From positions 62,001 through 126,000 of the forward strand of contig JALHQN010000012.1 of assembly GCA_022841915.1 (NCBI GenBank): a stretch of DNA of 64,000 bases, given 5' to 3'. The notes below the pieces were generated by a model, which worked only from the letters and a program-made list of their open reading frames with translations, was not told where the DNA came from and ran no database searches. This document shows positions 1-64,000 of this stretch, in pieces (the stretch's first letter is position 1; each line of letters starts with the position of its first letter). This DNA is from Burkholderiales bacterium (GTDB lineage: Bacteria > Pseudomonadota > Gammaproteobacteria > Burkholderiales > WYBJ01). A program made the translations under genes and the position numbers.

Positions 1-451
1 GCTGGACGTCGCTCTGCGCATCGCCACCGGCATTCAACGCGTGCGGCCCGGGCTTCGCGTCATCGTGGCGGGTCCGGAAGCCCGCGACATCGCGCACCTG
101 ACCGCCGGCTATCCCGGCGAGTTGCGGATTGCGGGGTGGGTCGACAGCGCGAATCTCTATTCCGAACTGGACCTTCTGATCCATCCGGCTCGGGCCGAAC
201 CTTACGGCATGGTCGTGGCGGAAGCGATGGCTGCCGGTGTGCCGGTCGTCGTCTCGGATGCTTGTGGCATTGCACCGGAGATCGGTGAAGAAAACGGTTC
301 GGTCGTGCCCATCGGCGCGCCGATCACAACCTGGATCGCGGCGTGCGAGGCGCAACTCACCCGGACCGCCCCCGTGCCGGTGTACTCCCGTCGCTGGGCC
401 CAGGTTGCGAGCGAATATCAGTTGCTCTACGACAACTTGCGCGTGCGTTGA
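1..451 (+). CDS. Glycosyltransferase family 4, C-terminal part (cut by window start)
   Basis: The frame is open from base 2 to a TGA at 449-451, so only the last ~149 residues are seen. They form the second Rossmann lobe of a GT-B glycosyltransferase: a beta strand ending in VIVAGPE, then the donor-binding stretch HPARAEPYGMVVAEAMAAG with the spaced glutamates (E-x7-E) typical of GT4 enzymes, then GVPVVVSDACG. GT4 enzymes retain the anomeric configuration and move a sugar from a nucleotide donor to polysaccharide or lipid acceptors. Acceptor and donor cannot be told from this fragment. A PEP-CTERM gene downstream fits an exopolysaccharide setting, but that link is only inferred. Confidence 0.85.
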   Translation, partial: LDVALRIATGIQRVRPGLRVIVAGPEARDIAHLTAGYPGELRIAGWVDSANLYSELDLLIHPARAEPYGMVVAEAMAAGVPVVVSDACGIAPEIGEENGSVVPIGAPITTWIAACEAQLTRTAPVPVYSRRWAQVASEYQLLYDNLRVR

Positions 452-835
452 GGCTCGCAGCGCAACGCTCTGATCGCCGCGAGCCGCCTCGCAAGCCAAG
501 CCGCGATCGAGCGCACCCGACCAGATGACCAGGCCATGCCCACAGTTGGGCCGCGGCACGGCAGGGACGTATGAAGCTGACGGGCTTTGTCCAGTATAAC
601 GGCATAGCCTCGCAGGCAGCCCGGTTTTTGGCTGAGACCTTGTAAGCGTTGCAAGAACTACCTCCCATCGTTCGGCACTTAGTCTAGTGGTCACTCGCCG
701 CGTCCCTTCCGACCGGGCGGCATAGTCCGTTTGGCACCGGTCAGGAATTGCACCCCTGTAATGGTACGGCCCTAGCCTTCGCCATGCGCGCTGGATATCT
801 CCGGCGCACGAACTCGACAAGACAGGGAGACCCCA
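452..835. other. Intergenic region with one copy of a degenerate repeat
   Basis: No convincing gene lies in these 384 bases. Bases 537-594 resemble 7106-7168 in two ordered blocks (TGCCCACAG, then ATGAAGCTGACG followed by GCTT). The promoter of the downstream PhoX-like gene should be here, but I cannot place it with confidence. Confidence 0.5.
537..594. repeat. Degenerate repeat, copy A
   Basis: TGCCCACAG at 537-545 and a 17-base block at 571-587 (ATGAAGCTGACGGGCTT) recur at 7106-7114 and 7142-7158, with 16 of 17 bases shared in the second block and a CCAG a few bases beyond in both. Sequence between the blocks is only loosely alike. Nature unknown. Confidence 0.35.
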
Positions 836-2380
836 GTGACCACAAGATCGATCAATACCACGCGCCGTAGCCTGCTCAAAAGCTCGGCGTCGCTGACCGT
901 CGCACCGTTCGTAGCGACGTTCGGCATGATGGCCGCCCGCAGTGCGCAGGCGCAGAGTTGCAACCGCTATACCGAAATGCAACGCAGCCCCTACGGCCCG
1001 TTGGTTGAGGCACGCGATCTCGTCACCGGACTGCCGCTGCTCCATCTGCCCATGGGCTTCAGCTACAAGTCCATGGGATGGCGCGACGATCCCATGGTGG
1101 GCGGCATCCCCTGCCCGTCCAACCACGATGGCATGGGCGTGGTGCAGAGCCGCCGCGTCGGCCGCAGCACCGAGATCTACCTGATCCGCAATCACGAGAT
1201 CGGCATGAGCGGCACCCGCCGCCTGATCGACAGCAGCGCCCCCATTTACGACAAGGACGGCACCGGGAACCTGCCCGCGGGCGGCACGACCATCCTCGTC
1301 GTGCGCGACGGTAATCTGGTGGAAGTGCGCCCGGGCCTGGGCGGCACGATGGTGAACTGTGCGGGCGGCGTCACGCCGTGGGGCACCTGGCTCACCTGCG
1401 AGGAAAACACGACTGATCGCACTGCGGTCGGCGGCCGCAAACACGGCTATGTGTTCGAGGTGGACGTCGACCCGACCAACACGACCGCTCAGCCGATCAT
1501 CCCGATGGGGCGCTTTCGCCACGAATCGGTCGGCATCGACCCGACCAACAACTTCTGCTACCAGACCGAGGACTTGAGCCCCGTCTCCGGCCTTTATCGC
1601 TACGAGCCCGACAACACGATCGGCGGCGTCAACGCCTATGCCGACGGCGGCAAGCTCAAAGCGGCCCGCATCGCATCGATCGTGCGCTCGGGCTCGACGA
1701 CGCTGGAGGAGGCGAACCAAACGGGCTTCGGCTCACCTTGCCTAGGCGACGAGTATGTCCTGGAGTGGGTCGAGATTGCCGATCCGGACGCTGCTCCGGT
1801 CACGATCAACGTGCTCGGCACGAATCGCAACGTCAGCGGCCCGTTCGCCCAGGCATGGGCGGCTGGCTGCGCGCGCATGCTGCGCGGCGAAGGTGTCTGG
1901 TATCACGCCGGCAAGATGTACTTCGTCGATACCTCGGCGGGCGGTGAAGGGTGCGTGTGGGAGTTGCTGCTCGCCACCCAGCGCATCCGCTGCATCTACG
2001 TAAGCTCGACGCAGGCGGCCGGGAACAACATCGACAACATCGCGGTGAGCCCCCGCGGCGGCATCATCTGCTGCGAGGACGGCGGCGCGAGCACGACGTC
2101 GCCGCTGAACCCGGACGAGAACGGCACGGCGAACGGCTGCCGGCTGTTCGGTCTGACCGCAGCCGGTGCGCCCTACATCTTCGCCAAGAGCAACGTGAGC
2201 TTCACCTCGGCCCAGTACGCAGCCGCCGGCAAAACGCTCTCTGGCGGCACCGGCAATCAACGCGGTGCCGAGTTCTGCGGCGCGACGTTCGACCCCACTG
2301 GTCGCATCCTCTTCGTCAACAACTACACCCCGGGGATCACCTATGCGATCACCGGCCCATGGGCCAACGGCAATCTGTAG
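836..2380 (+). CDS. PhoX/DUF839-family exported protein (alkaline phosphatase-like)
   Basis: A 514-residue protein starting at GTG 836, with GGGAG about 8 bases upstream. Residues 8-16 (TTRRSLLKS) form a twin-arginine motif, followed by a hydrophobic stretch and a likely cleavage at AQA near residue 39, so it should leave the cell folded by Tat. Around residues 173-190 lies the family signature NCAGGVTPWGTWLTCEE. PhoX enzymes are metal-dependent (Fe/Ca) periplasmic or surface phosphomonoesterases that release phosphate from organic esters. Many DUF839 members have no tested activity, so phosphatase function is by family only. The PEP-CTERM gene 73 bases downstream is probably co-transcribed. 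No Pho box was recognised. Confidence 0.85.
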   Translation: MTTRSINTTRRSLLKSSASLTVAPFVATFGMMAARSAQAQSCNRYTEMQRSPYGPLVEARDLVTGLPLLHLPMGFSYKSMGWRDDPMVGGIPCPSNHDGMGVVQSRRVGRSTEIYLIRNHEIGMSGTRRLIDSSAPIYDKDGTGNLPAGGTTILVVRDGNLVEVRPGLGGTMVNCAGGVTPWGTWLTCEENTTDRTAVGGRKHGYVFEVDVDPTNTTAQPIIPMGRFRHESVGIDPTNNFCYQTEDLSPVSGLYRYEPDNTIGGVNAYADGGKLKAARIASIVRSGSTTLEEANQTGFGSPCLGDEYVLEWVEIADPDAAPVTINVLGTNRNVSGPFAQAWAAGCARMLRGEGVWYHAGKMYFVDTSAGGEGCVWELLLATQRIRCIYVSSTQAAGNNIDNIAVSPRGGIICCEDGGASTTSPLNPDENGTANGCRLFGLTAAGAPYIFAKSNVSFTSAQYAAAGKTLSGGTGNQRGAEFCGATFDPTGRILFVNNYTPGITYAITGPWANGNL

Positions 2381-2453
2381 ACCGTTCGACTCACCTACCA
2401 CCCGGCGGCGCGGCGTCGCAGGCCCGCGCCCGCCCGAACACCAAGGAAACATC

Positions 2454-3035
2454 ATGCACCTATCGAAGCAACTACTCGCCTCCGCCATGACGCTCGGCAT
2501 CCTCGCCGCAGCACCGGCCCAGGCCGTCCTCCTCACCAGCGTCAGCACGGCCCCGGGCAATGTCGCAGTCGACTTCAGCACGATCGGCAACGTCTCGTTC
2601 GATCTAGATCTCGTAAGATTCAATCCCGGCACGACCCTCACGTTCCAACTCGAGACCGGAGATGGCCCGCTGCTCGGGTTCGATGCCATCTTGCGCAACC
2701 TCACCCTCACAACGGGCATCGGTCACCTCAAGCTGATTCTCACCGACGCGACCTTCGAGTCGTTCGGCACGGCTGTCGGCTTTGGTGGTCCGGGCACGAT
2801 CAGTGGCGGTGGATCCACCGGCGTGATCGACTTCACAGTGCCCGAGTTCGTCGACATCACCATCGGCGACGTCGGCGCAGGCGGCACCGACTGGACGATC
2901 GACGTCGCCAACCTGACGGCCGGCGATACGTTCTCCATGCGCGTGGTCGTGCCCGAGCCGGGCAGCCTCGCGCTGGTGCTCGGCGGGCTCGGGGCGGCGA
3001 TGACGCTGCGCCGCCGCGGCGCACGCCGCTCGTAA
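2454..3035 (+). CDS. PEP-CTERM sorting-domain protein
   Basis: I place the start at ATG 2454, preceded by AAGGAAA. The 193-residue product has a Sec signal peptide (cleavage after APAQA, residue 24), a Gly/Thr-rich beta-type middle without a recognised fold, and a C-terminal VPEPGSLALVLGG motif, a short hydrophobic helix and an Arg-rich tail. This tripartite tail is the PEP-CTERM signal recognised by exosortase/EpsH, which anchors or processes proteins at the surface of exopolysaccharide-producing Gram-negative bacteria. No exosortase gene is in the window. The gene follows the PhoX-like gene and ends at a strong hairpin. Confidence 0.88.
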   Translation: MHLSKQLLASAMTLGILAAAPAQAVLLTSVSTAPGNVAVDFSTIGNVSFDLDLVRFNPGTTLTFQLETGDGPLLGFDAILRNLTLTTGIGHLKLILTDATFESFGTAVGFGGPGTISGGGSTGVIDFTVPEFVDITIGDVGAGGTDWTIDVANLTAGDTFSMRVVVPEPGSLALVLGGLGAAMTLRRRGARRS

Positions 3036-3090
3036 CACTCCCCCCGTAACGTCGCAGACCGCACCACAGCAGCTGCAACTCCGACGGGCA

Positions 3091-3127
3091 GACGGCGGGA
3101 CCAAGGCACGGCCTCGGTCCCGCCGTC
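3091..3127 (+). terminator. Long stem-loop after the PEP-CTERM gene
   Basis: GACGGCGGGACC (3091-3102) pairs perfectly with GGTCCCGCCGTC (3116-3127). After one A-C mismatch four more pairs close an ACG loop. The U-tract is weak (GTACTTTC). It lies 56 bases past the PEP-CTERM stop and is a likely terminator of the two-gene unit. Confidence 0.7.
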
Positions 3128-3991
3128 GTACTTTCATGTCCCGCATCACGCAAGACCGTCGCCGACACCGGTCATCAACGGCACTGCCCACGAGCACATG
3201 GCCAGCGCGATCTGCCGCCTGCATCCCGAATGCGTGCTGCGGGCTCGCAACGCACCTGCCCGATCCTGCCTCCAGCGCGTCTAGCGCGCATCGCTGGCGC
3301 ACGCGCCGTCGCCGAGCAACTACCCGTATCGTGTCCGAATTTTCGAACGAACGCCTCATGCAACGACACGTCGGTGGCAACTACTCGGCTCGGCCCCATG
3401 GAAGGCTGAGCCGCCGGCCGGACCTTCGTCCGGTACGCTCGAATTCGGCCCGCTCGCAAAGACGAAGATGATGTATGCATCCGGTTCGCCAGATCGGAAA
3501 ATCAACAGCGGCCTGCCGCACGTGCGTTCCTATCTGCTCAATGATGGCAAGCCAATTCCGTCGCTCATGACGGATGGCGGCATCGATGTCTAGCGGAATA
3601 TGAAACCATGAATGCGCACCAAGTGATCCGTCGCCAGCGGCGGGCTGAACTTCGATTACTTGACCCGAGCGCCGTGTCCCGTAAGTGCGCTGAACGCGAT
3701 TGCCCCAAGGAACAATCGGTCCCGAATCGCGAAACCAGTGATCTCTCGGTGACTAAATCTCCGACACGTATTTCCCCGGGACATCAGATCCCGCTAGGAG
3801 GGGCCGAGTACGACGTAGCCGAGGCTCCGATTTCGCCCACAGCCGCGGACGGGTGCTTGAAACGACGCACGGTGCGGGCTCGACATCGCGATGCGCGATT
3901 AGGGCCTTTGCGTAATCGCACCCGACGGGCGACGCCATGCGCGGCGAACCGCGTATTACAATGGACTGCCTGTGATCGCTGGGGACTGTAG
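3128..3991. other. Long non-coding or degraded stretch
   Basis: About 860 bases without a supported gene. A short plus-strand frame 3468-3593 (41 codons) opens upstream without a stop and looks mildly protein-like (MMYASGSPDRKI, YLLNDGKPIPSLM), so it may be the end of a lost gene. I cannot name the family. The open frame at 3608-3991 is Arg-rich with no recognisable motif, and I do not consider it a gene. Confidence 0.4.
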
Positions 3992-4207
3992 ATGAAGGAA
4001 GAGCACTTTGTCGTTACAAGCAGGGAAGCGATCCGGTACGGCTTTTTCGACCGCGAGTCGGCCATCGCCTGCGCCATGAAATTCCGCGCGGAGCTGGGAA
4101 TCGCCGCTTCCGTAAACGGCCCTGGCTACGAGATCTCTGCGGCGGAGATCAGGCAGATGATCGTCGAGCCAGAGAACGACGAGGAAAGAACCAAGCGACT
4201 GCCGTAG
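3992..4207 (+). CDS. Small hypothetical protein (71 aa)
   Basis: ATG 3992 has GGGGA about 7 bases upstream. The 71-residue acidic product has a balanced composition unlike the Arg-rich shadow frames around it: EEHFVVTSREAIRYGFFD, a predicted helix (ESAIACAMKFRAELG), then YEISAAEIRQMIVEPENDEE. It has no signal peptide or membrane segment. It stands alone, with ~300 empty bases after it. I do not recognise the family and give no function. Support comes only from the start context and protein-like composition. Confidence 0.5.
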   Translation: MKEEHFVVTSREAIRYGFFDRESAIACAMKFRAELGIAASVNGPGYEISAAEIRQMIVEPENDEERTKRLP

Positions 4208-4505
4208 TCCGTCCGCCGACGGCGACGTATCGCTTGCGAGTTCGATTGCGTACCTGCGTCCCGTCCAGTCGCCAGGCACACGCATCTTTTGAAGGAGAAA
4301 AGGCAGAGGACTCGCCGGTAGGTCGCGCTGCCGCAGCATTCACTGCGACGTCGAAGGCGATCCGCTGGCGCATGAGCTGCGTGTCGGTCGACATTCAATA
4401 GGTCGAGCACCTCAGGCGCCGCACGGGAATCCGAATGTTCGATAGCGACCTGCTGCATCGGATCCACAACCGGCATTGATTCTGAATTGGGAGACAGTAC
4501 GCGCC
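4208..4505. other. Intergenic region, nothing recognised
   Basis: 298 bases between a small hypothetical gene and the serine hydrolase. A purine-rich GAAGGAGAAAAGG at 4290-4302 resembles a ribosome-binding site but no good frame follows it. Confidence 0.4.
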
Positions 4506-5606
4506 ATGGTCCAGCCCAGCAGCTTGTTCGATGATGCCGTCCAATACGCCCAGCAGCATGAGGTGAACTGGACGCGCGATCCGCACGCAGAACCCCAGCG
4601 CTGGGGTGTGCACCACGATGATCCACCGCCGTACAACCGTCTGTTCGGTCCTGTACACCCGCGCGGTCCGGCATCTGGCGTGGTGTGGCGTTACGGTCGA
4701 TCGCTTGCCTGCTGGGGCGAACCCGACCGCGCCGATCTCACGTTCAGCGTAGCGAAGACTTATCTCGCATTGCTCGCGGGTGTCGCTCATGGGCAGGGAT
4801 TAATCCCGAATCCTGATGAACCGGTGGTCAGCCGACTCCCGGGCATCGGCTTCGACAGCCCGCACAATCGCAGCGTCACCTGGATGCATCTGCTCACGCA
4901 GACCAGCGAATGGGAAGGCACGTGCCACGGGCTTCCAGATACGGTCGATCGCTATCGCAAGGTCGCACACGACCCGAAACCGGTGGATGGGATCAAGGGA
5001 ACCGCGCGGCCTCTGCAAGCCCCGGGCAGCTACTGGGAATACAACGACGTACGCATCAATCAGTTGTCCCTGGCGCTGCTGCATCTTTTCGGGCGGCCAT
5101 TGCCCGAGGTGTTTCGGTCCTCCCTGCTCGATCCGCTCGGGGCATCGCAAGAGGCGCGCTGGGTGGGCTACGATCAAGCTTGGGTGGAGTTGGCAGCCCG
5201 TAGCGGACGTCCTGGGCAGCGCGTGCTGTCCGTTCCCGGCGGGACGCATTGGGGCGGCGGGGTGTCGATCAGCGCGATGGACCAGGCTCGCATCGGAGAG
5301 CTCGTGTTGAACCGCGGCACACTCCAAACGGCCGATGGACCCAGGCAGTTGATTCCGGCCACATGGATCGATCGCATGTGCACGCCCGTCGCGATCGCCC
5401 CCTTTTACGGCATGCTGGTCTGGCTGAACCCAGCGGGCAAGTCGTTCCCGGGCGCGAGCGAGCGCAGCGTCTTCATGGTGGGCGCGGGCGGCAACTACGT
5501 GTGGATCGAGCCTGAGTACAGCGCAGTGATCGTGGCCCGATGGATCGACTCGGCACACTTCGACGAGTTTTCGCGGCGCATCACGCGTGCCTTGCGACAG
5601 TTGTGA
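4506..5606 (+). CDS. Serine hydrolase, beta-lactamase/penicillin-binding (class C) fold
   Basis: Start at ATG 4506 with GGGAGA about 11 bases upstream. An in-frame TTG at 4476 is possible but less likely. The 366-residue protein shows the three active-site elements of the beta-lactamase-fold serine hydrolases: S81-x-x-K84 (FSVAKTY), Y179-N-D (YNDVRIN) and H248-W-G-G-G in place of KTG. The HxG variant is usual among esterase or peptidase members rather than true beta-lactamases. No signal peptide is evident, so it may act in the cytoplasm. Substrate unknown. It is 33 bases from the next gene and may be co-transcribed with it. Confidence 0.85.
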   Translation: MVQPSSLFDDAVQYAQQHEVNWTRDPHAEPQRWGVHHDDPPPYNRLFGPVHPRGPASGVVWRYGRSLACWGEPDRADLTFSVAKTYLALLAGVAHGQGLIPNPDEPVVSRLPGIGFDSPHNRSVTWMHLLTQTSEWEGTCHGLPDTVDRYRKVAHDPKPVDGIKGTARPLQAPGSYWEYNDVRINQLSLALLHLFGRPLPEVFRSSLLDPLGASQEARWVGYDQAWVELAARSGRPGQRVLSVPGGTHWGGGVSISAMDQARIGELVLNRGTLQTADGPRQLIPATWIDRMCTPVAIAPFYGMLVWLNPAGKSFPGASERSVFMVGAGGNYVWIEPEYSAVIVARWIDSAHFDEFSRRITRALRQL

Positions 5607-5639
5607 CGACGTGCCGGCCAGCGCACTGATCTACTCGCC

Positions 5640-6464
5640 ATGACCATCGACATCCACGCCGTTACCGAGTGTATCGAAGAGGCGACGCGAACCCTCGTTC
5701 TACCTCGCTTCTCGCGACTATCGGCCGGTGACTTGGAGATCAAGCAGACACACGGCGATACCGACGATATCGTAACCATCGTGGATCGCGAGGTCGAAGC
5801 ATGTCTGTCGACGGCCTTGAGCGCACTTGAACCGACCGCACTCGTGATCGGTGAAGAAATAGCTCATCGTCGTCCCGAATTGCTGGGATTGCTCGCCGAC
5901 GATCGGCCGCTCTGGATCATCGATCCCATCGACGGCACGAAGAACTTTGCCGCAGGCGACAGCGCATTCGGCGTAATGGTGGCCTATGCGCTACGAGGAC
6001 AAACTCAAGCCGCTTGGATCGTGCTCCCGACCCGGCGCCAGACGTTCGTGGCGGAAGCCGGCGGCGGCGCCTTCGTCAATGGAGAACGGATTCGGGTCCC
6101 TCCGGTTCGCAACGATAGCCTGCTGCGCGGCGCGGTGCTCGCCCGCTATATGCCAGGAGACCTTGGCGAGCAAGTCAGGACGGCGCTGAGCCCTCATATC
6201 AAGAACAAGCCTCCCTCGGGTTGCGCCGCCATCGAGTACACCGACATTCTGCAAGGGCATCGGGACTTCGTCGTCTACTACCGGCTCCTGCCGTGGGACC
6301 ACGCGGCACCGGCGCTGATTCTGACCGAGGCCGGCGGGCTTGCACGCCACATGAGCGGACAAGCGTATACGCTGCGCTCCGAGAACCAAGTGACCATCGT
6401 CGCACGTGATGCAGCCACCGCCGATCAACTACGCGCATGGATTCGGCTTGGAACACCATCGTGA
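5640..6464 (+). CDS. Inositol monophosphatase family phosphatase (SuhB/CysQ/HisN type)
   Basis: The 274-residue protein carries the family metal-site signatures: GEE at 71-73, DPIDGT at 95-100 and WD at 219-220 (LPWDHAAP). These residues hold the Mg2+ ions that hydrolyse phosphate monoesters such as inositol-1-phosphate, PAP, or histidinol phosphate. The sequence does not show which substrate is used. SuhB- and CysQ-type genes normally sit in other contexts, so I leave it unnamed. It starts 33 bases after the serine hydrolase. Downstream are about 310 bases without a gene. Confidence 0.88.
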   Translation: MTIDIHAVTECIEEATRTLVLPRFSRLSAGDLEIKQTHGDTDDIVTIVDREVEACLSTALSALEPTALVIGEEIAHRRPELLGLLADDRPLWIIDPIDGTKNFAAGDSAFGVMVAYALRGQTQAAWIVLPTRRQTFVAEAGGGAFVNGERIRVPPVRNDSLLRGAVLARYMPGDLGEQVRTALSPHIKNKPPSGCAAIEYTDILQGHRDFVVYYRLLPWDHAAPALILTEAGGLARHMSGQAYTLRSENQVTIVARDAATADQLRAWIRLGTPS

Positions 6465-6774
6465 ACGATTGAACTGGACGCAGGGCGTCTAACTGCGCAC
6501 GTCGAGACGGCAGCGTCGGCAAGACGCCTGCCGAAATTCGATCTACATCCGCACTCTGCGGGCAGTTCCACAGAGGTGACTCAACTTCTTCGATCCTGCA
6601 GCCTGAGCTTGTCGGAACGGGTGACTACCCTGCTGCCCAAGGCTATCGAACGAGTCGAGTCCGCTCACCAGCCGGGTCTTTCGCTTAGCGGATAATACGT
6701 GAGCGCCTGTTCGCACCGGGCGTACGGGGGCGCGGTTGTGCCTGCGCCCGGACTCCTAGCCCATGGAGACCACG
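6465..6774. other. Intergenic region, nothing recognised
   Basis: 310 bases without a supported frame, RNA gene or clear hairpin. It precedes a truncated gene. Confidence 0.4.
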
Positions 6775-6963
6775 ATGAGCAACACTGGTATCGGCGCTCG
6801 CATGAAGGACTACGAGGCGTGCTTCACCTTCTCCCTGCCACGGTGCATGCCGCTCATCGTGCGCGTCGATGGCCGGGTGTTTCACTCGCTCACTGCCGAC
6901 ATGCAGACATCCTTCGACTCGCGCTTCTGCGATGCGATGGTGCACCCGGAACTGTCCCGTTAG
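6775..6963 (+). pseudogene. Thg1-like 3'-5' tRNA polymerase, N-terminal fragment
   Basis: ATG 6775 has GGAG in front. The 62-residue product matches the N-terminus of bacterial Thg1-like proteins: a helix with ARMKDYE, then LPRCMPLIVRVDGRVFHSLT, which contains the first metal-binding Asp of the palm domain (RVDGR). It stops at TAG 6961. Full Thg1-like enzymes are several times longer and need a second carboxylate motif (SDE) that is absent here. Reading past the stop in the same frame gives Pro-rich sequence without Thg1 features. I therefore call a broken gene. Intact homologues add nucleotides 3'-5' to repair tRNA 5' ends. Confidence 0.68.
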
Positions 6964-7105
6964 CGGAGGGCGGCGCATGCGCAGCCGCGTCGATCGATGC
7001 CTAGGGCATGCACCCCTGGGTTGCGGGAACTGTTCCATCTGCGGCCTTTTCTGGAACACAACCGTCCGCCTCCACCTCCACCCTTTCCATCGCTTCGCAA
7101 GGCGC

Positions 7106-7168
7106 TGCCCACAGAGTTGTGCCCAGACACAGCAGGCAAGCATGAAGCTGACGCGCTTGCCGGGCCAG
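7106..7168. repeat. Degenerate repeat, copy B
   Basis: Second copy of the element at 537-594. It contains TGCCCACAG (7106-7114) and ATGAAGCTGACGCGCTT (7142-7158). It ends ten bases beyond the stop codon of the toxin gene. Confidence 0.35.
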
Positions 7169-7177
7169 GTCGATGCA

Positions 7178-7495
7178 TCAGTAGTAGTCGTCCTCAAGCT
7201 GGTGGCGGACAACGACGATCACAACATCCGTCCCCGACTCGATCTCGACGAGTGCAACGTAGCCCGACCGCCCGAAGGGAATGATCAGTTCGCGCAGGAA
7301 CGGGCTCTGTCCGACCTTGCGGCATGTGAACGGTGAGGTCTTGAGCGTCGCGAGGCCCGCGCGGATCGCGGCCAAAGCCTGCTCGGCCAACGCGAGATCG
7401 CCGCCATCCCACTCCAACTCGCGTTCGAGCACGAAATCGAACAGGCGATCGAGATCGGCTTCGGCCTCGCGGGTCAGTCGAACCCTGAAGGTCAC
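7178..7495 (-). CDS. RelE/ParE-superfamily toxin
   Basis: A 105-residue basic protein beginning FRVRLTREAEADLDRLFDF, the usual first strand and helix of ParE/RelE toxins, with SPFLRELIIPFGRSGYVALVEI forming the late beta sheet. Such toxins either poison gyrase (ParE) or cut mRNA (RelE), and sequence alone does not separate these. The GTG start at 7495 overlaps the antitoxin stop by four bases (GTGA), so the two genes are translationally coupled. Antitoxin-first order is standard for type II modules. Confidence 0.85.
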   Translation of the reverse strand: MTFRVRLTREAEADLDRLFDFVLERELEWDGGDLALAEQALAAIRAGLATLKTSPFTCRKVGQSPFLRELIIPFGRSGYVALVEIESGTDVVIVVVRHQLEDDYY

Positions 7496-7773
7496 TTGAG
7501 AGTCTTGGAGACGCGAGCACGCGCGGCGTCGAGTTTTCTCTGCAGTGCAGCGACGACATCGTCGGCATCGACGTAGTCACCCGTGCGCTTGGCATCGTCA
7601 CGTGAGCGCAGGCCACGGGCAATGAATTCGGCCTGGACGCGTCGGCGCTCCACGCTTGCCCGCACCGAGGCCTCGACGAATTCAGAGAGAGTCTCGCCCT
7701 CAGCCAACACCGACTCGACTTCAGCTCGAAACTCGGGCTCGACGCGCACGGAAGGAATGGTCGCAGTCTTCAT
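7492..7773 (-). CDS. Type II antitoxin partner of the ParE/RelE toxin
   Basis: I choose ATG 7773 (MKTATIPSVRVEPEFR), 18 bases inside the longest frame, because this is where the ribbon-helix-helix-like N-terminus begins: a short strand (TIPSVRVEP) and a helix (LSEFVEASVRASVERRR). The Lys/Arg-rich C-terminal half (LQRKLDAARARVSK) would wrap the toxin. The 93-residue length is normal for such antitoxins. These proteins usually repress their own operon. A short palindrome at 7861-7878 lies about 90 bases upstream, but its role is unproved. Confidence 0.8.
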   Translation of the reverse strand: MKTATIPSVRVEPEFRAEVESVLAEGETLSEFVEASVRASVERRRVQAEFIARGLRSRDDAKRTGDYVDADDVVAALQRKLDAARARVSKTLK

Positions 7774-8176
7774 GAACTCAATGTATCGCAAATGCGCTAC
7801 ATGGTCCCCTCAAAGTTCATAGGGCGCCGCCGGCTTTCAGGAGATGTGGCCGGTTTCGGTGCTCTGTCGAGACAGAGCTAGTGCGTCACGCGCAGCATTC
7901 GGGCCGACTCGGCCAGCGTGAATTCGATGTTTCGCCTCACATTCGATGCGCCAGACTGCAATGGACGGTATCCGCAAAAACGTGTAAGTCGAGATTGCCG
8001 GTGCGACCGTAGGCGTTACGACGAGTTCCTTGCGCCAGGATGCCATCGTCGTGCACGGTCAGTTGCGCCGGGCCTCCGGCCCTCACGATCGACTGCGCCA
8101 GGCCCTCAGCACGTGGATCGACAGGGGCCTGTCACGTGGGAATCTGCCCCAGGATCGAGCATTGGCGCGGAGTCGT
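7774..8176. other. Upstream region of the toxin-antitoxin operon
   Basis: No gene was found. It contains the palindrome GCTCTGTC-GA-GACAGAGC at 7861-7878, a possible operator or small hairpin. Plus-strand open frames here are Arg-rich and lack motifs. Confidence 0.4.
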
Positions 8177-8226
8177 GCGCCCCGTCACTACACGTTCGCT
8201 GCGCTCACCTCGTAGTGACGGGGCGC
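8177..8226. repeat. Perfect 15-bp inverted repeat (hairpin)
   Basis: GCGCCCCGTCACTAC (8177-8191) is the exact reverse complement of GTAGTGACGGGGCGC (8212-8226), with a 20-base loop. There is no U-tract on either side. It sits at the point where the downstream reading frame loses its N-terminal part, so it may mark a rearrangement boundary rather than a terminator. Confidence 0.7.
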
Positions 8227-8242
8227 GGTTGGCGCAGGGTAA

Positions 8243-9725
8243 TGTCGGAATGCAAGACCCCCGAGCCCGCTCGATCTCGGCAAGGATCACGAGGGACAGG
8301 CGTCGGGCGCAGAGACTTTGGACACGAGACGCGCCCGCCTGCGGCAAGGCGCAAGGCAACTCCTGTGCGAATGCGTCGAGATCGGGTTGAGCCATCTCTC
8401 GGCGGCGATGCACGATCGCTTCACGACCTTGGCTGTCTGGGCGCAGGGTATCGAGTATCCGCGGCTTGCCCTGCTGCTGCGACGTATTGCCGATCACATC
8501 GAACTCCTGCTCGAACGGGTGGCGGGCGCGGACGCGTACCCGCTGCTCGACGAGATCACGATCGCCTATGCGTTCGTGTGTGCACTCGACGATGCGGCAG
8601 CGCGTAACGTGGCGCCTCGCAACCTGGTCGGGCAGGCGAGGTCGCGATACGAGGCATCTTCGCGCATGCAACTGCTCGGCTTGGGCGCCCATGCATGGCG
8701 TGCAGCGTCGGGTTACCTCGGACTCACGATGATCTTCTGGTCGATCGAAGACGAGACGTTCTACGCCTGCACCGATGCGCGGCCCGAGGGTCAGGGTCGC
8801 TTCGATCCGCGAGCGCGCTATCACGCATCCGGGCCGTGGAGCGGGCTCGGCGCCCCGGCGGAAGCCACCGGGCGGCGGGTCGTGCTGATGGGTGCTCAGG
8901 TCAGTGCGGCTGGCAGGCTCTCCGCGGCTGAAGGTGTGCGCGCGACGATACAGCGCTTCGATCGGCCTGCCGAATTCACGAGCGCACTTCGACCCGTCGC
9001 GGACTGGGCGACACTGCGAACGTCCCGGGACGGCGTGCGGCGCAGCCTGCTCGCAGAGCATCGGCCGATGAACGATTGGCTCGTGCTCGAACCGGCGCGC
9101 CATGGGACACCGGCGTTCGACGGTGCACGGCAGACGATGGTCTGGCCGTTGTTCGATGCGGCGGAACGAAAACTCGATGCCGAGCTGCGCTATACACCGG
9201 CGACGGAGCATGCGATCTCCCGCATCGAACAGATGGGCGCCGGCGGCTGTCCGCCCGGTTCGTTGCTGGTTGCGCGTATACGCGATACACCGACCGGCCT
9301 GGTTGGCGAACCGCTGAGCATCGTGAAGCCCGATGCAGCGCCGGAGGAGAATCCGGTCGATGCGTTGTATTTCGATCCACCCCCCCAAGCAGTCCCCGGT
9401 CTCGGGATGGTTGAAGAAGCTCGCGCCTGCGTCGACGGACGTCGAACTTGCCGACGACGACGGGAATGGCGATGCGTTGCCGCCCGTGCTGCGAAAGTTT
9501 AGGAATCTGCTGCGCCGGCGGGCCGAGCGCGGCACCCCTGCGGAGCGCAACGTGTCGCGGGACAACGAGACGTATGCCTGGATACGTCGATGCGCGGATG
9601 CCGGGGTGAATGCTTTCGCTCGTCTGGGGCCCTGCGCCGGCGGTAATGCCGAAGCGCTCCTGCGGATGCACTACCTCTGCATGCAGTACGAACGGGTCGG
9701 AGAGGGAGCTTCGATCGATATGTGA
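8243..9725 (+). pseudogene. SWIM zinc-finger-associated protein, 5'-truncated and frameshifted
   Basis: The frame is open from 8243, just after TAA 8240 and the 8177-8226 hairpin. It reads as protein-like sequence to about 9380, including LGLGAHAWRAASGYLGLT, DPRARYHASGPWSG and a VVLMGAQVSAAGRLS stretch, which I associate with the C-terminal half of SWIM-family proteins. No CxCx(n)CxH finger is present, so the N-terminal part is missing. At the C7 run 9380-9386 the sensible frame shifts: the original frame turns Arg/Cys-rich, while the neighbouring frame continues FDPPPKQSPVSGWLKKLAP and runs to TGA 9723. One base too many in C7 explains this. No convincing start codon exists. Family assignment is from memory of the pattern. 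Confidence 0.5.
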
Positions 9726-9794
9726 CGGACCGCGCGGGAGTACGCTTCGAGGTTCCAGGGGCATGCCGTCGCGGCAGCCCCCAGGAGGCGCAAC

Positions 9795-10673
9795 CTACGC
9801 GACGCCGTGCTTCCTGAACCATTCCAGCGCGCGCTTCCAGCCGTCGTCTGCTGCTTCCTTGCGGTAGGTCGGGCGGTAATCGGCGTGGAAGGCGTGAGGC
9901 ATGTCGGGATAGAGATGGATCATCGAAGGCTTGCCGGCCTTCTTCAGCGCTTCGTTCATGCGCTCGACCGTATCGTTCGGAATGCCCGCATCGGCGCCGC
10001 CGTAGAGTCCAAGGACCGGGGCATTGATGCGGTCCACGACATCCAGCGGATGCATCGGCGTGAGTTCGGTCTTGTCGCCCACGAGCCGCCCGTACCAGGC
10101 GACGCCGGCAGCGACCTTGGGATTGTGTGCCGTGTAGAGCCAGGTGATCCGACCGCCCCAGCAGAAGCCGGTGATGCCGAGCTTCTCGACGTTGCCGCTG
10201 TTCTTGGCTGCCCACGCGACAGTGGCGTCGAGATCGCTCATCACCTGGGCATCGGGCACCTTGCTCACGACCTTCGCGAAGATCTCCTTGTTGTCCTTCA
10301 ATTGCGAAACATCTCCTTGCCGGTGATACAGCGAAGGCGCGATCGCTAGGTAGCCATTCTTCGCGAAACGGCGAGCGACGTCCTTGATATGTTCGTGGAC
10401 GCCGAAGATTTCCTGCACGACGAGGATGACCGGGAAGCTCTTGCCCTTCGCCGGCATCGCCCGGTACGCCGGGATGTTGCCGTCCTTGGTCGGAATCTGA
10501 ACCTCGCCGGCGGTGAGACCGTCGGTGTCGGTGGTAATCATCGTCTGCGCACATACGGGCTGCACGGCCATCGCGAAACCTGCCGCGATGGAGGAGGCGA
10601 CGAAGTCGCGGCGGGACCAGCTCGTCTTGCTGGCGGTCAGTGCAAGGAGGTCTTCTCTCATCATGTCGTTCAT
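9795..10673 (-). CDS. Dienelactone hydrolase family protein, Tat-exported
   Basis: Start at ATG 10673, preceded by a strong AAAGGAG. In the 292-residue protein, S20-R-R-D-F starts a Tat-type signal ending near VCAQ (residue 43). The alpha/beta-hydrolase core follows, with E88 (VVQEIFG), nucleophile C171 (GFCWGGR), D228 (YGGADAG) and His in [10 protein letters not shown] (260/263). The Cys nucleophile with the nearby Glu is the mark of dienelactone hydrolases (DLH, EC 3.1.1.45 family), which open lactones in chlorocatechol breakdown. Secreted members have varied or unknown substrates. It is a lone gene between degraded regions, so its pathway cannot be read from neighbours. Confidence 0.88.
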
Positions 10674-10990
10674 GGTGCTCCTTTCGTCGGGGTGGTCGAT
10701 CGCGCCTGCATCGAGCCGCAGCTGCCCCGCGATGGGTAGCGCTGCGTCGACGGCTGGCCAATGAAGCCGGCGCATTATATGGGTGGTTTTTCATCGAGGA
10801 CGATGGCCCGTCGATGGCGCATGCATCGAGAGATTTCCGCGAGGATGAACGCTTAGTTGAATGCCCACTCTGCGACCTGAGCGAGGGCGCGAGGTTCCCG
10901 CATTCCTCGACCCGCGCCGGCGGCGTCGTACGCACCCGGTCGCCAACCCACCCGTGATGCTATCCACTGGGCGCAAGTAGGAATCTTGCC
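10674..10990. other. Intergenic region, nothing recognised
   Basis: 317 bases upstream of the dienelactone hydrolase. The promoter of that gene must lie here, but no clear -35/-10 pair stands out. No supported frame was found. Confidence 0.35.
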
Positions 10991-11140
10991 ATGCGCAACA
11001 TGCTGCTGCTTACCCTGCTCTGGGGTGCTCCCGCCGCCGCGTTCGCCTAGTCATATCCTGCGAAGCTCATCCGCTTCGTCGCGCCCTATGCAGCGGGTGG
11101 CCCGACCGACATCGTGGCACGCATCGCCCATCAACAGGCG
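10991..11140 (+). pseudogene. Bug/TctC-type solute receptor, N-terminal remnant
   Basis: From ATG 10991 the translation gives a signal peptide (MRNMLLLTLLWGAPAAAFA), then an in-frame TAG at 11048-11050, then SYPAKLIRFVAPYAAGGPTD and IVARIA. The YPxKxIRxVxPYxxGGxTDIxAR pattern is the N-terminus of mature Bug receptors, the periplasmic proteins of tripartite tricarboxylate transporters. Similarity fades by about 11140. It is a short dead relic of a ~320-residue gene. An intact relative lies at 34309-35274. Confidence 0.72.
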
Positions 11141-11508
11141 CGGACAACGCGCCAGCAGTGGTCGGCGCTGAATGGAAAACGATCCCCTATGCAGACCGAT
11201 GAGTTTCTTTACGCGGGAGGGAAGTGCGGGGGTAAGGCCGATGGCCGAGCTTCGGCTGCCGGTCGATTCCGGCTACGCCCCCAAGCTCGACCTCGAAATA
11301 CTCGAGGACACCGAACGACCATCCCGTTCGACGCTCGATGACTCACTCACAGCGGCATGATCGCCACGGAGAAAGGCGGGCCGGGATAGCCTCGCAGCCC
11401 ATGCATTCGGGTGCCTCGCAGGCGCCCTTGCATCAGGCACCGAACAGGCACGGGAAGCTCATGAAAACTCTTTTTGCTACCGGCCTGCTTCGTAACACAT
11501 TGATTTTT
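11141..11508. other. Degraded or intergenic stretch before the tRNA gene
   Basis: No supported gene. An open frame at 11172-11360 (62 codons) starts with ATG but has no good ribosome-binding site and no recognisable motif. It could be a remnant. Confidence 0.35.
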
Positions 11509-11585
<77 letters not shown>

Positions 11586-11595
11586 GAATTCGTCC

Positions 11596-13932
<2,337 letters not shown>

Positions 13933-13970
13933 GTAGGGATCCCCGGGACGCGGTTCGAAAAAGCCTTCAA

Positions 13971-15740
13971 TTATACCCTTGACTCGACCTTTACGGTCGG
14001 GTCTTTAGCGCGTTCGCTCACGACTTGCAGCAGACGCGAAAGTTCTGCGGTCTCCTCGGCCGAGCGGATCGTTTTCCCGATCAGCTCGCTGATACGCCGA
14101 CGCTGCACCCTGTCGCGAAGGGCTTTGAGCGCCGACATGAATTCATCGGACGACACTTCCTTGTCGGAAGCCAAAACCTCGGCGTAGGCCTCGCGGACCA
14201 GTCCCGCGATGCCCAGCCCACGCACCGACTCGAGCACGATCGGCCCCACGTCACGCTCGAGCAGACCCGGCCGGGCGCGCAATAGATCCAGCACGTGGCA
14301 CAGCGCCGGGAAAAAACGATCTGAGGTGTCGAGACTCTCGACCTCCACACGCTCGGCGAGCGTCGGATCGTTCAAAATCGCCTGCAACATCCAACGCGTC
14401 AGCGACAGCGGCGCCGGACGCTGGACTTCGCGAGCCGGCCGCCTGGACTTTGCCGCAGCGGCCGCGGGACGCAATCCGAACAATTCCTCTAACTCAGGGA
14501 CAGTGACGTCAGCCATCTTGGCAAACCGCCGGCGCAACTGAAGGGACAGCGCAGGCGCCGCAACCTTCTTCAGCAAAGGCTTGGCCAGATCCAGTAGCTT
14601 GGCCCGCCCTTCGTCAGTTTCAAGGTCTACTTGTCGACCAAGCTCCTTCGCCATGAACTCTGACAAAGGCAAGGCTGTCCAGATATCGTTATCGGCACAT
14701 TTGCGGACGAAGGAATCGGGATCCTCCCCCTCGGGGAAGAACATGAAACTCAACTGCTTGCCATCGACGAGTTGCTCGAGTGAATTCTCGAGGGCACGCC
14801 ATGCCGCCTTGCGCCCGGCATCGTCGCCATCGAAGCAGAAGTACAATTCATCCGCGAGCTTCAGCAACTTCTCGACATGCGCCGGCGTCGTCGACGTCCC
14901 CAGGGTAGCCACCGAGTAGTCGACCCCGTGTTGGTGAAGCGACACGACGTCCATGTACCCTTCCACGATGACCACGCGGCCATGCTGACGTATGGCCGGC
15001 CGAGCCTGGAACAGACCGAACAACTCATGCCCCTTCTGAAACAGCGGGGTCTCCGGCGAATTCAGGTACTTCGGCCCCTCTTGAGTCGAATCGGCAAAAG
15101 ACCTGCCGCCGAAGCCGATAACGTTGCCACGCTGGTCAGTGATCGGAAACATGATTCGGTCCCGAAACCGATCGTAACGGCGCCCATTCTCTGCATCGAC
15201 GACGAGACCAGCGTCCTTCAAAGCAGGCATCGACTTGTATTCGGGAAACACCTCAGCGAGCGTCTGCCAACCGGCCGGCGCGTAGCCGAGCCCGAATTTG
15301 GCTGCCATCTCACCGCTCACACCGCGACGCTTCAGGTAGGCGATCGCCGACTCCGAGCGTTTCAGTTGTTCCTTGTAATGCCGCGCAGCAACGAGCAAGA
15401 CCTCGCCCAACCCTTGTGCGGCCTTTTGCTGGGCTACGACGGCAGGCCGGTCATCCGGCACCACCATCCCGGCCATCGAAGCAAGCTCTTTTACGGCCTC
15501 GACGTAGCCGAGACCCGAGTGCTCCATGAGAAAGCCGATGGCATTGCCATGAGCCCCACAGCCGAAGCAGTGGTAGAACTGCTTGCTCGGGCTCACCGAA
15601 AACGAGGGCGTCTTCTCGTTGTGGAACGGACAACGGGCAACGTAATTTTGACCAGCTTTTCGCAACTGAACGTGGCGCTCGACCACATCGACGATGTCGA
15701 TTCTGTTTAGCAGCTGCTGTTTGAAATCATCCGAGATCAT
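13971..15740 (-). CDS. dnaG: DNA primase DnaG
   Basis: The 589-residue protein makes RNA primers for replication with DnaB helicase. The N-terminal zinc ribbon uses C37, H40, C58 and C61 ([20 protein letters not shown]). The TOPRIM catalytic core shows [11 protein letters not shown] and [10 protein letters not shown], with the metal-binding Glu and Asp residues. The C-terminal ~150 residues are the more variable helicase-binding domain. Length is normal. It stands between yqeY and rpoD as in the classical rpsU-dnaG-rpoD operon of proteobacteria. Confidence 0.98.
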
Positions 15741-15891
15741 GCGCCGACTACCCCTTCAGCCAATTCTCGGGTGGACGTACGAAGCGCCGTTGGGATCTTA
15801 CGATCCACGGCGACGTTGATCGTGGACGATTATAGTCGCTGCCAGCGGGATGCCGCAGGGGCAACAACCGTGCCACCGGCGCCGCAGCGAA

Positions 15892-16338
15892 TCAAGCCGA
15901 AAGCCTGACCTTGACGAGTTGGGACACCTCGGCCATATCTGCGCGCCCCGCGAGGCGGGGTCGAAGCTGAGCCATCACAGCGCCCATGTCCCGGGCGCTC
16001 TTAGCACCTGTGGCCGAAATCGCTTCACCGACCATGATCTCGACTTCAGCAGCCGAAAGTGGCTGCGGCATGTAAGCCTGTAGCACCGTCACTTCGGCTT
16101 TTTCGGCCTGGACGAGGTCGTCCCTGCCTGCCTGCTCGAATTGCACGATGGACTCGCGTCGCTGCTTGAGCATCTTGTCGATGATGGCAAGCACATCGGC
16201 GTCGGTCAGCTCGATGCGCTCGTCAACTTCGCGCTGCTTGATCGCAGCGAGCAACAGCCTGATCGCCTTCAGCCGATCGGCGTCCTTGGCGCGCATTGCC
16301 GCCTTCATGTCGTCGTTGATACGAACTTTGAGCGACAT
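15892..16338 (-). CDS. yqeY: GatB/YqeY domain protein
   Basis: A 148-residue protein with the YqeY helical fold: an N-terminal DDMKAAMRAKDADRLKAIRLL helix, ELTDADVLAIIDKMLKQRRESI, then YMPQPLSAAEVEIMV and GAVMAQLRPRLAGRADM. The same domain forms the tail of GatB and related amidotransferase subunits, where it contacts tRNA. The role of the free-standing protein is not settled. Its place between rpsU and dnaG is conserved in many proteobacteria, and all three genes run in the same direction here. Confidence 0.93.
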   Translation of the reverse strand: MSLKVRINDDMKAAMRAKDADRLKAIRLLLAAIKQREVDERIELTDADVLAIIDKMLKQRRESIVQFEQAGRDDLVQAEKAEVTVLQAYMPQPLSAAEVEIMVGEAISATGAKSARDMGAVMAQLRPRLAGRADMAEVSQLVKVRLSA

Positions 16339-16415
16339 GCGAACTCCGTGGGTGACGCAAGGATGGCCCGGATGCCGAACCGATGGCTCAGCAGCGGAAC
16401 AAACCGACTAGAAGA

Positions 16416-16628
16416 CTAGAATAGCTTGGGCGGGAGCAACTGGGAACGAAGCCGCTTGTGCTGACGCTTCACTGCTGCGGCGAGCTTGCGCTTGCGTGCC
16501 GAAGTGGGCTTCTCGTAGAACTCTCGGGAACGCAACTCGGTCAGAAGACCTGTCTTTTCGACCGTGCGCTTGAAGCGGCGCAGTGCCGCCTCGAACGGCT
16601 CATTTTCCTTGACGCGGACTGTCGTCAT
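16416..16628 (-). CDS. rpsU: 30S ribosomal protein S21
   Basis: Start at ATG 16628 ([13 protein letters not shown]), preceded by AGGAAG. A longer in-frame start at 16667 is rejected because the family begins at this point. The 70-residue basic protein has the S21 pattern [30 protein letters not shown] and a Lys/Arg-rich tail. S21 sits at the 30S platform near the anti-Shine-Dalgarno sequence and helps mRNA binding. First gene of rpsU-yqeY-dnaG-rpoD, divergent from tsaD with only 72 bases between the two starts. Confidence 0.96.
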
Positions 16629-16700
16629 ACGCGGAAATCTTCCTGGTTGGGATAGGGAATCTGGCATTATAGCAGCGCATTCAAGCCTTTCAACAGCCCC

Positions 16701-17759
16701 ATGCAGCCAGAATCCCTCGATCTCACGATTTTAGGCATCGAGACGTCCTGCGATGAGACAGGTGTCGCCCTCTATTGCACGCGGCGCGGCTTGCTCGCGC
16801 ACACCCTGCACAGCCAAGTCGCCCTCCATGCCCGCTACGGCGGCGTCGTGCCCGAACTGGCCTCCCGCGACCACGTACGCCACCTGCTACCTCTGATCCT
16901 CAAAACCCTGGATGAGGCCAGAATCACACGCAAAGAGCTGAATGCCATCGCCTATACCGCAGGCCCCGGGCTTGCCGGCGCCCTGCTCGTGGGCGCTTCG
17001 CTGGCGCAGTCCGCAGCTTACGCACTGCGTATTCCGGCCCTGGGAATACATCATCTCGAAGCTCATCTGCTTTCGCCGCTATTGACGACGCCTCGGCCGA
17101 CTTTTCCGTTCATCGCCCTGCTGGTGTCGGGAGGCCACAGCCAACTGATGCGCGTCGGCGGCATCGACGACTACACTTTGCTGGGAGAAACCCTGGACGA
17201 CGCCGCTGGCGAGGCATTCGACAAGACAGCCAAGTTACTGGGATTGGGTTATCCGGGCGGCCCTGCCCTCGAACGACTCGCCTTGCAGGGGCGTGCCGGG
17301 CGCTTCCGTCTGCCTCGCCCCATGCTCAACAGCGCAGACCTGAACATGAGCTTCAGCGGGTTGAAGACCGCCGTGCTGACGGAATACCGCTCAAGATCGA
17401 TGAGCGATGCGGATAAAGCGGATCTTGCCGCTGAGTTCCAGGAGGCCGTAGCCGAGGTGCTCGCGTCCAAGGCGCTCGCGGCGGTAGAAGCGTCAGACAC
17501 GAGGCAACTGGTGGTCGCGGGGGGTGTGGGCGCCAACCGCCGGATCCGGGCAGTACTCGACACGCGAGCAACCCCGCGCGGCATTGCAGTCGCCTATCCG
17601 CCGCTGGAATTCTGCACAGACAACGGCGCGATGGTGGCATTCGCCGCGGCACTGCGTCTCGGGACTTCCGGCAAAGCCTCTTGCGGCGCAGGCCCAGGAA
17701 GTTTCAGCGTCAGGCCGCGGTGGGATCTGGAGCAAGCGGGTACGCTAGCCGCACTCTAG
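16701..17759 (+). CDS. tsaD: tRNA N6-adenosine threonylcarbamoyltransferase TsaD
   Basis: The 352-residue ASKHA-fold protein transfers the threonylcarbamoyl group from TC-AMP to A37 of ANN-decoding tRNAs, with TsaB and TsaE. It begins [16 protein letters not shown], the family N-terminus. The Fe-binding H118-x3-H122 lies in [10 protein letters not shown], and nucleotide-site motifs [19 protein letters not shown] and CTDNGAM are present. Length is normal. The TAG at 17757-17759 overlaps the convergent plsY stop. Confidence 0.97.
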
Positions 17760-18391
17760 GACTGCTCACCCGCCGAGGACCGCGCGGCCGAACCTTCAGG
17801 ACGCTCGCCGATTTTGCCCTCAGTGCCCGCTAGAAGTTTGGCGATGTTGCTCTTGTGGCGCAGCAAGAGCACCACCGACACGGCACTCACTGCGGCAAAG
17901 TATGGATGCTCAAAGTTGAACAATATGAGTGTGAAGGCGGGCGCGAAGATCGCCGAGACCAGTGCAGCCAGCGAAGAAATGCGAAAGAAGGCAGCGATGG
18001 TGATCCAGGTCGCCAGGGTGCCGATGCCCAGCCACACACTGAATCCGAACAAGGCACCAGCTGCTGTGGAGACGCCCTTGCCACCCTCGAATCGATGAAA
18101 GATCGGCAAGACATGGCCGATGACCACGGCCACGCCAGCCACCGCGGCAGCCAAAACAGGCTCGGCACCGAACCGATGAGCGCAATACACGGCCAAACCG
18201 CCTTTGGCCGCATCCCCAAGCAGCGTCAGAACAGCAGCAGCCTTGCGCCCTGTGCGCAGAACATTGGTCGCGCCCGGATTGCCCGATCCGTAACTGCGGG
18301 GATCCGGCAAAGAGAACGCACGCGACACCAGCACAGCAAAGGAGATCGAGCCGAGGAGATAGGCTGCGACAGCCACGACTATCAGGTTCAT
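17756..18391 (-). CDS. plsY: Glycerol-3-phosphate acyltransferase PlsY
   Basis: The 211-residue integral membrane enzyme moves an acyl group from acyl-phosphate to glycerol-3-phosphate, the first step of phospholipid synthesis with PlsX. The three conserved cytoplasmic loops are visible: [34 protein letters not shown] and the later [14 protein letters not shown]. Five membrane helices are predicted by hydrophobicity. The tail after about residue 195 is polar and variable. It is divergent from folB with 29 bases between the starts, so each promoter must extend into the neighbouring gene. Confidence 0.96.
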
Positions 18392-18420
18392 CCTGGCTAT
18401 TCTACAATCGGCCGCCCACC

Positions 18421-18777
18421 ATGGACACCATCTTCATCTCAGAACTGAAACTCGACGCGCTCATCGGCATCTATGCCTGGGAGCACGAGGCGCCCCAGAC
18501 GCTGCAGCTCGATCTCGAGCTCGCCGTCGATGCGGGCCGGTGCGCGCGTTCGGGCCGTATCAGCGACACGGTCGACTATGCCAAGGTCGTGGCCCGTATC
18601 TCGGAGACCGTTACGGGCCGCCATTTCGCGCTGATCGAAAAGCTCGCCGAGGATATCGCTGCCTTGGTCCTGCACGAATTCGACACGCCCTGGGTGCGCG
18701 TTTCGATCGCCAAGCTGGCACCGCTGCGCGGCGTGAAGAAGCTCGGCATCATGATCGAGCGCGGCAGCCGCGTCTGA
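18421..18777 (+). CDS. folB: Dihydroneopterin aldolase FolB
   Basis: A 118-residue T-fold enzyme of folate synthesis that splits 7,8-dihydroneopterin into 6-hydroxymethyl-dihydropterin and glycolaldehyde. Typical elements are ISELKLDALIGIYAWEHE, DTVDYAKVVARISE, FALIEKLAEDIA with the pterin-binding Glu, and VRVSIAKLAPLRGVKKLG. Length is normal. Divergent from plsY. Convergent with xerD, whose stop is 16 bases away. Confidence 0.95.
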   Translation: MDTIFISELKLDALIGIYAWEHEAPQTLQLDLELAVDAGRCARSGRISDTVDYAKVVARISETVTGRHFALIEKLAEDIAALVLHEFDTPWVRVSIAKLAPLRGVKKLGIMIERGSRV

Positions 18778-18792
18778 CTCGGTGGTTCGACA

Positions 18793-19692
18793 CTAGCCTC
18801 GGGGATGATGACGGGCGTGAATCTGCTTCAGGCGCTCGCGCGCCACGTGCGTGTATATCTGCGTCGTCGAAATATCGCTGTGCCCAAGCAGCATCTGCAC
18901 CACGCGCAGGTCGGCACCGTGGTTGATCAGATGGGTCGCGAATGCATGACGCAGCACATGCGGCGAGATGTCTTGCCGAATTCCCGCGACATTCGCATAT
19001 CGCCGGACCAAATACCAGAACGCTTGCCGGGTCATGAGGTCTGCGCGCGCGGTCACGAACAAGGCTTCGGACACGCGATTGCCAAGCAGACGCGGGCGGG
19101 CCTCCTTGAGGTATCGTCCTATCCAGCTCAGCGCTTCCTCCCCCAGCGGTACAAGCCGCTCCTTCGCCCCCTTACCCATGACACGCACCACGCCCGCATC
19201 GAGACTCACCTGCGTAGTGCTGAGCCCCACGAGTTCGGATACGCGCAATCCGCTGGCATAAAGCGTCTCGAGCATCGCTCGATCGCGCAGCCCAAGTGCC
19301 GTTTCGACTCGGGGCGCGAAGAGCAATGCCTCGACATCGGCTTCACTCAACGTTTTCGGCAGTCCACGCGGCAGGGAGGGCGCATCGATCGTGAGCGTGG
19401 GGTCGCCCGCCAGCTTCCCGGCCTGCACCACCTGCCGGAAGAACCGTTTGATGCTGGAGAGCAAACGAGCGCTGGTGCGCGCCTTGGCGCCTCCACCCAC
19501 GCGATGCGCGAGATAAGCCAGCACATCGGCCTTGCTCGCATCCAGCAAGGTGGCGACTTCACGCTTGCGCAGCCACTCGGCAAACTGACGCAGATCGCGC
19601 CGGTAGCTTTCCAGTGTATTGCGCGCCAACCCGTCTTCCAGCCACAAGCGGTCGCAGAACTCGTCGAGCAGCGGATCCTCAGCGCGCTTCAT
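18793..19692 (-). CDS. xerD: Site-specific tyrosine recombinase XerD
   Basis: Start at ATG 19692 (MKRAEDPLLDEFCDRLWLED). Longer in-frame starts would overlap ogt fully and lack family sequence. The 299-residue protein has the SAM-like core-binding domain (residues ~5-95) and a tyrosine-recombinase domain with catalytic R150, K174, H245, R248, H271 and nucleophile Y280 (TTQIYTHV). With XerC it resolves chromosome dimers at dif. The start overlaps the ogt stop by 14 bases. No flanking att sites or phage genes exist, so I read it as the chromosomal XerD and not a mobile integrase. Confidence 0.95.
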   Translation of the reverse strand: MKRAEDPLLDEFCDRLWLEDGLARNTLESYRRDLRQFAEWLRKREVATLLDASKADVLAYLAHRVGGGAKARTSARLLSSIKRFFRQVVQAGKLAGDPTLTIDAPSLPRGLPKTLSEADVEALLFAPRVETALGLRDRAMLETLYASGLRVSELVGLSTTQVSLDAGVVRVMGKGAKERLVPLGEEALSWIGRYLKEARPRLLGNRVSEALFVTARADLMTRQAFWYLVRRYANVAGIRQDISPHVLRHAFATHLINHGADLRVVQMLLGHSDISTTQIYTHVARERLKQIHARHHPRG

Positions 19693-20182
19693 GAGCGAGG
19701 AGCCATCGCTTGATATCGAGAGGAAACGCGGCGCGCGAGTGCATGAATCCGCCCAGTGCGCCGCCCGCAGCCACGATCCGGTGGCACGGAACAATGAGTG
19801 GAATCGGATTGGAACCGCATGCGCCGCCCACGGCCCGGGCTGCGCTGCCCAACTGTGCGGCGACATCACCGTATGTACGTGTGTTGCCGCTAGGAACGGC
19901 GCTGATGGCATCCCAGACCCGGCGCTGAAAGCGGGTCCCCGACTCGCCGCGCGGCAGATCGAACGGGTGCCGCGGATTCTTCAGATAAGCGACCAGTTGC
20001 TTGCGGACCTCCTCGGCGAGCGGGTTCGCGGACATGCAGGTGGGCGTGCTCATCGGCAGATAGTCGATGCCGACGACCTGCTCTTCATGCACGCGCACAC
20101 CGATACGGGCGAACGGCGCATCGAGTATCGCGACATACTGCGACGGCTGTGGCGACAACCGTCCGCGGGCAGCGGTCTTCAC
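19679..20182 (-). CDS. ogt: Methylated-DNA--protein-cysteine methyltransferase (Ogt type)
   Basis: This protein repairs O6-alkylguanine by moving the alkyl group to its own cysteine. The active site PCHRIV (C133 with this start) and the upstream helix-turn-helix (FQRRVWDAISAVPSGNTRTYG) with the Asn hinge (GSNPIPL) are intact. I choose GTG 20182, giving 167 residues, because family members begin near YVAILDAPFARIGV. AAGG lies upstream. The frame stays open to ATG 20335, so a longer N-terminus cannot be excluded. Translationally linked to xerD by overlap. Confidence 0.92.
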   Translation of the reverse strand: MKTAARGRLSPQPSQYVAILDAPFARIGVRVHEEQVVGIDYLPMSTPTCMSANPLAEEVRKQLVAYLKNPRHPFDLPRGESGTRFQRRVWDAISAVPSGNTRTYGDVAAQLGSAARAVGGACGSNPIPLIVPCHRIVAAGGALGGFMHSRAAFPLDIKRWLLAHEAR

Positions 20183-20359
20183 GAAAACGACCTTGCCGGG
20201 TTCGGATGCCTTCGCTGCAGGAAAGTCATGACACCGCTCACTGCTGCCTCTCGAACGGGTTCTATCAGCCGCAAGGATAGCCCCATCACCCAGCACAGAT
20301 CCAATCCTCGTCTCGGGACTGGCCCGATCAGGCAAGCGCGTCGCGAACGATGCATCGCC

Positions 20360-22399
20360 TCACCACAAGGGCAGCCGGCCGCTCAACCGGGCCGCCCATT
20401 CCATCTTATCGAACCGGGCCGCACGCCCGCCCAAACACTGCGCGAGAAAGGTCTCCGTGCGACGCAGAATCGTCAGATGATGCGCCCAATACCCGGTGGA
20501 GTGCCCCATATCCGCCAGCTCTCGATACTCGACCGCCTTGCCCTGCTCGACCAAACGCGCCACCATTGATCGCGACTGTTCCGGCGGCACGCGCACGTCC
20601 GTCGCGCCTTGAAAAACGAGCACGGGCCGCTCGAACCGATGCGCGAGATTGATCGGCGAGATCTTCTCCATGCGCGCTTTGTCTGCGGGTACCGCAGGAT
20701 CGCCGACGTAGCTATACCAGTACATGAGTTCCAGCTCCCAATACGGCGGGAAGGTTTCGATCAGTCGAGGCAAATCCGCCGGCCCCGCCACGGATACCCC
20801 ACAGGCGAACGCGGTCGGGTGCTGCGCCATGGCCATCAGCGTGGCGTAGCCGCCGTAGCTGTGGCCCATGATCGCCACCTTGGAAGGATCGGCGACACCG
20901 GCATCGATCGCCCATTGCAGCCCATCCATCAAATCGTCCTGCATCGCAGCCCCGAACTGCCCGACAGCCGCGGTCATGAACTTGCGCCCATAACCGGTGG
21001 ATCCACGAAAGTTGATCAGCAGGACCGCATAGCCGCGGTTTGCCAGAAACTGTGCTCGGAGCAGATCCTCGCTATGGTCCGCGTCGCCCCAACTCACCCG
21101 GCTCCACGGACCGCCATGAACGAGCAGAATGAGCGGCAAACGCCGGCTGCTCGACGCACCCGCAGGTCGCACGAGGTAAGCCGGGATACGCAATCCGTCT
21201 CTAGCCGTGAATTCGACGGCCTCGGGCACGGCCATAGAGGCCTGAAAACCGGCCGATCGGCTTTCCCCGAGCAGAACGTGGCTACCTTTGCCACGATCGA
21301 CGAGGTAGAAGCGCCGATTGGCATGCGTGAACACCACGGCAACCAGACGCTGCTCGTCGGGAGCCATCGTTTCGATCGTGAATCCGATCTGCATGCCTTC
21401 GTACGCATCCAGCAAAGGCCGCAGCTGGGCGGCAAGCTGCTCGTCGAACACCTGGGTGCGCGGATAGTCCGGATTCGAAACCGCCAGCAAGGGCCTGCCC
21501 TGCACCGCACTCATCAGTACGCGCGCCACATCGGCCTTGGGGTCTTCATGCACGACCGTGGCAGCCCCGCCCCGCGTCGCATCCAGATGGAACAGCGCTA
21601 CACGGTCTCGACCCCGATTGCTGAGAACCCATGCGTGGGCTTTGTCATGCGAAAGGCCCAGGGGCTGGGTGACTTCCTGGCTGACGCGCGCCAATGCGGA
21701 GCGCTCGCGCAAGTCGGGCGGCAATGATTTCCCGCGGGCGCGCTGCGGCAAGGCCGACTTGCGCCAGCCGAGAAACTGGCCATTGGCATCGGTGACGGGC
21801 GCGATGCCGTCGCCGGGGTTCAAGGCAACGACCTCTTCGGCCCCGGTGTTCAGATTGATGCGGTACAAGTCGCGCACGGTGTGGCTGCGTCGATTGTGCA
21901 TCACGAGCACGTGCTCGGGATCGGACTTCACGATCTGATGCAGCCAGACGCGAACGCCTTCGAACGGCGTCAGATCCACCAAGGTCGCATCAGGATCTTC
22001 GATGTCGAGGCGGTAGAGCCGGTGATTCTCCGCACCTGTCTTGTCGTCGAGTATGAGCAAGCGACGGCTGTCGGCAGACCAATGCCGACCGCTTCCGCCG
22101 ACCCGGTAGACGTGGGTCTTGCCGTCGACTTCCGAGCGCACATGCAAGGCTGACCGCCATCCCGATGGCCCTTGCCACGCGAGGCGCGTGCCATCGGGCG
22201 AGAACGAGAAACCACTGTACTGCGTGTTCGTGAAGACAAACTCGTGCGCCGGAACAAGCGAAGAAAGACTGACCTCTCCCAGCGCGGGATGCTCTGCTGG
22301 CCGATCGCAGGCCGACAGCCCCCAGGTCAGTAGACCCGCTGCTGCTACGACTCGAAGTCGCCTAGGCAGCGAGTCGGGAAATCTGCGCAAAAAGCGCAT
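20360..22399 (-). CDS. S9 family (prolyl oligopeptidase/acylaminoacyl) peptidase, lipoprotein
   Basis: About 679 residues from ATG 22399 (an ATG at 22435 adds 12). The N-terminus is a lipoprotein signal with lipobox LSAC near residue 23, so the protein is probably membrane-anchored in the periplasm. The middle is the beta-propeller region (residues ~40-400). The C-terminal alpha/beta-hydrolase domain has Ser in GHSYGGYATLM, Asp in GATDVRVPPEQ and His in DMGHSTGYW, the S9 triad. It should cleave short peptides. The start lies inside the end of the Ldh2 gene, so both are probably co-transcribed. Confidence 0.92.
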   Translation of the reverse strand: MRFLRRFPDSLPRRLRVVAAAGLLTWGLSACDRPAEHPALGEVSLSSLVPAHEFVFTNTQYSGFSFSPDGTRLAWQGPSGWRSALHVRSEVDGKTHVYRVGGSGRHWSADSRRLLILDDKTGAENHRLYRLDIEDPDATLVDLTPFEGVRVWLHQIVKSDPEHVLVMHNRRSHTVRDLYRINLNTGAEEVVALNPGDGIAPVTDANGQFLGWRKSALPQRARGKSLPPDLRERSALARVSQEVTQPLGLSHDKAHAWVLSNRGRDRVALFHLDATRGGAATVVHEDPKADVARVLMSAVQGRPLLAVSNPDYPRTQVFDEQLAAQLRPLLDAYEGMQIGFTIETMAPDEQRLVAVVFTHANRRFYLVDRGKGSHVLLGESRSAGFQASMAVPEAVEFTARDGLRIPAYLVRPAGASSSRRLPLILLVHGGPWSRVSWGDADHSEDLLRAQFLANRGYAVLLINFRGSTGYGRKFMTAAVGQFGAAMQDDLMDGLQWAIDAGVADPSKVAIMGHSYGGYATLMAMAQHPTAFACGVSVAGPADLPRLIETFPPYWELELMYWYSYVGDPAVPADKARMEKISPINLAHRFERPVLVFQGATDVRVPPEQSRSMVARLVEQGKAVEYRELADMGHSTGYWAHHLTILRRTETFLAQCLGGRAARFDKMEWAARLSGRLPLW

Positions 22400-23360
22400 C
22401 CGGGATGTCGATTCCCTCGGTGGAGGCTCGTGCACTGGCCGACTCGCGACGCGAGCCCGGCAGCCGCACGCCTTCGTCAGCCAGCATGGCCATGATCAAG
22501 GTCTCGATCCGCTCGAGGTAGGTACGCTTGCCTGCCAGGGCCTCGGGATCGATCGCAAGCATGGCATGCCCGATGTTGGGATGATTGCCTGGCTCGAAGT
22601 AGGAGTCGTTCTCGAAACCGAATGCTGCGCCGGTTAACGCACAACAAAGCAACTCCACCATCAAGGCAAGCATCGCCCCTTTGGCACCGCCTATCGCAGC
22701 CAAGCTGCCCGTCAGCGCCGTCTTGGCATCCGTCGTCGGCTTGCCGTCGCGATCGACAGCCCAGCCTGGAGGCAAGGGCTTGCCCTGTTCGGCGTACAGC
22801 ATGATCTTGCCGCGCGCCACCTCGGTCAGCGACAGATCGATGATCAGGGGCGAACCCTGATCGCGCGGGAAGCACGCTGCGATGGGATTGGTTCCGAAGA
22901 GCGGCTTCTTGCCGCCCCATGCGTTGATCGCCGCCGGGGAGTTGGTGAAGCCCATGGCCACCAGTCCCGCCTGGGCCAGCGGCAGCAGATGATAGCCCAT
23001 GGCACCGGCATGATGGCTGTTGAACACGCCCGCCATCGCTATGCCATGCGACTTGGCGCGAGCAATCGCTTCGGTGCCCGCAAGGGTCATCGCCTCGTAG
23101 GCAAGGCCGCCCTGCGCATCGATCAGACAGCACCCTCCCTTGCTGCGGGACACGACAGGCCGGGCCTGTCCGTTCGCGCGCCCCTCGCGCAAGTGCGTGC
23201 AATAGAGCGCAAGCCGACTCAGTCCGTGGCTCGCCAGGCCGCTTGCATCAGCATCCACCAATGCCAGCGCCGTGGCGGCAGCCATCGCATCGCATGCGCC
23301 TGCGTTGGATAGCGCGCGCGTCGTCAGCAGGTTTAATTCTTGCAGCGTGATCGATGGCAA
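22362..23360 (-). CDS. Ldh2/MdhB-family NAD(P)-dependent 2-hydroxyacid or ketimine reductase
   Basis: A 332-residue member of the malate/L-lactate/ureidoglycolate dehydrogenase family, whose NAD-binding fold is unrelated to Rossmann enzymes. Family marks are ASGLASHGLSRL near residue 40, the catalytic His region VFNSHHAGAMGYH (116/117), FTNSPAAINAWGG, and GTNPIAACFPR. Members oxidise malate, lactate or sulfolactate, or reduce cyclic imines such as delta1-piperideine-2-carboxylate. The sequence does not decide among these. It runs into the S9 peptidase gene with a short overlap, suggesting linked expression. Confidence 0.88.
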   Translation of the reverse strand: MPSITLQELNLLTTRALSNAGACDAMAAATALALVDADASGLASHGLSRLALYCTHLREGRANGQARPVVSRSKGGCCLIDAQGGLAYEAMTLAGTEAIARAKSHGIAMAGVFNSHHAGAMGYHLLPLAQAGLVAMGFTNSPAAINAWGGKKPLFGTNPIAACFPRDQGSPLIIDLSLTEVARGKIMLYAEQGKPLPPGWAVDRDGKPTTDAKTALTGSLAAIGGAKGAMLALMVELLCCALTGAAFGFENDSYFEPGNHPNIGHAMLAIDPEALAGKRTYLERIETLIMAMLADEGVRLPGSRRESASARASTEGIDIPDALFAQISRLAA

Positions 23361-23539
23361 GGTAGAGGCATCCGCACGTGGGTTCGAGGCACCGGGCAGC
23401 GGTTCCTGCCGCGGACACCTATGGGCGGACGATTGTAGAAGCCGGGCTGCGGAGGGTCAATCGATGCGCCCCTCCACAGCACCGTGATGCCGAGCATTTC
23501 GAGAACTCTCGCTCACCACGCACGAGAGCATCCCCAACG

Positions 23540-24166
23540 TCAGGCAGCGCGCTCGCGATCTGCCGTCAAAGCGAACCGAATCAGTTCGGAGAGATTGCGG
23601 GCCTGGAGTTTCTCCATCAAGCGCGCCTTGTAGACCTCCACTGTGCGAGGACTGATGCCAAGCGCCTCCCCGATCTCGCGGTTGTGCCGCCCGGCGGCAG
23701 CAAGATCCATCACCTGTCGTTCGCGGGGTGTCAACCGGGACAACCGGGTGCTCGCCTCTTCGCCAACCGTCTTCTCGGCACGGCGTTTGGCATCGCGCTC
23801 GAGCGCCGAGGCAACCGCAGCCGCCAGTTGTTCGTCGTCGAGCGGCTTCTCCAGAAAATCCACCGCCCCCGATTTGAGCGCCTGCCGGGCCGAAGCCGCA
23901 TCGCCATGGCCGGTGATCACAACGATGGGGAGCTCCGACCCCTGCTCGATGAGTCGAGCCTGCAGATCGAGCCCGGTCATGCCTCCCATCTTGATGTCGA
24001 GGACCAGGCAACCACGCCACTCCTTGCGATACGCGGCCAGGAAGTCCTCCGCGCTGCTGTAGATCGCGGTCCGATAGCCCTTGAGACCGAGCAGCAAAGC
24101 CAGCGCGTCACGAACGGCCACATCGTCATCGACAATGAATACGGTTTGTTCAACGTTCGATGTCAT
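23540..24166 (-). CDS. FixJ-type two-component response regulator
   Basis: 208 residues. The receiver domain (1-120) has the acidic pocket DDD at 13-15, phosphoacceptor D57 (CLVLDIKM), Thr in VVITGHGD and the Lys in LEKPLDDEQL. A LuxR/FixJ helix-turn-helix follows (LTPRERQVMDLAAAGRHNRE, GISPRTVEVYKARLMEKL). It should bind DNA after phosphorylation by the kinase encoded just upstream, whose stop overlaps this start by 17 bases. Targets are unknown. The name FixJ reflects domain architecture only, as no nitrogen-fixation genes are near. Confidence 0.93.
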   Translation of the reverse strand: MTSNVEQTVFIVDDDVAVRDALALLLGLKGYRTAIYSSAEDFLAAYRKEWRGCLVLDIKMGGMTGLDLQARLIEQGSELPIVVITGHGDAASARQALKSGAVDFLEKPLDDEQLAAAVASALERDAKRRAEKTVGEEASTRLSRLTPRERQVMDLAAAGRHNREIGEALGISPRTVEVYKARLMEKLQARNLSELIRFALTADRERAA

Positions 24167-25811
24167 CAGTGTCTCCTGTCACGGTGGGCAAACTTAGATG
24201 GAAAGATCCATAGGGGGTCGGCTCGGCCCATAGCCTGCCGCCATGTGCGGTCACGATGGCCCGGCTGATTGCGAGCCCGAGTCCCATGCCATGCGATTTC
24301 GAGGTCGAGAACGGCATGAACAGTCGCTCACGGACACCAGGCGGGATCCCTGGCCCGCTATCGATCACGCTCATGTGCACGACCCCGTGCCCGTGAGCCT
24401 GGGCTGAGATCGTGATCTCCCGGCGGGGAGGATTCGCATCTCGAATCGAGTCGATGGCGTTGGATACGAGGTTACGCACGACGATCTCCAACTCCAGCTG
24501 ATCGACCATCACCCTGGGGAGATCCGGCTCTACGACGAGATTGAGCGCAATGCCGGCCACCTTCGCCTCGGTGACGAAGGAATCTCGCATAGCGCTGAGA
24601 AAGTCTCCCGGAGCGATGCGCTCCAGATTCATGGTGCCGCTGCGCAGGAAATCGCGCAGCCGCTTGACGATGGCACCGACCCGCTGCGCCTGCTCGGTGA
24701 GCTTTCCCACGGTCTGCTCGAGCCGGGCCATGTCGGTCGGGTTCTGCCCGAGCATATGCTGGCAGGCTCGACCGTAGGTGACCAAGGCGGTCAACGGTTG
24801 ATTGACCTCATGAGCCAGCGCCGCCGCCATTTCGCCCGCAGCCGCGAGGCGCAGCGACTGTCGCAAACGTTCCTGCGCGCGCTCCCGCTCATCGACGACC
24901 ACCCCGAGCAGCAATCCGGTGACACTGAGGCCGAGCATCCGGGCTTGCAGTTCCAGCAACGTCGAGGCGCTGGTTTCGCTCACCTGAACCAGCACGATCA
25001 GTCCCAACTGGACGAAGATCACCGCGGCAGCCGCGCCAATCAGCCCGTGACGTGCGGCGATCCAGATCAGAGGCAGAAACAGCAGGAAAAAATACTTGAC
25101 GTTCTCGCTGGGCATGAACACGTACAGCACCGACAGAATCGCGGCGGCGGCTCCGAACTGCACCAGGCTCTCCCAACGCGCAAGAATCGCTGCGAGCTTG
25201 CTTCGACTGCTTCGCTCGTTGATGACCAGCAAGAGCGGCAGAAGCGTCAGGACACCGACCACATCGCCGATCCAGTAGCGCAGCAGGACCTCGAGGACCG
25301 TGCTCCACTCCAGCACGCCAAGCGACGCGTTGAGGGCTATGTAGCAAGCACCCACGACGAGCGTAGAAGCGGCGACGATGCCCAGCATCCAGGCGAAATC
25401 GCGCAAGCTGCGTATGCGCGCAGGCGCAGAAAGCTGCCGTGCAAGGAACAGGCCGGCGAAGGAATAGCCCACCACAGCGACTGTGGCGCTTGCGAGAATG
25501 ATCACCCACGAAGAGGCGGGGGCTGTCCTTATCAGCGCCTCGGAGAGCAGCAACGCCAGGAAGACGGCAGGTGCAGCACGCAGGCCGCGCACGAGCAGGA
25601 AGGCAAAGACGAGCGCGATCTGCGGATTCCACGGCGTGATGCCTGTCGATGCCCACGGATGGATGAAGCTGATCCGCTCGATCACCAGAAACAGCCCGAC
25701 GAAAACGATCCCGAGTTCCCACTCCGCCAAAGACCAGGGCATTCGAGGGACATCCTCGTTCGAGGGCGCCCTGGCTCGCTCCAGATACCCAGAAGCTTGC
25801 GACTTTTCCAT
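24150..25811 (-). CDS. MASE1-domain sensor histidine kinase
   Basis: 553 residues. The first ~310 hold about eight hydrophobic helices with the MASE1 pattern (INPWASTG-like PWNPQIALVFAFLLVRG). A cytoplasmic DHp domain follows with H334 in LAHEVNQPLTAL, the form used by FixL/DctB-type kinases, then the ATP-binding domain with N-box VSNAIDSIRDA, G1 DSGPGIPPG and G2 GMGLGLAISRAI. It is not a PAS/haem sensor like FixL. The signal is presumably sensed in the membrane. Overlaps the response-regulator gene, so the pair forms one unit. Confidence 0.93.
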   Translation of the reverse strand: MEKSQASGYLERARAPSNEDVPRMPWSLAEWELGIVFVGLFLVIERISFIHPWASTGITPWNPQIALVFAFLLVRGLRAAPAVFLALLLSEALIRTAPASSWVIILASATVAVVGYSFAGLFLARQLSAPARIRSLRDFAWMLGIVAASTLVVGACYIALNASLGVLEWSTVLEVLLRYWIGDVVGVLTLLPLLLVINERSSRSKLAAILARWESLVQFGAAAAILSVLYVFMPSENVKYFFLLFLPLIWIAARHGLIGAAAAVIFVQLGLIVLVQVSETSASTLLELQARMLGLSVTGLLLGVVVDERERAQERLRQSLRLAAAGEMAAALAHEVNQPLTALVTYGRACQHMLGQNPTDMARLEQTVGKLTEQAQRVGAIVKRLRDFLRSGTMNLERIAPGDFLSAMRDSFVTEAKVAGIALNLVVEPDLPRVMVDQLELEIVVRNLVSNAIDSIRDANPPRREITISAQAHGHGVVHMSVIDSGPGIPPGVRERLFMPFSTSKSHGMGLGLAISRAIVTAHGGRLWAEPTPYGSFHLSLPTVTGDTDDIER

Positions 25812-25939
25812 GCGTCCCCATGCTCCGTGCTGAACACCTACCTACGCGCGGCTGCGCACGCAATTCTGCGAAACGCCAACATACTGCAACATTAAGTTAC
25901 ATCGCGCAAGTATTGAGACACAAACTCGCAAGGATTTTC

Positions 25940-27106
25940 TTAGTCGGCCAGCGTGGCTGCGCCAGCGCCATTCACGGCACCTGCGTCCAACGCGGGCTTC
26001 GCCCAAAGACCGCACATGTCGCGCACGACATCCGCGAGCGATCCCTCGCGCATCAGGCAGTCGCGCATCCAGCGCGCTCCGTTGATCGTCGCGGCGGTAC
26101 GTTCGCGCAGCAGCGCGATCGCTTCACCGCTTCCGAGGTCGTGCGCATGGCTGGCTATAGCATCGAGCGCCTTCAAGATCTGCTCGCGCAAGGAGACGAG
26201 ACGCTTGCTGCCTACCTCGACGATCTCCGCATCAAAGCCGAAGCGACAGGCCTGAAATCGGTTGTAGCCGTAGACGTGGTACTCGTCTTCCCACCCGTTA
26301 GCGCACGGTTGTTCGGCCAGCCATGCGCAAAGCGCCTGTGCGAAGGCGCCGATAGCAGCGGCGGTTTCGATATCCAGGGGTGTATCGCAAACGCGAATCT
26401 CCAACGTGCCGTATTCCGGCTTCGGCCGGATGTCCCAATAAAAATCCTTCATGCTGCGCACGATGCCGAAGCTCGCCATATGGTCGTAGTAGCGCTCGAA
26501 TTCCGCGTAGGTCGTCACGGGCGGCATGTGACCGGAGAGAGGAAACGCCGAGACAGCGTGCAGCCTCGAACTGGCATACGCCGTGTCGGCGCCTTGTGAG
26601 AACGGCGACGATGCTGCCAGCGCGATGAACTGAGGCACGTAAGCCGCCAGCTTGTGGATCAATTGCACGGCAGCATCGCCGGAAGCACACCCGATGTGCA
26701 CATGTTGGCCGAATACGGTGAACTGCTTGGCGAGATAGCCGTACAGCTCGGAAATCGCCGAGAACCGTTCGGTCGGAAAAATACGGCGCTCGGCCCAGTG
26801 ATGGAAGGGATGGGCGCCCCCACCGGCTACGCCGATGTTCAACTTCTCGGCTGCGGCGCAGATCTCGGCGCGGATATCGTCGAGATCACGCAGGAGTGAA
26901 CCGTAGGACGTGTGCACGGCGCTATTCACTTCGATCATGCTCTCTGTGATCTCGGGCTTGATGCAGTCGGCTCGCGGGCTCTTGGCGAGCGCCGCCAAGA
27001 GACTCTCCGCGCCGCGCGTCAAGTCGAAATCCCGCAGATTGACCAATTGCAGCTCGAGCTCCACCCCCATCGTGAGCGCCTCGGCCGAACAGAACGGATT
27101 CAACAT
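25940..27106 (-). CDS. YbdK-type glutamate--cysteine ligase 2 (carboxylate-amine ligase)
   Basis: Start at ATG 27106, preceded by a GGGGGG run. The much longer upstream frame is not used because it lies inside the antiporter gene. The 388-residue protein has the GCS2 pattern TMGVELELQLVN, KPEITESMIEVNS, GGGAHPFHHW, FGQHVHIGC and YGTLEIRVCDTP, with metal- and ATP-binding Glu/His residues. YbdK of E. coli shows weak gamma-glutamylcysteine ligase activity, and the true substrate is unclear. It starts 11 bases after the antiporter stop, so the two genes are probably co-transcribed. Confidence 0.92.
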   Translation of the reverse strand: MLNPFCSAEALTMGVELELQLVNLRDFDLTRGAESLLAALAKSPRADCIKPEITESMIEVNSAVHTSYGSLLRDLDDIRAEICAAAEKLNIGVAGGGAHPFHHWAERRIFPTERFSAISELYGYLAKQFTVFGQHVHIGCASGDAAVQLIHKLAAYVPQFIALAASSPFSQGADTAYASSRLHAVSAFPLSGHMPPVTTYAEFERYYDHMASFGIVRSMKDFYWDIRPKPEYGTLEIRVCDTPLDIETAAAIGAFAQALCAWLAEQPCANGWEDEYHVYGYNRFQACRFGFDAEIVEVGSKRLVSLREQILKALDAIASHAHDLGSGEAIALLRERTAATINGARWMRDCLMREGSLADVVRDMCGLWAKPALDAGAVNGAGAATLAD

Positions 27107-27117
27107 GTCGCCCCCCT

Positions 27118-28305
27118 TTACCGATCCAGGTCGCCCGCCCGCTTGAGTGCGAACTTCAGCACCAGCGGTCCAAGGAGATCGAAAATCACGATAGCCGCCA
27201 GCAGCACGGCGGCCAGTTCCTCGCCGAATGCGGGATACCGCTCGCTGATGTCGTACATGAGCAAGAGGGCCATTCCCGACATCGGCATCAGCGTCAATCC
27301 AAGACACGCGTTCTGCCGCCAGGGCAGCGGTGACAAGGGCGTGGAAAGCATGACGCCGACCCACTTGCAAAGGGCCCGCACGAGCACGTAGATCAGTGCC
27401 GCCCAGCCCGCCGCCTGCAATGCAGGCCACGTGGCTTGCGCTCCGGTGACGACGAACAGCACGATGTACAGGGCACGCGCGCCGCCTCCCAGATCGAACT
27501 CGAGCAGCGCAAAGCGCCGCGGCACATTGCGCACCGTGGCTCCGGTCGCGATCAGCGCCAGGAACACCGACAGCTTGAGGGCGATCGCCAGTCCCACTGC
27601 GATGAGCACTGCCGCCACGATGATGGCGAAATGAGACTCCGGACGTCGACTCAGCATGGCGGCCACGTACGGCAGCAGCACGCCCATGGTCACGCCTACC
27701 GCGAGCGAACCGAGCAGCACGTACATCGGATGCAGCAGAATCGTGATCCAGCCCGCCTGATACTCCAGGTGCACCGCAGCCACCAGCATGGTCGCCAGCA
27801 TGAAGCCGATGAGCGTGTTGACCGCCACCAGGTTCAAGCAGCGATCAGTCACCTGTCCCTGAGCGCGCTCGTCGTTCGTCACCAGCCAGACGACCGCCGG
27901 CGAGGTGGAGACACCAATCGCCGCGGCCACGGCCGAATGGATCCAGGGAAAGCCGAAAGCGATCAGCGCACCGGCGATACCCACGAAGGTCAAGGCACTT
28001 TCGGCGAGCGCAGCCACCCAGAGCGAGGCGTCCCGGCGCAGCCATTGCAGGTCGAGGCGCCTACCGAGTTCGAAGAGGACCAAACCGACGGCCACGTCCA
28101 CGATGACGCGCGCTTCGGTCAAGATGGGACGAACCGGGAAATCGAGCATGAGCGGCCCGACCGCAAAACCGGCTAGGACATAGCCAAAGACAGCGGGGAG
28201 CCGGAACCTCTGCGCCGCCGCCCCCGCCAAGGCCCCAATGGCAAGCAATACGCCGAGCAACAGGGCTTCAGTCAGGGGCGGCGGGAGAGCGGGAATGAAT
28301 GGCAT
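27118..28305 (-). CDS. Kef-type cation:proton antiporter (CPA2), membrane domain only
   Basis: 395 residues with about eleven to twelve hydrophobic helices and the Na/H-exchanger fold pattern (LPAVFGYVLAGFAVGPLML, GLVLFELGRRLDLQWLRRD, STSPAVVWLV). There is no C-terminal TrkA-N/RCK domain, unlike KefB/KefC, so nucleotide or glutathione gating through that domain is absent. Direction and ion (K or Na against H) cannot be read from sequence. The 11-base gap to a GCS2-like ligase gene is notable because Kef systems in E. coli respond to glutathione adducts, though this link is speculative. Confidence 0.88.
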   Translation of the reverse strand: MPFIPALPPPLTEALLLGVLLAIGALAGAAAQRFRLPAVFGYVLAGFAVGPLMLDFPVRPILTEARVIVDVAVGLVLFELGRRLDLQWLRRDASLWVAALAESALTFVGIAGALIAFGFPWIHSAVAAAIGVSTSPAVVWLVTNDERAQGQVTDRCLNLVAVNTLIGFMLATMLVAAVHLEYQAGWITILLHPMYVLLGSLAVGVTMGVLLPYVAAMLSRRPESHFAIIVAAVLIAVGLAIALKLSVFLALIATGATVRNVPRRFALLEFDLGGGARALYIVLFVVTGAQATWPALQAAGWAALIYVLVRALCKWVGVMLSTPLSPLPWRQNACLGLTLMPMSGMALLLMYDISERYPAFGEELAAVLLAAIVIFDLLGPLVLKFALKRAGDLDR

Positions 28306-28544
28306 CAGGGCTTTTTGTCGTCTTGTTCAGCGTGATTGGCTGTGCGTGCGAGTTCGGGAACTCGCCGAGGCCGCATCCTGCCCATGGATGGTCAGCGCGT
28401 CATCTGTGTCTAGTCGTACGTATATTTGCGTATTCCTCTCGATATACTCCTCACATTGCGAATTTGCCGGCACCTCTCGCACCGCTACAGATGGAGCCTA
28501 ATCCGGCATACTCGCCCTCTCGATTTCCACTTGCGGAGTGCCCG

Positions 28545-30272
28545 ATGTCCGACCCCAAGCGTGGTATGCGCCGTGCCCTGACCAGCTACGGTGACGAAGC
28601 CTTCTCTCTTTTCCTGCGCAAGGCCTTCATCAAGGCGATGGGCTATACGGACGACGCGCTCGACCGACCGGTGATCGGCATCACCAATACCTTCAGCGGA
28701 TACAACGCCTGCCACCGCAACGTTCCCGAACTGATCGAAGCCGTCAAACGCGGGGTCATGCTGGCAGGCGGGCTGCCGATCGAGTTTCCGACGATCTCTC
28801 TGCACGAGTCGTTCTCTCATCCCACGAGCATGTACTTGCGCAATCTCATGTCCATCGATGTGGAAGAGATGATCCGCGCGCAGCCGATGGACGCGGTCGT
28901 CCTGATCGGCGGATGCGATAAAACAGTGCCTGCGCTGCTCATGGGCGCGGCAAGCGCCAACACCCCGGCGATCGTGCTCGTCACCGGCCCGATGATCACA
29001 GGCTCCCACCGCGGCGAGCGCCTCGGGGCGTGCACCGACTGCCGCCGGTTCTGGGGAAAGTACCGCGCCGGTGAACTCGACGAGCGAGAGATCACGGAGA
29101 TCAATGGCGCCCTCGCGCCGTCGGCGGGCACCTGCATGGTGATGGGTACCGCGAGTACCATGGCCTGCATGACCGAAGCCCTGGGCATGATGCTCCCCGG
29201 TGGGGCCGCCGCGCCGGCGGTTCACGCCGATCGGCTGCGGGCGGCTGAAGCGACGGGCGCACGCGCCGTCGGGCTCGCCAAGGACAGGCTCACCCCCGAG
29301 CAGATCATGACGCCCCGCGCCTTCGAGAACGCACTGCGCATGCTGCTCGCCATAGGCGGCTCGACGAATGCCATCGTCCATATCGCGGCCGTGGCAGGGC
29401 GCCTTGGCATCGAGGTCGATCTCGAAGCGTTCGATCGTCTCGGTCGAGACACGCCCGTGCTGGTCGACCTCAAACCCACCGGCCAGCACTACATGGAAGA
29501 CTTGTTCAAGGCGGGCGGCGTCACGACCATCCTGCGCGAAATCCGCCCTTTGCTCAATGAAGATTGCCTCACGGTCAACGGGCGCACGCTGGGCGAGAAC
29601 ATCGATGCGGCCCCGGCTCCCTTCCCCCAGGACGTCGTGCGGCCCTTTGCCGATCCGATTTTCCGTGAAGGCGGAATCGCCGTTCTGCGCGGCAACATCG
29701 CCCCCAATGGCGCCATCATCAAGCAGTCGGCGGCCAATCCAACCTTGCTGCAACATACCGGACGTGCCGTCGTCTTCGCTTCGCTCGAGGATCTGGCCGA
29801 GCGCATCGACAGCGACGATCTCGATGTCGCTGCCGACGACGTGCTGGTGCTGCAGAGCGCCGGACCGAAGGGTGCTCCGGGCATGCCTGAGTCGGGCTAC
29901 CTGCCGATTCCCCGCAAACTGGCGCGCCAGGGCGTGAAGGACATGGTGCGTATCTCGGATGCACGCATGAGTGGCACGGCGTTCGGGACCATCGTGCTGC
30001 ACGTATCGCCCGAATCAGCGATGGGCGGCCCCCTTGCCCTAATCCGGAACGGCGATCTCATCAAGCTCGACACCGAGGCGCGTCGGATCGATCTGCTCAT
30101 CGACGAAAAGGAATTGGAGGCAAGGCGGCTGGCGTGGCAGCCTCCGCCCCCGCGCGCGGAAGACGATCGCGGCTATCGCAAGCTGTTTCTGGAGTCTGTC
30201 GAGCAGGCTGAACGCGGGTGCGACTTCGACTTTCTCAAGCCACCCGCCACGACCCGCACGCCCACACGCTGA
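28545..30272 (+). CDS. IlvD/Edd family dehydratase (sugar-acid or dihydroxy-acid dehydratase)
   Basis: Start at ATG 28545 after GGAG, giving 575 residues. Iron-sulfur ligands are C56 (YNACHRNV), C124 (GGCDKTVPAL) and C197 (GTCMVMGTAST). DGGCDKT-like and ACTDCRRFWGKYRAGEL stretches resemble the arabinonate/xylonate dehydratase branch more than IlvD of branched-chain amino acid synthesis. These enzymes remove water from 2,3-dihydroxy acids to give 2-keto acids. It runs towards the minus-strand operon ending at 30354 and is separated by a hairpin, so shared function is possible but not shown. Confidence 0.88.
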   Translation: MSDPKRGMRRALTSYGDEAFSLFLRKAFIKAMGYTDDALDRPVIGITNTFSGYNACHRNVPELIEAVKRGVMLAGGLPIEFPTISLHESFSHPTSMYLRNLMSIDVEEMIRAQPMDAVVLIGGCDKTVPALLMGAASANTPAIVLVTGPMITGSHRGERLGACTDCRRFWGKYRAGELDEREITEINGALAPSAGTCMVMGTASTMACMTEALGMMLPGGAAAPAVHADRLRAAEATGARAVGLAKDRLTPEQIMTPRAFENALRMLLAIGGSTNAIVHIAAVAGRLGIEVDLEAFDRLGRDTPVLVDLKPTGQHYMEDLFKAGGVTTILREIRPLLNEDCLTVNGRTLGENIDAAPAPFPQDVVRPFADPIFREGGIAVLRGNIAPNGAIIKQSAANPTLLQHTGRAVVFASLEDLAERIDSDDLDVAADDVLVLQSAGPKGAPGMPESGYLPIPRKLARQGVKDMVRISDARMSGTAFGTIVLHVSPESAMGGPLALIRNGDLIKLDTEARRIDLLIDEKELEARRLAWQPPPPRAEDDRGYRKLFLESVEQAERGCDFDFLKPPATTRTPTR

Positions 30273-30274
30273 TC

Positions 30275-30295
30275 GAGCGGCGGAAGGCGCCGCTC
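30275..30295. terminator. Hairpin between convergent genes
   Basis: GAGCGGCG (30275-30282) pairs with CGCCGCTC (30288-30295) around GAAGG. It lies just after the dehydratase stop and 59 bases beyond the flavoprotein stop on the other strand. No U-tract, so a bidirectional terminator role is tentative. Confidence 0.45.
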
Positions 30296-30353
30296 GTGGG
30301 AGCGGCGCGCTTCGTGCCCTATCCCGCTCGCTGGACGAAGCCGCTCGGCCACA

Positions 30354-32078
30354 TCAGGCAGCGGCCTGATCCTTGATCAGACTCTCGCCGGGTTTGACGC
30401 GCGTGAACTCCACCGGCCGTGTGGCGATGTCGAAGACCCCATTCACCAGTTTCACGCAGGTGTAGGCCGACGTATGAAGATCCCCCGCCTGGGGGAAATC
30501 CGCTCGGAAATGCGCACCGCGAGAATCCTCGCGAGCCTGGGAAGCTGCCCGAATCGACTTGCTGACCAGGATCAGATTCTTCAGATTCATCCAGTCGTGC
30601 CATGTCAGATTGAAGGCGAGCGTGCCGCCGGACACGCCGGTCTCGTCGAGCCGCGCCTCCAACTCGTCCAGACTTCCCGAGGCGCGACGCAGCCCCTCGC
30701 TGTCCCGCACGATGCCGACGTCATCCCACATGAGCTGGAACAGCCGATCCCGGATCTCCTCCAGATTGCCGGGCTTCTGCTTCAGCGGTCGACTCGCCTG
30801 TGCAATCGCCTCATCGATCGCCCCCTGGTCCGGCGCGATGAATTCACCGTAGGAGGCAATCCAGCCCGGCATGCGATCGCCGGCAATGCCGCCGTAGACG
30901 GTCGAATTGGCGACACCGTTGCCGCCCAGGCGATTGGCGCCGTGCACACCGCCGGTGTCTTCACCGGCGGCGAACAGCCCCGGCAACTCCGTCGTGCAGT
31001 CGGTATTGAAGACCACGCCGCCCATCATGTAGTGCGCTGTCGGCACTACCTCCACCAGACCACCGGCCAGATCGAACCCGCAATCGGCGCACCGCTCGAC
31101 CATGCCCTTGAACATGCGGCGCACGTTGTCCGCGCCCAGATGCCCCATGGAGATGTACACGCCACCGTTGGCCGTGGTGTTTCCCAGACGCATCTCTTCG
31201 TAGATGGCGCGCGAGACGATATCCCGAGTCGCCCGCTCGGCACGCGAATCGTACTTGTGCATGAAACGCTCTTTGCCGCCCGTGAGCAGCTGACCGCCCG
31301 CGCCGCGCAAGCCCTCTTCCAGTACCGTGCCCGTCATGCGCGTGTGAGGCCCCGCAAGCAGCCCGGTGGGATGAAACTGCACCATTTCCATGTCGCGCAG
31401 CGTCAGCCCGGCCCGCAGGGCCATAGCCATGCCGTCGCAAGTCTTGTCGCCCGAAGGCGTGTGATACTTGTACATTGTCGGACCGCCGCCGGTCGCCAGC
31501 AGCACCGCTTTCGCCTGCACGAACAGAAAACCGCCCGTGCGCACGTCGATCATCAGGACCCCGGCGATCCGGCTGCCATCCTTGGACCGAATCAGTTCGA
31601 TGGCGCGATGCTCCTCCAGCCGACGAATCTTGCGCGCCCACACCTGCTCGGCGAGCCGGTTGATGATCTCGATGCCCGTGAGGTCGCCCTTGTGCACGGT
31701 CCGGTCGAAGGTCTGTCCGGCGAACGCCTTCTGGTGCACCGTCCCATCGGGGTTGCGATCGAAGAAACAACCCAGTTCGTTCTCCAGTTCGTGGATGCGC
31801 TCGACGGCGACTTCCACCAGTTGCCATGCGAGCTCTTGCTGCGGCAACCACTTGCCACCCTCGATGGTGTCCATGAAATGGCGTTCGACCGAATCTTCCT
31901 TGGCCAGAGCGACGTTGTACCCGCCTTGCACCATGCGCGTGCAGCCGCACTTGCCCAGCAGCCCTTTGACCGCCACGGTGATGTCCAGCGATGGGTTGGC
32001 CTTGTGCGCATGCAATGCGCCGAACAGGCCCGCCCCTCCAGAGCCGAGAATCAGGATGTCCGTCTTGATTGTCTGCAT
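30354..32078 (-). CDS. sdhA: Succinate dehydrogenase/fumarate reductase-like flavoprotein, paralogue with altered FAD site
   Basis: 574 residues from ATG 32078. FAD motif ILGSGGAGLFGALHA at 10-24. Substrate-site elements of the SdhA/FrdA family are present: QFHPTG, LEEGLRGAGG, ERATRDIVSRA, HGANRLGGNGVA. In standard SdhA/FrdA the His that binds FAD covalently lies five residues before Q in H-T-V-A-A-Q/E-G-G. Here the stretch is C46-T-R-M-V-Q51-G-G, so Cys replaces it, as expected for non-covalent FAD (compare Ser in NadB). The gene ends a long series containing a matching FeS subunit and membrane anchors, and its start is 2 bases past the fumarase beta stop. Likely the catalytic subunit for a fumarate/succinate-like substrate. 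Housekeeping SDH is less likely. Confidence 0.85.
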   Translation of the reverse strand: MQTIKTDILILGSGGAGLFGALHAHKANPSLDITVAVKGLLGKCGCTRMVQGGYNVALAKEDSVERHFMDTIEGGKWLPQQELAWQLVEVAVERIHELENELGCFFDRNPDGTVHQKAFAGQTFDRTVHKGDLTGIEIINRLAEQVWARKIRRLEEHRAIELIRSKDGSRIAGVLMIDVRTGGFLFVQAKAVLLATGGGPTMYKYHTPSGDKTCDGMAMALRAGLTLRDMEMVQFHPTGLLAGPHTRMTGTVLEEGLRGAGGQLLTGGKERFMHKYDSRAERATRDIVSRAIYEEMRLGNTTANGGVYISMGHLGADNVRRMFKGMVERCADCGFDLAGGLVEVVPTAHYMMGGVVFNTDCTTELPGLFAAGEDTGGVHGANRLGGNGVANSTVYGGIAGDRMPGWIASYGEFIAPDQGAIDEAIAQASRPLKQKPGNLEEIRDRLFQLMWDDVGIVRDSEGLRRASGSLDELEARLDETGVSGGTLAFNLTWHDWMNLKNLILVSKSIRAASQAREDSRGAHFRADFPQAGDLHTSAYTCVKLVNGVFDIATRPVEFTRVKPGESLIKDQAAA

Positions 32079-32080
32079 GA

Positions 32081-32695
32081 CTATTTGCCGCCCACGCCGA
32101 TGGCTGCGAGCACCTGCTCGCGTCGTGATCTCGCCTTCTCCGTGACCTTGGTATAGAGATTGCCACCGTGACTGTCCATGGCGACGAGCAGCGGTCCGAA
32201 TCCTCGGATGCGAAACTTCCACAACGACTCGGGGTTCAGATCGTCGAGATCGACATCTTCGATGGACTCGATCCAGGTGGTTTCGAGTGCGGCCGCGCCG
32301 CCTATGATTGCGAGATATGCGCCCCCGAGCGCGGTAAACGCCTCTTGCGATGCGGCGAACAGCCCGCCTTTGCCGATGACGATGCGCACACCGTACTGCT
32401 CCATCAAAGGTCGAGTGAAGCGCTCCATGCGGGCGCTGGTCGTCGTTCCGACGCACACCGGCGCGTAGCCGGTCGGTGCACCTTGCGTCTCGCCGACCCA
32501 TTTGACATTGGGAGCAGTATGGATGACCGCATGCCCGCGAAGATCGAACTTGGTCTTGCGGCCTCGATCGAACATGTGAATCTGGGTTGCGTCTCGGATA
32601 CCGAACAAGGTGCCGTTCAACGTGACAGTGTCGTTCACCCGCAGCGCACGTACTTGCGCTTCGGTAATCGGCATGTCGAACTCGTAGTGGGCCAT
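32081..32695 (-). CDS. Class I fumarate hydratase / L(+)-tartrate dehydratase, beta subunit
   Basis: 204 residues from ATG 32695 (MAHYEFDMPITEAQVRALRV). It matches the C-terminal swivelling domain of class I fumarases and TtdB: VNDTVTLNGTLFGIRDA, TAPNVKWVGETQGAP, TTTSARMERF, VIGKGGL, GGAAAL and FGPLLVAMDSHGGNLY. It pairs with the alpha subunit encoded two genes upstream, together forming a [4Fe-4S] hydro-lyase for fumarate, tartrate or mesaconate-like substrates. A separate CHI-fold gene lies between the two subunit genes, which is unusual. Spacing to the flavoprotein start is 2 bases. Confidence 0.92.
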   Translation of the reverse strand: MAHYEFDMPITEAQVRALRVNDTVTLNGTLFGIRDATQIHMFDRGRKTKFDLRGHAVIHTAPNVKWVGETQGAPTGYAPVCVGTTTSARMERFTRPLMEQYGVRIVIGKGGLFAASQEAFTALGGAYLAIIGGAAALETTWIESIEDVDLDDLNPESLWKFRIRGFGPLLVAMDSHGGNLYTKVTEKARSRREQVLAAIGVGGK

Positions 32696-32738
32696 GTTTA
32701 CTCGCCTCGCGCCAACACGCGCAATGTCGTTCGAAAAT

Positions 32739-33377
32739 TCATTGCACCCTCGCCCCTGCGCTCCCTTGCCGGAGCAAGGCCCGTCTGAGAGCCGGATCGA
32801 GAGCATCCTTACCTAGCCAGACCTGCAGCAAGGCATGAAACAAATCCGCGCCACGAATCGCCGGGCCGTGCGCTCGCCCGTCGAGCAGGATCTGCGTCCC
32901 GCTTCCGGGCACGTAATCCAATTGGAGGGTCGTTCCCTTGCGTAGCGTACCGAGCCGACGCAACGCCGCGACAAACGCTTCGAGCGGCGCTTTGAGGGAT
33001 TCGCGTTCCGAATCGGTCAGATTGTCGGCGATGGTCTCGGACATCGTCTCGGCCAGATTGGCCGCGTGAGTATCCCGCAAAAACGTCAAGGCAATGCGCT
33101 TGCGGGCTTTGTCGATCAGGAGGGTGTCCAGACTCGAGTGCCGGGATGCAAGGTAGAGCGCCACCACATAGCGATCGAATGACGCTTCACGTCGTACGCC
33201 GGCGCCATTGAGCGAGAGTTCTGCCCCGCCCGCCACGATAAGGTCGGGCAACGACACATCGCGCGTCTGCGTCTGCGCCAACGCTTGGAAGGCGGCGGCG
33301 AACAGCCCGCACAATGCAAACAACATCATCGCCGGTGCACCGGCGGCGCAGCGCGCAGATGCCAGGCGAGCGATCAT
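32739..33377 (-). CDS. Exported chalcone-isomerase-fold protein
   Basis: 212 residues from ATG 33377, one base past the stop of the fumarase alpha gene. An N-terminal signal peptide (hydrophobic MMLFALCGLFAAAFQALAQ) ends near residue 35. The rest follows the bacterial CHI-like (Chalcone_3) pattern: LSLNGAGVRREASFDRYVVA, LYLASRH, KRIALTFLRDTHAANLAE, FVAALRRLGTLRKGTTLQLD and LFHALLQVWLGKDALD. Bacterial members have no demonstrated chalcone isomerase activity and are thought to bind fatty acids or similar ligands. Its position between two subunits of one enzyme is odd, and I cannot give its job in the pathway. Confidence 0.82.
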   Translation of the reverse strand: MIARLASARCAAGAPAMMLFALCGLFAAAFQALAQTQTRDVSLPDLIVAGGAELSLNGAGVRREASFDRYVVALYLASRHSSLDTLLIDKARKRIALTFLRDTHAANLAETMSETIADNLTDSERESLKAPLEAFVAALRRLGTLRKGTTLQLDYVPGSGTQILLDGRAHGPAIRGADLFHALLQVWLGKDALDPALRRALLRQGSAGARVQ

Positions 33378-33378
33378 C

Positions 33379-34254
33379 CTAGAACCCGTAGGCGACACCG
33401 GCGGGCGTGAACGTCGCCTTTGCGCGGCGCGCGGAGTGGCACTGCATATTCACCGCAACCGGGTTCATCGTAATGTGGGTGGCTGCCGTCTCGACGTGTA
33501 CGGCGAACGCCGTGGAATCACCGCCCAGACCCTGTGCGCCGACTCCCAGATCGTTCACCACGGCGGACAGTTCCCGCTCGAGCTTGGCGCCCTCAGGATC
33601 CTCGCAGGCCGATCCCAGCGGACGCGTCGCGGCAACCTTGGACAGATGCACGCAGAGATCGGCCGTGCCTCCCACCCCAACGCCCACGATGGTCGGCGGA
33701 CATGTCTTGCCGCCCGCATCGAGCACGCAATCGATGACGAAGGTCTTGACGGCATCGATGCCGTCGGCAGGGATCGCCATCTTCAAAAAGGAATTGTTCT
33801 CCGAGCCGCTGCCCTTGGGAATCATCTCGATGCTGAGGACTTCCCGGTCGGGAGAAAAATCGATATTGATGACCGGCACCGAGCGTCCGCAGGACGTGTG
33901 CTCGTTGATGCGGGTCACCGGATGAACCACCGAAGAGCGCAACGGATGCTCCTTGGTCGCCCGCGCGCACCCGCGCCCGATCGCTTGCTTGAGTTGATAC
34001 CCGTCGACCTCGATGTTCGCCCCGATCACGACGTTGTAGATCGGTATGCCGGTGTCCTGGCACAGCAGGTTGTCGTTGGCCTCGGCAACCGTGATGTTGC
34101 GGATCATCGTGCCGAGTACCGACTTGCCCGTCGCATCGGTTTCCGCTGCATCCAGGCGTTGAAATCCCGTCTTGATATCCGGAGGCAGCAGTTTCAGCGC
34201 GCGAATATAGAGGTCCTTGGCTGCCTCTTCGACTTGGTTCAAATCAATCTTCAT
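33379..34254 (-). CDS. Class I fumarate hydratase / L(+)-tartrate dehydratase, alpha subunit
   Basis: 291 residues, the N-terminal catalytic part of a split class I fumarase (TtdA-like). The expected [4Fe-4S] cysteines lie in LLCQDTGIPIYNV, SACEDPEGAK and MQCHSARRAKA. Other family sequence includes INEHTSCGRSVPVI, PKGSGSENNSF, GGKTCPPTIVGVGVGGT and QGLGGDSTAFAVHV. Substrate choice between fumarate, tartrate and methylated analogues cannot be fixed by eye. The gene lies between the Bug receptor and the CHI-fold gene in the same operon and presumably forms an enzyme with the 32081-32695 product. Confidence 0.92.
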   Translation of the reverse strand: MKIDLNQVEEAAKDLYIRALKLLPPDIKTGFQRLDAAETDATGKSVLGTMIRNITVAEANDNLLCQDTGIPIYNVVIGANIEVDGYQLKQAIGRGCARATKEHPLRSSVVHPVTRINEHTSCGRSVPVINIDFSPDREVLSIEMIPKGSGSENNSFLKMAIPADGIDAVKTFVIDCVLDAGGKTCPPTIVGVGVGGTADLCVHLSKVAATRPLGSACEDPEGAKLERELSAVVNDLGVGAQGLGGDSTAFAVHVETAATHITMNPVAVNMQCHSARRAKATFTPAGVAYGF

Positions 34255-34308
34255 GCCGCATTCCTGAATGGAGGTTCGTTGGCGCTCGGGTCGCTCGACC
34301 GGGGCGCA

Positions 34309-35274
34309 TCAATCGACGTAGAGTTTTCGCTCCCGAATGATTCGGGCCCAATGGGCGGATTCATCCTTGATGGCGCGCGCGAATTGCTCGGGACTATTAC
34401 CCACCGCGGCCATCCCAAGCTGCTCGAAACGACCGCGCACATCGGCCGACTGCAGGACTTTGACCGAATCTTGATGAATCTTGGCGACCACGGAGGGCGG
34501 CGTCCCCGCAGGCACCATGAATCCGAACCAGCCCAAATTCTCGAATCCGGGCAATGATTCCGCAACCGCGGGCACGTTCGGCAACTGCTTCGAGCGCTCC
34601 TTGCTCGTTACGGCAAGGGCGCGCAATTTGCCGGCCTGCACGAAGCCGATCGCTGCCGACAGGTTCGGCGTCACCAACTGGATTTGCCCGCCCACCAGAT
34701 CGGTCAGTGCGGGGCCCTCACCTTTGTAGGGGACATGCGTCACGTCGATGCCGGCCGCGGTGACGAAGTTTTCCGCGGCAAGATGCGTTTGCGTACCGAC
34801 GCCTGCCGAACCGAAATTGATCGACTTCGGCTTGGCCCGCGCAAGCGCGATGAACTCTTTCAGGGTGTTGCCGGAGAAGGCGGGATTCACCACGAGCACC
34901 TGCGGACCGCTGGCCACGTTCGTCACCGCGAGCAGGTCGCGCGCCGGGTTGAAGGCCATCTTGCGATACATGTGCGGATTGGCGGTCACGATCGAGCCAG
35001 AGGTCATGAGTATCGTATGGCCGTCGGCCACCGCCTTGGCGACGATGTCGCCGCCAATGTTGCCGCCGGCACCTGCCCGGTTGTCGACCACGACGCTTTG
35101 CCCCCAGGCCTCGGTCAACCGGGTAGCGACGATACGCGTCACGATGTCCGTCGCGCCGCCCGGGGCGAACGGGACAACGATTCGCACCGGTCTCGACGGG
35201 TAAGCCTGCGAGTAGGCCGGAACAGTTGCACAGGCCGAAGCGGCCACCAGGATTGCAGTCCACACTCGCATCAT
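34309..35274 (-). CDS. Bug/TctC-family periplasmic solute receptor
   Basis: 321 residues. A signal peptide ends near YSQA (residue 24). The mature protein starts YPSRPVRIVVPFAPGGATD, the classic Bug N-terminus, and continues with VVDNRAGAGGNIGGD, FNPARDLLAVTNVA, VPYKGEGPALTDLVGGQIQL. Bug proteins bind small carboxylates and feed TctAB permeases or signalling routes. No tctA/tctB genes are nearby, so it may use permeases encoded elsewhere. It is embedded in the operon between the membrane anchors and the fumarase alpha gene, which suggests that its ligand is the pathway substrate. Confidence 0.93.
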   Translation of the reverse strand: MMRVWTAILVAASACATVPAYSQAYPSRPVRIVVPFAPGGATDIVTRIVATRLTEAWGQSVVVDNRAGAGGNIGGDIVAKAVADGHTILMTSGSIVTANPHMYRKMAFNPARDLLAVTNVASGPQVLVVNPAFSGNTLKEFIALARAKPKSINFGSAGVGTQTHLAAENFVTAAGIDVTHVPYKGEGPALTDLVGGQIQLVTPNLSAAIGFVQAGKLRALAVTSKERSKQLPNVPAVAESLPGFENLGWFGFMVPAGTPPSVVAKIHQDSVKVLQSADVRGRFEQLGMAAVGNSPEQFARAIKDESAHWARIIRERKLYVD

Positions 35275-35417
35275 TGGGTATCGACCTCTCGGTTCATCCG
35301 AATGCCTACAGTCCGCTCACCTTAGCCCAAGGCCTCAGGGGCGGCAACAACGCAACCGGCCCTTTTGCAGAGCTAGGGCAAGACCGCTGCGACTCCTCCG
35401 GCCTGGAAAACGCAACG

Positions 35418-35765
35418 TCAGGTCAGATTCAACAGAAAGGCGAGCCCGACCGCAAGCGTCAACCCGGCCGCAACCGCCAGAAGACTCTTCTGCCAATCGC
35501 GCCAGGGCATGAATTCGAGCATCAACAGGCGGATGCCGCCCGTCATATGGGCGGCGAGCAGCAGCACGAGAATGACTTCGCCGAGCTTGACGATGGGTTG
35601 ATCGATCCAGCGCAGAGTCGCTTCGAGCCGAGCTTCGCCCTGCAGCGCGGTTGCCAGCGTGAGAAAGTGCAAAGGCAGGAACAGCGTGAGGAGCACGCCG
35701 GACACCCTATGAACCAGGAAAGCCCACCACGCCGGATGATTGCGCGAACGCCAATCGTTTTTCAT
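35418..35765 (-). CDS. sdhC: SDH-like membrane anchor, cytochrome b subunit (SdhC signature)
   Basis: 115 residues, three membrane helices. It carries the SdhC signature FLVHRVSGVLLTLFLPLHF with candidate haem/quinone-site residues, and AAHMTGGIRLLMLEF in the second helix. ATG 35765 overlaps the stop of the preceding anchor gene by three bases (ATGA junction), so translation is coupled. It should hold the catalytic subunits to the membrane and pass electrons to quinone. Genes order B-C/D-A with five genes' distance to A differs from the usual compact sdhCDAB. Confidence 0.87.
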   Translation of the reverse strand: MKNDWRSRNHPAWWAFLVHRVSGVLLTLFLPLHFLTLATALQGEARLEATLRWIDQPIVKLGEVILVLLLAAHMTGGIRLLMLEFMPWRDWQKSLLAVAAGLTLAVGLAFLLNLT

Positions 35766-36100
35766 GCAATCACCGCCCACACGGCCCGCAAGCCGAGCAC
35801 TGCGATCAGCAAGGCAACCGCAGCCACGGTGATGTTGAGCAGCCCGCCACGCCAGCCGAACGTCTCGGCGAGTATCGCCCGCAGGCCCACCGGTGCATGA
35901 ATCGCCACGGCGAGCACGAACACGGTATAGAAAGCGGCCCAGACGGCACTGCCTTGGGTGCGGCCGAGAATCTCCGCGGCACTCAATCCGCCGCGCACCG
36001 CGTAGATCAGTGTAATGAGATGAACCACGACGCACAGAGCAAGCACCATCGCGCTCAAGCGCTGGGCCGCCCAGAGATAAACCTGCGATCGCGTGCTCAT
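35762..36100 (-). CDS. sdhD: SDH-like membrane anchor, second subunit
   Basis: 112 residues, three hydrophobic helices. AQRLSAMVLALCVVVHLITL and VAIHAPVGLRAIL place histidines where SdhD/FrdD-type anchors bind haem b. It begins 16 bases after the stop of the iron-sulfur gene and couples to the next anchor gene. Assignment as partner of the 35418-35765 product rests on size, hydrophobicity, His positions and context. Overall identity with known SdhD cannot be judged here. Confidence 0.8.
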   Translation of the reverse strand: MSTRSQVYLWAAQRLSAMVLALCVVVHLITLIYAVRGGLSAAEILGRTQGSAVWAAFYTVFVLAVAIHAPVGLRAILAETFGWRGGLLNITVAAVALLIAVLGLRAVWAVIA

Positions 36101-36116
36101 CGACGGTCGCCTTCGC

Positions 36117-36830
36117 TCACAGTTTGCCCTTGAGCGCGGCCTTCAATGCGGCCCGTTTCAAGCCGGCGATGGCTGCGGTCGGCGAAATCTGCTTGGGACA
36201 GCGTTCGGTGCACGTCATGTGCGTATGGCAGGCATGACAACCGGCGTCGCCGGCAACCGCAGCGAGGCGCTCTTCGTTGGCGCCGTCGCGGACATCGTTG
36301 AGCAGGGTCCACGCGCGATTCATGGCCGCAGGGCCCAGATACTCCGGGTTCCAGCTCACCACATCGCACGAGGAATAACAGACGCCGCAACCGATGCATT
36401 CGATGCCCGCGTCGACCTGCTGGCGCTCCGGGCTTTCGGGCTCGACACGCGCGAAGTCGTCCTTGCGGGTCGTCGTCGGATGGAATTGTCCCTGCGCGGC
36501 GGCCCACTTATCGAAGAAATCACGCATGTCGGTCACCAGATCCTTGATGACCGGCAGATTCTTCAAGGGCGCGATCTCGAGACTGTCGCCATCGGTGACG
36601 TCAGCGACGTGCGTGCGGCAAGTCCAGCGTGCGCGTCCGTTCACCACCATCGCGCATGAACCGCACATGCCCACGCGACAGGCGAATCGATAGGAGAGCG
36701 TGGGATCGAGATGACGCTGGATGTGCGTCACAACGTCCAGGACGGTTTGGCTTTCCAGTCGCGGAACTTCGAAGCGCTGGAACTCGCCCTCCTCGCCGCC
36801 CCGCCAGACCTTGACTTCCAGGGTGCTCAT
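36117..36830 (-). CDS. sdhB: Succinate dehydrogenase/fumarate reductase-like iron-sulfur subunit
   Basis: 237 residues. The N-terminal ferredoxin domain has C51, C56, C59 and C71 (FACRVGMCGSCAM, WTCRTH) for the [2Fe-2S] cluster. The C-terminal domain has CIGCGVCYSSC and CHACHTHMTCTERCPK for the [4Fe-4S] and [3Fe-4S] clusters. It carries electrons from the flavoprotein to the membrane anchors. It opens the SDH-like part of the operon, 103 bases after the large UxaA/SuyB-type subunit. An internal promoter in that gap is possible. Confidence 0.93.
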   Translation of the reverse strand: MSTLEVKVWRGGEEGEFQRFEVPRLESQTVLDVVTHIQRHLDPTLSYRFACRVGMCGSCAMVVNGRARWTCRTHVADVTDGDSLEIAPLKNLPVIKDLVTDMRDFFDKWAAAQGQFHPTTTRKDDFARVEPESPERQQVDAGIECIGCGVCYSSCDVVSWNPEYLGPAAMNRAWTLLNDVRDGANEERLAAVAGDAGCHACHTHMTCTERCPKQISPTAAIAGLKRAALKAALKGKL

Positions 36831-36933
36831 TGCAGCGCTCGGGGTATCGCGTATACGCGTGGAACGAATCGAACCGAACTACGACACGTCGCCCGCCCGA
36901 CGCTAGCGACAGCATCGGGCAGACAGGCGGAGT

Positions 36934-38103
36934 TTACGCGCTCTCGTACAAACGGGTCAGCACGAACTCGCGGTGTCCCAAAGCCTCCGCAGCGGTCAAG
37001 CGACCGTTACAGGTGCGCAGCATGACTTCGAGCAGCTCATCGCCGCACTGATCCATGTTCTTCTGCCGCTGCAACAACCCGGAGACGTCGAGGTCGATGT
37101 GCTCGCTCATCGTGCGGCATGTGCGCGGATTGGCGGAGAGCTTGATCACGGGAACGATCGGGTTGCCGATGACGTTGCCTTGCCCGGTCGGGAAAAAATG
37201 GACCACGTACCCTGATGCACCGCACAGCGTGACCATTTCGGCCGCGGCAGACGAGGAGTCCATGAACCAGAGGCCCGGACCGGTCGGATCTTCGGCTTTG
37301 TCCAGCACGCCGACGACCTTGCACTTGTGGCCGATTTTCTGGATGTTGCCCAGCGCCTTCTCTTCGATGGTCGTCAAGCCACCGGCGATGTTGCCCTTGG
37401 TCGGCTGCGACTCGGAGAGATCGCTCGTCTTGTTCTTGTCGATGACTTCCTGATAGCGGTCGAACATCTTCATGAACTGCTCGCGCACCTGGGGCGTCGC
37501 GCAACGATCCGCCACGATCAGTTCACCGCCCGTGAGTTCGGTCGTCTCGCCGAAGCACATCGTCACGCCCAGCGGCTCCAGCTTGTCGAAAGCATTGCCG
37601 ACCGTCGGATTCGAGCCGCAACCCGAGGTGGTGTCGGACTCGCCGCACTTGGTGGACACCCAAAGTTCGTTGATCGGGCATTCTTCGCGACGCAGTTCCG
37701 AGGCCCACTGCACGTACTCCTTGGCCACTTTGGAAGCACGCATGATGGTGTCGTGATCGCCATGCAGTTCGATACCGAAACCGACTACGGGCTTGCCCGT
37801 CTTGGCAATGCCCTCGACGACGCGCTGTGTCCAGCCGTCTTCGATGCCGATCACCACTACCGCAGCCACGTTGGGGTTGGCGCCCGTACCGATAAGCGTA
37901 CGGAAGTGCAAATCCAAGTCTGCACCGAACTGCAGCCGCCCGTAGGGGTGGGGAATGGCAAGGGTGCCCTTGATGTTGTGTCCAACAGCTTCGCAGGCGG
38001 CGTTCGACAAGTCGTCGACGGGCAGAATGATGACGTGGTTGCGCACACCCACGCGCCCGTTTTCGCGCCGGTATCCCCAGAAAGTGCTCTTGCTCGAGAT
38101 CAT
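36934..38103 (-). CDS. UxaA/GarD-superfamily lyase, large subunit (SuyB-like)
   Basis: 389 residues. It begins [20 protein letters not shown] and contains [57 protein letters not shown] and [16 protein letters not shown]. This is the C-terminal catalytic part of the altronate/galactarate dehydratase family, here as a separate protein. The split form with a ~10 kDa partner is the arrangement of (2R)-3-sulfolactate sulfo-lyase SuyAB, and also of other uncharacterised UxaA proteins. Iron-dependent removal of water or sulfite from a 2-hydroxyacid is expected, and the leaving group is not decided by sequence. First enzyme pair of the operon. Confidence 0.85.
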
Positions 38104-38181
38104 GCTATGCCTCGCTTGATGATTTTCACGCCGAGACGACGACGCCCCGGTCCTGGCTCGGATTCGCTCCTCTCGAGCGGT

Positions 38182-38463
38182 CTACCAGCGCTTGGTTTTG
38201 AGATTGTGGACGTGGCAATGCTCACCGACGCGGATTTCAGCGACGGCCTTGCCGATGTCATGACCGTACTTGATCACGGTGTCGCCTGACTTGATCGCTT
38301 GCGTGGCCACTTTGTGGCCGATCGGGACGTCGTTCAGGGCCTTGACGTGAATCGTGGAATCACCTTCCATGACCCAGCCGACGAGCTCCTGGCCCGCTTT
38401 GACACCTTCCACGACGATCACACCGACAGTGTCTTTCTTGTCGTGTACGAGAAAATGAATCAT
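38182..38463 (-). CDS. UxaA/GarD-superfamily lyase, small SAF-domain subunit (SuyA-like)
   Basis: Start at ATG 38463 with GAAGGAG in front, giving 93 residues. An in-frame ATG at 38517 is rejected because its extension is Arg-rich and unlike the family. The protein is one SAF domain: HDKKDTVGVIVVEGVKAGQE, LNDVPIGHKVATQAIKSGD, YGHDIGKAVAEIRVGEHCHV, ending HNLKTKRW. SAF domains form the N-terminus of one-chain UxaA/GarD, while SuyA of sulfolactate sulfo-lyase is a free protein of similar size. It is first in the operon, facing the GntR-type regulator. Confidence 0.85.
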   Translation of the reverse strand: MIHFLVHDKKDTVGVIVVEGVKAGQELVGWVMEGDSTIHVKALNDVPIGHKVATQAIKSGDTVIKYGHDIGKAVAEIRVGEHCHVHNLKTKRW

Positions 38464-38571
38464 CTCTGCTCCTTCGATGCTCGTGCGGCGACGAATCCGG
38501 CCTTGCCGACAGCCCAAGACGCCGCGTTATGGTCTGAAACGGATGCCCGATGGTAGCTAGCGGGTTTTGCC

Positions 38572-38585
38572 AAGTCAACTAGATG
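38572..38585. promoter_or_regulatory. Palindrome, candidate operator of the GntR-type regulator
   Basis: GTCAACTAGATGAC reads GTCA-n-CTAG-n-TGAC, symmetrical except for the two n positions. It lies in the 177-base divergent gap, 56 bases before the regulator start and 109 bases before the small lyase subunit start. Palindromes in such gaps are often bound by the adjacent GntR protein. Position and symmetry are the only evidence. Confidence 0.35.
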
Positions 38586-38640
38586 ACCTATATGAGCAAG
38601 ACCCCATGCTACTATTGCAGTGCAACGAGAAAGCAGGCCC

Positions 38641-39399
38641 ATGACCCTAGCAATCGAAGCCGGTCTTTCGGCCGGCGTGCCCACCGGACACCCTTTGTAC
38701 AAAGAGGTCAAGCAGCGCATCACGCGCGGCTTGATGGACGGAGATTGGCGACCTGGGGAGGCCATCCCCAGCGAAGCGAAGCTCGCCGAGCGCTTCCAAG
38801 TGTCCGTCGGCACCGTGCGCAAGGCCATCGACGAACTGGTTGCCGAGAAGATCCTGCTGCGACAGCAGGGGCGCGGGACCTTCGTCGCCACCCACACGCT
38901 CGATCGTACGCTGTTCTACTTTTTTCATTTGGTCGGCAAAGACGGGCGCAAGGAAACACCCGGCACCGAGATGCTGACCTTCGCCCATGGCCGTGCGGAC
39001 GCACAGGAAGCCACCCAGCTCGGACTCAGTCGTGGCGAGCGCGTCTACCGGATACGCAATCTGTTGAGCCTGTCGGACGAGCCGGTCGTGATCGACGACA
39101 TCGTCATCCCGGCGCAACTGTTTCCCGACCTGAGCCCGGCCGTCTTCGGCACCCGTACCGGAACGATCTACGGCCTGTACCAGGCTCGCTACGGCATCAA
39201 CGTGATTCGAATCGCGGAGCGCTTGAGCGCCACGCTGGCCGACGATTCCGTCGGCCAGCTTCTCGGTGTGCAAGCGGGAACGCCGCTGCTTTCCATCGCC
39301 CGCCTCGCCTATACCTACAACGATCAGCCCGTCGAATTGCGTCACAGCCTGGTCGACACGACGCAGCATGAGTATCTGAGCGACTTGGTGAAAAGCTGA
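38641..39399 (+). CDS. GntR-family transcriptional regulator with UTRA domain (HutC subfamily)
   Basis: 252 residues from ATG 38641 (an upstream GTG at 38620 is possible). The winged helix-turn-helix covers residues ~18-88 (PLYKEVKQRITRGLMDGDW, EAIPSEAKLAERFQVSVGTV, QQGRGTFVATH). The C-terminal UTRA domain (~110-245) binds a small molecule (RGERVYRIRNLLSLSDEPVV, YGINVIRIAERLSA, GTPLLSIARLAYTYNDQPVE). It is divergent from the lyase/SDH-like operon and most probably represses it until substrate or an intermediate binds. Confidence 0.92.
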   Translation: MTLAIEAGLSAGVPTGHPLYKEVKQRITRGLMDGDWRPGEAIPSEAKLAERFQVSVGTVRKAIDELVAEKILLRQQGRGTFVATHTLDRTLFYFFHLVGKDGRKETPGTEMLTFAHGRADAQEATQLGLSRGERVYRIRNLLSLSDEPVVIDDIVIPAQLFPDLSPAVFGTRTGTIYGLYQARYGINVIRIAERLSATLADDSVGQLLGVQAGTPLLSIARLAYTYNDQPVELRHSLVDTTQHEYLSDLVKS

Positions 39400-39411
39400 A
39401 GGCCCGGCCCG

Positions 39412-41148
39412 CTAAAGCGCCCGCAATGCGCGCGCGGCAGATTCCCGTACGCCTTGATCCTTGGCGTCGCGCGCAAGCCTCTCGTAGAGTGCTCGCGCGT
39501 CATCGCGCAGCCCTGCCCTGAGCAGGGCCTGCGCGGCGGCTTCGCGGGCCTGGAGGGCCTCGCGCGACTCCGGTGTGGGCATAGCCGACGCTGCCTGCAA
39601 AAATGCTGCGGCGGCAGCCCGCGCCTCGCCTTGGCCTTCGTAGTTCTTGCCCAGAGCGATCAGCACTCCAGGCTTCGCGGCATCCGGACTGTGGGCAAGC
39701 AGCAGGGTGAGTAGTTGCTCCGCGAGCCGATACTGCGAACGAAGGTTCGCATCCGTGGCGATGCTCGACAGCTGCGCGCGGGAATCATCCGACAGAGGCT
39801 GCTTGGGGTCGAGTCGGCCGCTCACCCTGCCCAGAGCCTCCTTGGGCATTCCCGCGTGCACGAAAGCCCGGATATTCCGCAAGGTCCAGTCCACCGCGCT
39901 CATGCCATCGGGCGCAGCCAACCCTCGCCAATACTGCACGACAGCTTCCGCGCGCCCCGAATCTGCGGCCAATGCACCCAGCTCGTATCGCAGGCGAGGC
40001 TCCAATGCATCGAGGGGCCGCATCCGCACATCGTCGAACAGCAGAAGTGCGGCGCGCTGCAGCTTCGACTCGCGCAATGAAGCCAGCAAGCGAATTCGCG
40101 CGTCCGCCTTGAGTTTAGGCACAGCACTGTTGACCGCAAGGTGCCCAAGGAGCGCACGCGCAGATTGCGGGTGGGTCGCCAGAATGCGATTGGCGTAGGC
40201 AAGCCATGCGGCATCATCGCCGGTCAGCAACTGTGCCTCGTTCGCCACCTGCGGTGCGGCCTCGGCGTAAACCGCCCACACGGCCGATGCGCCGCCCGAC
40301 GACCCTGAGCCGCCCGCTGTCACGACGGAGCCGTTCAATCGGTGCTCGCCGACCTCGATTGCGATCGACCGATCGCTTTGCATGCGACCCGCCGCCTCCA
40401 GCAGCGTCCAGCCGGAGACCATTCCCTTGCCGATCTGGGCGCGAGCCTGCACGATCGCAGCAGCGGGAGCAAGCAGCCCCGCGCGCATGCGCAGGACGCT
40501 TGCGTAAGGCGACTGCGCGTCGAGTTGCGCCAGCCAGCCGGCCGCCTCGGCGAAACGCTCGAGGCCGATCAGTCCGGCGACGAAACGCTCGAGCTCTTCG
40601 GGGCGCAACGGCGAAAAATCCTGCTGGAACCTCAGCATGGACCTGTACGCCGCATCCGCCCTGCCTTCCGCGAGCAACGCTTCGATGACCACCATGCGCG
40701 CACTGCGATATTCAGCCGCACCCGGTTCGCTTGGCCCGCCTGTCGCCGAAAAGATTTGCCTTAGCCAGAGCCGGGCAAGCGCCGGCTCGCCCGAACTCAA
40801 GGCGGCGCGCGCAGCGCGCGTGGCGAGGTCCGCGAATGCCGAGTGAGTAGCAAGGGCTGGCGAATAAGACTTCGCTCGCGTCACGATGTCGGGTTCCCGC
40901 CCCTGGCGGGCAAGGAGTTCCAAGCGAAGGCTTTCCCATTCGACCCAACTGGCCGAGGACCACTGCTTGGGCTGAGTTCTATCCACGTAATCCAAGGCGA
41001 GCGAAACGGCTCCGCTATCGGCGATACGACGCACCGCAACCGGCGTATCCGCGACTTGCGCGTGCACTGCCCCGGCGATGCCCACGCAGGCGATCACAAG
41101 CGCCCATCCCGCCAGACGCAGGGCTAGCGCGCGCATGCCGCCAACCAT
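39412..41148 (-). CDS. Exported tetratricopeptide-repeat protein
   Basis: 578 residues from ATG 41148 with GAGG in front. The longer frame to 41253 runs through the rplS terminator and is rejected. A signal peptide ends at VHAQ (residue ~31). The rest is Ala/Leu/Arg-rich alpha-helical repeat sequence, most TPR-like near the C-terminus (LIALGKNYEGQGEARAAAAA, AQALLRAGLRDDARALYERL). TPR arrays bind partner proteins. No enzyme motif is seen. Neighbours on both sides are unrelated, so a function in cell-envelope assembly is only a guess. Confidence 0.8.
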   Translation of the reverse strand: MVGGMRALALRLAGWALVIACVGIAGAVHAQVADTPVAVRRIADSGAVSLALDYVDRTQPKQWSSASWVEWESLRLELLARQGREPDIVTRAKSYSPALATHSAFADLATRAARAALSSGEPALARLWLRQIFSATGGPSEPGAAEYRSARMVVIEALLAEGRADAAYRSMLRFQQDFSPLRPEELERFVAGLIGLERFAEAAGWLAQLDAQSPYASVLRMRAGLLAPAAAIVQARAQIGKGMVSGWTLLEAAGRMQSDRSIAIEVGEHRLNGSVVTAGGSGSSGGASAVWAVYAEAAPQVANEAQLLTGDDAAWLAYANRILATHPQSARALLGHLAVNSAVPKLKADARIRLLASLRESKLQRAALLLFDDVRMRPLDALEPRLRYELGALAADSGRAEAVVQYWRGLAAPDGMSAVDWTLRNIRAFVHAGMPKEALGRVSGRLDPKQPLSDDSRAQLSSIATDANLRSQYRLAEQLLTLLLAHSPDAAKPGVLIALGKNYEGQGEARAAAAAFLQAASAMPTPESREALQAREAAAQALLRAGLRDDARALYERLARDAKDQGVRESAARALRAL

Positions 41149-41221
41149 ACATGCCTCACGCCGAACCCAGGGTTGCACCCCAGAGAACCGTCGCGAAAGG
41201 TCGGCGAGGACTGCGGAGAAC

Positions 41222-41244
41222 AAAAAGGGCGACCGCAGTCGCCC
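41222..41244 (-). terminator. Rho-independent terminator after rplS
   Basis: On the minus strand GGGCGAC-TGCG-GTCGCCC is followed by TTTTTG. The perfect 7-bp GC stem and U-tract lie 24 bases past the rplS stop. It closes the rpsP-rimM-trmD-rplS operon. Confidence 0.9.
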
Positions 41245-41267
41245 CAGTTGCATCGCATCCGACGGAA

Positions 41268-41699
41268 TCAGGCGCTGGCAGCCGGTGGCTGGTCCGACGT
41301 CGAAGATGCCGCACTCTCGCTGACTGCAGCCACCACGTCCCGATTGGTCTTGAGCTTCTCGCGAATGCGGGCCGACTTCCCGGAGCGCTCACGCAGGTAG
41401 TAAAGTTTTGCGCGGCGGACTTCACCACGACGCTTCACGTCGATCGCGGCGATCAAGGGCGAGTAGAGCTGAAAAGTACGCTCGACACCCTCGCCCGAGG
41501 AAACCTTGCGCACGATGAACGACGAGTTGAGGCCACGATTGCGCTTCGCGATCACCACGCCTTCGTAGGCCTGCACCCGCTTGCGCTCGCCCTCAACGAC
41601 GTTCACGCTCACCACGACGGTGTCGCCGGGGGAAAACGGCGGGATCTTCTTGCCCAGACGGGCGATTTCTTCCTGTTCCAGCTGCTTGATGAGGTCCAT
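41268..41699 (-). CDS. rplS: 50S ribosomal protein L19
   Basis: Start at ATG 41699 after AAGGAG, giving 143 residues. The L19 body is clear: [56 protein letters not shown] and [19 protein letters not shown]19 sits at the 30S-50S interface. The ~20-residue Ser/Ala-rich tail ([18 protein letters not shown]) is an extension beyond the E. coli protein. Last gene of the rpsP-rimM-trmD-rplS operon and followed by a strong terminator. Confidence 0.97.
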
Positions 41700-41746
41700 C
41701 TCAAAGGCTCCTTGCGCGGCGCTTGCGGTCGGCATTCGACCAGCGC

Positions 41747-42505
41747 TTATGCCGCATCGTGTTCCTGCTTATATTCGTCCAGCAGGCGCTTTTGCGCCTC
41801 GCTCAACCGAACTTCGTTCAACAAATTCTCGCGCCGTCGCCAAGTGCGCCCCAGCGCCTCCTTCATTCGCCAACGCTCGATCAAAGCATGATTCCCGGAG
41901 AGTAACACCTCGGGCACTGCCAGCCCCTCGTAAACTTCCGGCCGCGTGTAGTGAGGACAATCGAGCAACCCGCTCACGAACGAATCCTGCACGGCCGACT
42001 CCGGATCGCCCAACGCACCGGGCAACTGCCGGATGATACTGTCCATCACCACCATCGCCGCCAACTCACCGCCCGATAGGACGTAGTCGCCGATCGAGAT
42101 TTCGATGTCCACACAGCGATGCAATACCCGCTCGTCGACACCCTCGTACCGCCCTGCCACCAAAACCAGCCCATCGAGTGCGGTCAGCTCACGCACCATC
42201 GAATGATCAAGCAACCGGCCCTGCGGCGACAAAAATGCAACTTGGCTCTTGCCTACGCCGCAGCTTGCTTGCCGCTGCTTGGCCGCCACGATCGCCTTCT
42301 CCAACGGCGCTGCCAGCATCACCATTCCCGGCCCGCCACCATAGGGCCGATCATCGATCGTGCGATACGCGTCGGTCGCGAAATCCCGGGGATTCCACCC
42401 GACAACGTCGTAACAGCGCCTGTCTCTGGCTCGCCCGGTGACACCCCAACGCGTTACGGCATCCAGCATGCCGGGAAAGAGCGTGACCACATCGAACTGA
42501 AACAC
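41747..42505 (-). CDS. trmD: tRNA (guanine-N1-)-methyltransferase TrmD
   Basis: A 252-residue SPOUT-class enzyme that methylates G37 of tRNAs reading CNN codons, preventing +1 frameshifts. The trefoil-knot SAM site is seen in [15 protein letters not shown] and [17 protein letters not shown]. The N-terminal [14 protein letters not shown] and [16 protein letters not shown] are also characteristic, with the catalytic Asp in the later [11 protein letters not shown] loop. Usual length. Between rimM and rplS. Confidence 0.97.
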
Positions 42506-42520
42506 GCACGCCCCCAGGCT

Positions 42521-43036
42521 TCAAAAATCAACACCCCAGTCGACCAGCATCCTGGAATCGTTCAACTCGACCTTCAGAACCACAGCATCGATGTACGGTA
42601 TCAGCCGTTCCCGATCGCCGCGAACGACCAGGACATCATTGGCACCGGTGGCGAACACTTCGGCGATCCGGCCGAGTTCCACGCCCTCGGTATTGACCAC
42701 CGTCAATCCGACCAAATCACACCAGTAGTACTCGCCACTTTCAGCGGGTGGGAGTGCACTCCTGGGCACCGCGATTTTCAAGCCGCGAAGCGCAAGCGCT
42801 TGGTCTCGATCCTCGAAACCTTCGAGTTGAGCCACCAAGCCGCCTGCGTGCGGGCGACCCTCGACGAGTCGATACTCCCGCCACTCCTGCTCCCGCGCCA
42901 GCCACCACGCGGGATACTCCAACAATCCGTCGACTTCCTCAGTATACGGCTGGATCTTTACCCAACCGCGCACGCCGTAAGGGGCGATGACGTGCCCCAT
43001 GACGACGAATTCGTCATGCGGCCGGCTTGGCTGCAC
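42521..43036 (-). CDS. rimM: 16S rRNA processing protein RimM
   Basis: 171 residues. The N-terminal RimM barrel has [21 protein letters not shown] and the C-terminal PRC-like barrel has [39 protein letters not shown] and DWGVDF. RimM binds S19 and helps mature the 30S head. ATG 43036 overlaps the rpsP end by 23 bases. An in-frame ATG at 43000 would give a protein 12 residues shorter, and I cannot decide between them from sequence alone. Confidence 0.95.
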
Positions 43037-43271
43037 CGACTTGACGAACCAACCGGCGAACGGTGTCGCTCAATTGAGCGCCATGCCCTTCCCAGTACGA
43101 AATGCGATCCAAGGCGATGCGCAATCGTTCGTCGCCTTCCGCCGCCTTCGGGTTGTAAAAACCTACGCGCTCGACGTAGCGTCCGTCGCGGGCGCGCCGC
43201 GAATCTGCTACGACGACATTGTAAAAGGGCCGCTTTTTGGCACCACCTCGGGCCAGTCGAATCACTACCAT
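43014..43271 (-). CDS. rpsP: 30S ribosomal protein S16
   Basis: Start at ATG 43271 ([20 protein letters not shown]), the family N-terminus. The 85-residue basic protein continues with [20 protein letters not shown] and [20 protein letters not shown]16 is needed for 30S assembly. First gene of the rpsP-rimM-trmD-rplS operon. Divergent from the oxidoreductase at 43445, with the promoter presumably in the 174-base gap. Confidence 0.97.
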
Positions 43272-43444
43272 GGACGTGTTCTTTCCGGGCAGGAAAATGA
43301 AGGCCGCGATTTTACGCCCGATCCTGGAATAACGGCAACCGCTTTCGAGCGCCCCTATGAGAGACTTGACGCTATTCGCCAAACCCGACACCCTTTCGTG
43401 TTCCAGGCACGCCTGTCCTCCCTCGAATTGCAGCCTCCAAAACC

Positions 43445-44440
43445 ATGTTGAATCGCCAAGTCTTGCTCGCCCGTCGTCCCCAGGGGTGGGTGACGCAAGC
43501 CGACTTCCGCCTCGTCGAAACGCCGCTTCCGGAACTCGCCGAAGGGCAGGTGCTGGTCAGAAATCGGTACCTGTCGCTCGATCCGTACATGCGCATGCGC
43601 ATGAACGATACGCCATCCTATGCGCCCAAAGTCGAATTGGGTCAGCTCATGGTCGGGGGCACCGTCGGCGAGGTGATCGACACACGCTCCGCCGCACTGA
43701 AGAACGGCGATATCGTGAGCGGGCTGCTCGGATGGCAGCTCTACGCCGCGGAGAGGCCTGAGCGGCTGCGACGAATCGACACGCCGATCGCACCGTTGTC
43801 CGCTTACCTCGGCGTGCTCGGCATGCCTGGCGTGACCGCCTGGGTCGGTCTCGAGTTGGTCGGACCGCCGAAAGCCGGCGAAACCGTCGTCGTGTCAGCG
43901 GCATCGGGCGCCGTGGGTAGTGTGGCGGGCCAAATCGCGCGCATTCGCGGCTGCCGGGTCGTCGGCATCGCGGGCGGCAGCGAAAAGTGCCGGCATGTCA
44001 CCGCCGACCTGGGCTTCGATGCGTGCCTGGACTACAAGGCGGACAACCTCGCCGATGCCTTGGCGGCGGCCTGCCCGGATGGCATCGACGTTTACTTCGA
44101 CAACGTCGGCGGGCGCATTTTCGATCTGGTGCTCGAGCGACTCAATCCGTTCGCGCGCATCTGCGTTTGCGGACAAGTTTCGCAGTACAACGAGACCGAG
44201 CCTTATGCGACCCGCAACCTCCGCTCGCTATTGGTGAACCGCGTGAAGCTGCAAGGCTTCATCGTGTCGGACCACATGGCGCTGTGGCCCCCGGCGATGC
44301 GCGACCTGAGCGCCTGGTTGAGCGCCGGCAAGCTGCATTATCGCGAAACGGTCGCCCATGGCCTCGATCATGCCCCGGAGGCATTCATCAACATGCTTAG
44401 AGGCGACAAGTTAGGCAAGCAAGTCGTCAAACTGGACTAG
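43445..44440 (+). CDS. NADP-dependent MDR oxidoreductase (CurA/leukotriene B4 reductase-like)
   Basis: 331 residues of the zinc-free medium-chain dehydrogenase/reductase branch. It starts [20 protein letters not shown] and has [13 protein letters not shown], the Rossmann motif [30 protein letters not shown] with the Lys used for NADPH phosphate binding, and [13 protein letters not shown]. Such enzymes reduce alpha,beta-unsaturated ketones or aldehydes. No zinc-binding cysteines are seen. It precedes a nitroreductase gene by 25 bases, so both probably form one transcript. Confidence 0.93.
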
Positions 44441-44465
44441 CCCCCGCAGACAAGGACGTTTAATC

Positions 44466-45311
44466 ATGACGAACCAGAACGATGCCGCCCGTGTAACGGC
44501 GGCGATCGAAAAGCGCTTCGGCGAGCACATCGAAGTGGACCCGAACACCCCCGGTCTGCAGGAAATCGCCCGCATGGTGGAGCATTGCACGCATCGCAAA
44601 TGGACCGATCAAGCGGTCGAACCGGGTCTATTGCGTTTGCTTTGCGCGACCGCCCTGTCGGCGCCGTCCAAGAGCGACCTGCAGCAGACAGACATCATCA
44701 ACGTCGCAGACCGCGCAGTCCGTCAGTCGATCGTCGAACAGATCCATGACATGGACTGGATCATGGAAGCGCCCGTGTTCCTGGTCTTTTGCGGCAACAA
44801 TCGGCGGCTGCGCCTCATGTCGCAGTGGCGCAACAAGCCGTTTCCCAACGATCACATGGATCAGTTTTTCAACGCCGCCTGCGACCCGGCCATCATTTTG
44901 GGGCAGTTCCTCTGCGCCGCTGAAGCGGTCGGTCTGGGGTGCTGCCCCATCAGTCATGTGCGCAACAACGCCGAACGGGTTTCAGAGATTCTCGGCCTGC
45001 CGGACTGGGTCTTTCCCTTTGCGGGCCTTTGCGTCGGCTACCCAGCTCGCGGCAACCGCATCACGCCGCGCCTGCCGTTGTCGGTCACCGTTCACACCGA
45101 TCGGTACGACGAGAGCCGCCTGCCGCAGCTCATCGACGAATACGACCATCGGCGCCACGAAGTGCAGCCCTATGGCAAACCGCGGGACGTGAAGCGGTTC
45201 GGGCCGGCGGACTTCTACGGCTGGTCGGAGGACAAGGCGCGTCAGTACGGCGTGGACGAGCGCGAAAATTTCGGCGCGTTCGTGCGCAAGAAACGATTCG
45301 GTCTCGATTGA
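44466..45311 (+). CDS. Nitroreductase family protein
   Basis: 281 residues. FMN-binding family features are the N-terminal RKWTDQAVEP stretch, SAPSKSDLQQTDIINV, the central helix pair (DPAIILGQFLCAAEAVGLGC, CPISHVRNNAERVSEIL) and the GLCVGYPAR ending. These flavoproteins reduce nitro groups, quinones or flavins using NAD(P)H. The C-terminal ~60 residues (YDHRRHEVQPYG onward) are typical of the longer subfamily. Natural substrate unknown. A 13-bp hairpin after its stop separates it from ffh. Confidence 0.9.
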   Translation: MTNQNDAARVTAAIEKRFGEHIEVDPNTPGLQEIARMVEHCTHRKWTDQAVEPGLLRLLCATALSAPSKSDLQQTDIINVADRAVRQSIVEQIHDMDWIMEAPVFLVFCGNNRRLRLMSQWRNKPFPNDHMDQFFNAACDPAIILGQFLCAAEAVGLGCCPISHVRNNAERVSEILGLPDWVFPFAGLCVGYPARGNRITPRLPLSVTVHTDRYDESRLPQLIDEYDHRRHEVQPYGKPRDVKRFGPADFYGWSEDKARQYGVDERENFGAFVRKKRFGLD

Positions 45312-45318
45312 TCAGGGA

Positions 45319-45349
45319 CGAGATGGCCTCGACGTGCGAGGCCATCTCG
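45319..45349. terminator. Perfect 13-bp hairpin between convergent nitroreductase and ffh
   Basis: CGAGATGGCCTCG (45319-45331) pairs with CGAGGCCATCTCG (45337-45349) around ACGTG. It fills nearly the whole gap between the two stop codons. No clear U-tract on either side, but it is placed as a shared bidirectional terminator. Confidence 0.75.
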
Positions 45350-46705
45350 CTAGCGCATGCCCGGCAGCATGCCGCGCATGTTGCGCATCATTTTGGCCAT
45401 GCCCCCCTTGGCCATCATCTTCATCAGCTTCTGCGCCTGCTCGAACTGGTTCAGCAGGCGATTGACCTCCTGCACCGTCACACCCGCGCCCGTGGCGATC
45501 CGCCGCTTGCGCGACGCCTTGATGAGCTCGGGCTTGGCCCGTTCCTGCGGCGTCATCGAATTGATGATGCCCTCTAGACGGCGCACGGCGCTTTCGTCCA
45601 TCTGCGCGCCCTGAGCGGCTTGGGCAAACTGGGCCGGGAGCTTGTCCATGAGCGAGCTCATGCCTCCCATCTTGCGCATCTGCCCGATCTGGGACTTGAA
45701 GTCTTCCAGATCGAACCCTTTGCCGCTCTTGACCTTCTTTGCGAACTTCTCCGCCTCGTCCCGATCGACGGTACGGTGCGCCTCCTCCACCAGCGAGAGC
45801 ACATCGCCCATGCCCAGTATCCGGGATGCCATCCGGTCAGGATGAAAGGCCTCGATACCGTTGAGCTTTTCGCCGACGCCGGCGAACTTGATCGGCTTGC
45901 CCGTAATCTGCCGCACCGACAACGCCGCGCCGCCGCGTGCATCGCCATCGAGCTTGGTCAGGATCACACCGGTAAGCGGCAATGCCTCGGAGAAGGCCTT
46001 CGCCGTATTGATCGCGTCCTGTCCCTGCATGGAGTCCACCACGAACAGGGTTTCGATCGGATTGAGCGCCGCATGCAGCGCGCGAATCTCGTCCATCATC
46101 GCCTGATCGATCGTTAGACGCCCGGCGGTATCGACGATGAGAACGTCGTGAAAGTGAGTCTTGGCAAAGCCCAAGGCGCCCCGGGCGATCGTCAACGGAT
46201 CTTTACTGTCGGCCGCCTCGTAGAAGTCGGCACCGACCTGCTGCGCTAGCAGGCGCAACTGCTCGATGGCGGCAGGGCGGTAGACGTCCGCGCTCGCGAG
46301 CAGCACCTTCTTGCGCATCTGCTCTTTGAGCAAACGCGCCAGCTTGCCGCTCGAAGTGGTCTTGCCCGAACCCTGCAAGCCCGCCATCAAGATGATCGCG
46401 GGTGGCTGAACGGAGAAATTCAAAGCCGAGGCGCCCTCGGAGCCCCCCATCAGCTCGACGAGTTCGCGATAGACGACGCCAACGACCGCCTGGCCGGGCG
46501 TCAAGCTGGTGAGGACATCCTGACCCAAAGCCTTCTCGCGCACTCGACCGATGAAGTCGCGCACCACCGGCAAGGCAACGTCGGCTTCCAGCAAAGCCAT
46601 GCGAACCTCGCGCATGGCGTCTTGAATGTTGGATTCGGTCAGGCGCGCCTCGCCGCGCAAGGTCTTGAGCACCCCGGCGAGTCGGTTGGTCAATGTATCA
46701 AACAT
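45350..46705 (-). CDS. ffh: Signal recognition particle protein Ffh
   Basis: 451 residues from ATG 46705 (MFDTLTNRLAGVLKTLRGEA). Domain order is the N helical bundle (1-85), G domain (~90-295: P-loop GLQGSGKTTSSGKLA, DTAGRLT, TKLDGDARGGAAL) and the Met-rich M domain (~330-451: KMMAKGGMAKMMRNMRGMLP) that binds 4.5S RNA and signal sequences. It carries inner-membrane proteins to SecYEG with FtsY. A longer in-frame start exists but lacks family sequence. Divergent from the CcsA-like gene. Confidence 0.97.
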   Translation of the reverse strand: MFDTLTNRLAGVLKTLRGEARLTESNIQDAMREVRMALLEADVALPVVRDFIGRVREKALGQDVLTSLTPGQAVVGVVYRELVELMGGSEGASALNFSVQPPAIILMAGLQGSGKTTSSGKLARLLKEQMRKKVLLASADVYRPAAIEQLRLLAQQVGADFYEAADSKDPLTIARGALGFAKTHFHDVLIVDTAGRLTIDQAMMDEIRALHAALNPIETLFVVDSMQGQDAINTAKAFSEALPLTGVILTKLDGDARGGAALSVRQITGKPIKFAGVGEKLNGIEAFHPDRMASRILGMGDVLSLVEEAHRTVDRDEAEKFAKKVKSGKGFDLEDFKSQIGQMRKMGGMSSLMDKLPAQFAQAAQGAQMDESAVRRLEGIINSMTPQERAKPELIKASRKRRIATGAGVTVQEVNRLLNQFEQAQKLMKMMAKGGMAKMMRNMRGMLPGMR

Positions 46706-46840
46706 GCTCGTGGACGCTGTTAGAGGGTATGGGAGCCGTATAATTGGCCGCGTAGCCAGCACGCACGCGGCCCGCAACACACGATCTGTGGCGCGAATAC
46801 GTCGACCGCGCGACAGACACCACGACTTGAAAACTCATCG

Positions 46841-47674
46841 ATGGACGCATTGATTGTAGCCTACCTGGCCACAGCGCTCCTCTACGCTGCGCTTGCGGTG
46901 CACTTCTGGCGTACGCGCTGGGCGCCCGCGCGCCAGGCGCGGCCGGAACCGGCACGCAACCGCTGGGAACGAGGCGCGGTGTTGATCCCTCTCATCCTGC
47001 ACGCGGTGCTTCTGTACCGCAGCGTGTTTTCCGGCGAGCAACTCACGCTCGGAATCGGTATCGCCGCATCGCTTATCGTATGGCTTTCAGTGCTGATCTA
47101 TTGGCTAGGCAGCTTCGTCCATCGCGTCGAAGGTTTGCAGGCAGTGGTGATGCCTGCCGCCGCACTGGGTTGTCTGCTTCCCTGGCTGATCCCGGCCGCG
47201 CGCCCCTTGCCGAACACCGAGTTGCTGGCGTTCAAGGCGCATTTGCTGGTATCGATGCTGGCTTACAGCTTCTTTACCATCGCTTCGTTGCACGTGCTGC
47301 TGATGACCTTGCTCGAAAAGCGGCTGCATGTCGGGCAGCTTCGTTCGGGGCTCACCGCGCTGCCACCACTCCTGACCATGGAGCGCATCCTGTTCCAGTT
47401 GATCGGCGTCGGCTTCGTGTTGCTCACGCTGAGCCTGGGATCAGGCATTGTTTTTTCAGAGGAAATGTTCGGTCGTCCGCTCGATCTCAACCACAAGACG
47501 GTGTTCGGCATGCTGTCCTGGGGTATTTTCGGCGCACTGCTCTTGGGCCGTCGTCGCTACGGGTGGCGCGGACGTGTCGCGATGCGCTGGACGCTAAGCG
47601 GCTTCCTGATGCTCGTGCTGGCTTACTTCGGTAGCCGGATCGTCATGGATTTCGTTCTGCACCGCGCGGCTTGA
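46841..47674 (+). CDS. CcsA/YpjD-type cytochrome c assembly-like membrane protein
   Basis: 277 residues with about eight membrane helices. The tract LAYSFFTIASLHVLLMTLLE and the later GSGIVFSEEMFGRPLDLNHK, VFGMLSWGIFGALLLGRRRY match the CcmC/CcsA haem-handling family, where conserved His residues coordinate haem. Free-standing YpjD/CorE-like members next to ffh and a CorC-type gene are common in beta- and gammaproteobacteria. Their exact role is unsettled. It lies upstream of the CBS transporter in the same direction. Confidence 0.9.
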   Translation: MDALIVAYLATALLYAALAVHFWRTRWAPARQARPEPARNRWERGAVLIPLILHAVLLYRSVFSGEQLTLGIGIAASLIVWLSVLIYWLGSFVHRVEGLQAVVMPAAALGCLLPWLIPAARPLPNTELLAFKAHLLVSMLAYSFFTIASLHVLLMTLLEKRLHVGQLRSGLTALPPLLTMERILFQLIGVGFVLLTLSLGSGIVFSEEMFGRPLDLNHKTVFGMLSWGIFGALLLGRRRYGWRGRVAMRWTLSGFLMLVLAYFGSRIVMDFVLHRAA

Positions 47675-47732
47675 CGCTCCCCAGCCAGGTCCGGATACTG
47701 AATCCCTCCTCAGCAGCACACGCAAGTATTTT

Positions 47733-49037
47733 TTGGAAAACCTGTCCGTAAGCACGATCGTTCTATCGCTGATCGTGCTCCTCGTCCTTTCCGCCTTCTT
47801 CTCGATCTCCGAGACGAGCATGATGGCGCTCAACCGCTATCGTCTCAAGCACCTCGTTGAAACCGGCAATCGGGGCGCGCGGCTCACGCACGCGTTGCTC
47901 GCCCAGACCGACCGGCTGCTCAGCGTAATTCTGATCTGCAACAACCTCGTCAACGCGGCTGCGGCAACATTGACAGCCGTCGCCACCGTGCAGTTGTTCG
48001 GAGAAAACGAGTACGCACTGGCAGCTGGCACAGCAACGATCACGTTCCTGCTCGTGGTTTTTTGCGAGATCACGCCGAAAGTAATTGGCGCCACTCACCC
48101 GGAAAAAATCGCGTTTCCCCTCGCCTATATCCTGACCCCACTGCTCAAACTTGGGTACCCGCTCGTATGGTTCACCAATCTGTTTGTGCGTGTACTGCTT
48201 CGGACGCTGGGCTTTCCCGATCGAATGGCCCAGCAGGAAACACAATTAAGCCTGCCCGAACTACGCACACTCGTCCTTGAAGCGAGCCACTTCATTCCGC
48301 AAAAGCACCAGAGCATCCTGCTCAACCTCTTCGAGCTCGAGAAGATCACCGTGGACGACGTCATGACCCCACGCAATCAACTCGAGGCCATCAACTTGAA
48401 TGCCTCCCCGGAGGAGACGCGACGGCAAATCGCCACCTGCTATCACACGCGACTGCCGGTTTACCGCGATCAGATGGACGAGATCGTCGGCGTGCTCCAC
48501 ATCCGATCGATCCTCAATTTGAGCAAGAAAATCGACCAGCTGCGCCCCGAAGATCTGACCGCGATTTTGCAAGAACCCTACTTCATCCCTGCGGGAACAC
48601 CGCTCCTCACGCAATTGCAGCATTTCCAGGAGAATCACGATCGACTAGGTCTCGTCGTCGACGAGTATGGCGAACTGATGGGGCTGGTGACCATCGACGA
48701 CATCCTGGAAGAAATGATCGGCGAGTTCACCACGCATTCCCGTCTGACATCCGGCGTGATCCATCGGCAGCCGGACGGCAGTGCGCTGGTAGAAGGTAGC
48801 TTGCCCCTGCGTGAACTGAACCGCAAATTGCACCTTAACTTTCCGCTCGATGGCCCGAAGACACTGAACGGCCTCATCCTCGAACAGCTCCAGGACATCC
48901 CGGAACCGGGCACCACCATCCTGGTTGGAGACTATGCCCTGGAGATCGTCCAGACGCAGGAAAAGGTCGTAAAATCGGTGCGTATCTATCCGCACCAAAA
49001 GGAAAATGAGGTATTGAATAACGCCGATAAGCCATAA
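47733..49037 (+). CDS. HlyC/CorC family CNNM-CBS transporter
   Basis: 434 residues from TTG 47733. No good Shine-Dalgarno sequence is visible, so the start is uncertain. The N-terminal CNNM membrane domain has VLLVLSAFFSISETSMMALN and helices to about residue 190. Two CBS domains follow (VDDVMTPRNQLEAINLNAS, PAGTPLLTQLQHFQENHD and GLVTIDDILEEMIGEF) and a C-terminal CorC/HlyC FAD-like domain (~350-425). Such proteins are linked to Mg2+/Co2+ efflux or tolerance. Downstream by 68 bases is pilC. Confidence 0.92.
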   Translation: MENLSVSTIVLSLIVLLVLSAFFSISETSMMALNRYRLKHLVETGNRGARLTHALLAQTDRLLSVILICNNLVNAAAATLTAVATVQLFGENEYALAAGTATITFLLVVFCEITPKVIGATHPEKIAFPLAYILTPLLKLGYPLVWFTNLFVRVLLRTLGFPDRMAQQETQLSLPELRTLVLEASHFIPQKHQSILLNLFELEKITVDDVMTPRNQLEAINLNASPEETRRQIATCYHTRLPVYRDQMDEIVGVLHIRSILNLSKKIDQLRPEDLTAILQEPYFIPAGTPLLTQLQHFQENHDRLGLVVDEYGELMGLVTIDDILEEMIGEFTTHSRLTSGVIHRQPDGSALVEGSLPLRELNRKLHLNFPLDGPKTLNGLILEQLQDIPEPGTTILVGDYALEIVQTQEKVVKSVRIYPHQKENEVLNNADKP

Positions 49038-49105
49038 CTGCTCGGCTTTACAAACGCGCCTTTGGCAGGGCATTATCGACGGCACAAGGAAAGTAGGGAG
49101 TAGCT

Positions 49106-50335
49106 ATGGCTACAGCAGCGGCCGCGGCACCGAGAAAGGAAGTCCGAGAATCGACTTTCTCCTGGGTCGGTCAGGACAAGTCCGGCAAGACCGTACGCGG
49201 AGAAATGCGCGCTGGGGGAGAAGCCCAGGTCACCGCAACTTTGCGCCGTCAGGGCGTCAAGGTGGTGAAAGTACGCAAGCAATCGCTGCGACGCGGCGGC
49301 ACGATCACGGAGAAGGACATCACCTTCTTCACCCGGCAGCTGGCGACCATGATGAAGTCCGGCGTGCCGCTGCTCCAGGCCTTCGACATCGTCGGTAAGG
49401 GCCACTCCAATCCGGCGGTACAGCGCCTGCTGGTCGACGTGAAGACCGAAGTGGAAACCGGGTCGAGCCTCAAGCAGGCGTTCGCCAAGCACCCGCTGCA
49501 CTTCGACGCTCTGTTCGTGAACCTGGTGGGTGCGGGCGAGCAGGCCGGTATCCTGGACACCGTGCTCGATCGCCTGGCCACTTACAAAGAAAAAATCCTC
49601 GCCATCAAGAACAAGATCAAGTCCGCCTTGTTCTATCCGATCGCGGTTATCGTGGTCGCGATCATCATCACGGCGGTCATCATGATCTTCGTGATCCCGG
49701 CCTTCAAGAACGTGTTCGCGAGCTTCGGCGCCGACCTCCCTGGTCCGACGCTGGTCGTGATGGCCATATCTGATTTCTTCGTCGAATACTGGTTCGTGAT
49801 GGCTGCAGGCATCGGCGGCGCCATCTGGGCTTTCTTTTGGACCTGGAAACGATCGACGAAGATGCAAATCGTGATGGACCGTATTTTCCTGCGGATTCCC
49901 ATTTTCGGCGAACTGATCCGCAAGAGCGCCATTGCGCGATGGACTCGCACACTAGCGACGATGTTCGCCGCGGGCGTTCCGCTGGTCGAGGCGCTCGACT
50001 CGGTAGCCGGTGCAGCCGGCAATTACGAGTACTACGCAGCGACCAAGAAGATCCAGACGGAAATCTCTACCGGCACGAGCCTTACAGTGGCCATGCAAAA
50101 CGCCGAAGTTTTCCCCAACATGGTCGTGCAAATGGTATCGATCGGCGAGGAGGCCGGCTCTTTGGATGCGATGTTGTCCAAAGTCGCGGACTTTTTCGAG
50201 GCTGAAGTGGACGATGCGGTCGATGCGCTGCAGAGCCTGATGGAACCGATCATCATGGTGGTCCTCGGCACCTTGATCGGCGGCATGGTCGTCGCCATGT
50301 ACCTGCCGATCTTCAAGATGGGCCAAGTCGTCTAG
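49106..50335 (+). CDS. pilC: Type IV pilus inner-membrane platform protein PilC
   Basis: 409 residues from ATG 49106 after AGGGAG. Two T2SF (GspF) domains of ~125 residues are visible, at ~75-200 (FFTRQLATMMKSGVPLLQAF, GEQAGILDTVLDRLA) and ~275-400 (RTLATMFAAGVPLVEALDSV, GEEAGSLDAMLSKVADF), each followed by membrane helices. PilC couples the PilB/PilT motor ATPases to pilin assembly. pilB, usually immediately upstream, is absent, and a CorC-like gene takes its place. pilD follows after 87 bases. Confidence 0.96.
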   Translation: MATAAAAAPRKEVRESTFSWVGQDKSGKTVRGEMRAGGEAQVTATLRRQGVKVVKVRKQSLRRGGTITEKDITFFTRQLATMMKSGVPLLQAFDIVGKGHSNPAVQRLLVDVKTEVETGSSLKQAFAKHPLHFDALFVNLVGAGEQAGILDTVLDRLATYKEKILAIKNKIKSALFYPIAVIVVAIIITAVIMIFVIPAFKNVFASFGADLPGPTLVVMAISDFFVEYWFVMAAGIGGAIWAFFWTWKRSTKMQIVMDRIFLRIPIFGELIRKSAIARWTRTLATMFAAGVPLVEALDSVAGAAGNYEYYAATKKIQTEISTGTSLTVAMQNAEVFPNMVVQMVSIGEEAGSLDAMLSKVADFFEAEVDDAVDALQSLMEPIIMVVLGTLIGGMVVAMYLPIFKMGQVV

Positions 50336-50422
50336 GCGCGCAATGCGGGGGTTTCCCGTTGCTGGCGATGCCGGCGACGGGGCGTCCCGGCGAGCCCCCC
50401 GGCCAATCGCGTTCACGCCACC

Positions 50423-51292
50423 ATGGATTCCCTGCTCGCCTACCTTGCATCGAACACGACCGCGTTCGTCGCGCTGTGTGCTGTTCTGGGGCTGATCGTC
50501 GGCAGCTTTCTCAACGTCGTCATCCACCGTCTGCCGAAGATGCTGGAACGTCAATGGCAGCAGGAATGCGCGGAGTTGCAGGGGCACCCGCCTGCAGAAG
50601 CGACTCCCTACAACCTGTTCGTGCCCCGATCGGCCTGCCCGACGTGCAATCACCACATCCCGCCACTGCAAAACATTCCGGTGCTGAGCTATCTGCAATT
50701 GCGCGGCAAATGCTCGTCCTGCGGCGTCCGCATCCCCAAGCGCTACCCTTTGGTGGAAGCGCTCACGGGCACGCTGTCAGCCTACGTTGCGATCCATTTC
50801 GGTTTTACCGGGACCACACTGGCCGCCCTCATCTTCGTATGGTTCATGATTGCCTTGGCCTTCATCGATCTCGATACTTTTTTTCTGCCAGACTGTCTGA
50901 CCTTACCCTTGATCTGGCTCGGACTGCTCGCCCAGATTGCCGGTCTGTTCCCGCAGGTGGGGCTGGAAACAGCGGTCATCGGCGCTGTCGCGGGATACCT
51001 CGCCCTATGGAGTGTTTTCTGGTTGTTCAAGCTCGCGACAGGCAAGGAAGGCATGGGGTACGGAGATTTCAAGCTGCTAGCGGCAATCGGCGCCTGGCTC
51101 GGCTGGAATATGCTGCCCCTGGTGATCCTCGCGTCTTCTCTTGTCGGCGCAGTCGTCGGAATCGGGCTCATCATCGCCCGGCGTCAGGGGCGCGATATGC
51201 CCATACCTTTCGGACCTTACCTGGTCGTCGCCGGACTGATTGCCTTGTTCTGGGGTCGGGCGCTGACCGATCACTACCTCGACCTTTTCTGA
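50423..51292 (+). CDS. pilD: Prepilin peptidase/N-methyltransferase PilD
   Basis: 289 residues. The cytoplasmic loop has two CxxC pairs (SACPTCNHHI and GKCSSCGVRI) that bind zinc. The aspartyl protease residues are in FIDLDTFFLPD and MGYGDFKLLAAIG, the GxGD motif. Eight membrane helices are expected. It cleaves and N-methylates type IV pilins and type II secretion pseudopilins. The TGA stop overlaps an ATG (TGATG), exactly the coupling expected for a following gene, yet coaE, the usual follower, is missing. Confidence 0.96.
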   Translation: MDSLLAYLASNTTAFVALCAVLGLIVGSFLNVVIHRLPKMLERQWQQECAELQGHPPAEATPYNLFVPRSACPTCNHHIPPLQNIPVLSYLQLRGKCSSCGVRIPKRYPLVEALTGTLSAYVAIHFGFTGTTLAALIFVWFMIALAFIDLDTFFLPDCLTLPLIWLGLLAQIAGLFPQVGLETAVIGAVAGYLALWSVFWLFKLATGKEGMGYGDFKLLAAIGAWLGWNMLPLVILASSLVGAVVGIGLIIARRQGRDMPIPFGPYLVVAGLIALFWGRALTDHYLDLF

Positions 51293-51492
51293 TGAGCGAA
51301 TCCTCTCCTAGGCGAAGCGCGTACGAGCGCCCCGAAAGGTCGGAGGGAACGCTTTATTTTTTTATGTCGTTGAACCATACTAGTCGTGGGCAGATGGCAA
51401 CCCGCAATATTGGAGCGCCCCGGCGCGCTCCCGATCCAGGCAAATTCATTCGGACGGAATCGTGCCGTCTCCAGCCAACTCCACTCTCATAG
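51292..51492 (+). CDS. Doubtful 66-aa frame coupled to pilD (site usually held by coaE)
   Basis: ATG 51292 overlaps the pilD stop as TGATG and the frame stays open for 66 codons (MSESSPRRSAYERPER...), ending inside zapD. It shows no CoaE P-loop or any known motif and is Arg/Ser-rich. A U-rich run (TTTATTTTTTTA) at 51353-51364 after a weak imperfect hairpin suggests transcription may stop here. It may be a scar of a lost coaE, or chance. Confidence 0.25.
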   Translation: MSESSPRRSAYERPERSEGTLYFFMSLNHTSRGQMATRNIGAPRRAPDPGKFIRTESCRLQPTPLS

Positions 51493-52247
51493 CTTACGAG
51501 TACCCGCTGAGCGAGCGCGTACGCACGCTGCTTCGCCTCGAAGACCTTTACCGCAAGGCTTGGTTCTTCACCGCCAAGGCCGAGCCGGTCGAGAATCATG
51601 TCGCGCTGGTTTTGCTGTTCGACATTCTGGAAGTCGCCGGGCGCGCCGACCTGAAGACAGATTTGCTGCAGGAACTGGAACGGCAACGGCATACCCTCGA
51701 GCGCCTGAGAGACAATCCAGCGATCTCCGTCGATCTCCTTGACCAGGTCATTCAGGAAATCGATCAGACTTCGACACGACTGTTTCAGATGTCCGGCAAG
51801 TTCGGCCAGGACTTGCGCGAAAACGAGTGGCTTATGAGCATCAAACAGCGAACCAGCATCCCCGGCGGCGTGTGCGAATTCGACCTGCCCTCGTACCACT
51901 ACTGGCTCAACACCAGCGCAGAGCAGCGGCGCCGCGACATTGAAACCTGGCTGGCCCCTTTCCGGCCGATCCACGATGCCATTACCATCGTATTGCGCCT
52001 ACTTCGCGAAAGCGGCAAGACGAGCGCTCAAATGGCGTCCCAGGGCGTCTTCCAGCAGATGATGGCGGGCCGGGTCGCACAAATGTTGCGCGTGCAGCTG
52101 TCTCGCGAGTTCGCCTGCATCCCAGAGATCAGCGCCAACAAATATGCTCTCAACATTCGATTCATGACCTTGGCGGGTTTGGGCAAAGACAGACCGAGGA
52201 CCTTCGATAAGGACGTCCCGTTCCAGCTCACCTTGTGTAGCCTTTGA
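51462..52247 (+). CDS. zapD: Cell division protein ZapD
   Basis: 261 residues from GTG 51462 with GGACGGA upstream. The family pattern is clear: IAYEYPLSERVRTLLRLEDL, FFDILEVAGRADLK-like LLFDILEVAGRADLKTDLLQ, IPGGVCEFDLPSYHYWLN, and NKYALNIRFM. ZapD crosslinks FtsZ filaments at the division site. It lies between pilD and yacG in the usual cluster, which here lacks coaE. Confidence 0.95.
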   Translation: MPSPANSTLIAYEYPLSERVRTLLRLEDLYRKAWFFTAKAEPVENHVALVLLFDILEVAGRADLKTDLLQELERQRHTLERLRDNPAISVDLLDQVIQEIDQTSTRLFQMSGKFGQDLRENEWLMSIKQRTSIPGGVCEFDLPSYHYWLNTSAEQRRRDIETWLAPFRPIHDAITIVLRLLRESGKTSAQMASQGVFQQMMAGRVAQMLRVQLSREFACIPEISANKYALNIRFMTLAGLGKDRPRTFDKDVPFQLTLCSL

Positions 52248-52487
52248 CCGGACAGCAGAGCACACCTGCGCCGATTGAACGAGGTATGCGCGGCTCGATA
52301 AGTTATTACGGTCGCACTTGCCGTCCTACAGAACGATCCGGCCGCGCCGGTGGCATTTTTCTCCCGGCGCCTTGTCGACGACGCCCAAGCGTGTAGCCGT
52401 CTAAATCGTGCAAGGCACCGCTTGACCAAACGTAGGCCCGATTGCAAGAATCGGGCACATGGCATTTCCCGCAAAGGCGTTTGGCGC

Positions 52488-52688
52488 ATGAGTTCGAATG
52501 GCACGAGAGTCGTTTCCTGCCCTACCTGCGCGAAGCCGGTACGCTGGGAACCTGCCAACCGCTACCGCCCATTCTGTTCGGAACGATGCAAGCTCATCGA
52601 TTTGGGCGAGTGGGCGACGGAAAGTTACCGCATTCCCGACGCCAGCATTCCGGAGGACACCGAACCGGATAAGCCGACGCTCACTTGA
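52488..52688 (+). CDS. yacG: DNA gyrase inhibitor YacG
   Basis: 66 residues from ATG 52488. The zinc site is C-P-T-C at [11 protein letters not shown] and the second pair in [15 protein letters not shown]. The C-terminal acidic tail is typical. In E. coli the protein binds GyrB and inhibits gyrase. The longer frame upstream is not used because family members start near this Met. The 3' end overlaps the convergent Nudix-ThiE gene by eight bases. Confidence 0.93.
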
Positions 52689-53673
52689 GTCGATCGACTG
52701 ACGAGTTTGCGGGCCTCCAGGCGCCGCGCTGCATGGCAATCCCATGTGCGCCGCAAGCCCATGCTCGTTCCAGGTGCTCGAGCGCCATCCCGCCCAGCGC
52801 ATACACAGGAATCGAGCAGCCCTTGATGAGCTGCTCGAACGACCTCCAGCCGAGCGGCTCAGTCCCCGGATGACTCAACGTCGATGTCACCGGTCCCAGC
52901 ACAACGAAGTCGATACCTAGACGACACGCCTGCTCCAGTTCCCAAGCATCATGGCACGAGGCACCCACCAGCGCGAGTGCAGGTCGCTCGTTTAGCGAGC
53001 GCAATTGCCCGGCCTTTAGATGAAGGCCATCAGCCCCCAGGGATTGGGCCAGCTTCGCATCCGCGTTGATGAGCACCCGCGCCCCCTTCGCACGCGCACG
53101 GTTCAATACGGTCGCAGCAAATTCCTGCAGCATCCTCGTATCCAGTTGAGGTTCCCGCACCTGAATCAGCTTGAGCCCCGACTCGAGCGCCTGCTCGATA
53201 TCCTGGATGGCCGTTGCAACGCCAGTCTCGCCCGCGTTAGTGATCCCATAGATTGGCGGCAAACTTAGCGCGGAGAGGATGGGGCCGTTGGCAGGCAACA
53301 TCGGACAAACGTCGATGTGCTCGATCGATTGCCATGACAGCGCTTGATTCTCGCGACCATGAGCTTCACCCGCGAACTCCGTCACGCGGTAGAAGTTGAG
53401 ATCGACCGTGGCATGGGCATACACGTAGCGTCGAGTGATCCAGGGATGAGCCTGTTTCACCTCGATCCCGAGTTCTTCGTGCAGTTCGCGCGCCAGTGCC
53501 GCGGCCGCGGACTCGCCTGGCTCCACCTTGCCGCCAGGAAACTCCCAGTAGCCTTCGTACACCTTGCCTGCGGGGCGTTGTGCAAGAAGAAAGCGTCCGT
53601 CGGCACGATAAATGACAGCAGCAACCACCTGCACGATGCGGCCCGCGTTGCTTTCAGAGACTGCAGCAGCCAA
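52681..53673 (-). CDS. Fusion of Nudix (MutT-like) hydrolase and ThiE-like domain
   Basis: 330 residues. Residues ~12-140 form a Nudix domain with an intact Nudix box ([20 protein letters not shown] followed by ELGI), the MutT/8-oxo-dGTP diphosphatase type. Residues ~145-320 form a TIM-barrel like thiamine-phosphate synthase ([67 protein letters not shown]). This Nudix-ThiE fusion occurs in many beta- and gammaproteobacteria next to zapD-yacG. Whether the second half makes thiamine phosphate is doubtful, since several ThiE substrate residues may be altered. Confidence 0.93.
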
Positions 53674-53713
53674 TCGAAAACTCTCCTGGCAGGCGGGCAG
53701 GCAGTCGGGCCGA

Positions 53714-54607
53714 CTACTTGCGCTTCTTCAGTCCGATGCGTCCGACGTAGTCGCGCGCGAACTGCCACGCAACCCGACCGCTTCTGGATCCGCGGGCAAG
53801 CGCCCATTGAATGGCCTCTTGGCGGACTTCGTCGTCGATCTCGGCCTCCGGCGCAAAGTGTTTGACCCAGTGTGCAGCGATGGCCAGGTAATGATCCTGG
53901 TCGAAGGAGTAGAACGAAACCCACAAGCCGAAGCGCTCCGACAGAGAGATCTTCTCCTCCACGGTCTCGCCCGGATGAATTTCTTCCTCGACGTGCCTGT
54001 ACCCAAGATTCTCGTGCATGTACTCGGGCATCAAATGCCGGCGATTCGACGTGGCATAGATCAGGACGTTGTCGCTTGCCGCGGCGATCGATCCGTCGAG
54101 AACGACTTTCAGCGCCTTGTAGCCTGGTTCGTCGGCTTCGAACGACAAGTCGTCGCAGTAGAGAATGAAGCGCTCCGGCCGACCAGCGACCTGTTCCACG
54201 ATCTCCGCGAGGTCGACGAGATCCTGCTTCTCGACTTCGATCAGCCGCAAGCCGCGACCCGCGTACTTGTTCAGCAGAGCCTTCACCATCGAGGATTTGC
54301 CGGTGCCGCGCGCCCCCGTCAGCAAGACGTTGTTCGCAGGTAATCCCTGCACGAACTGTCGGGTGTTTTGCTCCACCAGTTTCTTCTGGGCATCGATACC
54401 GCGCAGATCGTCCAATCGAACCCGATGCGGATGCGTGACGGGTTGCAAATGCCCATGGAGACCGCGCTTGCGCCAACGGAACGCAATACTCTTCTTCCAG
54501 TCGGTCACCGGTGGCGGGGAGGGCAACAACGATTCGAGGCGGCCGAGCAAGCTTTCCGCTCGCGCCAGAAATTCGCTCGCGTCGAGCATCGTCTGTGAGG
54601 TCGTCAT
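53714..54607 (-). CDS. AAA-type ATPase, DUF815 family
   Basis: 297 residues from ATG 54607. Walker A is GARGTGKSSMVKALL near residue 100, Walker B is FILYCDDLSFE, and sensor residues lie in IYATSNRRHLMPEYM. The family is widespread, usually annotated as a predicted ATPase of the AAA+ superfamily, with no settled role. It is encoded between argJ and the Nudix-ThiE gene, all on the minus strand, with short gaps. Confidence 0.93.
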   Translation of the reverse strand: MTTSQTMLDASEFLARAESLLGRLESLLPSPPPVTDWKKSIAFRWRKRGLHGHLQPVTHPHRVRLDDLRGIDAQKKLVEQNTRQFVQGLPANNVLLTGARGTGKSSMVKALLNKYAGRGLRLIEVEKQDLVDLAEIVEQVAGRPERFILYCDDLSFEADEPGYKALKVVLDGSIAAASDNVLIYATSNRRHLMPEYMHENLGYRHVEEEIHPGETVEEKISLSERFGLWVSFYSFDQDHYLAIAAHWVKHFAPEAEIDDEVRQEAIQWALARGSRSGRVAWQFARDYVGRIGLKKRK

Positions 54608-54672
54608 GCTTGGGGATATAGTTGAATCGAAAGCTCGCAGCGCAGATGCGCCGTCAAGTAAAAAGCCGAAGC

Positions 54673-55905
54673 TCAAGTGCGGTACTCGGCGTTGATCGTC
54701 ACATAGTCGTGCGAGAAATCGCATGTCCAAAGTTGCGTTCGTGCGGTCCCGCGGTGCAGATTCACGCGCACGCAGAACTCGCTCTTGGACATCGCGCGCT
54801 TGCCCGCCTCCTCGACATAGTCGGGATGACGACCGCCGGCAGTCGCCACATGGACGTCGTCCAGGTACAGATCGAGAGCATCGACATCCAAATCGTCGAT
54901 GCCGCTGTAGCCGATCGCAGCAAGAATGCGCCCGAGATTGGGATCCGACGCGAAGAATGCCGTCTTCACCAGAGGCGAATGTGCGATGGCATACCCGACC
55001 TTGCGGCATTCGTGTACGTCTTTACCGCCTTCAATCAGGATCGTGACGAACTTGCTCGCGCCTTCGCCGTCGCGGACGATCGCTTGAGCCAGTTCGACGG
55101 CCACTTCGGCGAGACCTGCGCACAACTGCTCGAAAGCCTCACCCTCGGGACGCTCGATCCGCGGCATGTCCGCCTTGCCGGTCGCCACGATCATGAAGGC
55201 GTCATTGGTGGACGTGTCACCATCCACCGTGATGCAGTTGAACGACTTGTCGGCTACGCGACGCGAGGCCGCCTGGACCACGCTTTGCGACACCCGCGCA
55301 TCCGTGCAAACGAATCCGAGCATGGTTGCCATGTTGGGATGAATCATGCCGGAACCTTTGGCGATGCCGGTCACCGTCACCAACTTGCCGGCGACTGACA
55401 CCTGCCTGGAGCAGGCTTTGGCCACCGTGTCGGTCGTCATGATGGCCTCAGCAGCACTGGCCCAGTTGTCCGCGCGCAGATCTGCCATGCATGCTGGCAA
55501 GCCGGCTTCTATACGGGCCACAGGCAACGGCTCCATGATGACGCCGGTCGAGAAAGGCAGCACCTGGCTCTCGTCGCAGCCCAACAGCGAGGCCACGGCC
55601 CGGCAAACGGCTCGAGCATCCGCGATACCCTGCTTGCCGGTGCCTGCGTTGGCGTTGCCGGTATTGACGACCAGCGCCCTGACCGATGGCGTCGAACGCG
55701 CAAGATGCTCGCGCGCAACGATCACAGGCGCAGCGCAGAGGCGGTTCTGGGTGAATACGCCACCGACTTGGGCATCCTCGTCGATACGCACCACCAGCAA
55801 GTCCTTGCGATTCGGCTTGCGTATCTCAGCCTTTGCGATACCGAGTTCGACACCCGCAACGGTTTTCAGACTGCGTGCATCCGGAGCTTGAAGATTGACT
55901 GGCAT
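54673..55905 (-). CDS. argJ: Bifunctional ornithine acetyltransferase/N-acetylglutamate synthase ArgJ
   Basis: 410 residues. The self-cleavage site is [17 protein letters not shown], where the Thr after MA becomes the N-terminal nucleophile of the beta chain. [15 protein letters not shown] and [18 protein letters not shown] are also diagnostic. It recycles the acetyl group from N-acetylornithine to glutamate in arginine synthesis. Length is standard. It lies 21 bases after secA in the same direction. Confidence 0.97.
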
Positions 55906-55926
55906 GAGCGGAGTTCAGTTAGTGAC

Positions 55927-58680
55927 TTAAGTGAGACGACCGTGGCATTGCTTGTACTTGCGTCCTGAGCCGCACGGGCACGGATCGTTGCGCCCGACCT
56001 TGCCGCCCGGGCGAACGAAAGGCTGGGCCTTGTCGTCCTCAGCAACGGCCACACCTTCGGCTTGCTCCATTTCGGCCATGCTGCCAAGGCCCATCGCCTC
56101 GGCGTTGAAGTCAGCATGCCGGTACTGCACGTTATCGAACGCCAGCGCGCGCTCTGCCTGCTCGACCTCCTCGCGGGTGCGGATCTGAACGGTCATCAGG
56201 TGCTTGGTGACCTCGTCCTTGATCCGCTGCAGCATGTCGGCGAACAGTTCGAACGCCTCGCGCTTGTATTCCTGTTTGGGATTCTTCTGGGCATAACCGC
56301 GCAAATGTATGCCCTGGCGCAGGTAGTCCAGCTGCGAGAGATGCTCGCGCCAATGCGTATCCAGGCTCTGCAGCATGATTGCGCGCTCGTACTGGCGCAT
56401 CGCAGCGCTCTCTACCGGGACGATCTTCGATTCGTACGCTGCATGCGCGGCCTCGACGATGCGCTCGACCAGCGTATCCTCATGAAGATTCGGTTCGTTC
56501 TTCAGCCACTCCTGCAGCGGAAGATCGAGCTGCAGATCCTGCGAGATCGCTTTCTCCAGGCCGGGAATGTCCCACTGCTCCTCGAGACTTTCCGGCGGCA
56601 CGTGCACAGCAACGATCGCTTTGACGACATCACCCCGCATCGCCTTCACGGTCTCCGAAATGTCGGAGCTTTCGAGCAGTTCGTTGCGCTGCTGATAGAT
56701 GACCTTGCGCTGGTCGTTTGCCACGTCGTCGTACTCGAGCAGCTGTTTGCGCATGTCGAAGTTCCTCGCTTCGACCTTGCGCTGGGCGTTCTCGATAGCG
56801 CGCGTGACCCAAGGATGCTCGATCGCCTCGCCTTCCGGCATCTTGAGCCGGTTCATGATCGACGCAACACGGTCGGACGCGAAGATCCTCAGCAACGGAT
56901 CTTCCAAAGAGAGGAAGAAACGGCTGGATCCCGGATCGCCCTGACGACCCGAACGGCCGCGGAGCTGATTGTCCACGCGCCGTGATTCGTGGCGCTCGGT
57001 ACCGATGATGTGCAGGCCGCCCGACTTGATGACTTCGACATGCAACACCTGCCAGCGCTGGCGAATCTCCGCGATCTTCGCGTGCTTGGTGGACTCGTCG
57101 AGCGACTCGTCGGCCTCGACCGCGCTGATCTCCGGCTCCGGACTGCCTCCCAACACGATGTCGGTGCCCCGTCCGGCCATGTTGGTGGCAATGGTCACCA
57201 TCTTCGGGCGACCGGCCTGGGCAATGATTTCTGCCTCGCGCGCGTGCTGCTTCGCGTTCAGTACGTTATGCGGAAGCTTCTCCTTCTCGAGCATGGTGGC
57301 GAGAAGTTCCGAATTTTCGATCGACGTGGTGCCGACAAGGACAGGCTGACCACGCTCGTAGCACTCGCGAATGTCGTTGATGACAGCCTGATATCGCTCC
57401 TTGGCGGTCCGGTATACCTGATCCATGCGGTCTTTCCGAATCATCGTGTGATGAGTCGGGATGATGACCGTTTCCAGGTTGTAGATCTGCTGGAACTCGT
57501 ACGCCTCGGTATCGGCGGTGCCGGTCATGCCACCGAGCTTCTTGAACATCCGGAAATAGTTCTGGAAGGTAATCGAAGCCAGCGTCTGGTTCTCGCGCTG
57601 AACTTCGACGCCTTCCTTGGCCTCGACGGCCTGGTGCAGCCCTTCGGACCACCGCCGGCCCGGCATCAGGCGCCCGGTGAACTCGTCGACGATGACGATC
57701 TCGCCGTTCTGCACGACGTAGTGCTGATCCCTGTGGAAAAGCGTGCGCGCCCGCAATGCGGCATTGAGATGATGAATGAGCGTGATGTTGTGCGCGTCGT
57801 AAAGGCTACTGCCCTCGGTCAGCAGCCCCGCTTCCGACATCAGCTCCTCGGCGTGCGCGTGCCCTTCCTCGGACAAAATTACCTGGTGGTTCTTTTCGTC
57901 GACCCAGAAGTCGCCGGCTCCGTTCTCTTCTTTCTGGCGCACGAGCTTGGGCGCGACCTTGTTGATTTCCAGGTAGCGCTCGGTCGTGTCGTCGGCTTGT
58001 CCTGAAATGATGAGCGGTGTACGCGCCTCGTCGATCAGGATCGAATCCACCTCGTCGACAATGGCGTAGTTCAGCGGACGCTGCACTCGCTCCGATGGCT
58101 GGTAGACCATGTTGTCGCGCAGATAATCGAAGCCGAACTCGTTGTTCGTGCCGTAGGTGATGTCGCAGGCGTACGCAGTCTGCTTCTTGTCGTGCTCCAT
58201 CTGCGACAGATTCACGCCGACGCTCAAGCCGAGGAATCGGTAGATTTTCCCCATCCACTCGGAATCGCGCTGCGCGAGATAGTCGTTGACGGTCACTACG
58301 TGAACCCCGGTGCCCGCCAAGGCATTGAGGTAGGCCGGCAAGGTCGCGACCAAGGTCTTGCCTTCCCCCGTGCGCATCTCGGCAATCTTGCCTTGATGCA
58401 GCGCCATCCCGCCGATGAGCTGCACGTCGAAATGCCGCATGCCCAGGACGCGCTTGCCCGCTTCACGCACGACCGCGAAAGCCTCGGGCAGCAGCTTGTC
58501 GAGCGACTCGCCGTTACCGAAGCGCTGCTTGAACTCGCTCGTTTTCGCCTGCAGTTGCTCATCCGAGAGAGCCGCAAGGCCGTTCTCGAGCGCGTTGATC
58601 GCGCGAACGGTCTGACCATATTGGCGCAACAACCGATCGTTGCGGCTGCCGACAATCTTTTTCAGCAGATTTTTGAACAT
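55927..58680 (-). CDS. secA: Protein translocase ATPase SecA
   Basis: 917 residues. Walker A is [20 protein letters not shown], the DEAD-type Walker B is [20 protein letters not shown], and [13 protein letters not shown] belongs to the second ATPase domain. The preprotein-binding domain, helical wing and scaffold follow. The C-terminus has the zinc motif [18 protein letters not shown], which binds SecB. It drives Sec-dependent export through SecYEG. Upstream is a terminator and a dead LytM gene, and argJ follows. Confidence 0.98.
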
Positions 58681-58751
58681 TCAGCTCACGCCTGTCTTCA
58701 ATTCAAACCACTACGAGTCGCCGGGAACGCCATCTTGCGCACACGGCGCCG

Positions 58752-58787
58752 AAACGCAAAAGGGGGTGAGGACCTTGTCCTACCCCC
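58752..58787 (-). terminator. Rho-independent terminator upstream of secA
   Basis: On the minus strand GGGGGTAGGAC-AAG-GTCCTCACCCCC is followed by TTTTGCGTTT. The stem is 11 pairs with one bulged base (58762-58787). It ends transcription coming from the M23 pseudogene before secA. Confidence 0.82.
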
Positions 58788-58811
58788 CGCTTCGGATGGC
58801 ATCGACAACCA

Positions 58812-59471
58812 CTACCCCGAGACACGTAAAAATCGCGCTGGATTCTGCGCAACGCCGTGGTGCCTGACCTCGAAATGAAGGTGCGGGGCCTGTTGCTCGC
58901 CCGCTGCTCCCGACCTCGCCAACGGCTGCCCCGCTCACGACGTAACCCACCTTGCAAGCAACCGCGAACCGTGGGCATAGCGGGTCATCAGACCATTACC
59001 GGGATCTATCTTGACCATCTTACCATACTGGGGGTGATGCTCCGAGGCGACGACAACCCGCGGGACTGCTCCGACAATGGTGGTGTCCATGGCGTCCAGG
59101 AAGTGCCTGCCTTCGTGAAACGAACTGCGACCGTTGAAGGAATCCAGGCGCCGGCCGAAGTGGGAAGCAAAGACGCCGTCCTTTACCGACAGAACCAGAA
59201 TAGAAGGCAGCAGTTCGCCGAGGCGGGTGCTCATCGCATCCAAATCTTCGCGCAGATCATCCTGACTGGCGGTGGAATCATCCCGCACGGCCGCCGAAGA
59301 GAGCGAGAATAGGTGGAGGTGGCGGTTTTGTGCAAGATATCGCAGCGTCACATCATTGATCAGCGCGGCCAGCGCAAGCACGAGCATGAAGCAACCGCCC
59401 CACACATCCTTGCGTTCGAGAATCAAGGTCTTGGCGATCGACAGCCTGCTGGAGACTAGAATGATGCTCAT
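58812..59471 (-). pseudogene. M23/LytM peptidase, decayed
   Basis: From ATG 59471 the frame gives a membrane helix and the LytM core: ASHFGRRLDSFNGRSSFHEG, then HHPQYGKMVKIDPGNGLMTR, YAHGSRLLA. It then shifts at about 58948-58956: the sense continues one frame over as KVGYVV..GEVGSSGRATG, shifts again at 58880-58892 and resumes as PHLHFEVRHHGVAQNPARFL to TAG 58812. In addition the first zinc-ligand motif HxxxD reads HEGRH, with His replacing the Asp (59103-59105). Damage to the metal site plus two frameshifts points to true decay rather than read error alone. Intact homologues occupy this spot between dciA and secA. Confidence 0.8.
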
Positions 59472-59488
59472 CGTCGACTCTGCTACCC

Positions 59489-59917
59489 ATGCCCGCGCGT
59501 AGGATTTCCGACATCCTGGGGGAGACTCGCGAACTCGGCACCCTGGCTGCGGTATCCCGCCATATCACGCAGATACAGCAGGTCTATCAGGAAGCTGTCC
59601 CCTCGGAATTGGCTAGGGCGAGCCGAGTAAGGGGGGCTCGCGCGGACGTGTTATCAGTGGTTGCCGACACTAGTGTCATGGCGGCGAAACTCAGGCAGTT
59701 GAGCCCCAGAGTGCTCAACCGATTACGCCAAAACGGATTCGAATTTAATTCAATGCGTATCGAAGTGCAAGTCGACCGGACTGCAGCACCCGCTCCGAGA
59801 AGGTCATCTAAGCAATTGAGTCCACTCGCCTTATCGACCATCGAAGAGGCTCTGCAGAGCATCCCCGAATCCCCGCTCAAAGCAGCCCTGGAGCGGCTCG
59901 CCCGTCGTCGCCGCTGA
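59489..59917 (+). CDS. dciA: DciA/DUF721 family protein (replicative helicase loader-like)
   Basis: 142 residues. The N-terminal half follows DUF721: RRISDILGETRELGTLAAVS, VLSVVADTSVMAAKLRQLSP, RVLNRLRQNGFEFNSMRIEV, a KH-like fold. DciA proteins interact with DnaB and help its loading in bacteria lacking DnaC. The tail (LSTIEEALQSIPESPLKAAL) is helical. It is divergent from the LytM pseudogene by 17 bases. Its end faces a small membrane protein encoded on the opposite strand. Confidence 0.87.
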   Translation: MPARRISDILGETRELGTLAAVSRHITQIQQVYQEAVPSELARASRVRGARADVLSVVADTSVMAAKLRQLSPRVLNRLRQNGFEFNSMRIEVQVDRTAAPAPRRSSKQLSPLALSTIEEALQSIPESPLKAALERLARRRR

Positions 59918-59920
59918 CTC

Positions 59921-60100
59921 TCAGAGCAACCGCTCGAGCGCGTATAACAGCACCAGGACGATTCCTACGACGACCGACAACCGCAGGACCTGCATGGCGA
60001 ACACGAGCCATCGGCGGTTGCGCGTCATGACGAAAGCTATGAGAGATGAGCCGATCGTGGCAATCGCCAAAAAACCCAGCAGACGAATGACGATGAGCAT
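59921..60100 (-). CDS. Small two-helix membrane protein (59 aa)
   Basis: ATG 60100, with GAAGG about 14 bases upstream, opens a 59-codon frame to TGA 59921. It reads as a clean membrane protein: helix 1 IRLLGFLAIATIGSSLIAFV, a basic turn (TRNRR), helix 2 LRLSVVVGIVLVLLYALERL. It lies 66 bases after lpxC and on the same strand, in the spot between lpxC and dciA where betaproteobacteria often carry a short hypothetical gene. Function unknown. Codon and hydropathy pattern support a real gene. Confidence 0.65.
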   Translation of the reverse strand: MLIVIRLLGFLAIATIGSSLIAFVMTRNRRWLVFAMQVLRLSVVVGIVLVLLYALERLL

Positions 60101-60166
60101 CGGGGGAAACTCAGCCTTCTCGCGATTCGCAGCAACCCGAACCGCTCGGGCAGGGAGGGATGCAGC

Positions 60167-61078
60167 TCACACCGGTTGCAACCGCGCCTGAAGCAGGGCT
60201 GGAGCCTGATCGCCGCGCTCGAAGCTCGCGATCTCGTACGCGGTAGGCTCAGCGAGCAAGCGCCGCAGCAGCGCATTGTTCAAGGCATGACCGGATTTGT
60301 GCCCCGAATACGCACCGATGATCGGATGGCCCAGCAGATACAGATCGCCGATCGCATCGAGCACCTTGTGCTTGACGAACTCGTTGTCGTACCGCAGTCC
60401 GTCGCTATTGAGCACGCGGAACTCGTCCATGACGATCGCGTTGTCGAGACTTCCGCCCAGTGCCAAGCCCTGCGAACGCATCGCCTCGACGTCTTGCATG
60501 AAGCCGTAGGTTCGCGCCCGGCTCAGCTCCTGGATGTAGGAAGTCTGCGCGAAATCCACACACACGCTTTGATGGCCGGATGCGAAGACCGGATGCCGGT
60601 ACTCGATGGTGAATGCGATCCTGAACCCGTGGAAGGGCTCGAAACGAGCCCATTTGTCGCCCTCCCGTACTTCGACAGGCCGCGTGATGCGGATGAAGCG
60701 CTTGGCCGCCTTCTGTTCTTCGATGCCGGCCGATTGAATCAGGAACACGAAGGGACCGGCACTCCCATCCATGATAGGTACTTCCGGCCCATCGATGTCG
60801 ACGTACACGTTGTCGATACCGAGCCCGGCGAAAGCCGACATCAAGTGTTCAATGGTGGCGACCCGCGTCTGCCCGACGCTGATGCACGTCGACAGACGCG
60901 TATCCACCACTGAGGTCGCCTCCGCCTTGGCGTGCGGCGCGGGCTCCATATCCGTCCGAGTGAACACGATGCCCGTGTTGACCGGCGCGGGACGAAGACC
61001 GAGCGTCACCTTCTCGCCCGAATGCAAGCCGACGCCGGTCGTCTTGGTCTTGGTCTTCAGTGTCCGCTGTTTGATCAT
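60167..61078 (-). CDS. lpxC: UDP-3-O-acyl-N-acetylglucosamine deacetylase LpxC
   Basis: 303 residues. The zinc-dependent deacetylase makes the committed step of lipid A synthesis. Visible motifs are the N-terminal [37 protein letters not shown] with the first zinc His, [11 protein letters not shown], and the later [20 protein letters not shown] and [16 protein letters not shown] with the remaining ligands and catalytic His. Length is normal. It follows ftsZ after a 215-base gap holding two hairpins. Confidence 0.97.
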
Positions 61079-61113
61079 TTCCTGCCCACCCTACCCGGGA
61101 TTAAATCTCCGCG

Positions 61114-61133
61114 CCCCATGGCGCAACATGGGG
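61114..61133. repeat. Hairpin in the ftsZ-lpxC gap (first)
   Basis: CCCCATG (61114-61120) pairs perfectly with CATGGGG (61127-61133) around GCGCAA. It lies 36 bases from the lpxC start and nearer lpxC than its neighbour. Could affect lpxC translation or mark the end of the ftsZ transcript. Confidence 0.5.
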
Positions 61134-61141
61134 TCGGACCA

Positions 61142-61169
61142 GTCGATTGCAACCGCGATTGCAATCGAC
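61142..61169. repeat. Hairpin in the ftsZ-lpxC gap (second)
   Basis: GTCGATTGCAA (61142-61152) pairs perfectly with TTGCAATCGAC (61159-61169) around CCGCGA, an 11-bp stem. No U-tract in the minus direction. It may be an attenuator, processing site or terminator between ftsZ and lpxC. Confidence 0.55.
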
Positions 61170-61293
61170 CGAGTTTAACACTCTGCTGCACCGCAACCAA
61201 GGCGATGGCCTGTCCGCGGCATCGCCCTGGACGAGCTTCCTGCTTCAGCGAACCGGGCCCGCGTATCCGACGCGGCCCCAGGCCGTCCGCCTC

Positions 61294-62463
61294 CTAGTCC
61301 GCCTGCTTGCGCAAGAAGGCGGGGATATCGAGTTCCTCGACACCGGAGTGCTTGAGGGCTTCGACAGTCGCGCGATTCCTGCGCATGATGGCCGGCGTTT
61401 GGTCCAACACCGCGTAGTCGACCTCGCTCGACTCGACCATCATCGGCGCGTTGTCGGTGCCCGTCTTGACCACGCTCAACGGCTTGGGCTGTTGACGGCT
61501 GGCGGCAGCGCCGAGCCCGGTCGCGACGATCGTGACACGCAAGCAATCCGACAGCTCGTCATCGAACACCGCACCGACGATGACCGTGGCGCTGTCCGCG
61601 GTGAATTCGCGGATGGTGTTCATGACTTCGTGCATCTCCTTCATGCGCAGGGTGCCCTTCGCCGCGGAGATGTTCACCAGCACGCCGCGCGCGTCGCGGA
61701 TATTGATGTCCTCGAGCAGGGGACAAGCGACCGCCTGCTCGGCCGCGACACGAGCCCGATCGATACCCGAGGCGCTGGCCGAACCCATCATCGCCATGCC
61801 CATCTCGGACATCACCGTGCGCACGTCGGCGAAGTCCACGTTGATCATCCCAGGACAGCTGATGATCTCGGCAATGCCGGCGACCGCTCCATGGAGCACA
61901 TCGTTGGCGGCACGGAAAGCGTCGTCGACCGTAATGTCCTCGCCAAGCACGTTCATCAGTTTGTCGTTCGGAATCACGATCAGGGAATCGACATGCTCGG
62001 TGAGCTGATCCAAGCCCTCTTGCGCAAGCTTCTGCCGCTTGCCTTCGAAGGCGAACGGCTTGGTCACAACCGCGACGGTCAAAATACCCAGCTCTTTGGC
62101 GACCTGCGCCACCACCGGCGCGGCGCCCGTACCCGTGCCGCCACCCATACCAGCAGTCAGGAACAGCATGTCGGCGCCGCGAATCAATTCGGCAATGCGA
62201 TCGCGATCCTCCATCGCAGCCGCCCGCCCCACCTCCGGATCGGCGCCTGCCCCCAGGCCCTTGGTGATCTCGGAGCCGAGCTGCAGCTGCACTTTCGCCT
62301 GATTGCGGCGCAATGCCTGCACGTCGGTGTTGGCAGCAATGAACTCAACGCCCTTCACGCCTTTGTCGATCATGTGGTCGACTGCGTTACCGCCGCAGCC
62401 GCCGACGCCGAAAACCTTGATGACTGCTTCCTGCGACTGTGCCTCGATGAACTCAAACGGCAT
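61294..62463 (-). CDS. ftsZ: Cell division GTPase FtsZ
   Basis: 389 residues. Tubulin signature GGGTGTGAAPVVA near residue 105. N-terminal KVFGVGGCGGNAVDHMI, and T7 loop sequence FADVRTVMSEMGMAMMG. After a variable linker the conserved C-terminal peptide LDIPAFLRKQ binds FtsA, ZipA and ZapD. It forms the cytokinetic ring. It follows ftsA by 54 bases in the dcw cluster order ftsQ-ftsA-ftsZ. Confidence 0.98.
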   Translation of the reverse strand: MPFEFIEAQSQEAVIKVFGVGGCGGNAVDHMIDKGVKGVEFIAANTDVQALRRNQAKVQLQLGSEITKGLGAGADPEVGRAAAMEDRDRIAELIRGADMLFLTAGMGGGTGTGAAPVVAQVAKELGILTVAVVTKPFAFEGKRQKLAQEGLDQLTEHVDSLIVIPNDKLMNVLGEDITVDDAFRAANDVLHGAVAGIAEIISCPGMINVDFADVRTVMSEMGMAMMGSASASGIDRARVAAEQAVACPLLEDINIRDARGVLVNISAAKGTLRMKEMHEVMNTIREFTADSATVIVGAVFDDELSDCLRVTIVATGLGAAASRQQPKPLSVVKTGTDNAPMMVESSEVDYAVLDQTPAIMRRNRATVEALKHSGVEELDIPAFLRKQAD

Positions 62464-62517
62464 GTGTATCTCCTTTGTCGTTGGCTGCTTGACCGCGTTG
62501 CCGCGACCCTAGGGTTG

Positions 62518-63756
62518 CTAAAAGTTTCCGGTTACCCAACTCTTCATCCTCTCGAATACCTGCCCGAACGATCCGCTCTGCATCTTCACCAATTCATTGT
62601 GCCGGTGCTGCTCCAGCCCCGTGAGCAGCAGACCGACGCCGGTCGAGTAGCGCGGCGTGGACACCACTCCGGCCAACCCGCCCAAATAGCGCGGCACACC
62701 CAGGCGCACCGGCATATGAAAGACTTCCTCTCCCAATTCGACCATGCCCTGCATGACCGCCGAGCCGCCCGTGATCACGACCCCGGAGGACAGCAGCTCT
62801 TCGTAGCCGCTGGTACGCAACTCGCGCTGCACCAGTGAGTAGAGTTCCTCCACGCGCGGCTCGATCACCTCCGCGAGGGTCTGGCGCGACAGTTGTCGCG
62901 GCCCACGGTCGCCCACCCCCGGCACTTCGACCATCTGCTGAGCATCGGCCAGTTGACGCAGCGCGCAGCCGTGCTTCACCTTGATGTCCTCGGCGTCCTT
63001 GGTCGGCGTTCTCAAGGCCATGGCGATGTCGTTGGTGATCTGATCGCCGGCGATCGGGATGACCGCGGTATGCCGTATAGCCCCATGCGTGAACACCGCC
63101 ATGTCGGTCGTGCCCCCGCCGATGTCGATCAGACAGACTCCCAAGTCCTTTTCGTCTTCGGTGATGGTTGCCGTGGCCGAGGCGAGCGGCTGCAGGATCA
63201 AGTCTCGAACTTCGAGTCCGCAGCGACGCACGCACTTGATGATGTTCTGTGCGGCAGAAACGGCACCGGTCACGATGTGCACCTTGACCTCCAGGCGGAC
63301 GCCGCTCATCCCGAGCGGTTCGCGCACATCTTCCTGCCCGTCGATGATGAACTCCTGGTTCAGCACATGCAGGATTTGCTGATCGGTCGGTATGTTGACC
63401 GCGCGCGCAGTCTCGATAACCCGCAGCACGTCCTGTTGCGTAACCTCCTTGTCTTTGATGGCCACCATGCCGTGGGAGTTGTAGCTCTTGATGTGACTGC
63501 CCGCGATGCCCGCGTAGACATCCTTGATCTTGCAGTCCGCCATCAACTCGGCCTCCTGCAACGCCCGCTGGATCGCATTGACCGTGGAGTCGATATTGAC
63601 CACGACGCCTTTCTTGAGCCCGCGCGACGGCTGACTGCCCATGCCGATGATCTCGAGCGTACCGTCCGCCTTGATCTCGGCCACGATGGCCACCACCTTG
63701 GAAGTGCCGATATCGAGCGCCACCAGCAAGTTCTTGCTGTCCTTCTGCTTGGTCAT
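62518..63756 (-). CDS. ftsA: Cell division actin-like protein FtsA
   Basis: 412 residues. Actin-fold ATP-binding motifs are LVALDIGTSKVVAIVAEI (phosphate 1), VCLIDIGGGTTDMAVF (phosphate 2) and GVVITGGSAVMQGM (adenosine). The 1C domain lies at ~85-160. A C-terminal amphipathic helix (FGQVFERMKSWVTGNF) tethers it to the membrane. It links FtsZ to the divisome. ATG 63756 overlaps the ftsQ stop by four bases. Confidence 0.97.
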   Translation of the reverse strand: MTKQKDSKNLLVALDIGTSKVVAIVAEIKADGTLEIIGMGSQPSRGLKKGVVVNIDSTVNAIQRALQEAELMADCKIKDVYAGIAGSHIKSYNSHGMVAIKDKEVTQQDVLRVIETARAVNIPTDQQILHVLNQEFIIDGQEDVREPLGMSGVRLEVKVHIVTGAVSAAQNIIKCVRRCGLEVRDLILQPLASATATITEDEKDLGVCLIDIGGGTTDMAVFTHGAIRHTAVIPIAGDQITNDIAMALRTPTKDAEDIKVKHGCALRQLADAQQMVEVPGVGDRGPRQLSRQTLAEVIEPRVEELYSLVQRELRTSGYEELLSSGVVITGGSAVMQGMVELGEEVFHMPVRLGVPRYLGGLAGVVSTPRYSTGVGLLLTGLEQHRHNELVKMQSGSFGQVFERMKSWVTGNF

Positions 63757-64000
63757 CTACGCTTTTCCTTGGCTTCCGCGCGCGCGAGTTCCGGGACTCG
63801 CACGGCAAACCCATTCGTATACCGAAGGTCGACATAATCCACGCGCCGTTCGAGCATGGCCGCCGCTCTTTCGTAGTTCTGCACGAAACGCCCCAAACGG
63901 TTCTCCAAGTCGTTGCGCCCCAACTCGAGCATCATTCCGCTCTCGACCCGCAACGACCAGGCTCTGCGCGGTGACACGTTGACCTGCACAGGCTTCTGCC
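63753..64000 (-). CDS. ftsQ: Cell division protein FtsQ, C-terminal part (cut by window end)
   Basis: The frame runs to the window edge, and only the last ~82 residues are seen. They contain VNVSPRRAWSLRVESGMMLE, LGRNDLENRLGRFVQNYERA and RVDYVDLRYTNGFAVRVPE, the C-terminal beta domain of FtsQ that binds FtsB/FtsL in the periplasm. TGA at 63753-63755 overlaps the ftsA ATG. The internal ATG at 63989 is not the start. Confidence 0.94.
   Translation of the reverse strand, partial: QKPVQVNVSPRRAWSLRVESGMMLELGRNDLENRLGRFVQNYERAAAMLERRVDYVDLRYTNGFAVRVPELARAEAKEKRR

Follow-up and report, generated by a model that had tools for sequence, protein, structure and literature searches.

The window analysed here, a stretch of 64,000 nucleotides, carries on its minus strand a real operon with the gene order suyA-suyB-sdhB-sdhD-sdhC-Bug-fumA-CHI-fumB-sdhA, in which intergenic distances range from -20 to +143 nt. 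A lyase is encoded as separate small and large subunits: suyA (38182..38463), predicted from its context and a weak profile match to encode the small SAF-type subunit of a sulfolactate sulfo-lyase (it has no Pfam match and reaches 32 bits with a galactarate-dehydratase model), and suyB (36934..38103), which its GD_AH large-subunit domains, tree position and cysteine pattern mark as the probable large subunit of a (2R)-3-sulfolactate sulfo-lyase. These are followed by a dhsB-type, sdhB-like iron-sulfur subunit (36117..36830; Pfam/NCBIfam), two Sdh_cyt membrane anchors of the succinate-dehydrogenase (SDH) type by NCBIfam, one sdhD-like (35762..36100; PF01127) and one sdhC-like cytochrome b556 anchor (35418..35765; TIGR02970, above cut-off), and a TctC/Bug periplasmic solute receptor with a probable role in substrate capture (34309..35274; PF03401). 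Profiles and alignment identify a class I fumarase-like alpha subunit of type 1, proposed to act as a sulfoacrylate hydratase (33379..34254; Fumerase alpha), and its type-1 beta subunit (32081..32695; Fumerase beta), with a Chalcone_3 (CHI-fold) exported protein inserted between them (32739..33398; Pfam). The last gene encodes a flavoprotein with FAD_binding_2 and Succ_DH_flav_C domains, here called SdhAx (30354..32078), which profiles, alignment and tree lead us to propose as a 3-sulfopropionate dehydrogenase subunit. Divergent from the operon and ahead of it lies a GntR/UTRA-type regulator gene (38620..39399, plus strand), whose matches to PhnF/HutC-type models all fall below cut-offs. Every gene named in an earlier sequence-only reading of this DNA was recovered, in the order and with the families given there (Pfam/NCBIfam).

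At least 80 related loci were collected, 78 of them with a readable suyA upstream region; 56 of the 78 have a divergent GntR homologue there. The GntR-suyA spacer contains a putative operator, GTCAACTAGATGAC (38574..38587), whose dyad GTCA-N6-TGAC recurs in 49 of these 56 divergent spacers (50 of 57 including the window; shuffle mean 0.13) and was absent upstream of SuyB (0/80), SdhB (0/49), FumA (0/39) and SdhA (0/36). A single match in a sequence of 64 kb is unremarkable, as one arose in 68 of 100 shuffles; what counts is the recurrence, which is partly due to common descent. A wider GntR regulon was rejected: the extended operator pattern gave one zero-mismatch site genome-wide, and looser matches were no commoner than with the reversed pattern.

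The CHI gene occurs in 2 of the at least 80 related loci, many of them incomplete; it was set aside as a pathway enzyme and looks accessory. An IlvD/Edd-type dehydratase gene adjoins the operon convergently (28299..30272). Its homologues lie near the module in same-genus loci (L136, L139 and L147, 86-87% identity, L147 and L006 apparently being one contig) and in Methylobacterium oryzae (L110, 61%), and none was found near it in the other loci scanned; it was therefore provisionally left out of the pathway. About 7 kb beyond the operon, a ComC-like Ldh_2 dehydrogenase gene of the sulfolactate dehydrogenase type (22362..23360, minus strand), which may be linked to it functionally, has the L-sulfolactate dehydrogenase model as its best match (199.8 bits, cut-off 500). 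It is 51% identical to the Ldh_2 gene that follows suyAB in a related locus (L085; as called, that ORF extends too far at the N-terminus), and five of the nine other Ldh_2 genes of the same genome, compared with that reference, reach at most 38%. The operon contains no sulfite exporter or sulfite dehydrogenase gene and lacks the membrane part of a Bug carrier; the sulfite-gene homologues elsewhere in the genome are distant ones, at about 29-35% for the SorA-like and no more than 39% for the TauE-like.

The flavoprotein belongs, as judged by its sequence, to a separate SDH-like family. The genome also encodes a canonical SDH flavoprotein, to which SdhAx is 33-34% identical, and the window protein is thus not its only SDH. 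Curated models score below cut-off (sdhA_frdA_Gneg, 413 of 567 bits; fumarate reductase TfrA, the best NCBIfam model, 499 of 718). In an alignment of 89 SdhAx rows (82 distinct), equivalents of H242, E255, R286, H354 and R399, which we take to be the SDH catalytic residues, are retained in 89/89. The covalent-FAD histidine (H45 in E. coli SdhA) is present in 0/89, with Gly and an inserted Cys in 89/89, and all rows share a Thr254 to Glu replacement and a five- or six-residue insertion after HPTG that carries Arg/Lys. The family tree was built from hand-picked rows. A truncated frdA stretch was left out of the analysis. E. coli FrdA without its covalent flavin bond reportedly loses succinate oxidation while fumarate reduction is spared, so that absence of the flavin-binding histidine leaves the oxidative direction of SdhAx not assured.

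The fumarase-like subunits, aligned with E. coli TtdA/TtdB and FumA, keep the CQDTG, CPP, TTSxRM and GKGG motifs and the cluster cysteines of class I fumarases. Among the best 30 of 197 plasmid rows, four match the window alpha subunit at 47-67% identity and the others at 40% or less.

The gene set recurs, as a search for co-occurrence suggested by the sequence-only reading made clear. Among the at least 80 related loci, fifty extend 8 kb or more past SuyB on the downstream side; 33 of them have all of SdhB, SdhA, FumA and FumB at 60% identity or more, four have some of them and 13 have none. SuyB alone hence does not imply the module, and SuyAB fits as a shared end step. Across 300 genomes of the order, the window's own included, SuyB occurs in 38 of 39 genomes with SdhAx versus 13 of 261 without it (Fisher 8e-36, with kinship ignored). 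SdhAx matches occur in 48 genomes; setting aside the window's own neighbourhood and three truncated by contig ends (G748, G835, G1018) left 44 to be read. All 44 contain fumAB. Markers for sulfolactate, sulfite or sulfonates, counted at 40% identity (33% for ComC, SorA and TauE), appear in 39 of the 44 and in none of 16 control stretches. Type-1 loci carry ComC in 27, SuyB in 23 and any sulfonate marker in 33 of 34, type-2 loci a sulfonate marker in six of ten; the five neighbourhoods without a marker are one of type 1 and four of type 2. On plasmids, 18 records carry SdhAx at 47-70% identity (best 30 of 482 rows); contexts of 13 were read, two unannotated. Two Methylobacterium modules stand with SuyAB, TauE and SlcC-/ComC-like genes, and in the stretch read around the Sulfitobacter S190 module a TTT carrier is the sole neighbour. 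In relatives, the module and SuyAB are genomically linked to sulfolactate and sulfite genes, and those recurrent neighbours that were annotated belong to sulfonate and sulfite metabolism.

The lyase was placed in a tree, another check that the sequence-only reading had called for, using 28 of 81 orthologues, hand-picked, and nine other sequences. The window large subunit falls within a SuyB clade of 31 rows (support 100/100) that includes the hpsN/hpsO-linked SuyB of Cupriavidus pinatubonensis HN-2 (81.5% identity), away from the garD, altronate, own UxaA and Salmonella rows, some of which sit on long branches. It scores 150 of 731 bits with the GarD model, and neither clade nor shared cysteines group it with the UxaA/GarD dehydratases: the three fused dehydratases share a cysteine at four alignment columns, and the 33 SuyB-type rows retain it at one of these and have none at the other three. 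These columns may correspond to the four cysteines of PMC6336799. The same paper presents SuyAB as the sole heteromeric member of its superfamily; since Salmonella has a split UxaA pair, in a sugar-related setting, split subunits alone are not decisive. Ten annotated recurrent neighbour clusters include no uronate or aldarate genes. Close SuyB relatives lacking the module (L058, L061, L067, L069, L074; 82-85% identity to the window SuyB) stand with hpsN-like genes, encoding an HpsN homologue of 78-81% identity. Three loci combine the SDH/fumarase module with hpsN and hpsO (L142, L146 and L173, from genomes G866, G901 and G730), and each of these genomes has one SuyB orthologue, which makes sulfolactate the shared node. 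SDH-linked SuyBs (L062, L078, L079, L081) are interspersed with non-SDH ones, giving no sign of a new SuyB substrate. From the single orthologue and the hpsN-bearing relatives, the SuyAB substrate is likely sulfolactate and not sulfomalate. If so, the sulfonate would replace one carboxylate, giving the series 3-sulfopropionate, sulfoacrylate, sulfolactate.

We consider it probable that this operon, under GntR control, serves growth on 3-sulfopropionate, an isoster of succinate with a sulfonate for one carboxylate; substrates, directions and products are all predicted. The Bug receptor would capture the 3-sulfopropionate anion, and SdhAx with SdhB and the two anchors would oxidise it to 3-sulfoacrylate, passing electrons to quinone. 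FumAB would then add water to yield (R)-3-sulfolactate, the enantiomer used by SuyAB, because (S)-malate geometry gives the (R) form when sulfur alters naming priority. SuyAB would split sulfolactate to pyruvate and sulfite, which may be oxidised or exported through genes elsewhere. The extra negative charge that the Thr254 to Glu replacement is predicted to add near the substrate counts against this scheme, as do the missing flavin-binding histidine, the operon's lack of genes for sulfite export or oxidation, the five neighbourhoods without a marker, the Sulfitobacter S190 module and the 13 SuyB loci that have no module. The three steps put forward by the sequence-only reading, an SDH-like oxidation followed by a hydration of fumarase type and a SuyAB-like elimination, fit together, its sulfonate idea was right in kind, and sulfite is the likely leaving group. 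Two of the conditions that it named as refuting did not hold, since the genome has another SDH flavoprotein and the lyase lies outside the altronate and galactarate dehydratases. Its specific route by way of sulfosuccinate is less supported, and no support was found for its mesaconate, tartrate or sugar-acid alternatives.

In that sulfosuccinate route, the same three enzymes would convert sulfosuccinate to sulfofumarate, 3-sulfomalate and finally oxaloacetate plus sulfite. The chemistry and the sulfite and sulfonate links would be unchanged, a dicarboxylate would suit SDH- and fumarase-like sites, and di- and tricarboxylates are frequent ligands of Bug receptors. We nonetheless regard it as unlikely: the close identity of SuyB to hpsN/hpsO-linked and hpsN-neighbouring forms, the scatter of SDH-linked SuyBs and the ComC-/SlcC-like neighbours all indicate sulfolactate, and 3 of 18 type-2 modules have nearby a dehydrogenase of the malonate-semialdehyde type, which fits a C3 product, not oxaloacetate. 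A literature search for sulfosuccinate genes gave nothing relevant among the matches listed. Quite improbable is a module run in reverse, in which sulfolactate would be dehydrated to sulfoacrylate, which SdhAx would reduce to 3-sulfopropionate as an electron sink resembling fumarate respiration. The missing flavin-binding histidine and the TfrA match, though below cut-off, speak for it; SorA-, TauE- and YeiH-type sulfite genes near many modules and SuyAB within the operon indicate degradation, the anchors are of the succinate-dehydrogenase type, and Methylobacterium and Paracoccus are mostly aerobic. A route for a dicarboxylate without sulfonate, be it methylsuccinate/mesaconate, tartrate or a sugar acid, that uses a dehydratase of the UxaA type would draw on the fumarase subunits' additional matches to L-tartrate dehydratase models and on the IlvD/Edd-type gene next door with its homologues in four loci, and appears very improbable given a lyase in the SuyB clade, sulfonate and sulfite genes as neighbours, and the restriction of IlvD to those loci among the ones scanned. 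We give equally little credence to a TCA-cycle back-up set sharing its regulator with suyAB by chance. The retained catalytic residues would allow it, and PMC12421959 gives a similar reading, a possible Krebs-cycle link, for a fumarate/tartrate cluster that includes a TauE homologue and is co-induced in Paracoccus grown on sulfofucose. Against it stand the canonical SDH already in the genome, the Glu replacement and insertion in all SdhAx rows, and SuyB in 38 of 39 SdhAx genomes.

Returning to the 3-sulfopropionate scheme, the hydratase appears to have been exchanged among relatives. Two haloarchaea carry sdhA-sdhB, tauE and a UxaA-type pair (33% identical to the window SuyB and outside UxaA/GarD in the tree); an ArgH-like gene substitutes for fumAB, and its products score 257 and 260 of 575 bits with the model for XcbC, which forms sulfoacrylic acid according to PMC8727900, and 323 with ArgH (cut-off 279.5). 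This exchange points to a possible second outlet, to malonate semialdehyde. A broader idea, somewhat doubtful in our estimation, is that SdhAx is a widespread family of 3-sulfopropionate:quinone oxidoreductases with an unusual flavin site, perhaps a cysteinyl flavin, whose sulfoacrylate would pass to three interchangeable hydratases: type-1 fumarase with SuyAB, as in the window; an ArgH/XcbC-like enzyme with a SuyAB-like pair, as in the haloarchaea; or type-2 fumarase. The last would place water on the sulfonate-bearing carbon, so that the bisulfite adduct would fall apart into sulfite and malonate semialdehyde, with no sulfo-lyase needed.

Enterococcus gilvus forms 3-sulfopropionate from sulfoquinovose or DHPS, as do, judged by gene content, some other gut bacteria; homotaurine is a further source. 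PMC11489063, from 2024, describes its bacterial degradation as unreported save in one thesis, on homotaurine in Roseovarius, with the course 3-sulfopropionate, sulfoacrylate, sulfolactate; PMC9594981 states that the degradation needs investigation. No degradation genes were found in the published literature searched. The window operon offers concrete candidates, and 39 of the 300 genomes examined from the order encode a member of the SdhAx family. If the proposal is true, a gap in the organic sulfur cycle would be filled, a respiratory complex and a fumarase would have been re-used on sulfonate isosters of Krebs-cycle acids, and genes annotated as spare SDH or fumarase would be re-read as sulfur-cycle genes.

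To our knowledge, the known sulfolactate route of Roseovarius nubinhibens does not use SuyAB. The thesis route for that species has intermediates identical to those proposed here, whereas the citing passage in PMC11489063 names no genes. XcbC of bacterial coenzyme M synthesis likewise makes sulfoacrylic acid and resembles the haloarchaeal ArgH-like gene; it differs in catalysing a biosynthetic phosphate elimination, and the haloarchaeal proteins score higher with ArgH. With split class I fumarases and TtdAB, the window subunits share the CQDTG, CPP, TTSxRM and GKGG motifs, but they form a distinct subfamily found beside SdhAx in the type-1 loci read. Respiratory complex II (SdhABCD) has the same four-subunit make-up, equivalent catalytic His, Arg and Glu residues and two anchors; the SdhAx set differs from it in having Gly-Cys for the flavin-binding His, Glu for Thr254 and the insertion after HPTG, and in being a second copy in the genome. 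Finally, known SuyAB enzymes (Paracoccus pantotrophus, Cupriavidus pinatubonensis) share with the window lyase the two-subunit form, the SuyB clade, the missing dehydratase cysteines and, in relatives of the window locus, the sulfolactate and sulfite neighbours; their partners are hpsNOP, slcC/comC or cysteate genes, whereas the partner in the window is an SDH-like/fumarase-like module.

The ten minus-strand genes at 30354-39399 (suyA-suyB-sdhB-sdhD-sdhC-Bug-fumA-CHI-fumB-sdhA) and the divergent GntR/UTRA-type gene were recovered at the positions and in the families named by the sequence-only reading. Gaps between operon genes range from -20 to +143 nt. Contig C12, the source of the window, is one of 66 that make up the 6.2 Mb genome. 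A gene for a CHI-fold exported protein lies inside the operon (32739-33398); among the 80 related loci listed by a contig scan at 82-92% SuyB identity, a homologue was present only in L017 and L081, at 38-40% identity. An IlvD/Edd-type dehydratase gene (28299-30272) adjoins the operon. Its homologues lie near the module, that is, the SDH-like and fumAB genes, in three loci of the same genus (L136, L139 and L147; 86-87%) and in Methylobacterium oryzae (L110; 61%), and it is possibly an extra pathway member.

The large lyase subunit belongs by Pfam to the galactarate/altronate dehydratase family, and it scored 150 bits against the galactarate dehydratase model, whose cut-off is 731. The sequence-only reading had called for the pair to be placed among SuyAB, UxaA and GarD, and a tree of 37 hand-picked rows favored SuyAB: the window subunit falls in a 31-row SuyB clade (support 100/100), with garD, altronate, the genome's own fused UxaA and the split Salmonella UxaA pair outside. 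The same clade holds SuyB of Cupriavidus pinatubonensis HN-2, 81.5% identical to that of the window; next to it are hpsN and hpsO, together with a gene at the usual place of hpsP. Four Cys columns are common to all three fused dehydratases, and three of the four have no Cys in any of 33 SuyB-type rows; the passages available from PMC6336799 describe SuyAB as lacking the four shared cysteines, which may not be the same four columns. Because SDH-linked SuyBs (L062, L078, L079 and L081) are interspersed in the tree with SuyBs without a module, there is no sign that they have a separate substrate.

Lyase and module recur together: among 50 SuyB loci with at least 8 kb downstream, 33 carry SdhB, SdhA, FumA and FumB, four carry some of these and 13 none. 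Ten recurrent extra neighbor clusters were annotated among the at least 80 loci. An Ldh_2 cluster, with L-sulfolactate dehydrogenase as best model at scores below that model's cut-off, occurs in at least 34, a ThDP enzyme in at least 30 and a sulfatase in at least 23; an SsuA/TauB/permease-type ABC carrier, a 2-hydroxyacid dehydrogenase, a histidinol-dehydrogenase-like gene, TauE and a TRAP receptor occur in three to six each. HpsN homologues (78-81% identity) are present in L058, L061, L067, L069 and L074, where the module is absent within the sequence covered. Two loci, L007 titled Chitinophaga pinensis and L063 titled planctomycete, encode SuyBs that match a Burkholderiales protein at 90% and 83% identity, and their titles are possibly MAG naming or binning errors.

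The window flavoprotein defines an SDH-like family, SdhAx. It matched 482 plasmid records, the best 30 of which comprised 18 at 47-70% and 12 at 33-36% identity. Searching whole genomes with a 15-member alignment (E<=1e-150) gave SdhAx in 11 of 398 genomes drawn across the phylum and 39 of 300 drawn from the order, the latter spread over 19 of 134 genera. SuyB was found in 51 of the 300, namely in 38 of the 39 SdhAx genomes (own genome included) versus 13 of the 261 others (Fisher 8e-36, kinship not corrected); G935 was the only SdhAx genome of the order draw without SuyB.

We retrieved 44 of 48 SdhAx neighborhoods, with 16 stretches of the same contigs as controls. All 44 contain fumA and fumB, 34 of the window's type 1 and ten of a different one, type 2; in L174, fumAB lies about 6 kb from sdhA. 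SuyB was in the stretch in 23/34 type-1, 0/10 type-2 and 0/16 control cases, a ComC-like gene in 27/34, 0/10 and 0/16, and any sulfonate marker (SuyB, ComC, SlcC, TauE, SorA, YeiH, HpsN or SsuA) in 33/34, 6/10 and 0/16; the marker-free neighborhoods were L152 (type 1) and L164, L169, L170 and L174 (type 2). Three type-1 loci (L142, L146 and L173) carry hpsN and hpsO homologues, and their genomes have one SuyB orthologue each. A ThDP enzyme resembling acetolactate synthase/2-hydroxyacyl-CoA lyase, below all cut-offs (e.g., L041:4764-6416, L087:7362-8987), lies near the module in 15/34 type-1 and 3/10 type-2 neighborhoods; the window operon has none. In 8/34 type-1 neighborhoods an arylsulfatase/choline-sulfatase-like gene stands between sdhB/anchors and Bug (e.g., L044:11297-13081), hinting at a sulfate-ester precursor.

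Residues corresponding to H242, E255, R286, H354 and R399 of E. coli SdhA are retained in all 89 aligned SdhAx rows (82 distinct), with T254 replaced by Glu throughout. At H45, the flavin-binding position of E. coli SdhA, all 89 rows, including the window protein (30354-32078), have Gly followed by an inserted Cys; judged from the alignment, FAD is possibly bound non-covalently or through a cysteinyl link. An insertion of five or six residues after HPTG has one position that is Arg (85) or Lys (4).

In the control region, GTCA-N6-TGAC occurs at 38574-38587. Taken singly the motif is at chance level (one match expected per 64 kb; 68/100 shuffles). Of 56 related divergent GntR-suyA spacers, 49 contain it (50/57 with the window), as do 2 of 22 regions upstream of suyA in which GntR was not matched, and none of the upstream regions of other genes tested has it; kinship partly explains this recurrence. 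A longer operator pattern has a single zero-mismatch site in the genome, with looser matches at control level, and the simplest reading is one local regulator for one operon.

Two Methylobacterium species, M. radiotolerans and M. oryzae, carry sdhBDC-fumAB-sdhA with a ThDP enzyme, TauE, a UxaA-type pair, a symporter, SlcC-like and ComC-like genes and GntR. The M. radiotolerans SuyB is 69% identical, and the M. oryzae locus adds a molybdopterin oxidoreductase and a putative sulfate exporter. In the haloarchaea Natribaculum luteum and Haloarcula sp. GH36, a UxaA-type pair (just 33% identical to window SuyB), tauE, an ArgH-like gene, sdhA and sdhB lie together, with no annotated fumAB in either stretch; the ArgH-like gene stands in its place (L108:7200-8702, L109:7278-8780). 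According to the portions available of PMC8727900, sulphoacrylic acid is the XcbC product. The haloarchaeal proteins scored 323 bits for ArgH (cut-off 279.5) and 257-260 for XcbC (cut-off 575), and may be ordinary argininosuccinate lyases.

Type-2 modules occur in M. nodulans, Pseudomonas sp. MPC6, Sulfitobacter (two), Paracoccus (two) and Pseudorhizobium banfieldiae, accompanied to differing degrees by TauE, YeiH, sulfite dehydrogenase or TTT genes (TTT only in Sulfitobacter S190). The P. versutus annotation places Ldh family, hydroxyacid dehydrogenase, TTT, GntR, alcohol dehydrogenase, SDR and hisD genes after the set, read from family and order as ComC-, SlcC- and HpsPON-like. In an SdhAx tree built from 30 hand-picked rows, the type-2 members sit at two positions, and well-supported branches force at least two changes. 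SuyB orthologues are absent from six of ten type-2 genomes and elsewhere in the genome in four. FumA2 reads CGDTG or CADTG (three rows aligned), against CQDTG in type 1, TtdA and FumA. A CoA-acylating methylmalonate-semialdehyde dehydrogenase homologue adjoins or lies one gene from 3/18 type-2 modules (L100:12409-13899, L101:4693-6210 and L172:4826-6433; 60-64% to each other). A fragment of this gene lies in L099 (5892-6272), and an Amidohydrolase-2 family gene is immediately 3' of type-2 fumAB in L099, L101, L143, L164 and L172. We infer that type 2 would add water at the sulfonate carbon, the bisulfite adduct then releasing malonate semialdehyde. Excerpts of PMC12421959 report that sulfofucose-grown Paracoccus induces SuyAB and a fumarate/tartrate metabolism cluster with a TauE homologue; the cluster may be a type-2 set.

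The operon is very likely a sulfonate pathway. SuyAB acts on (R)-sulfolactate, and under the naming rules the fumarase geometry that yields (S)-malate yields (R)-sulfolactate; the preceding oxidation would therefore start at 3-sulfopropionate, which is the best reading of the substrate and a reasonably probable one. The route would run through 3-sulfoacrylate and (R)-3-sulfolactate to pyruvate and sulfite. Passages of PMC11489063 describe 3-sulfopropionate as produced by Enterococcus gilvus and its bacterial degradation as previously unreported, cite a Roseovarius nubinhibens thesis for conversion through sulfoacrylate to sulfolactate, and note respiration by Bilophila wadsworthia by an unknown route. 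Extracts of PMC9594981 and PMC12890257 say that the route needs study or is unclear, respectively, and the portions of open-licence PubMed Central literature retrieved named no genes for 3-sulfopropionate degradation. The operon adds a new upstream module to the known SuyAB end step.
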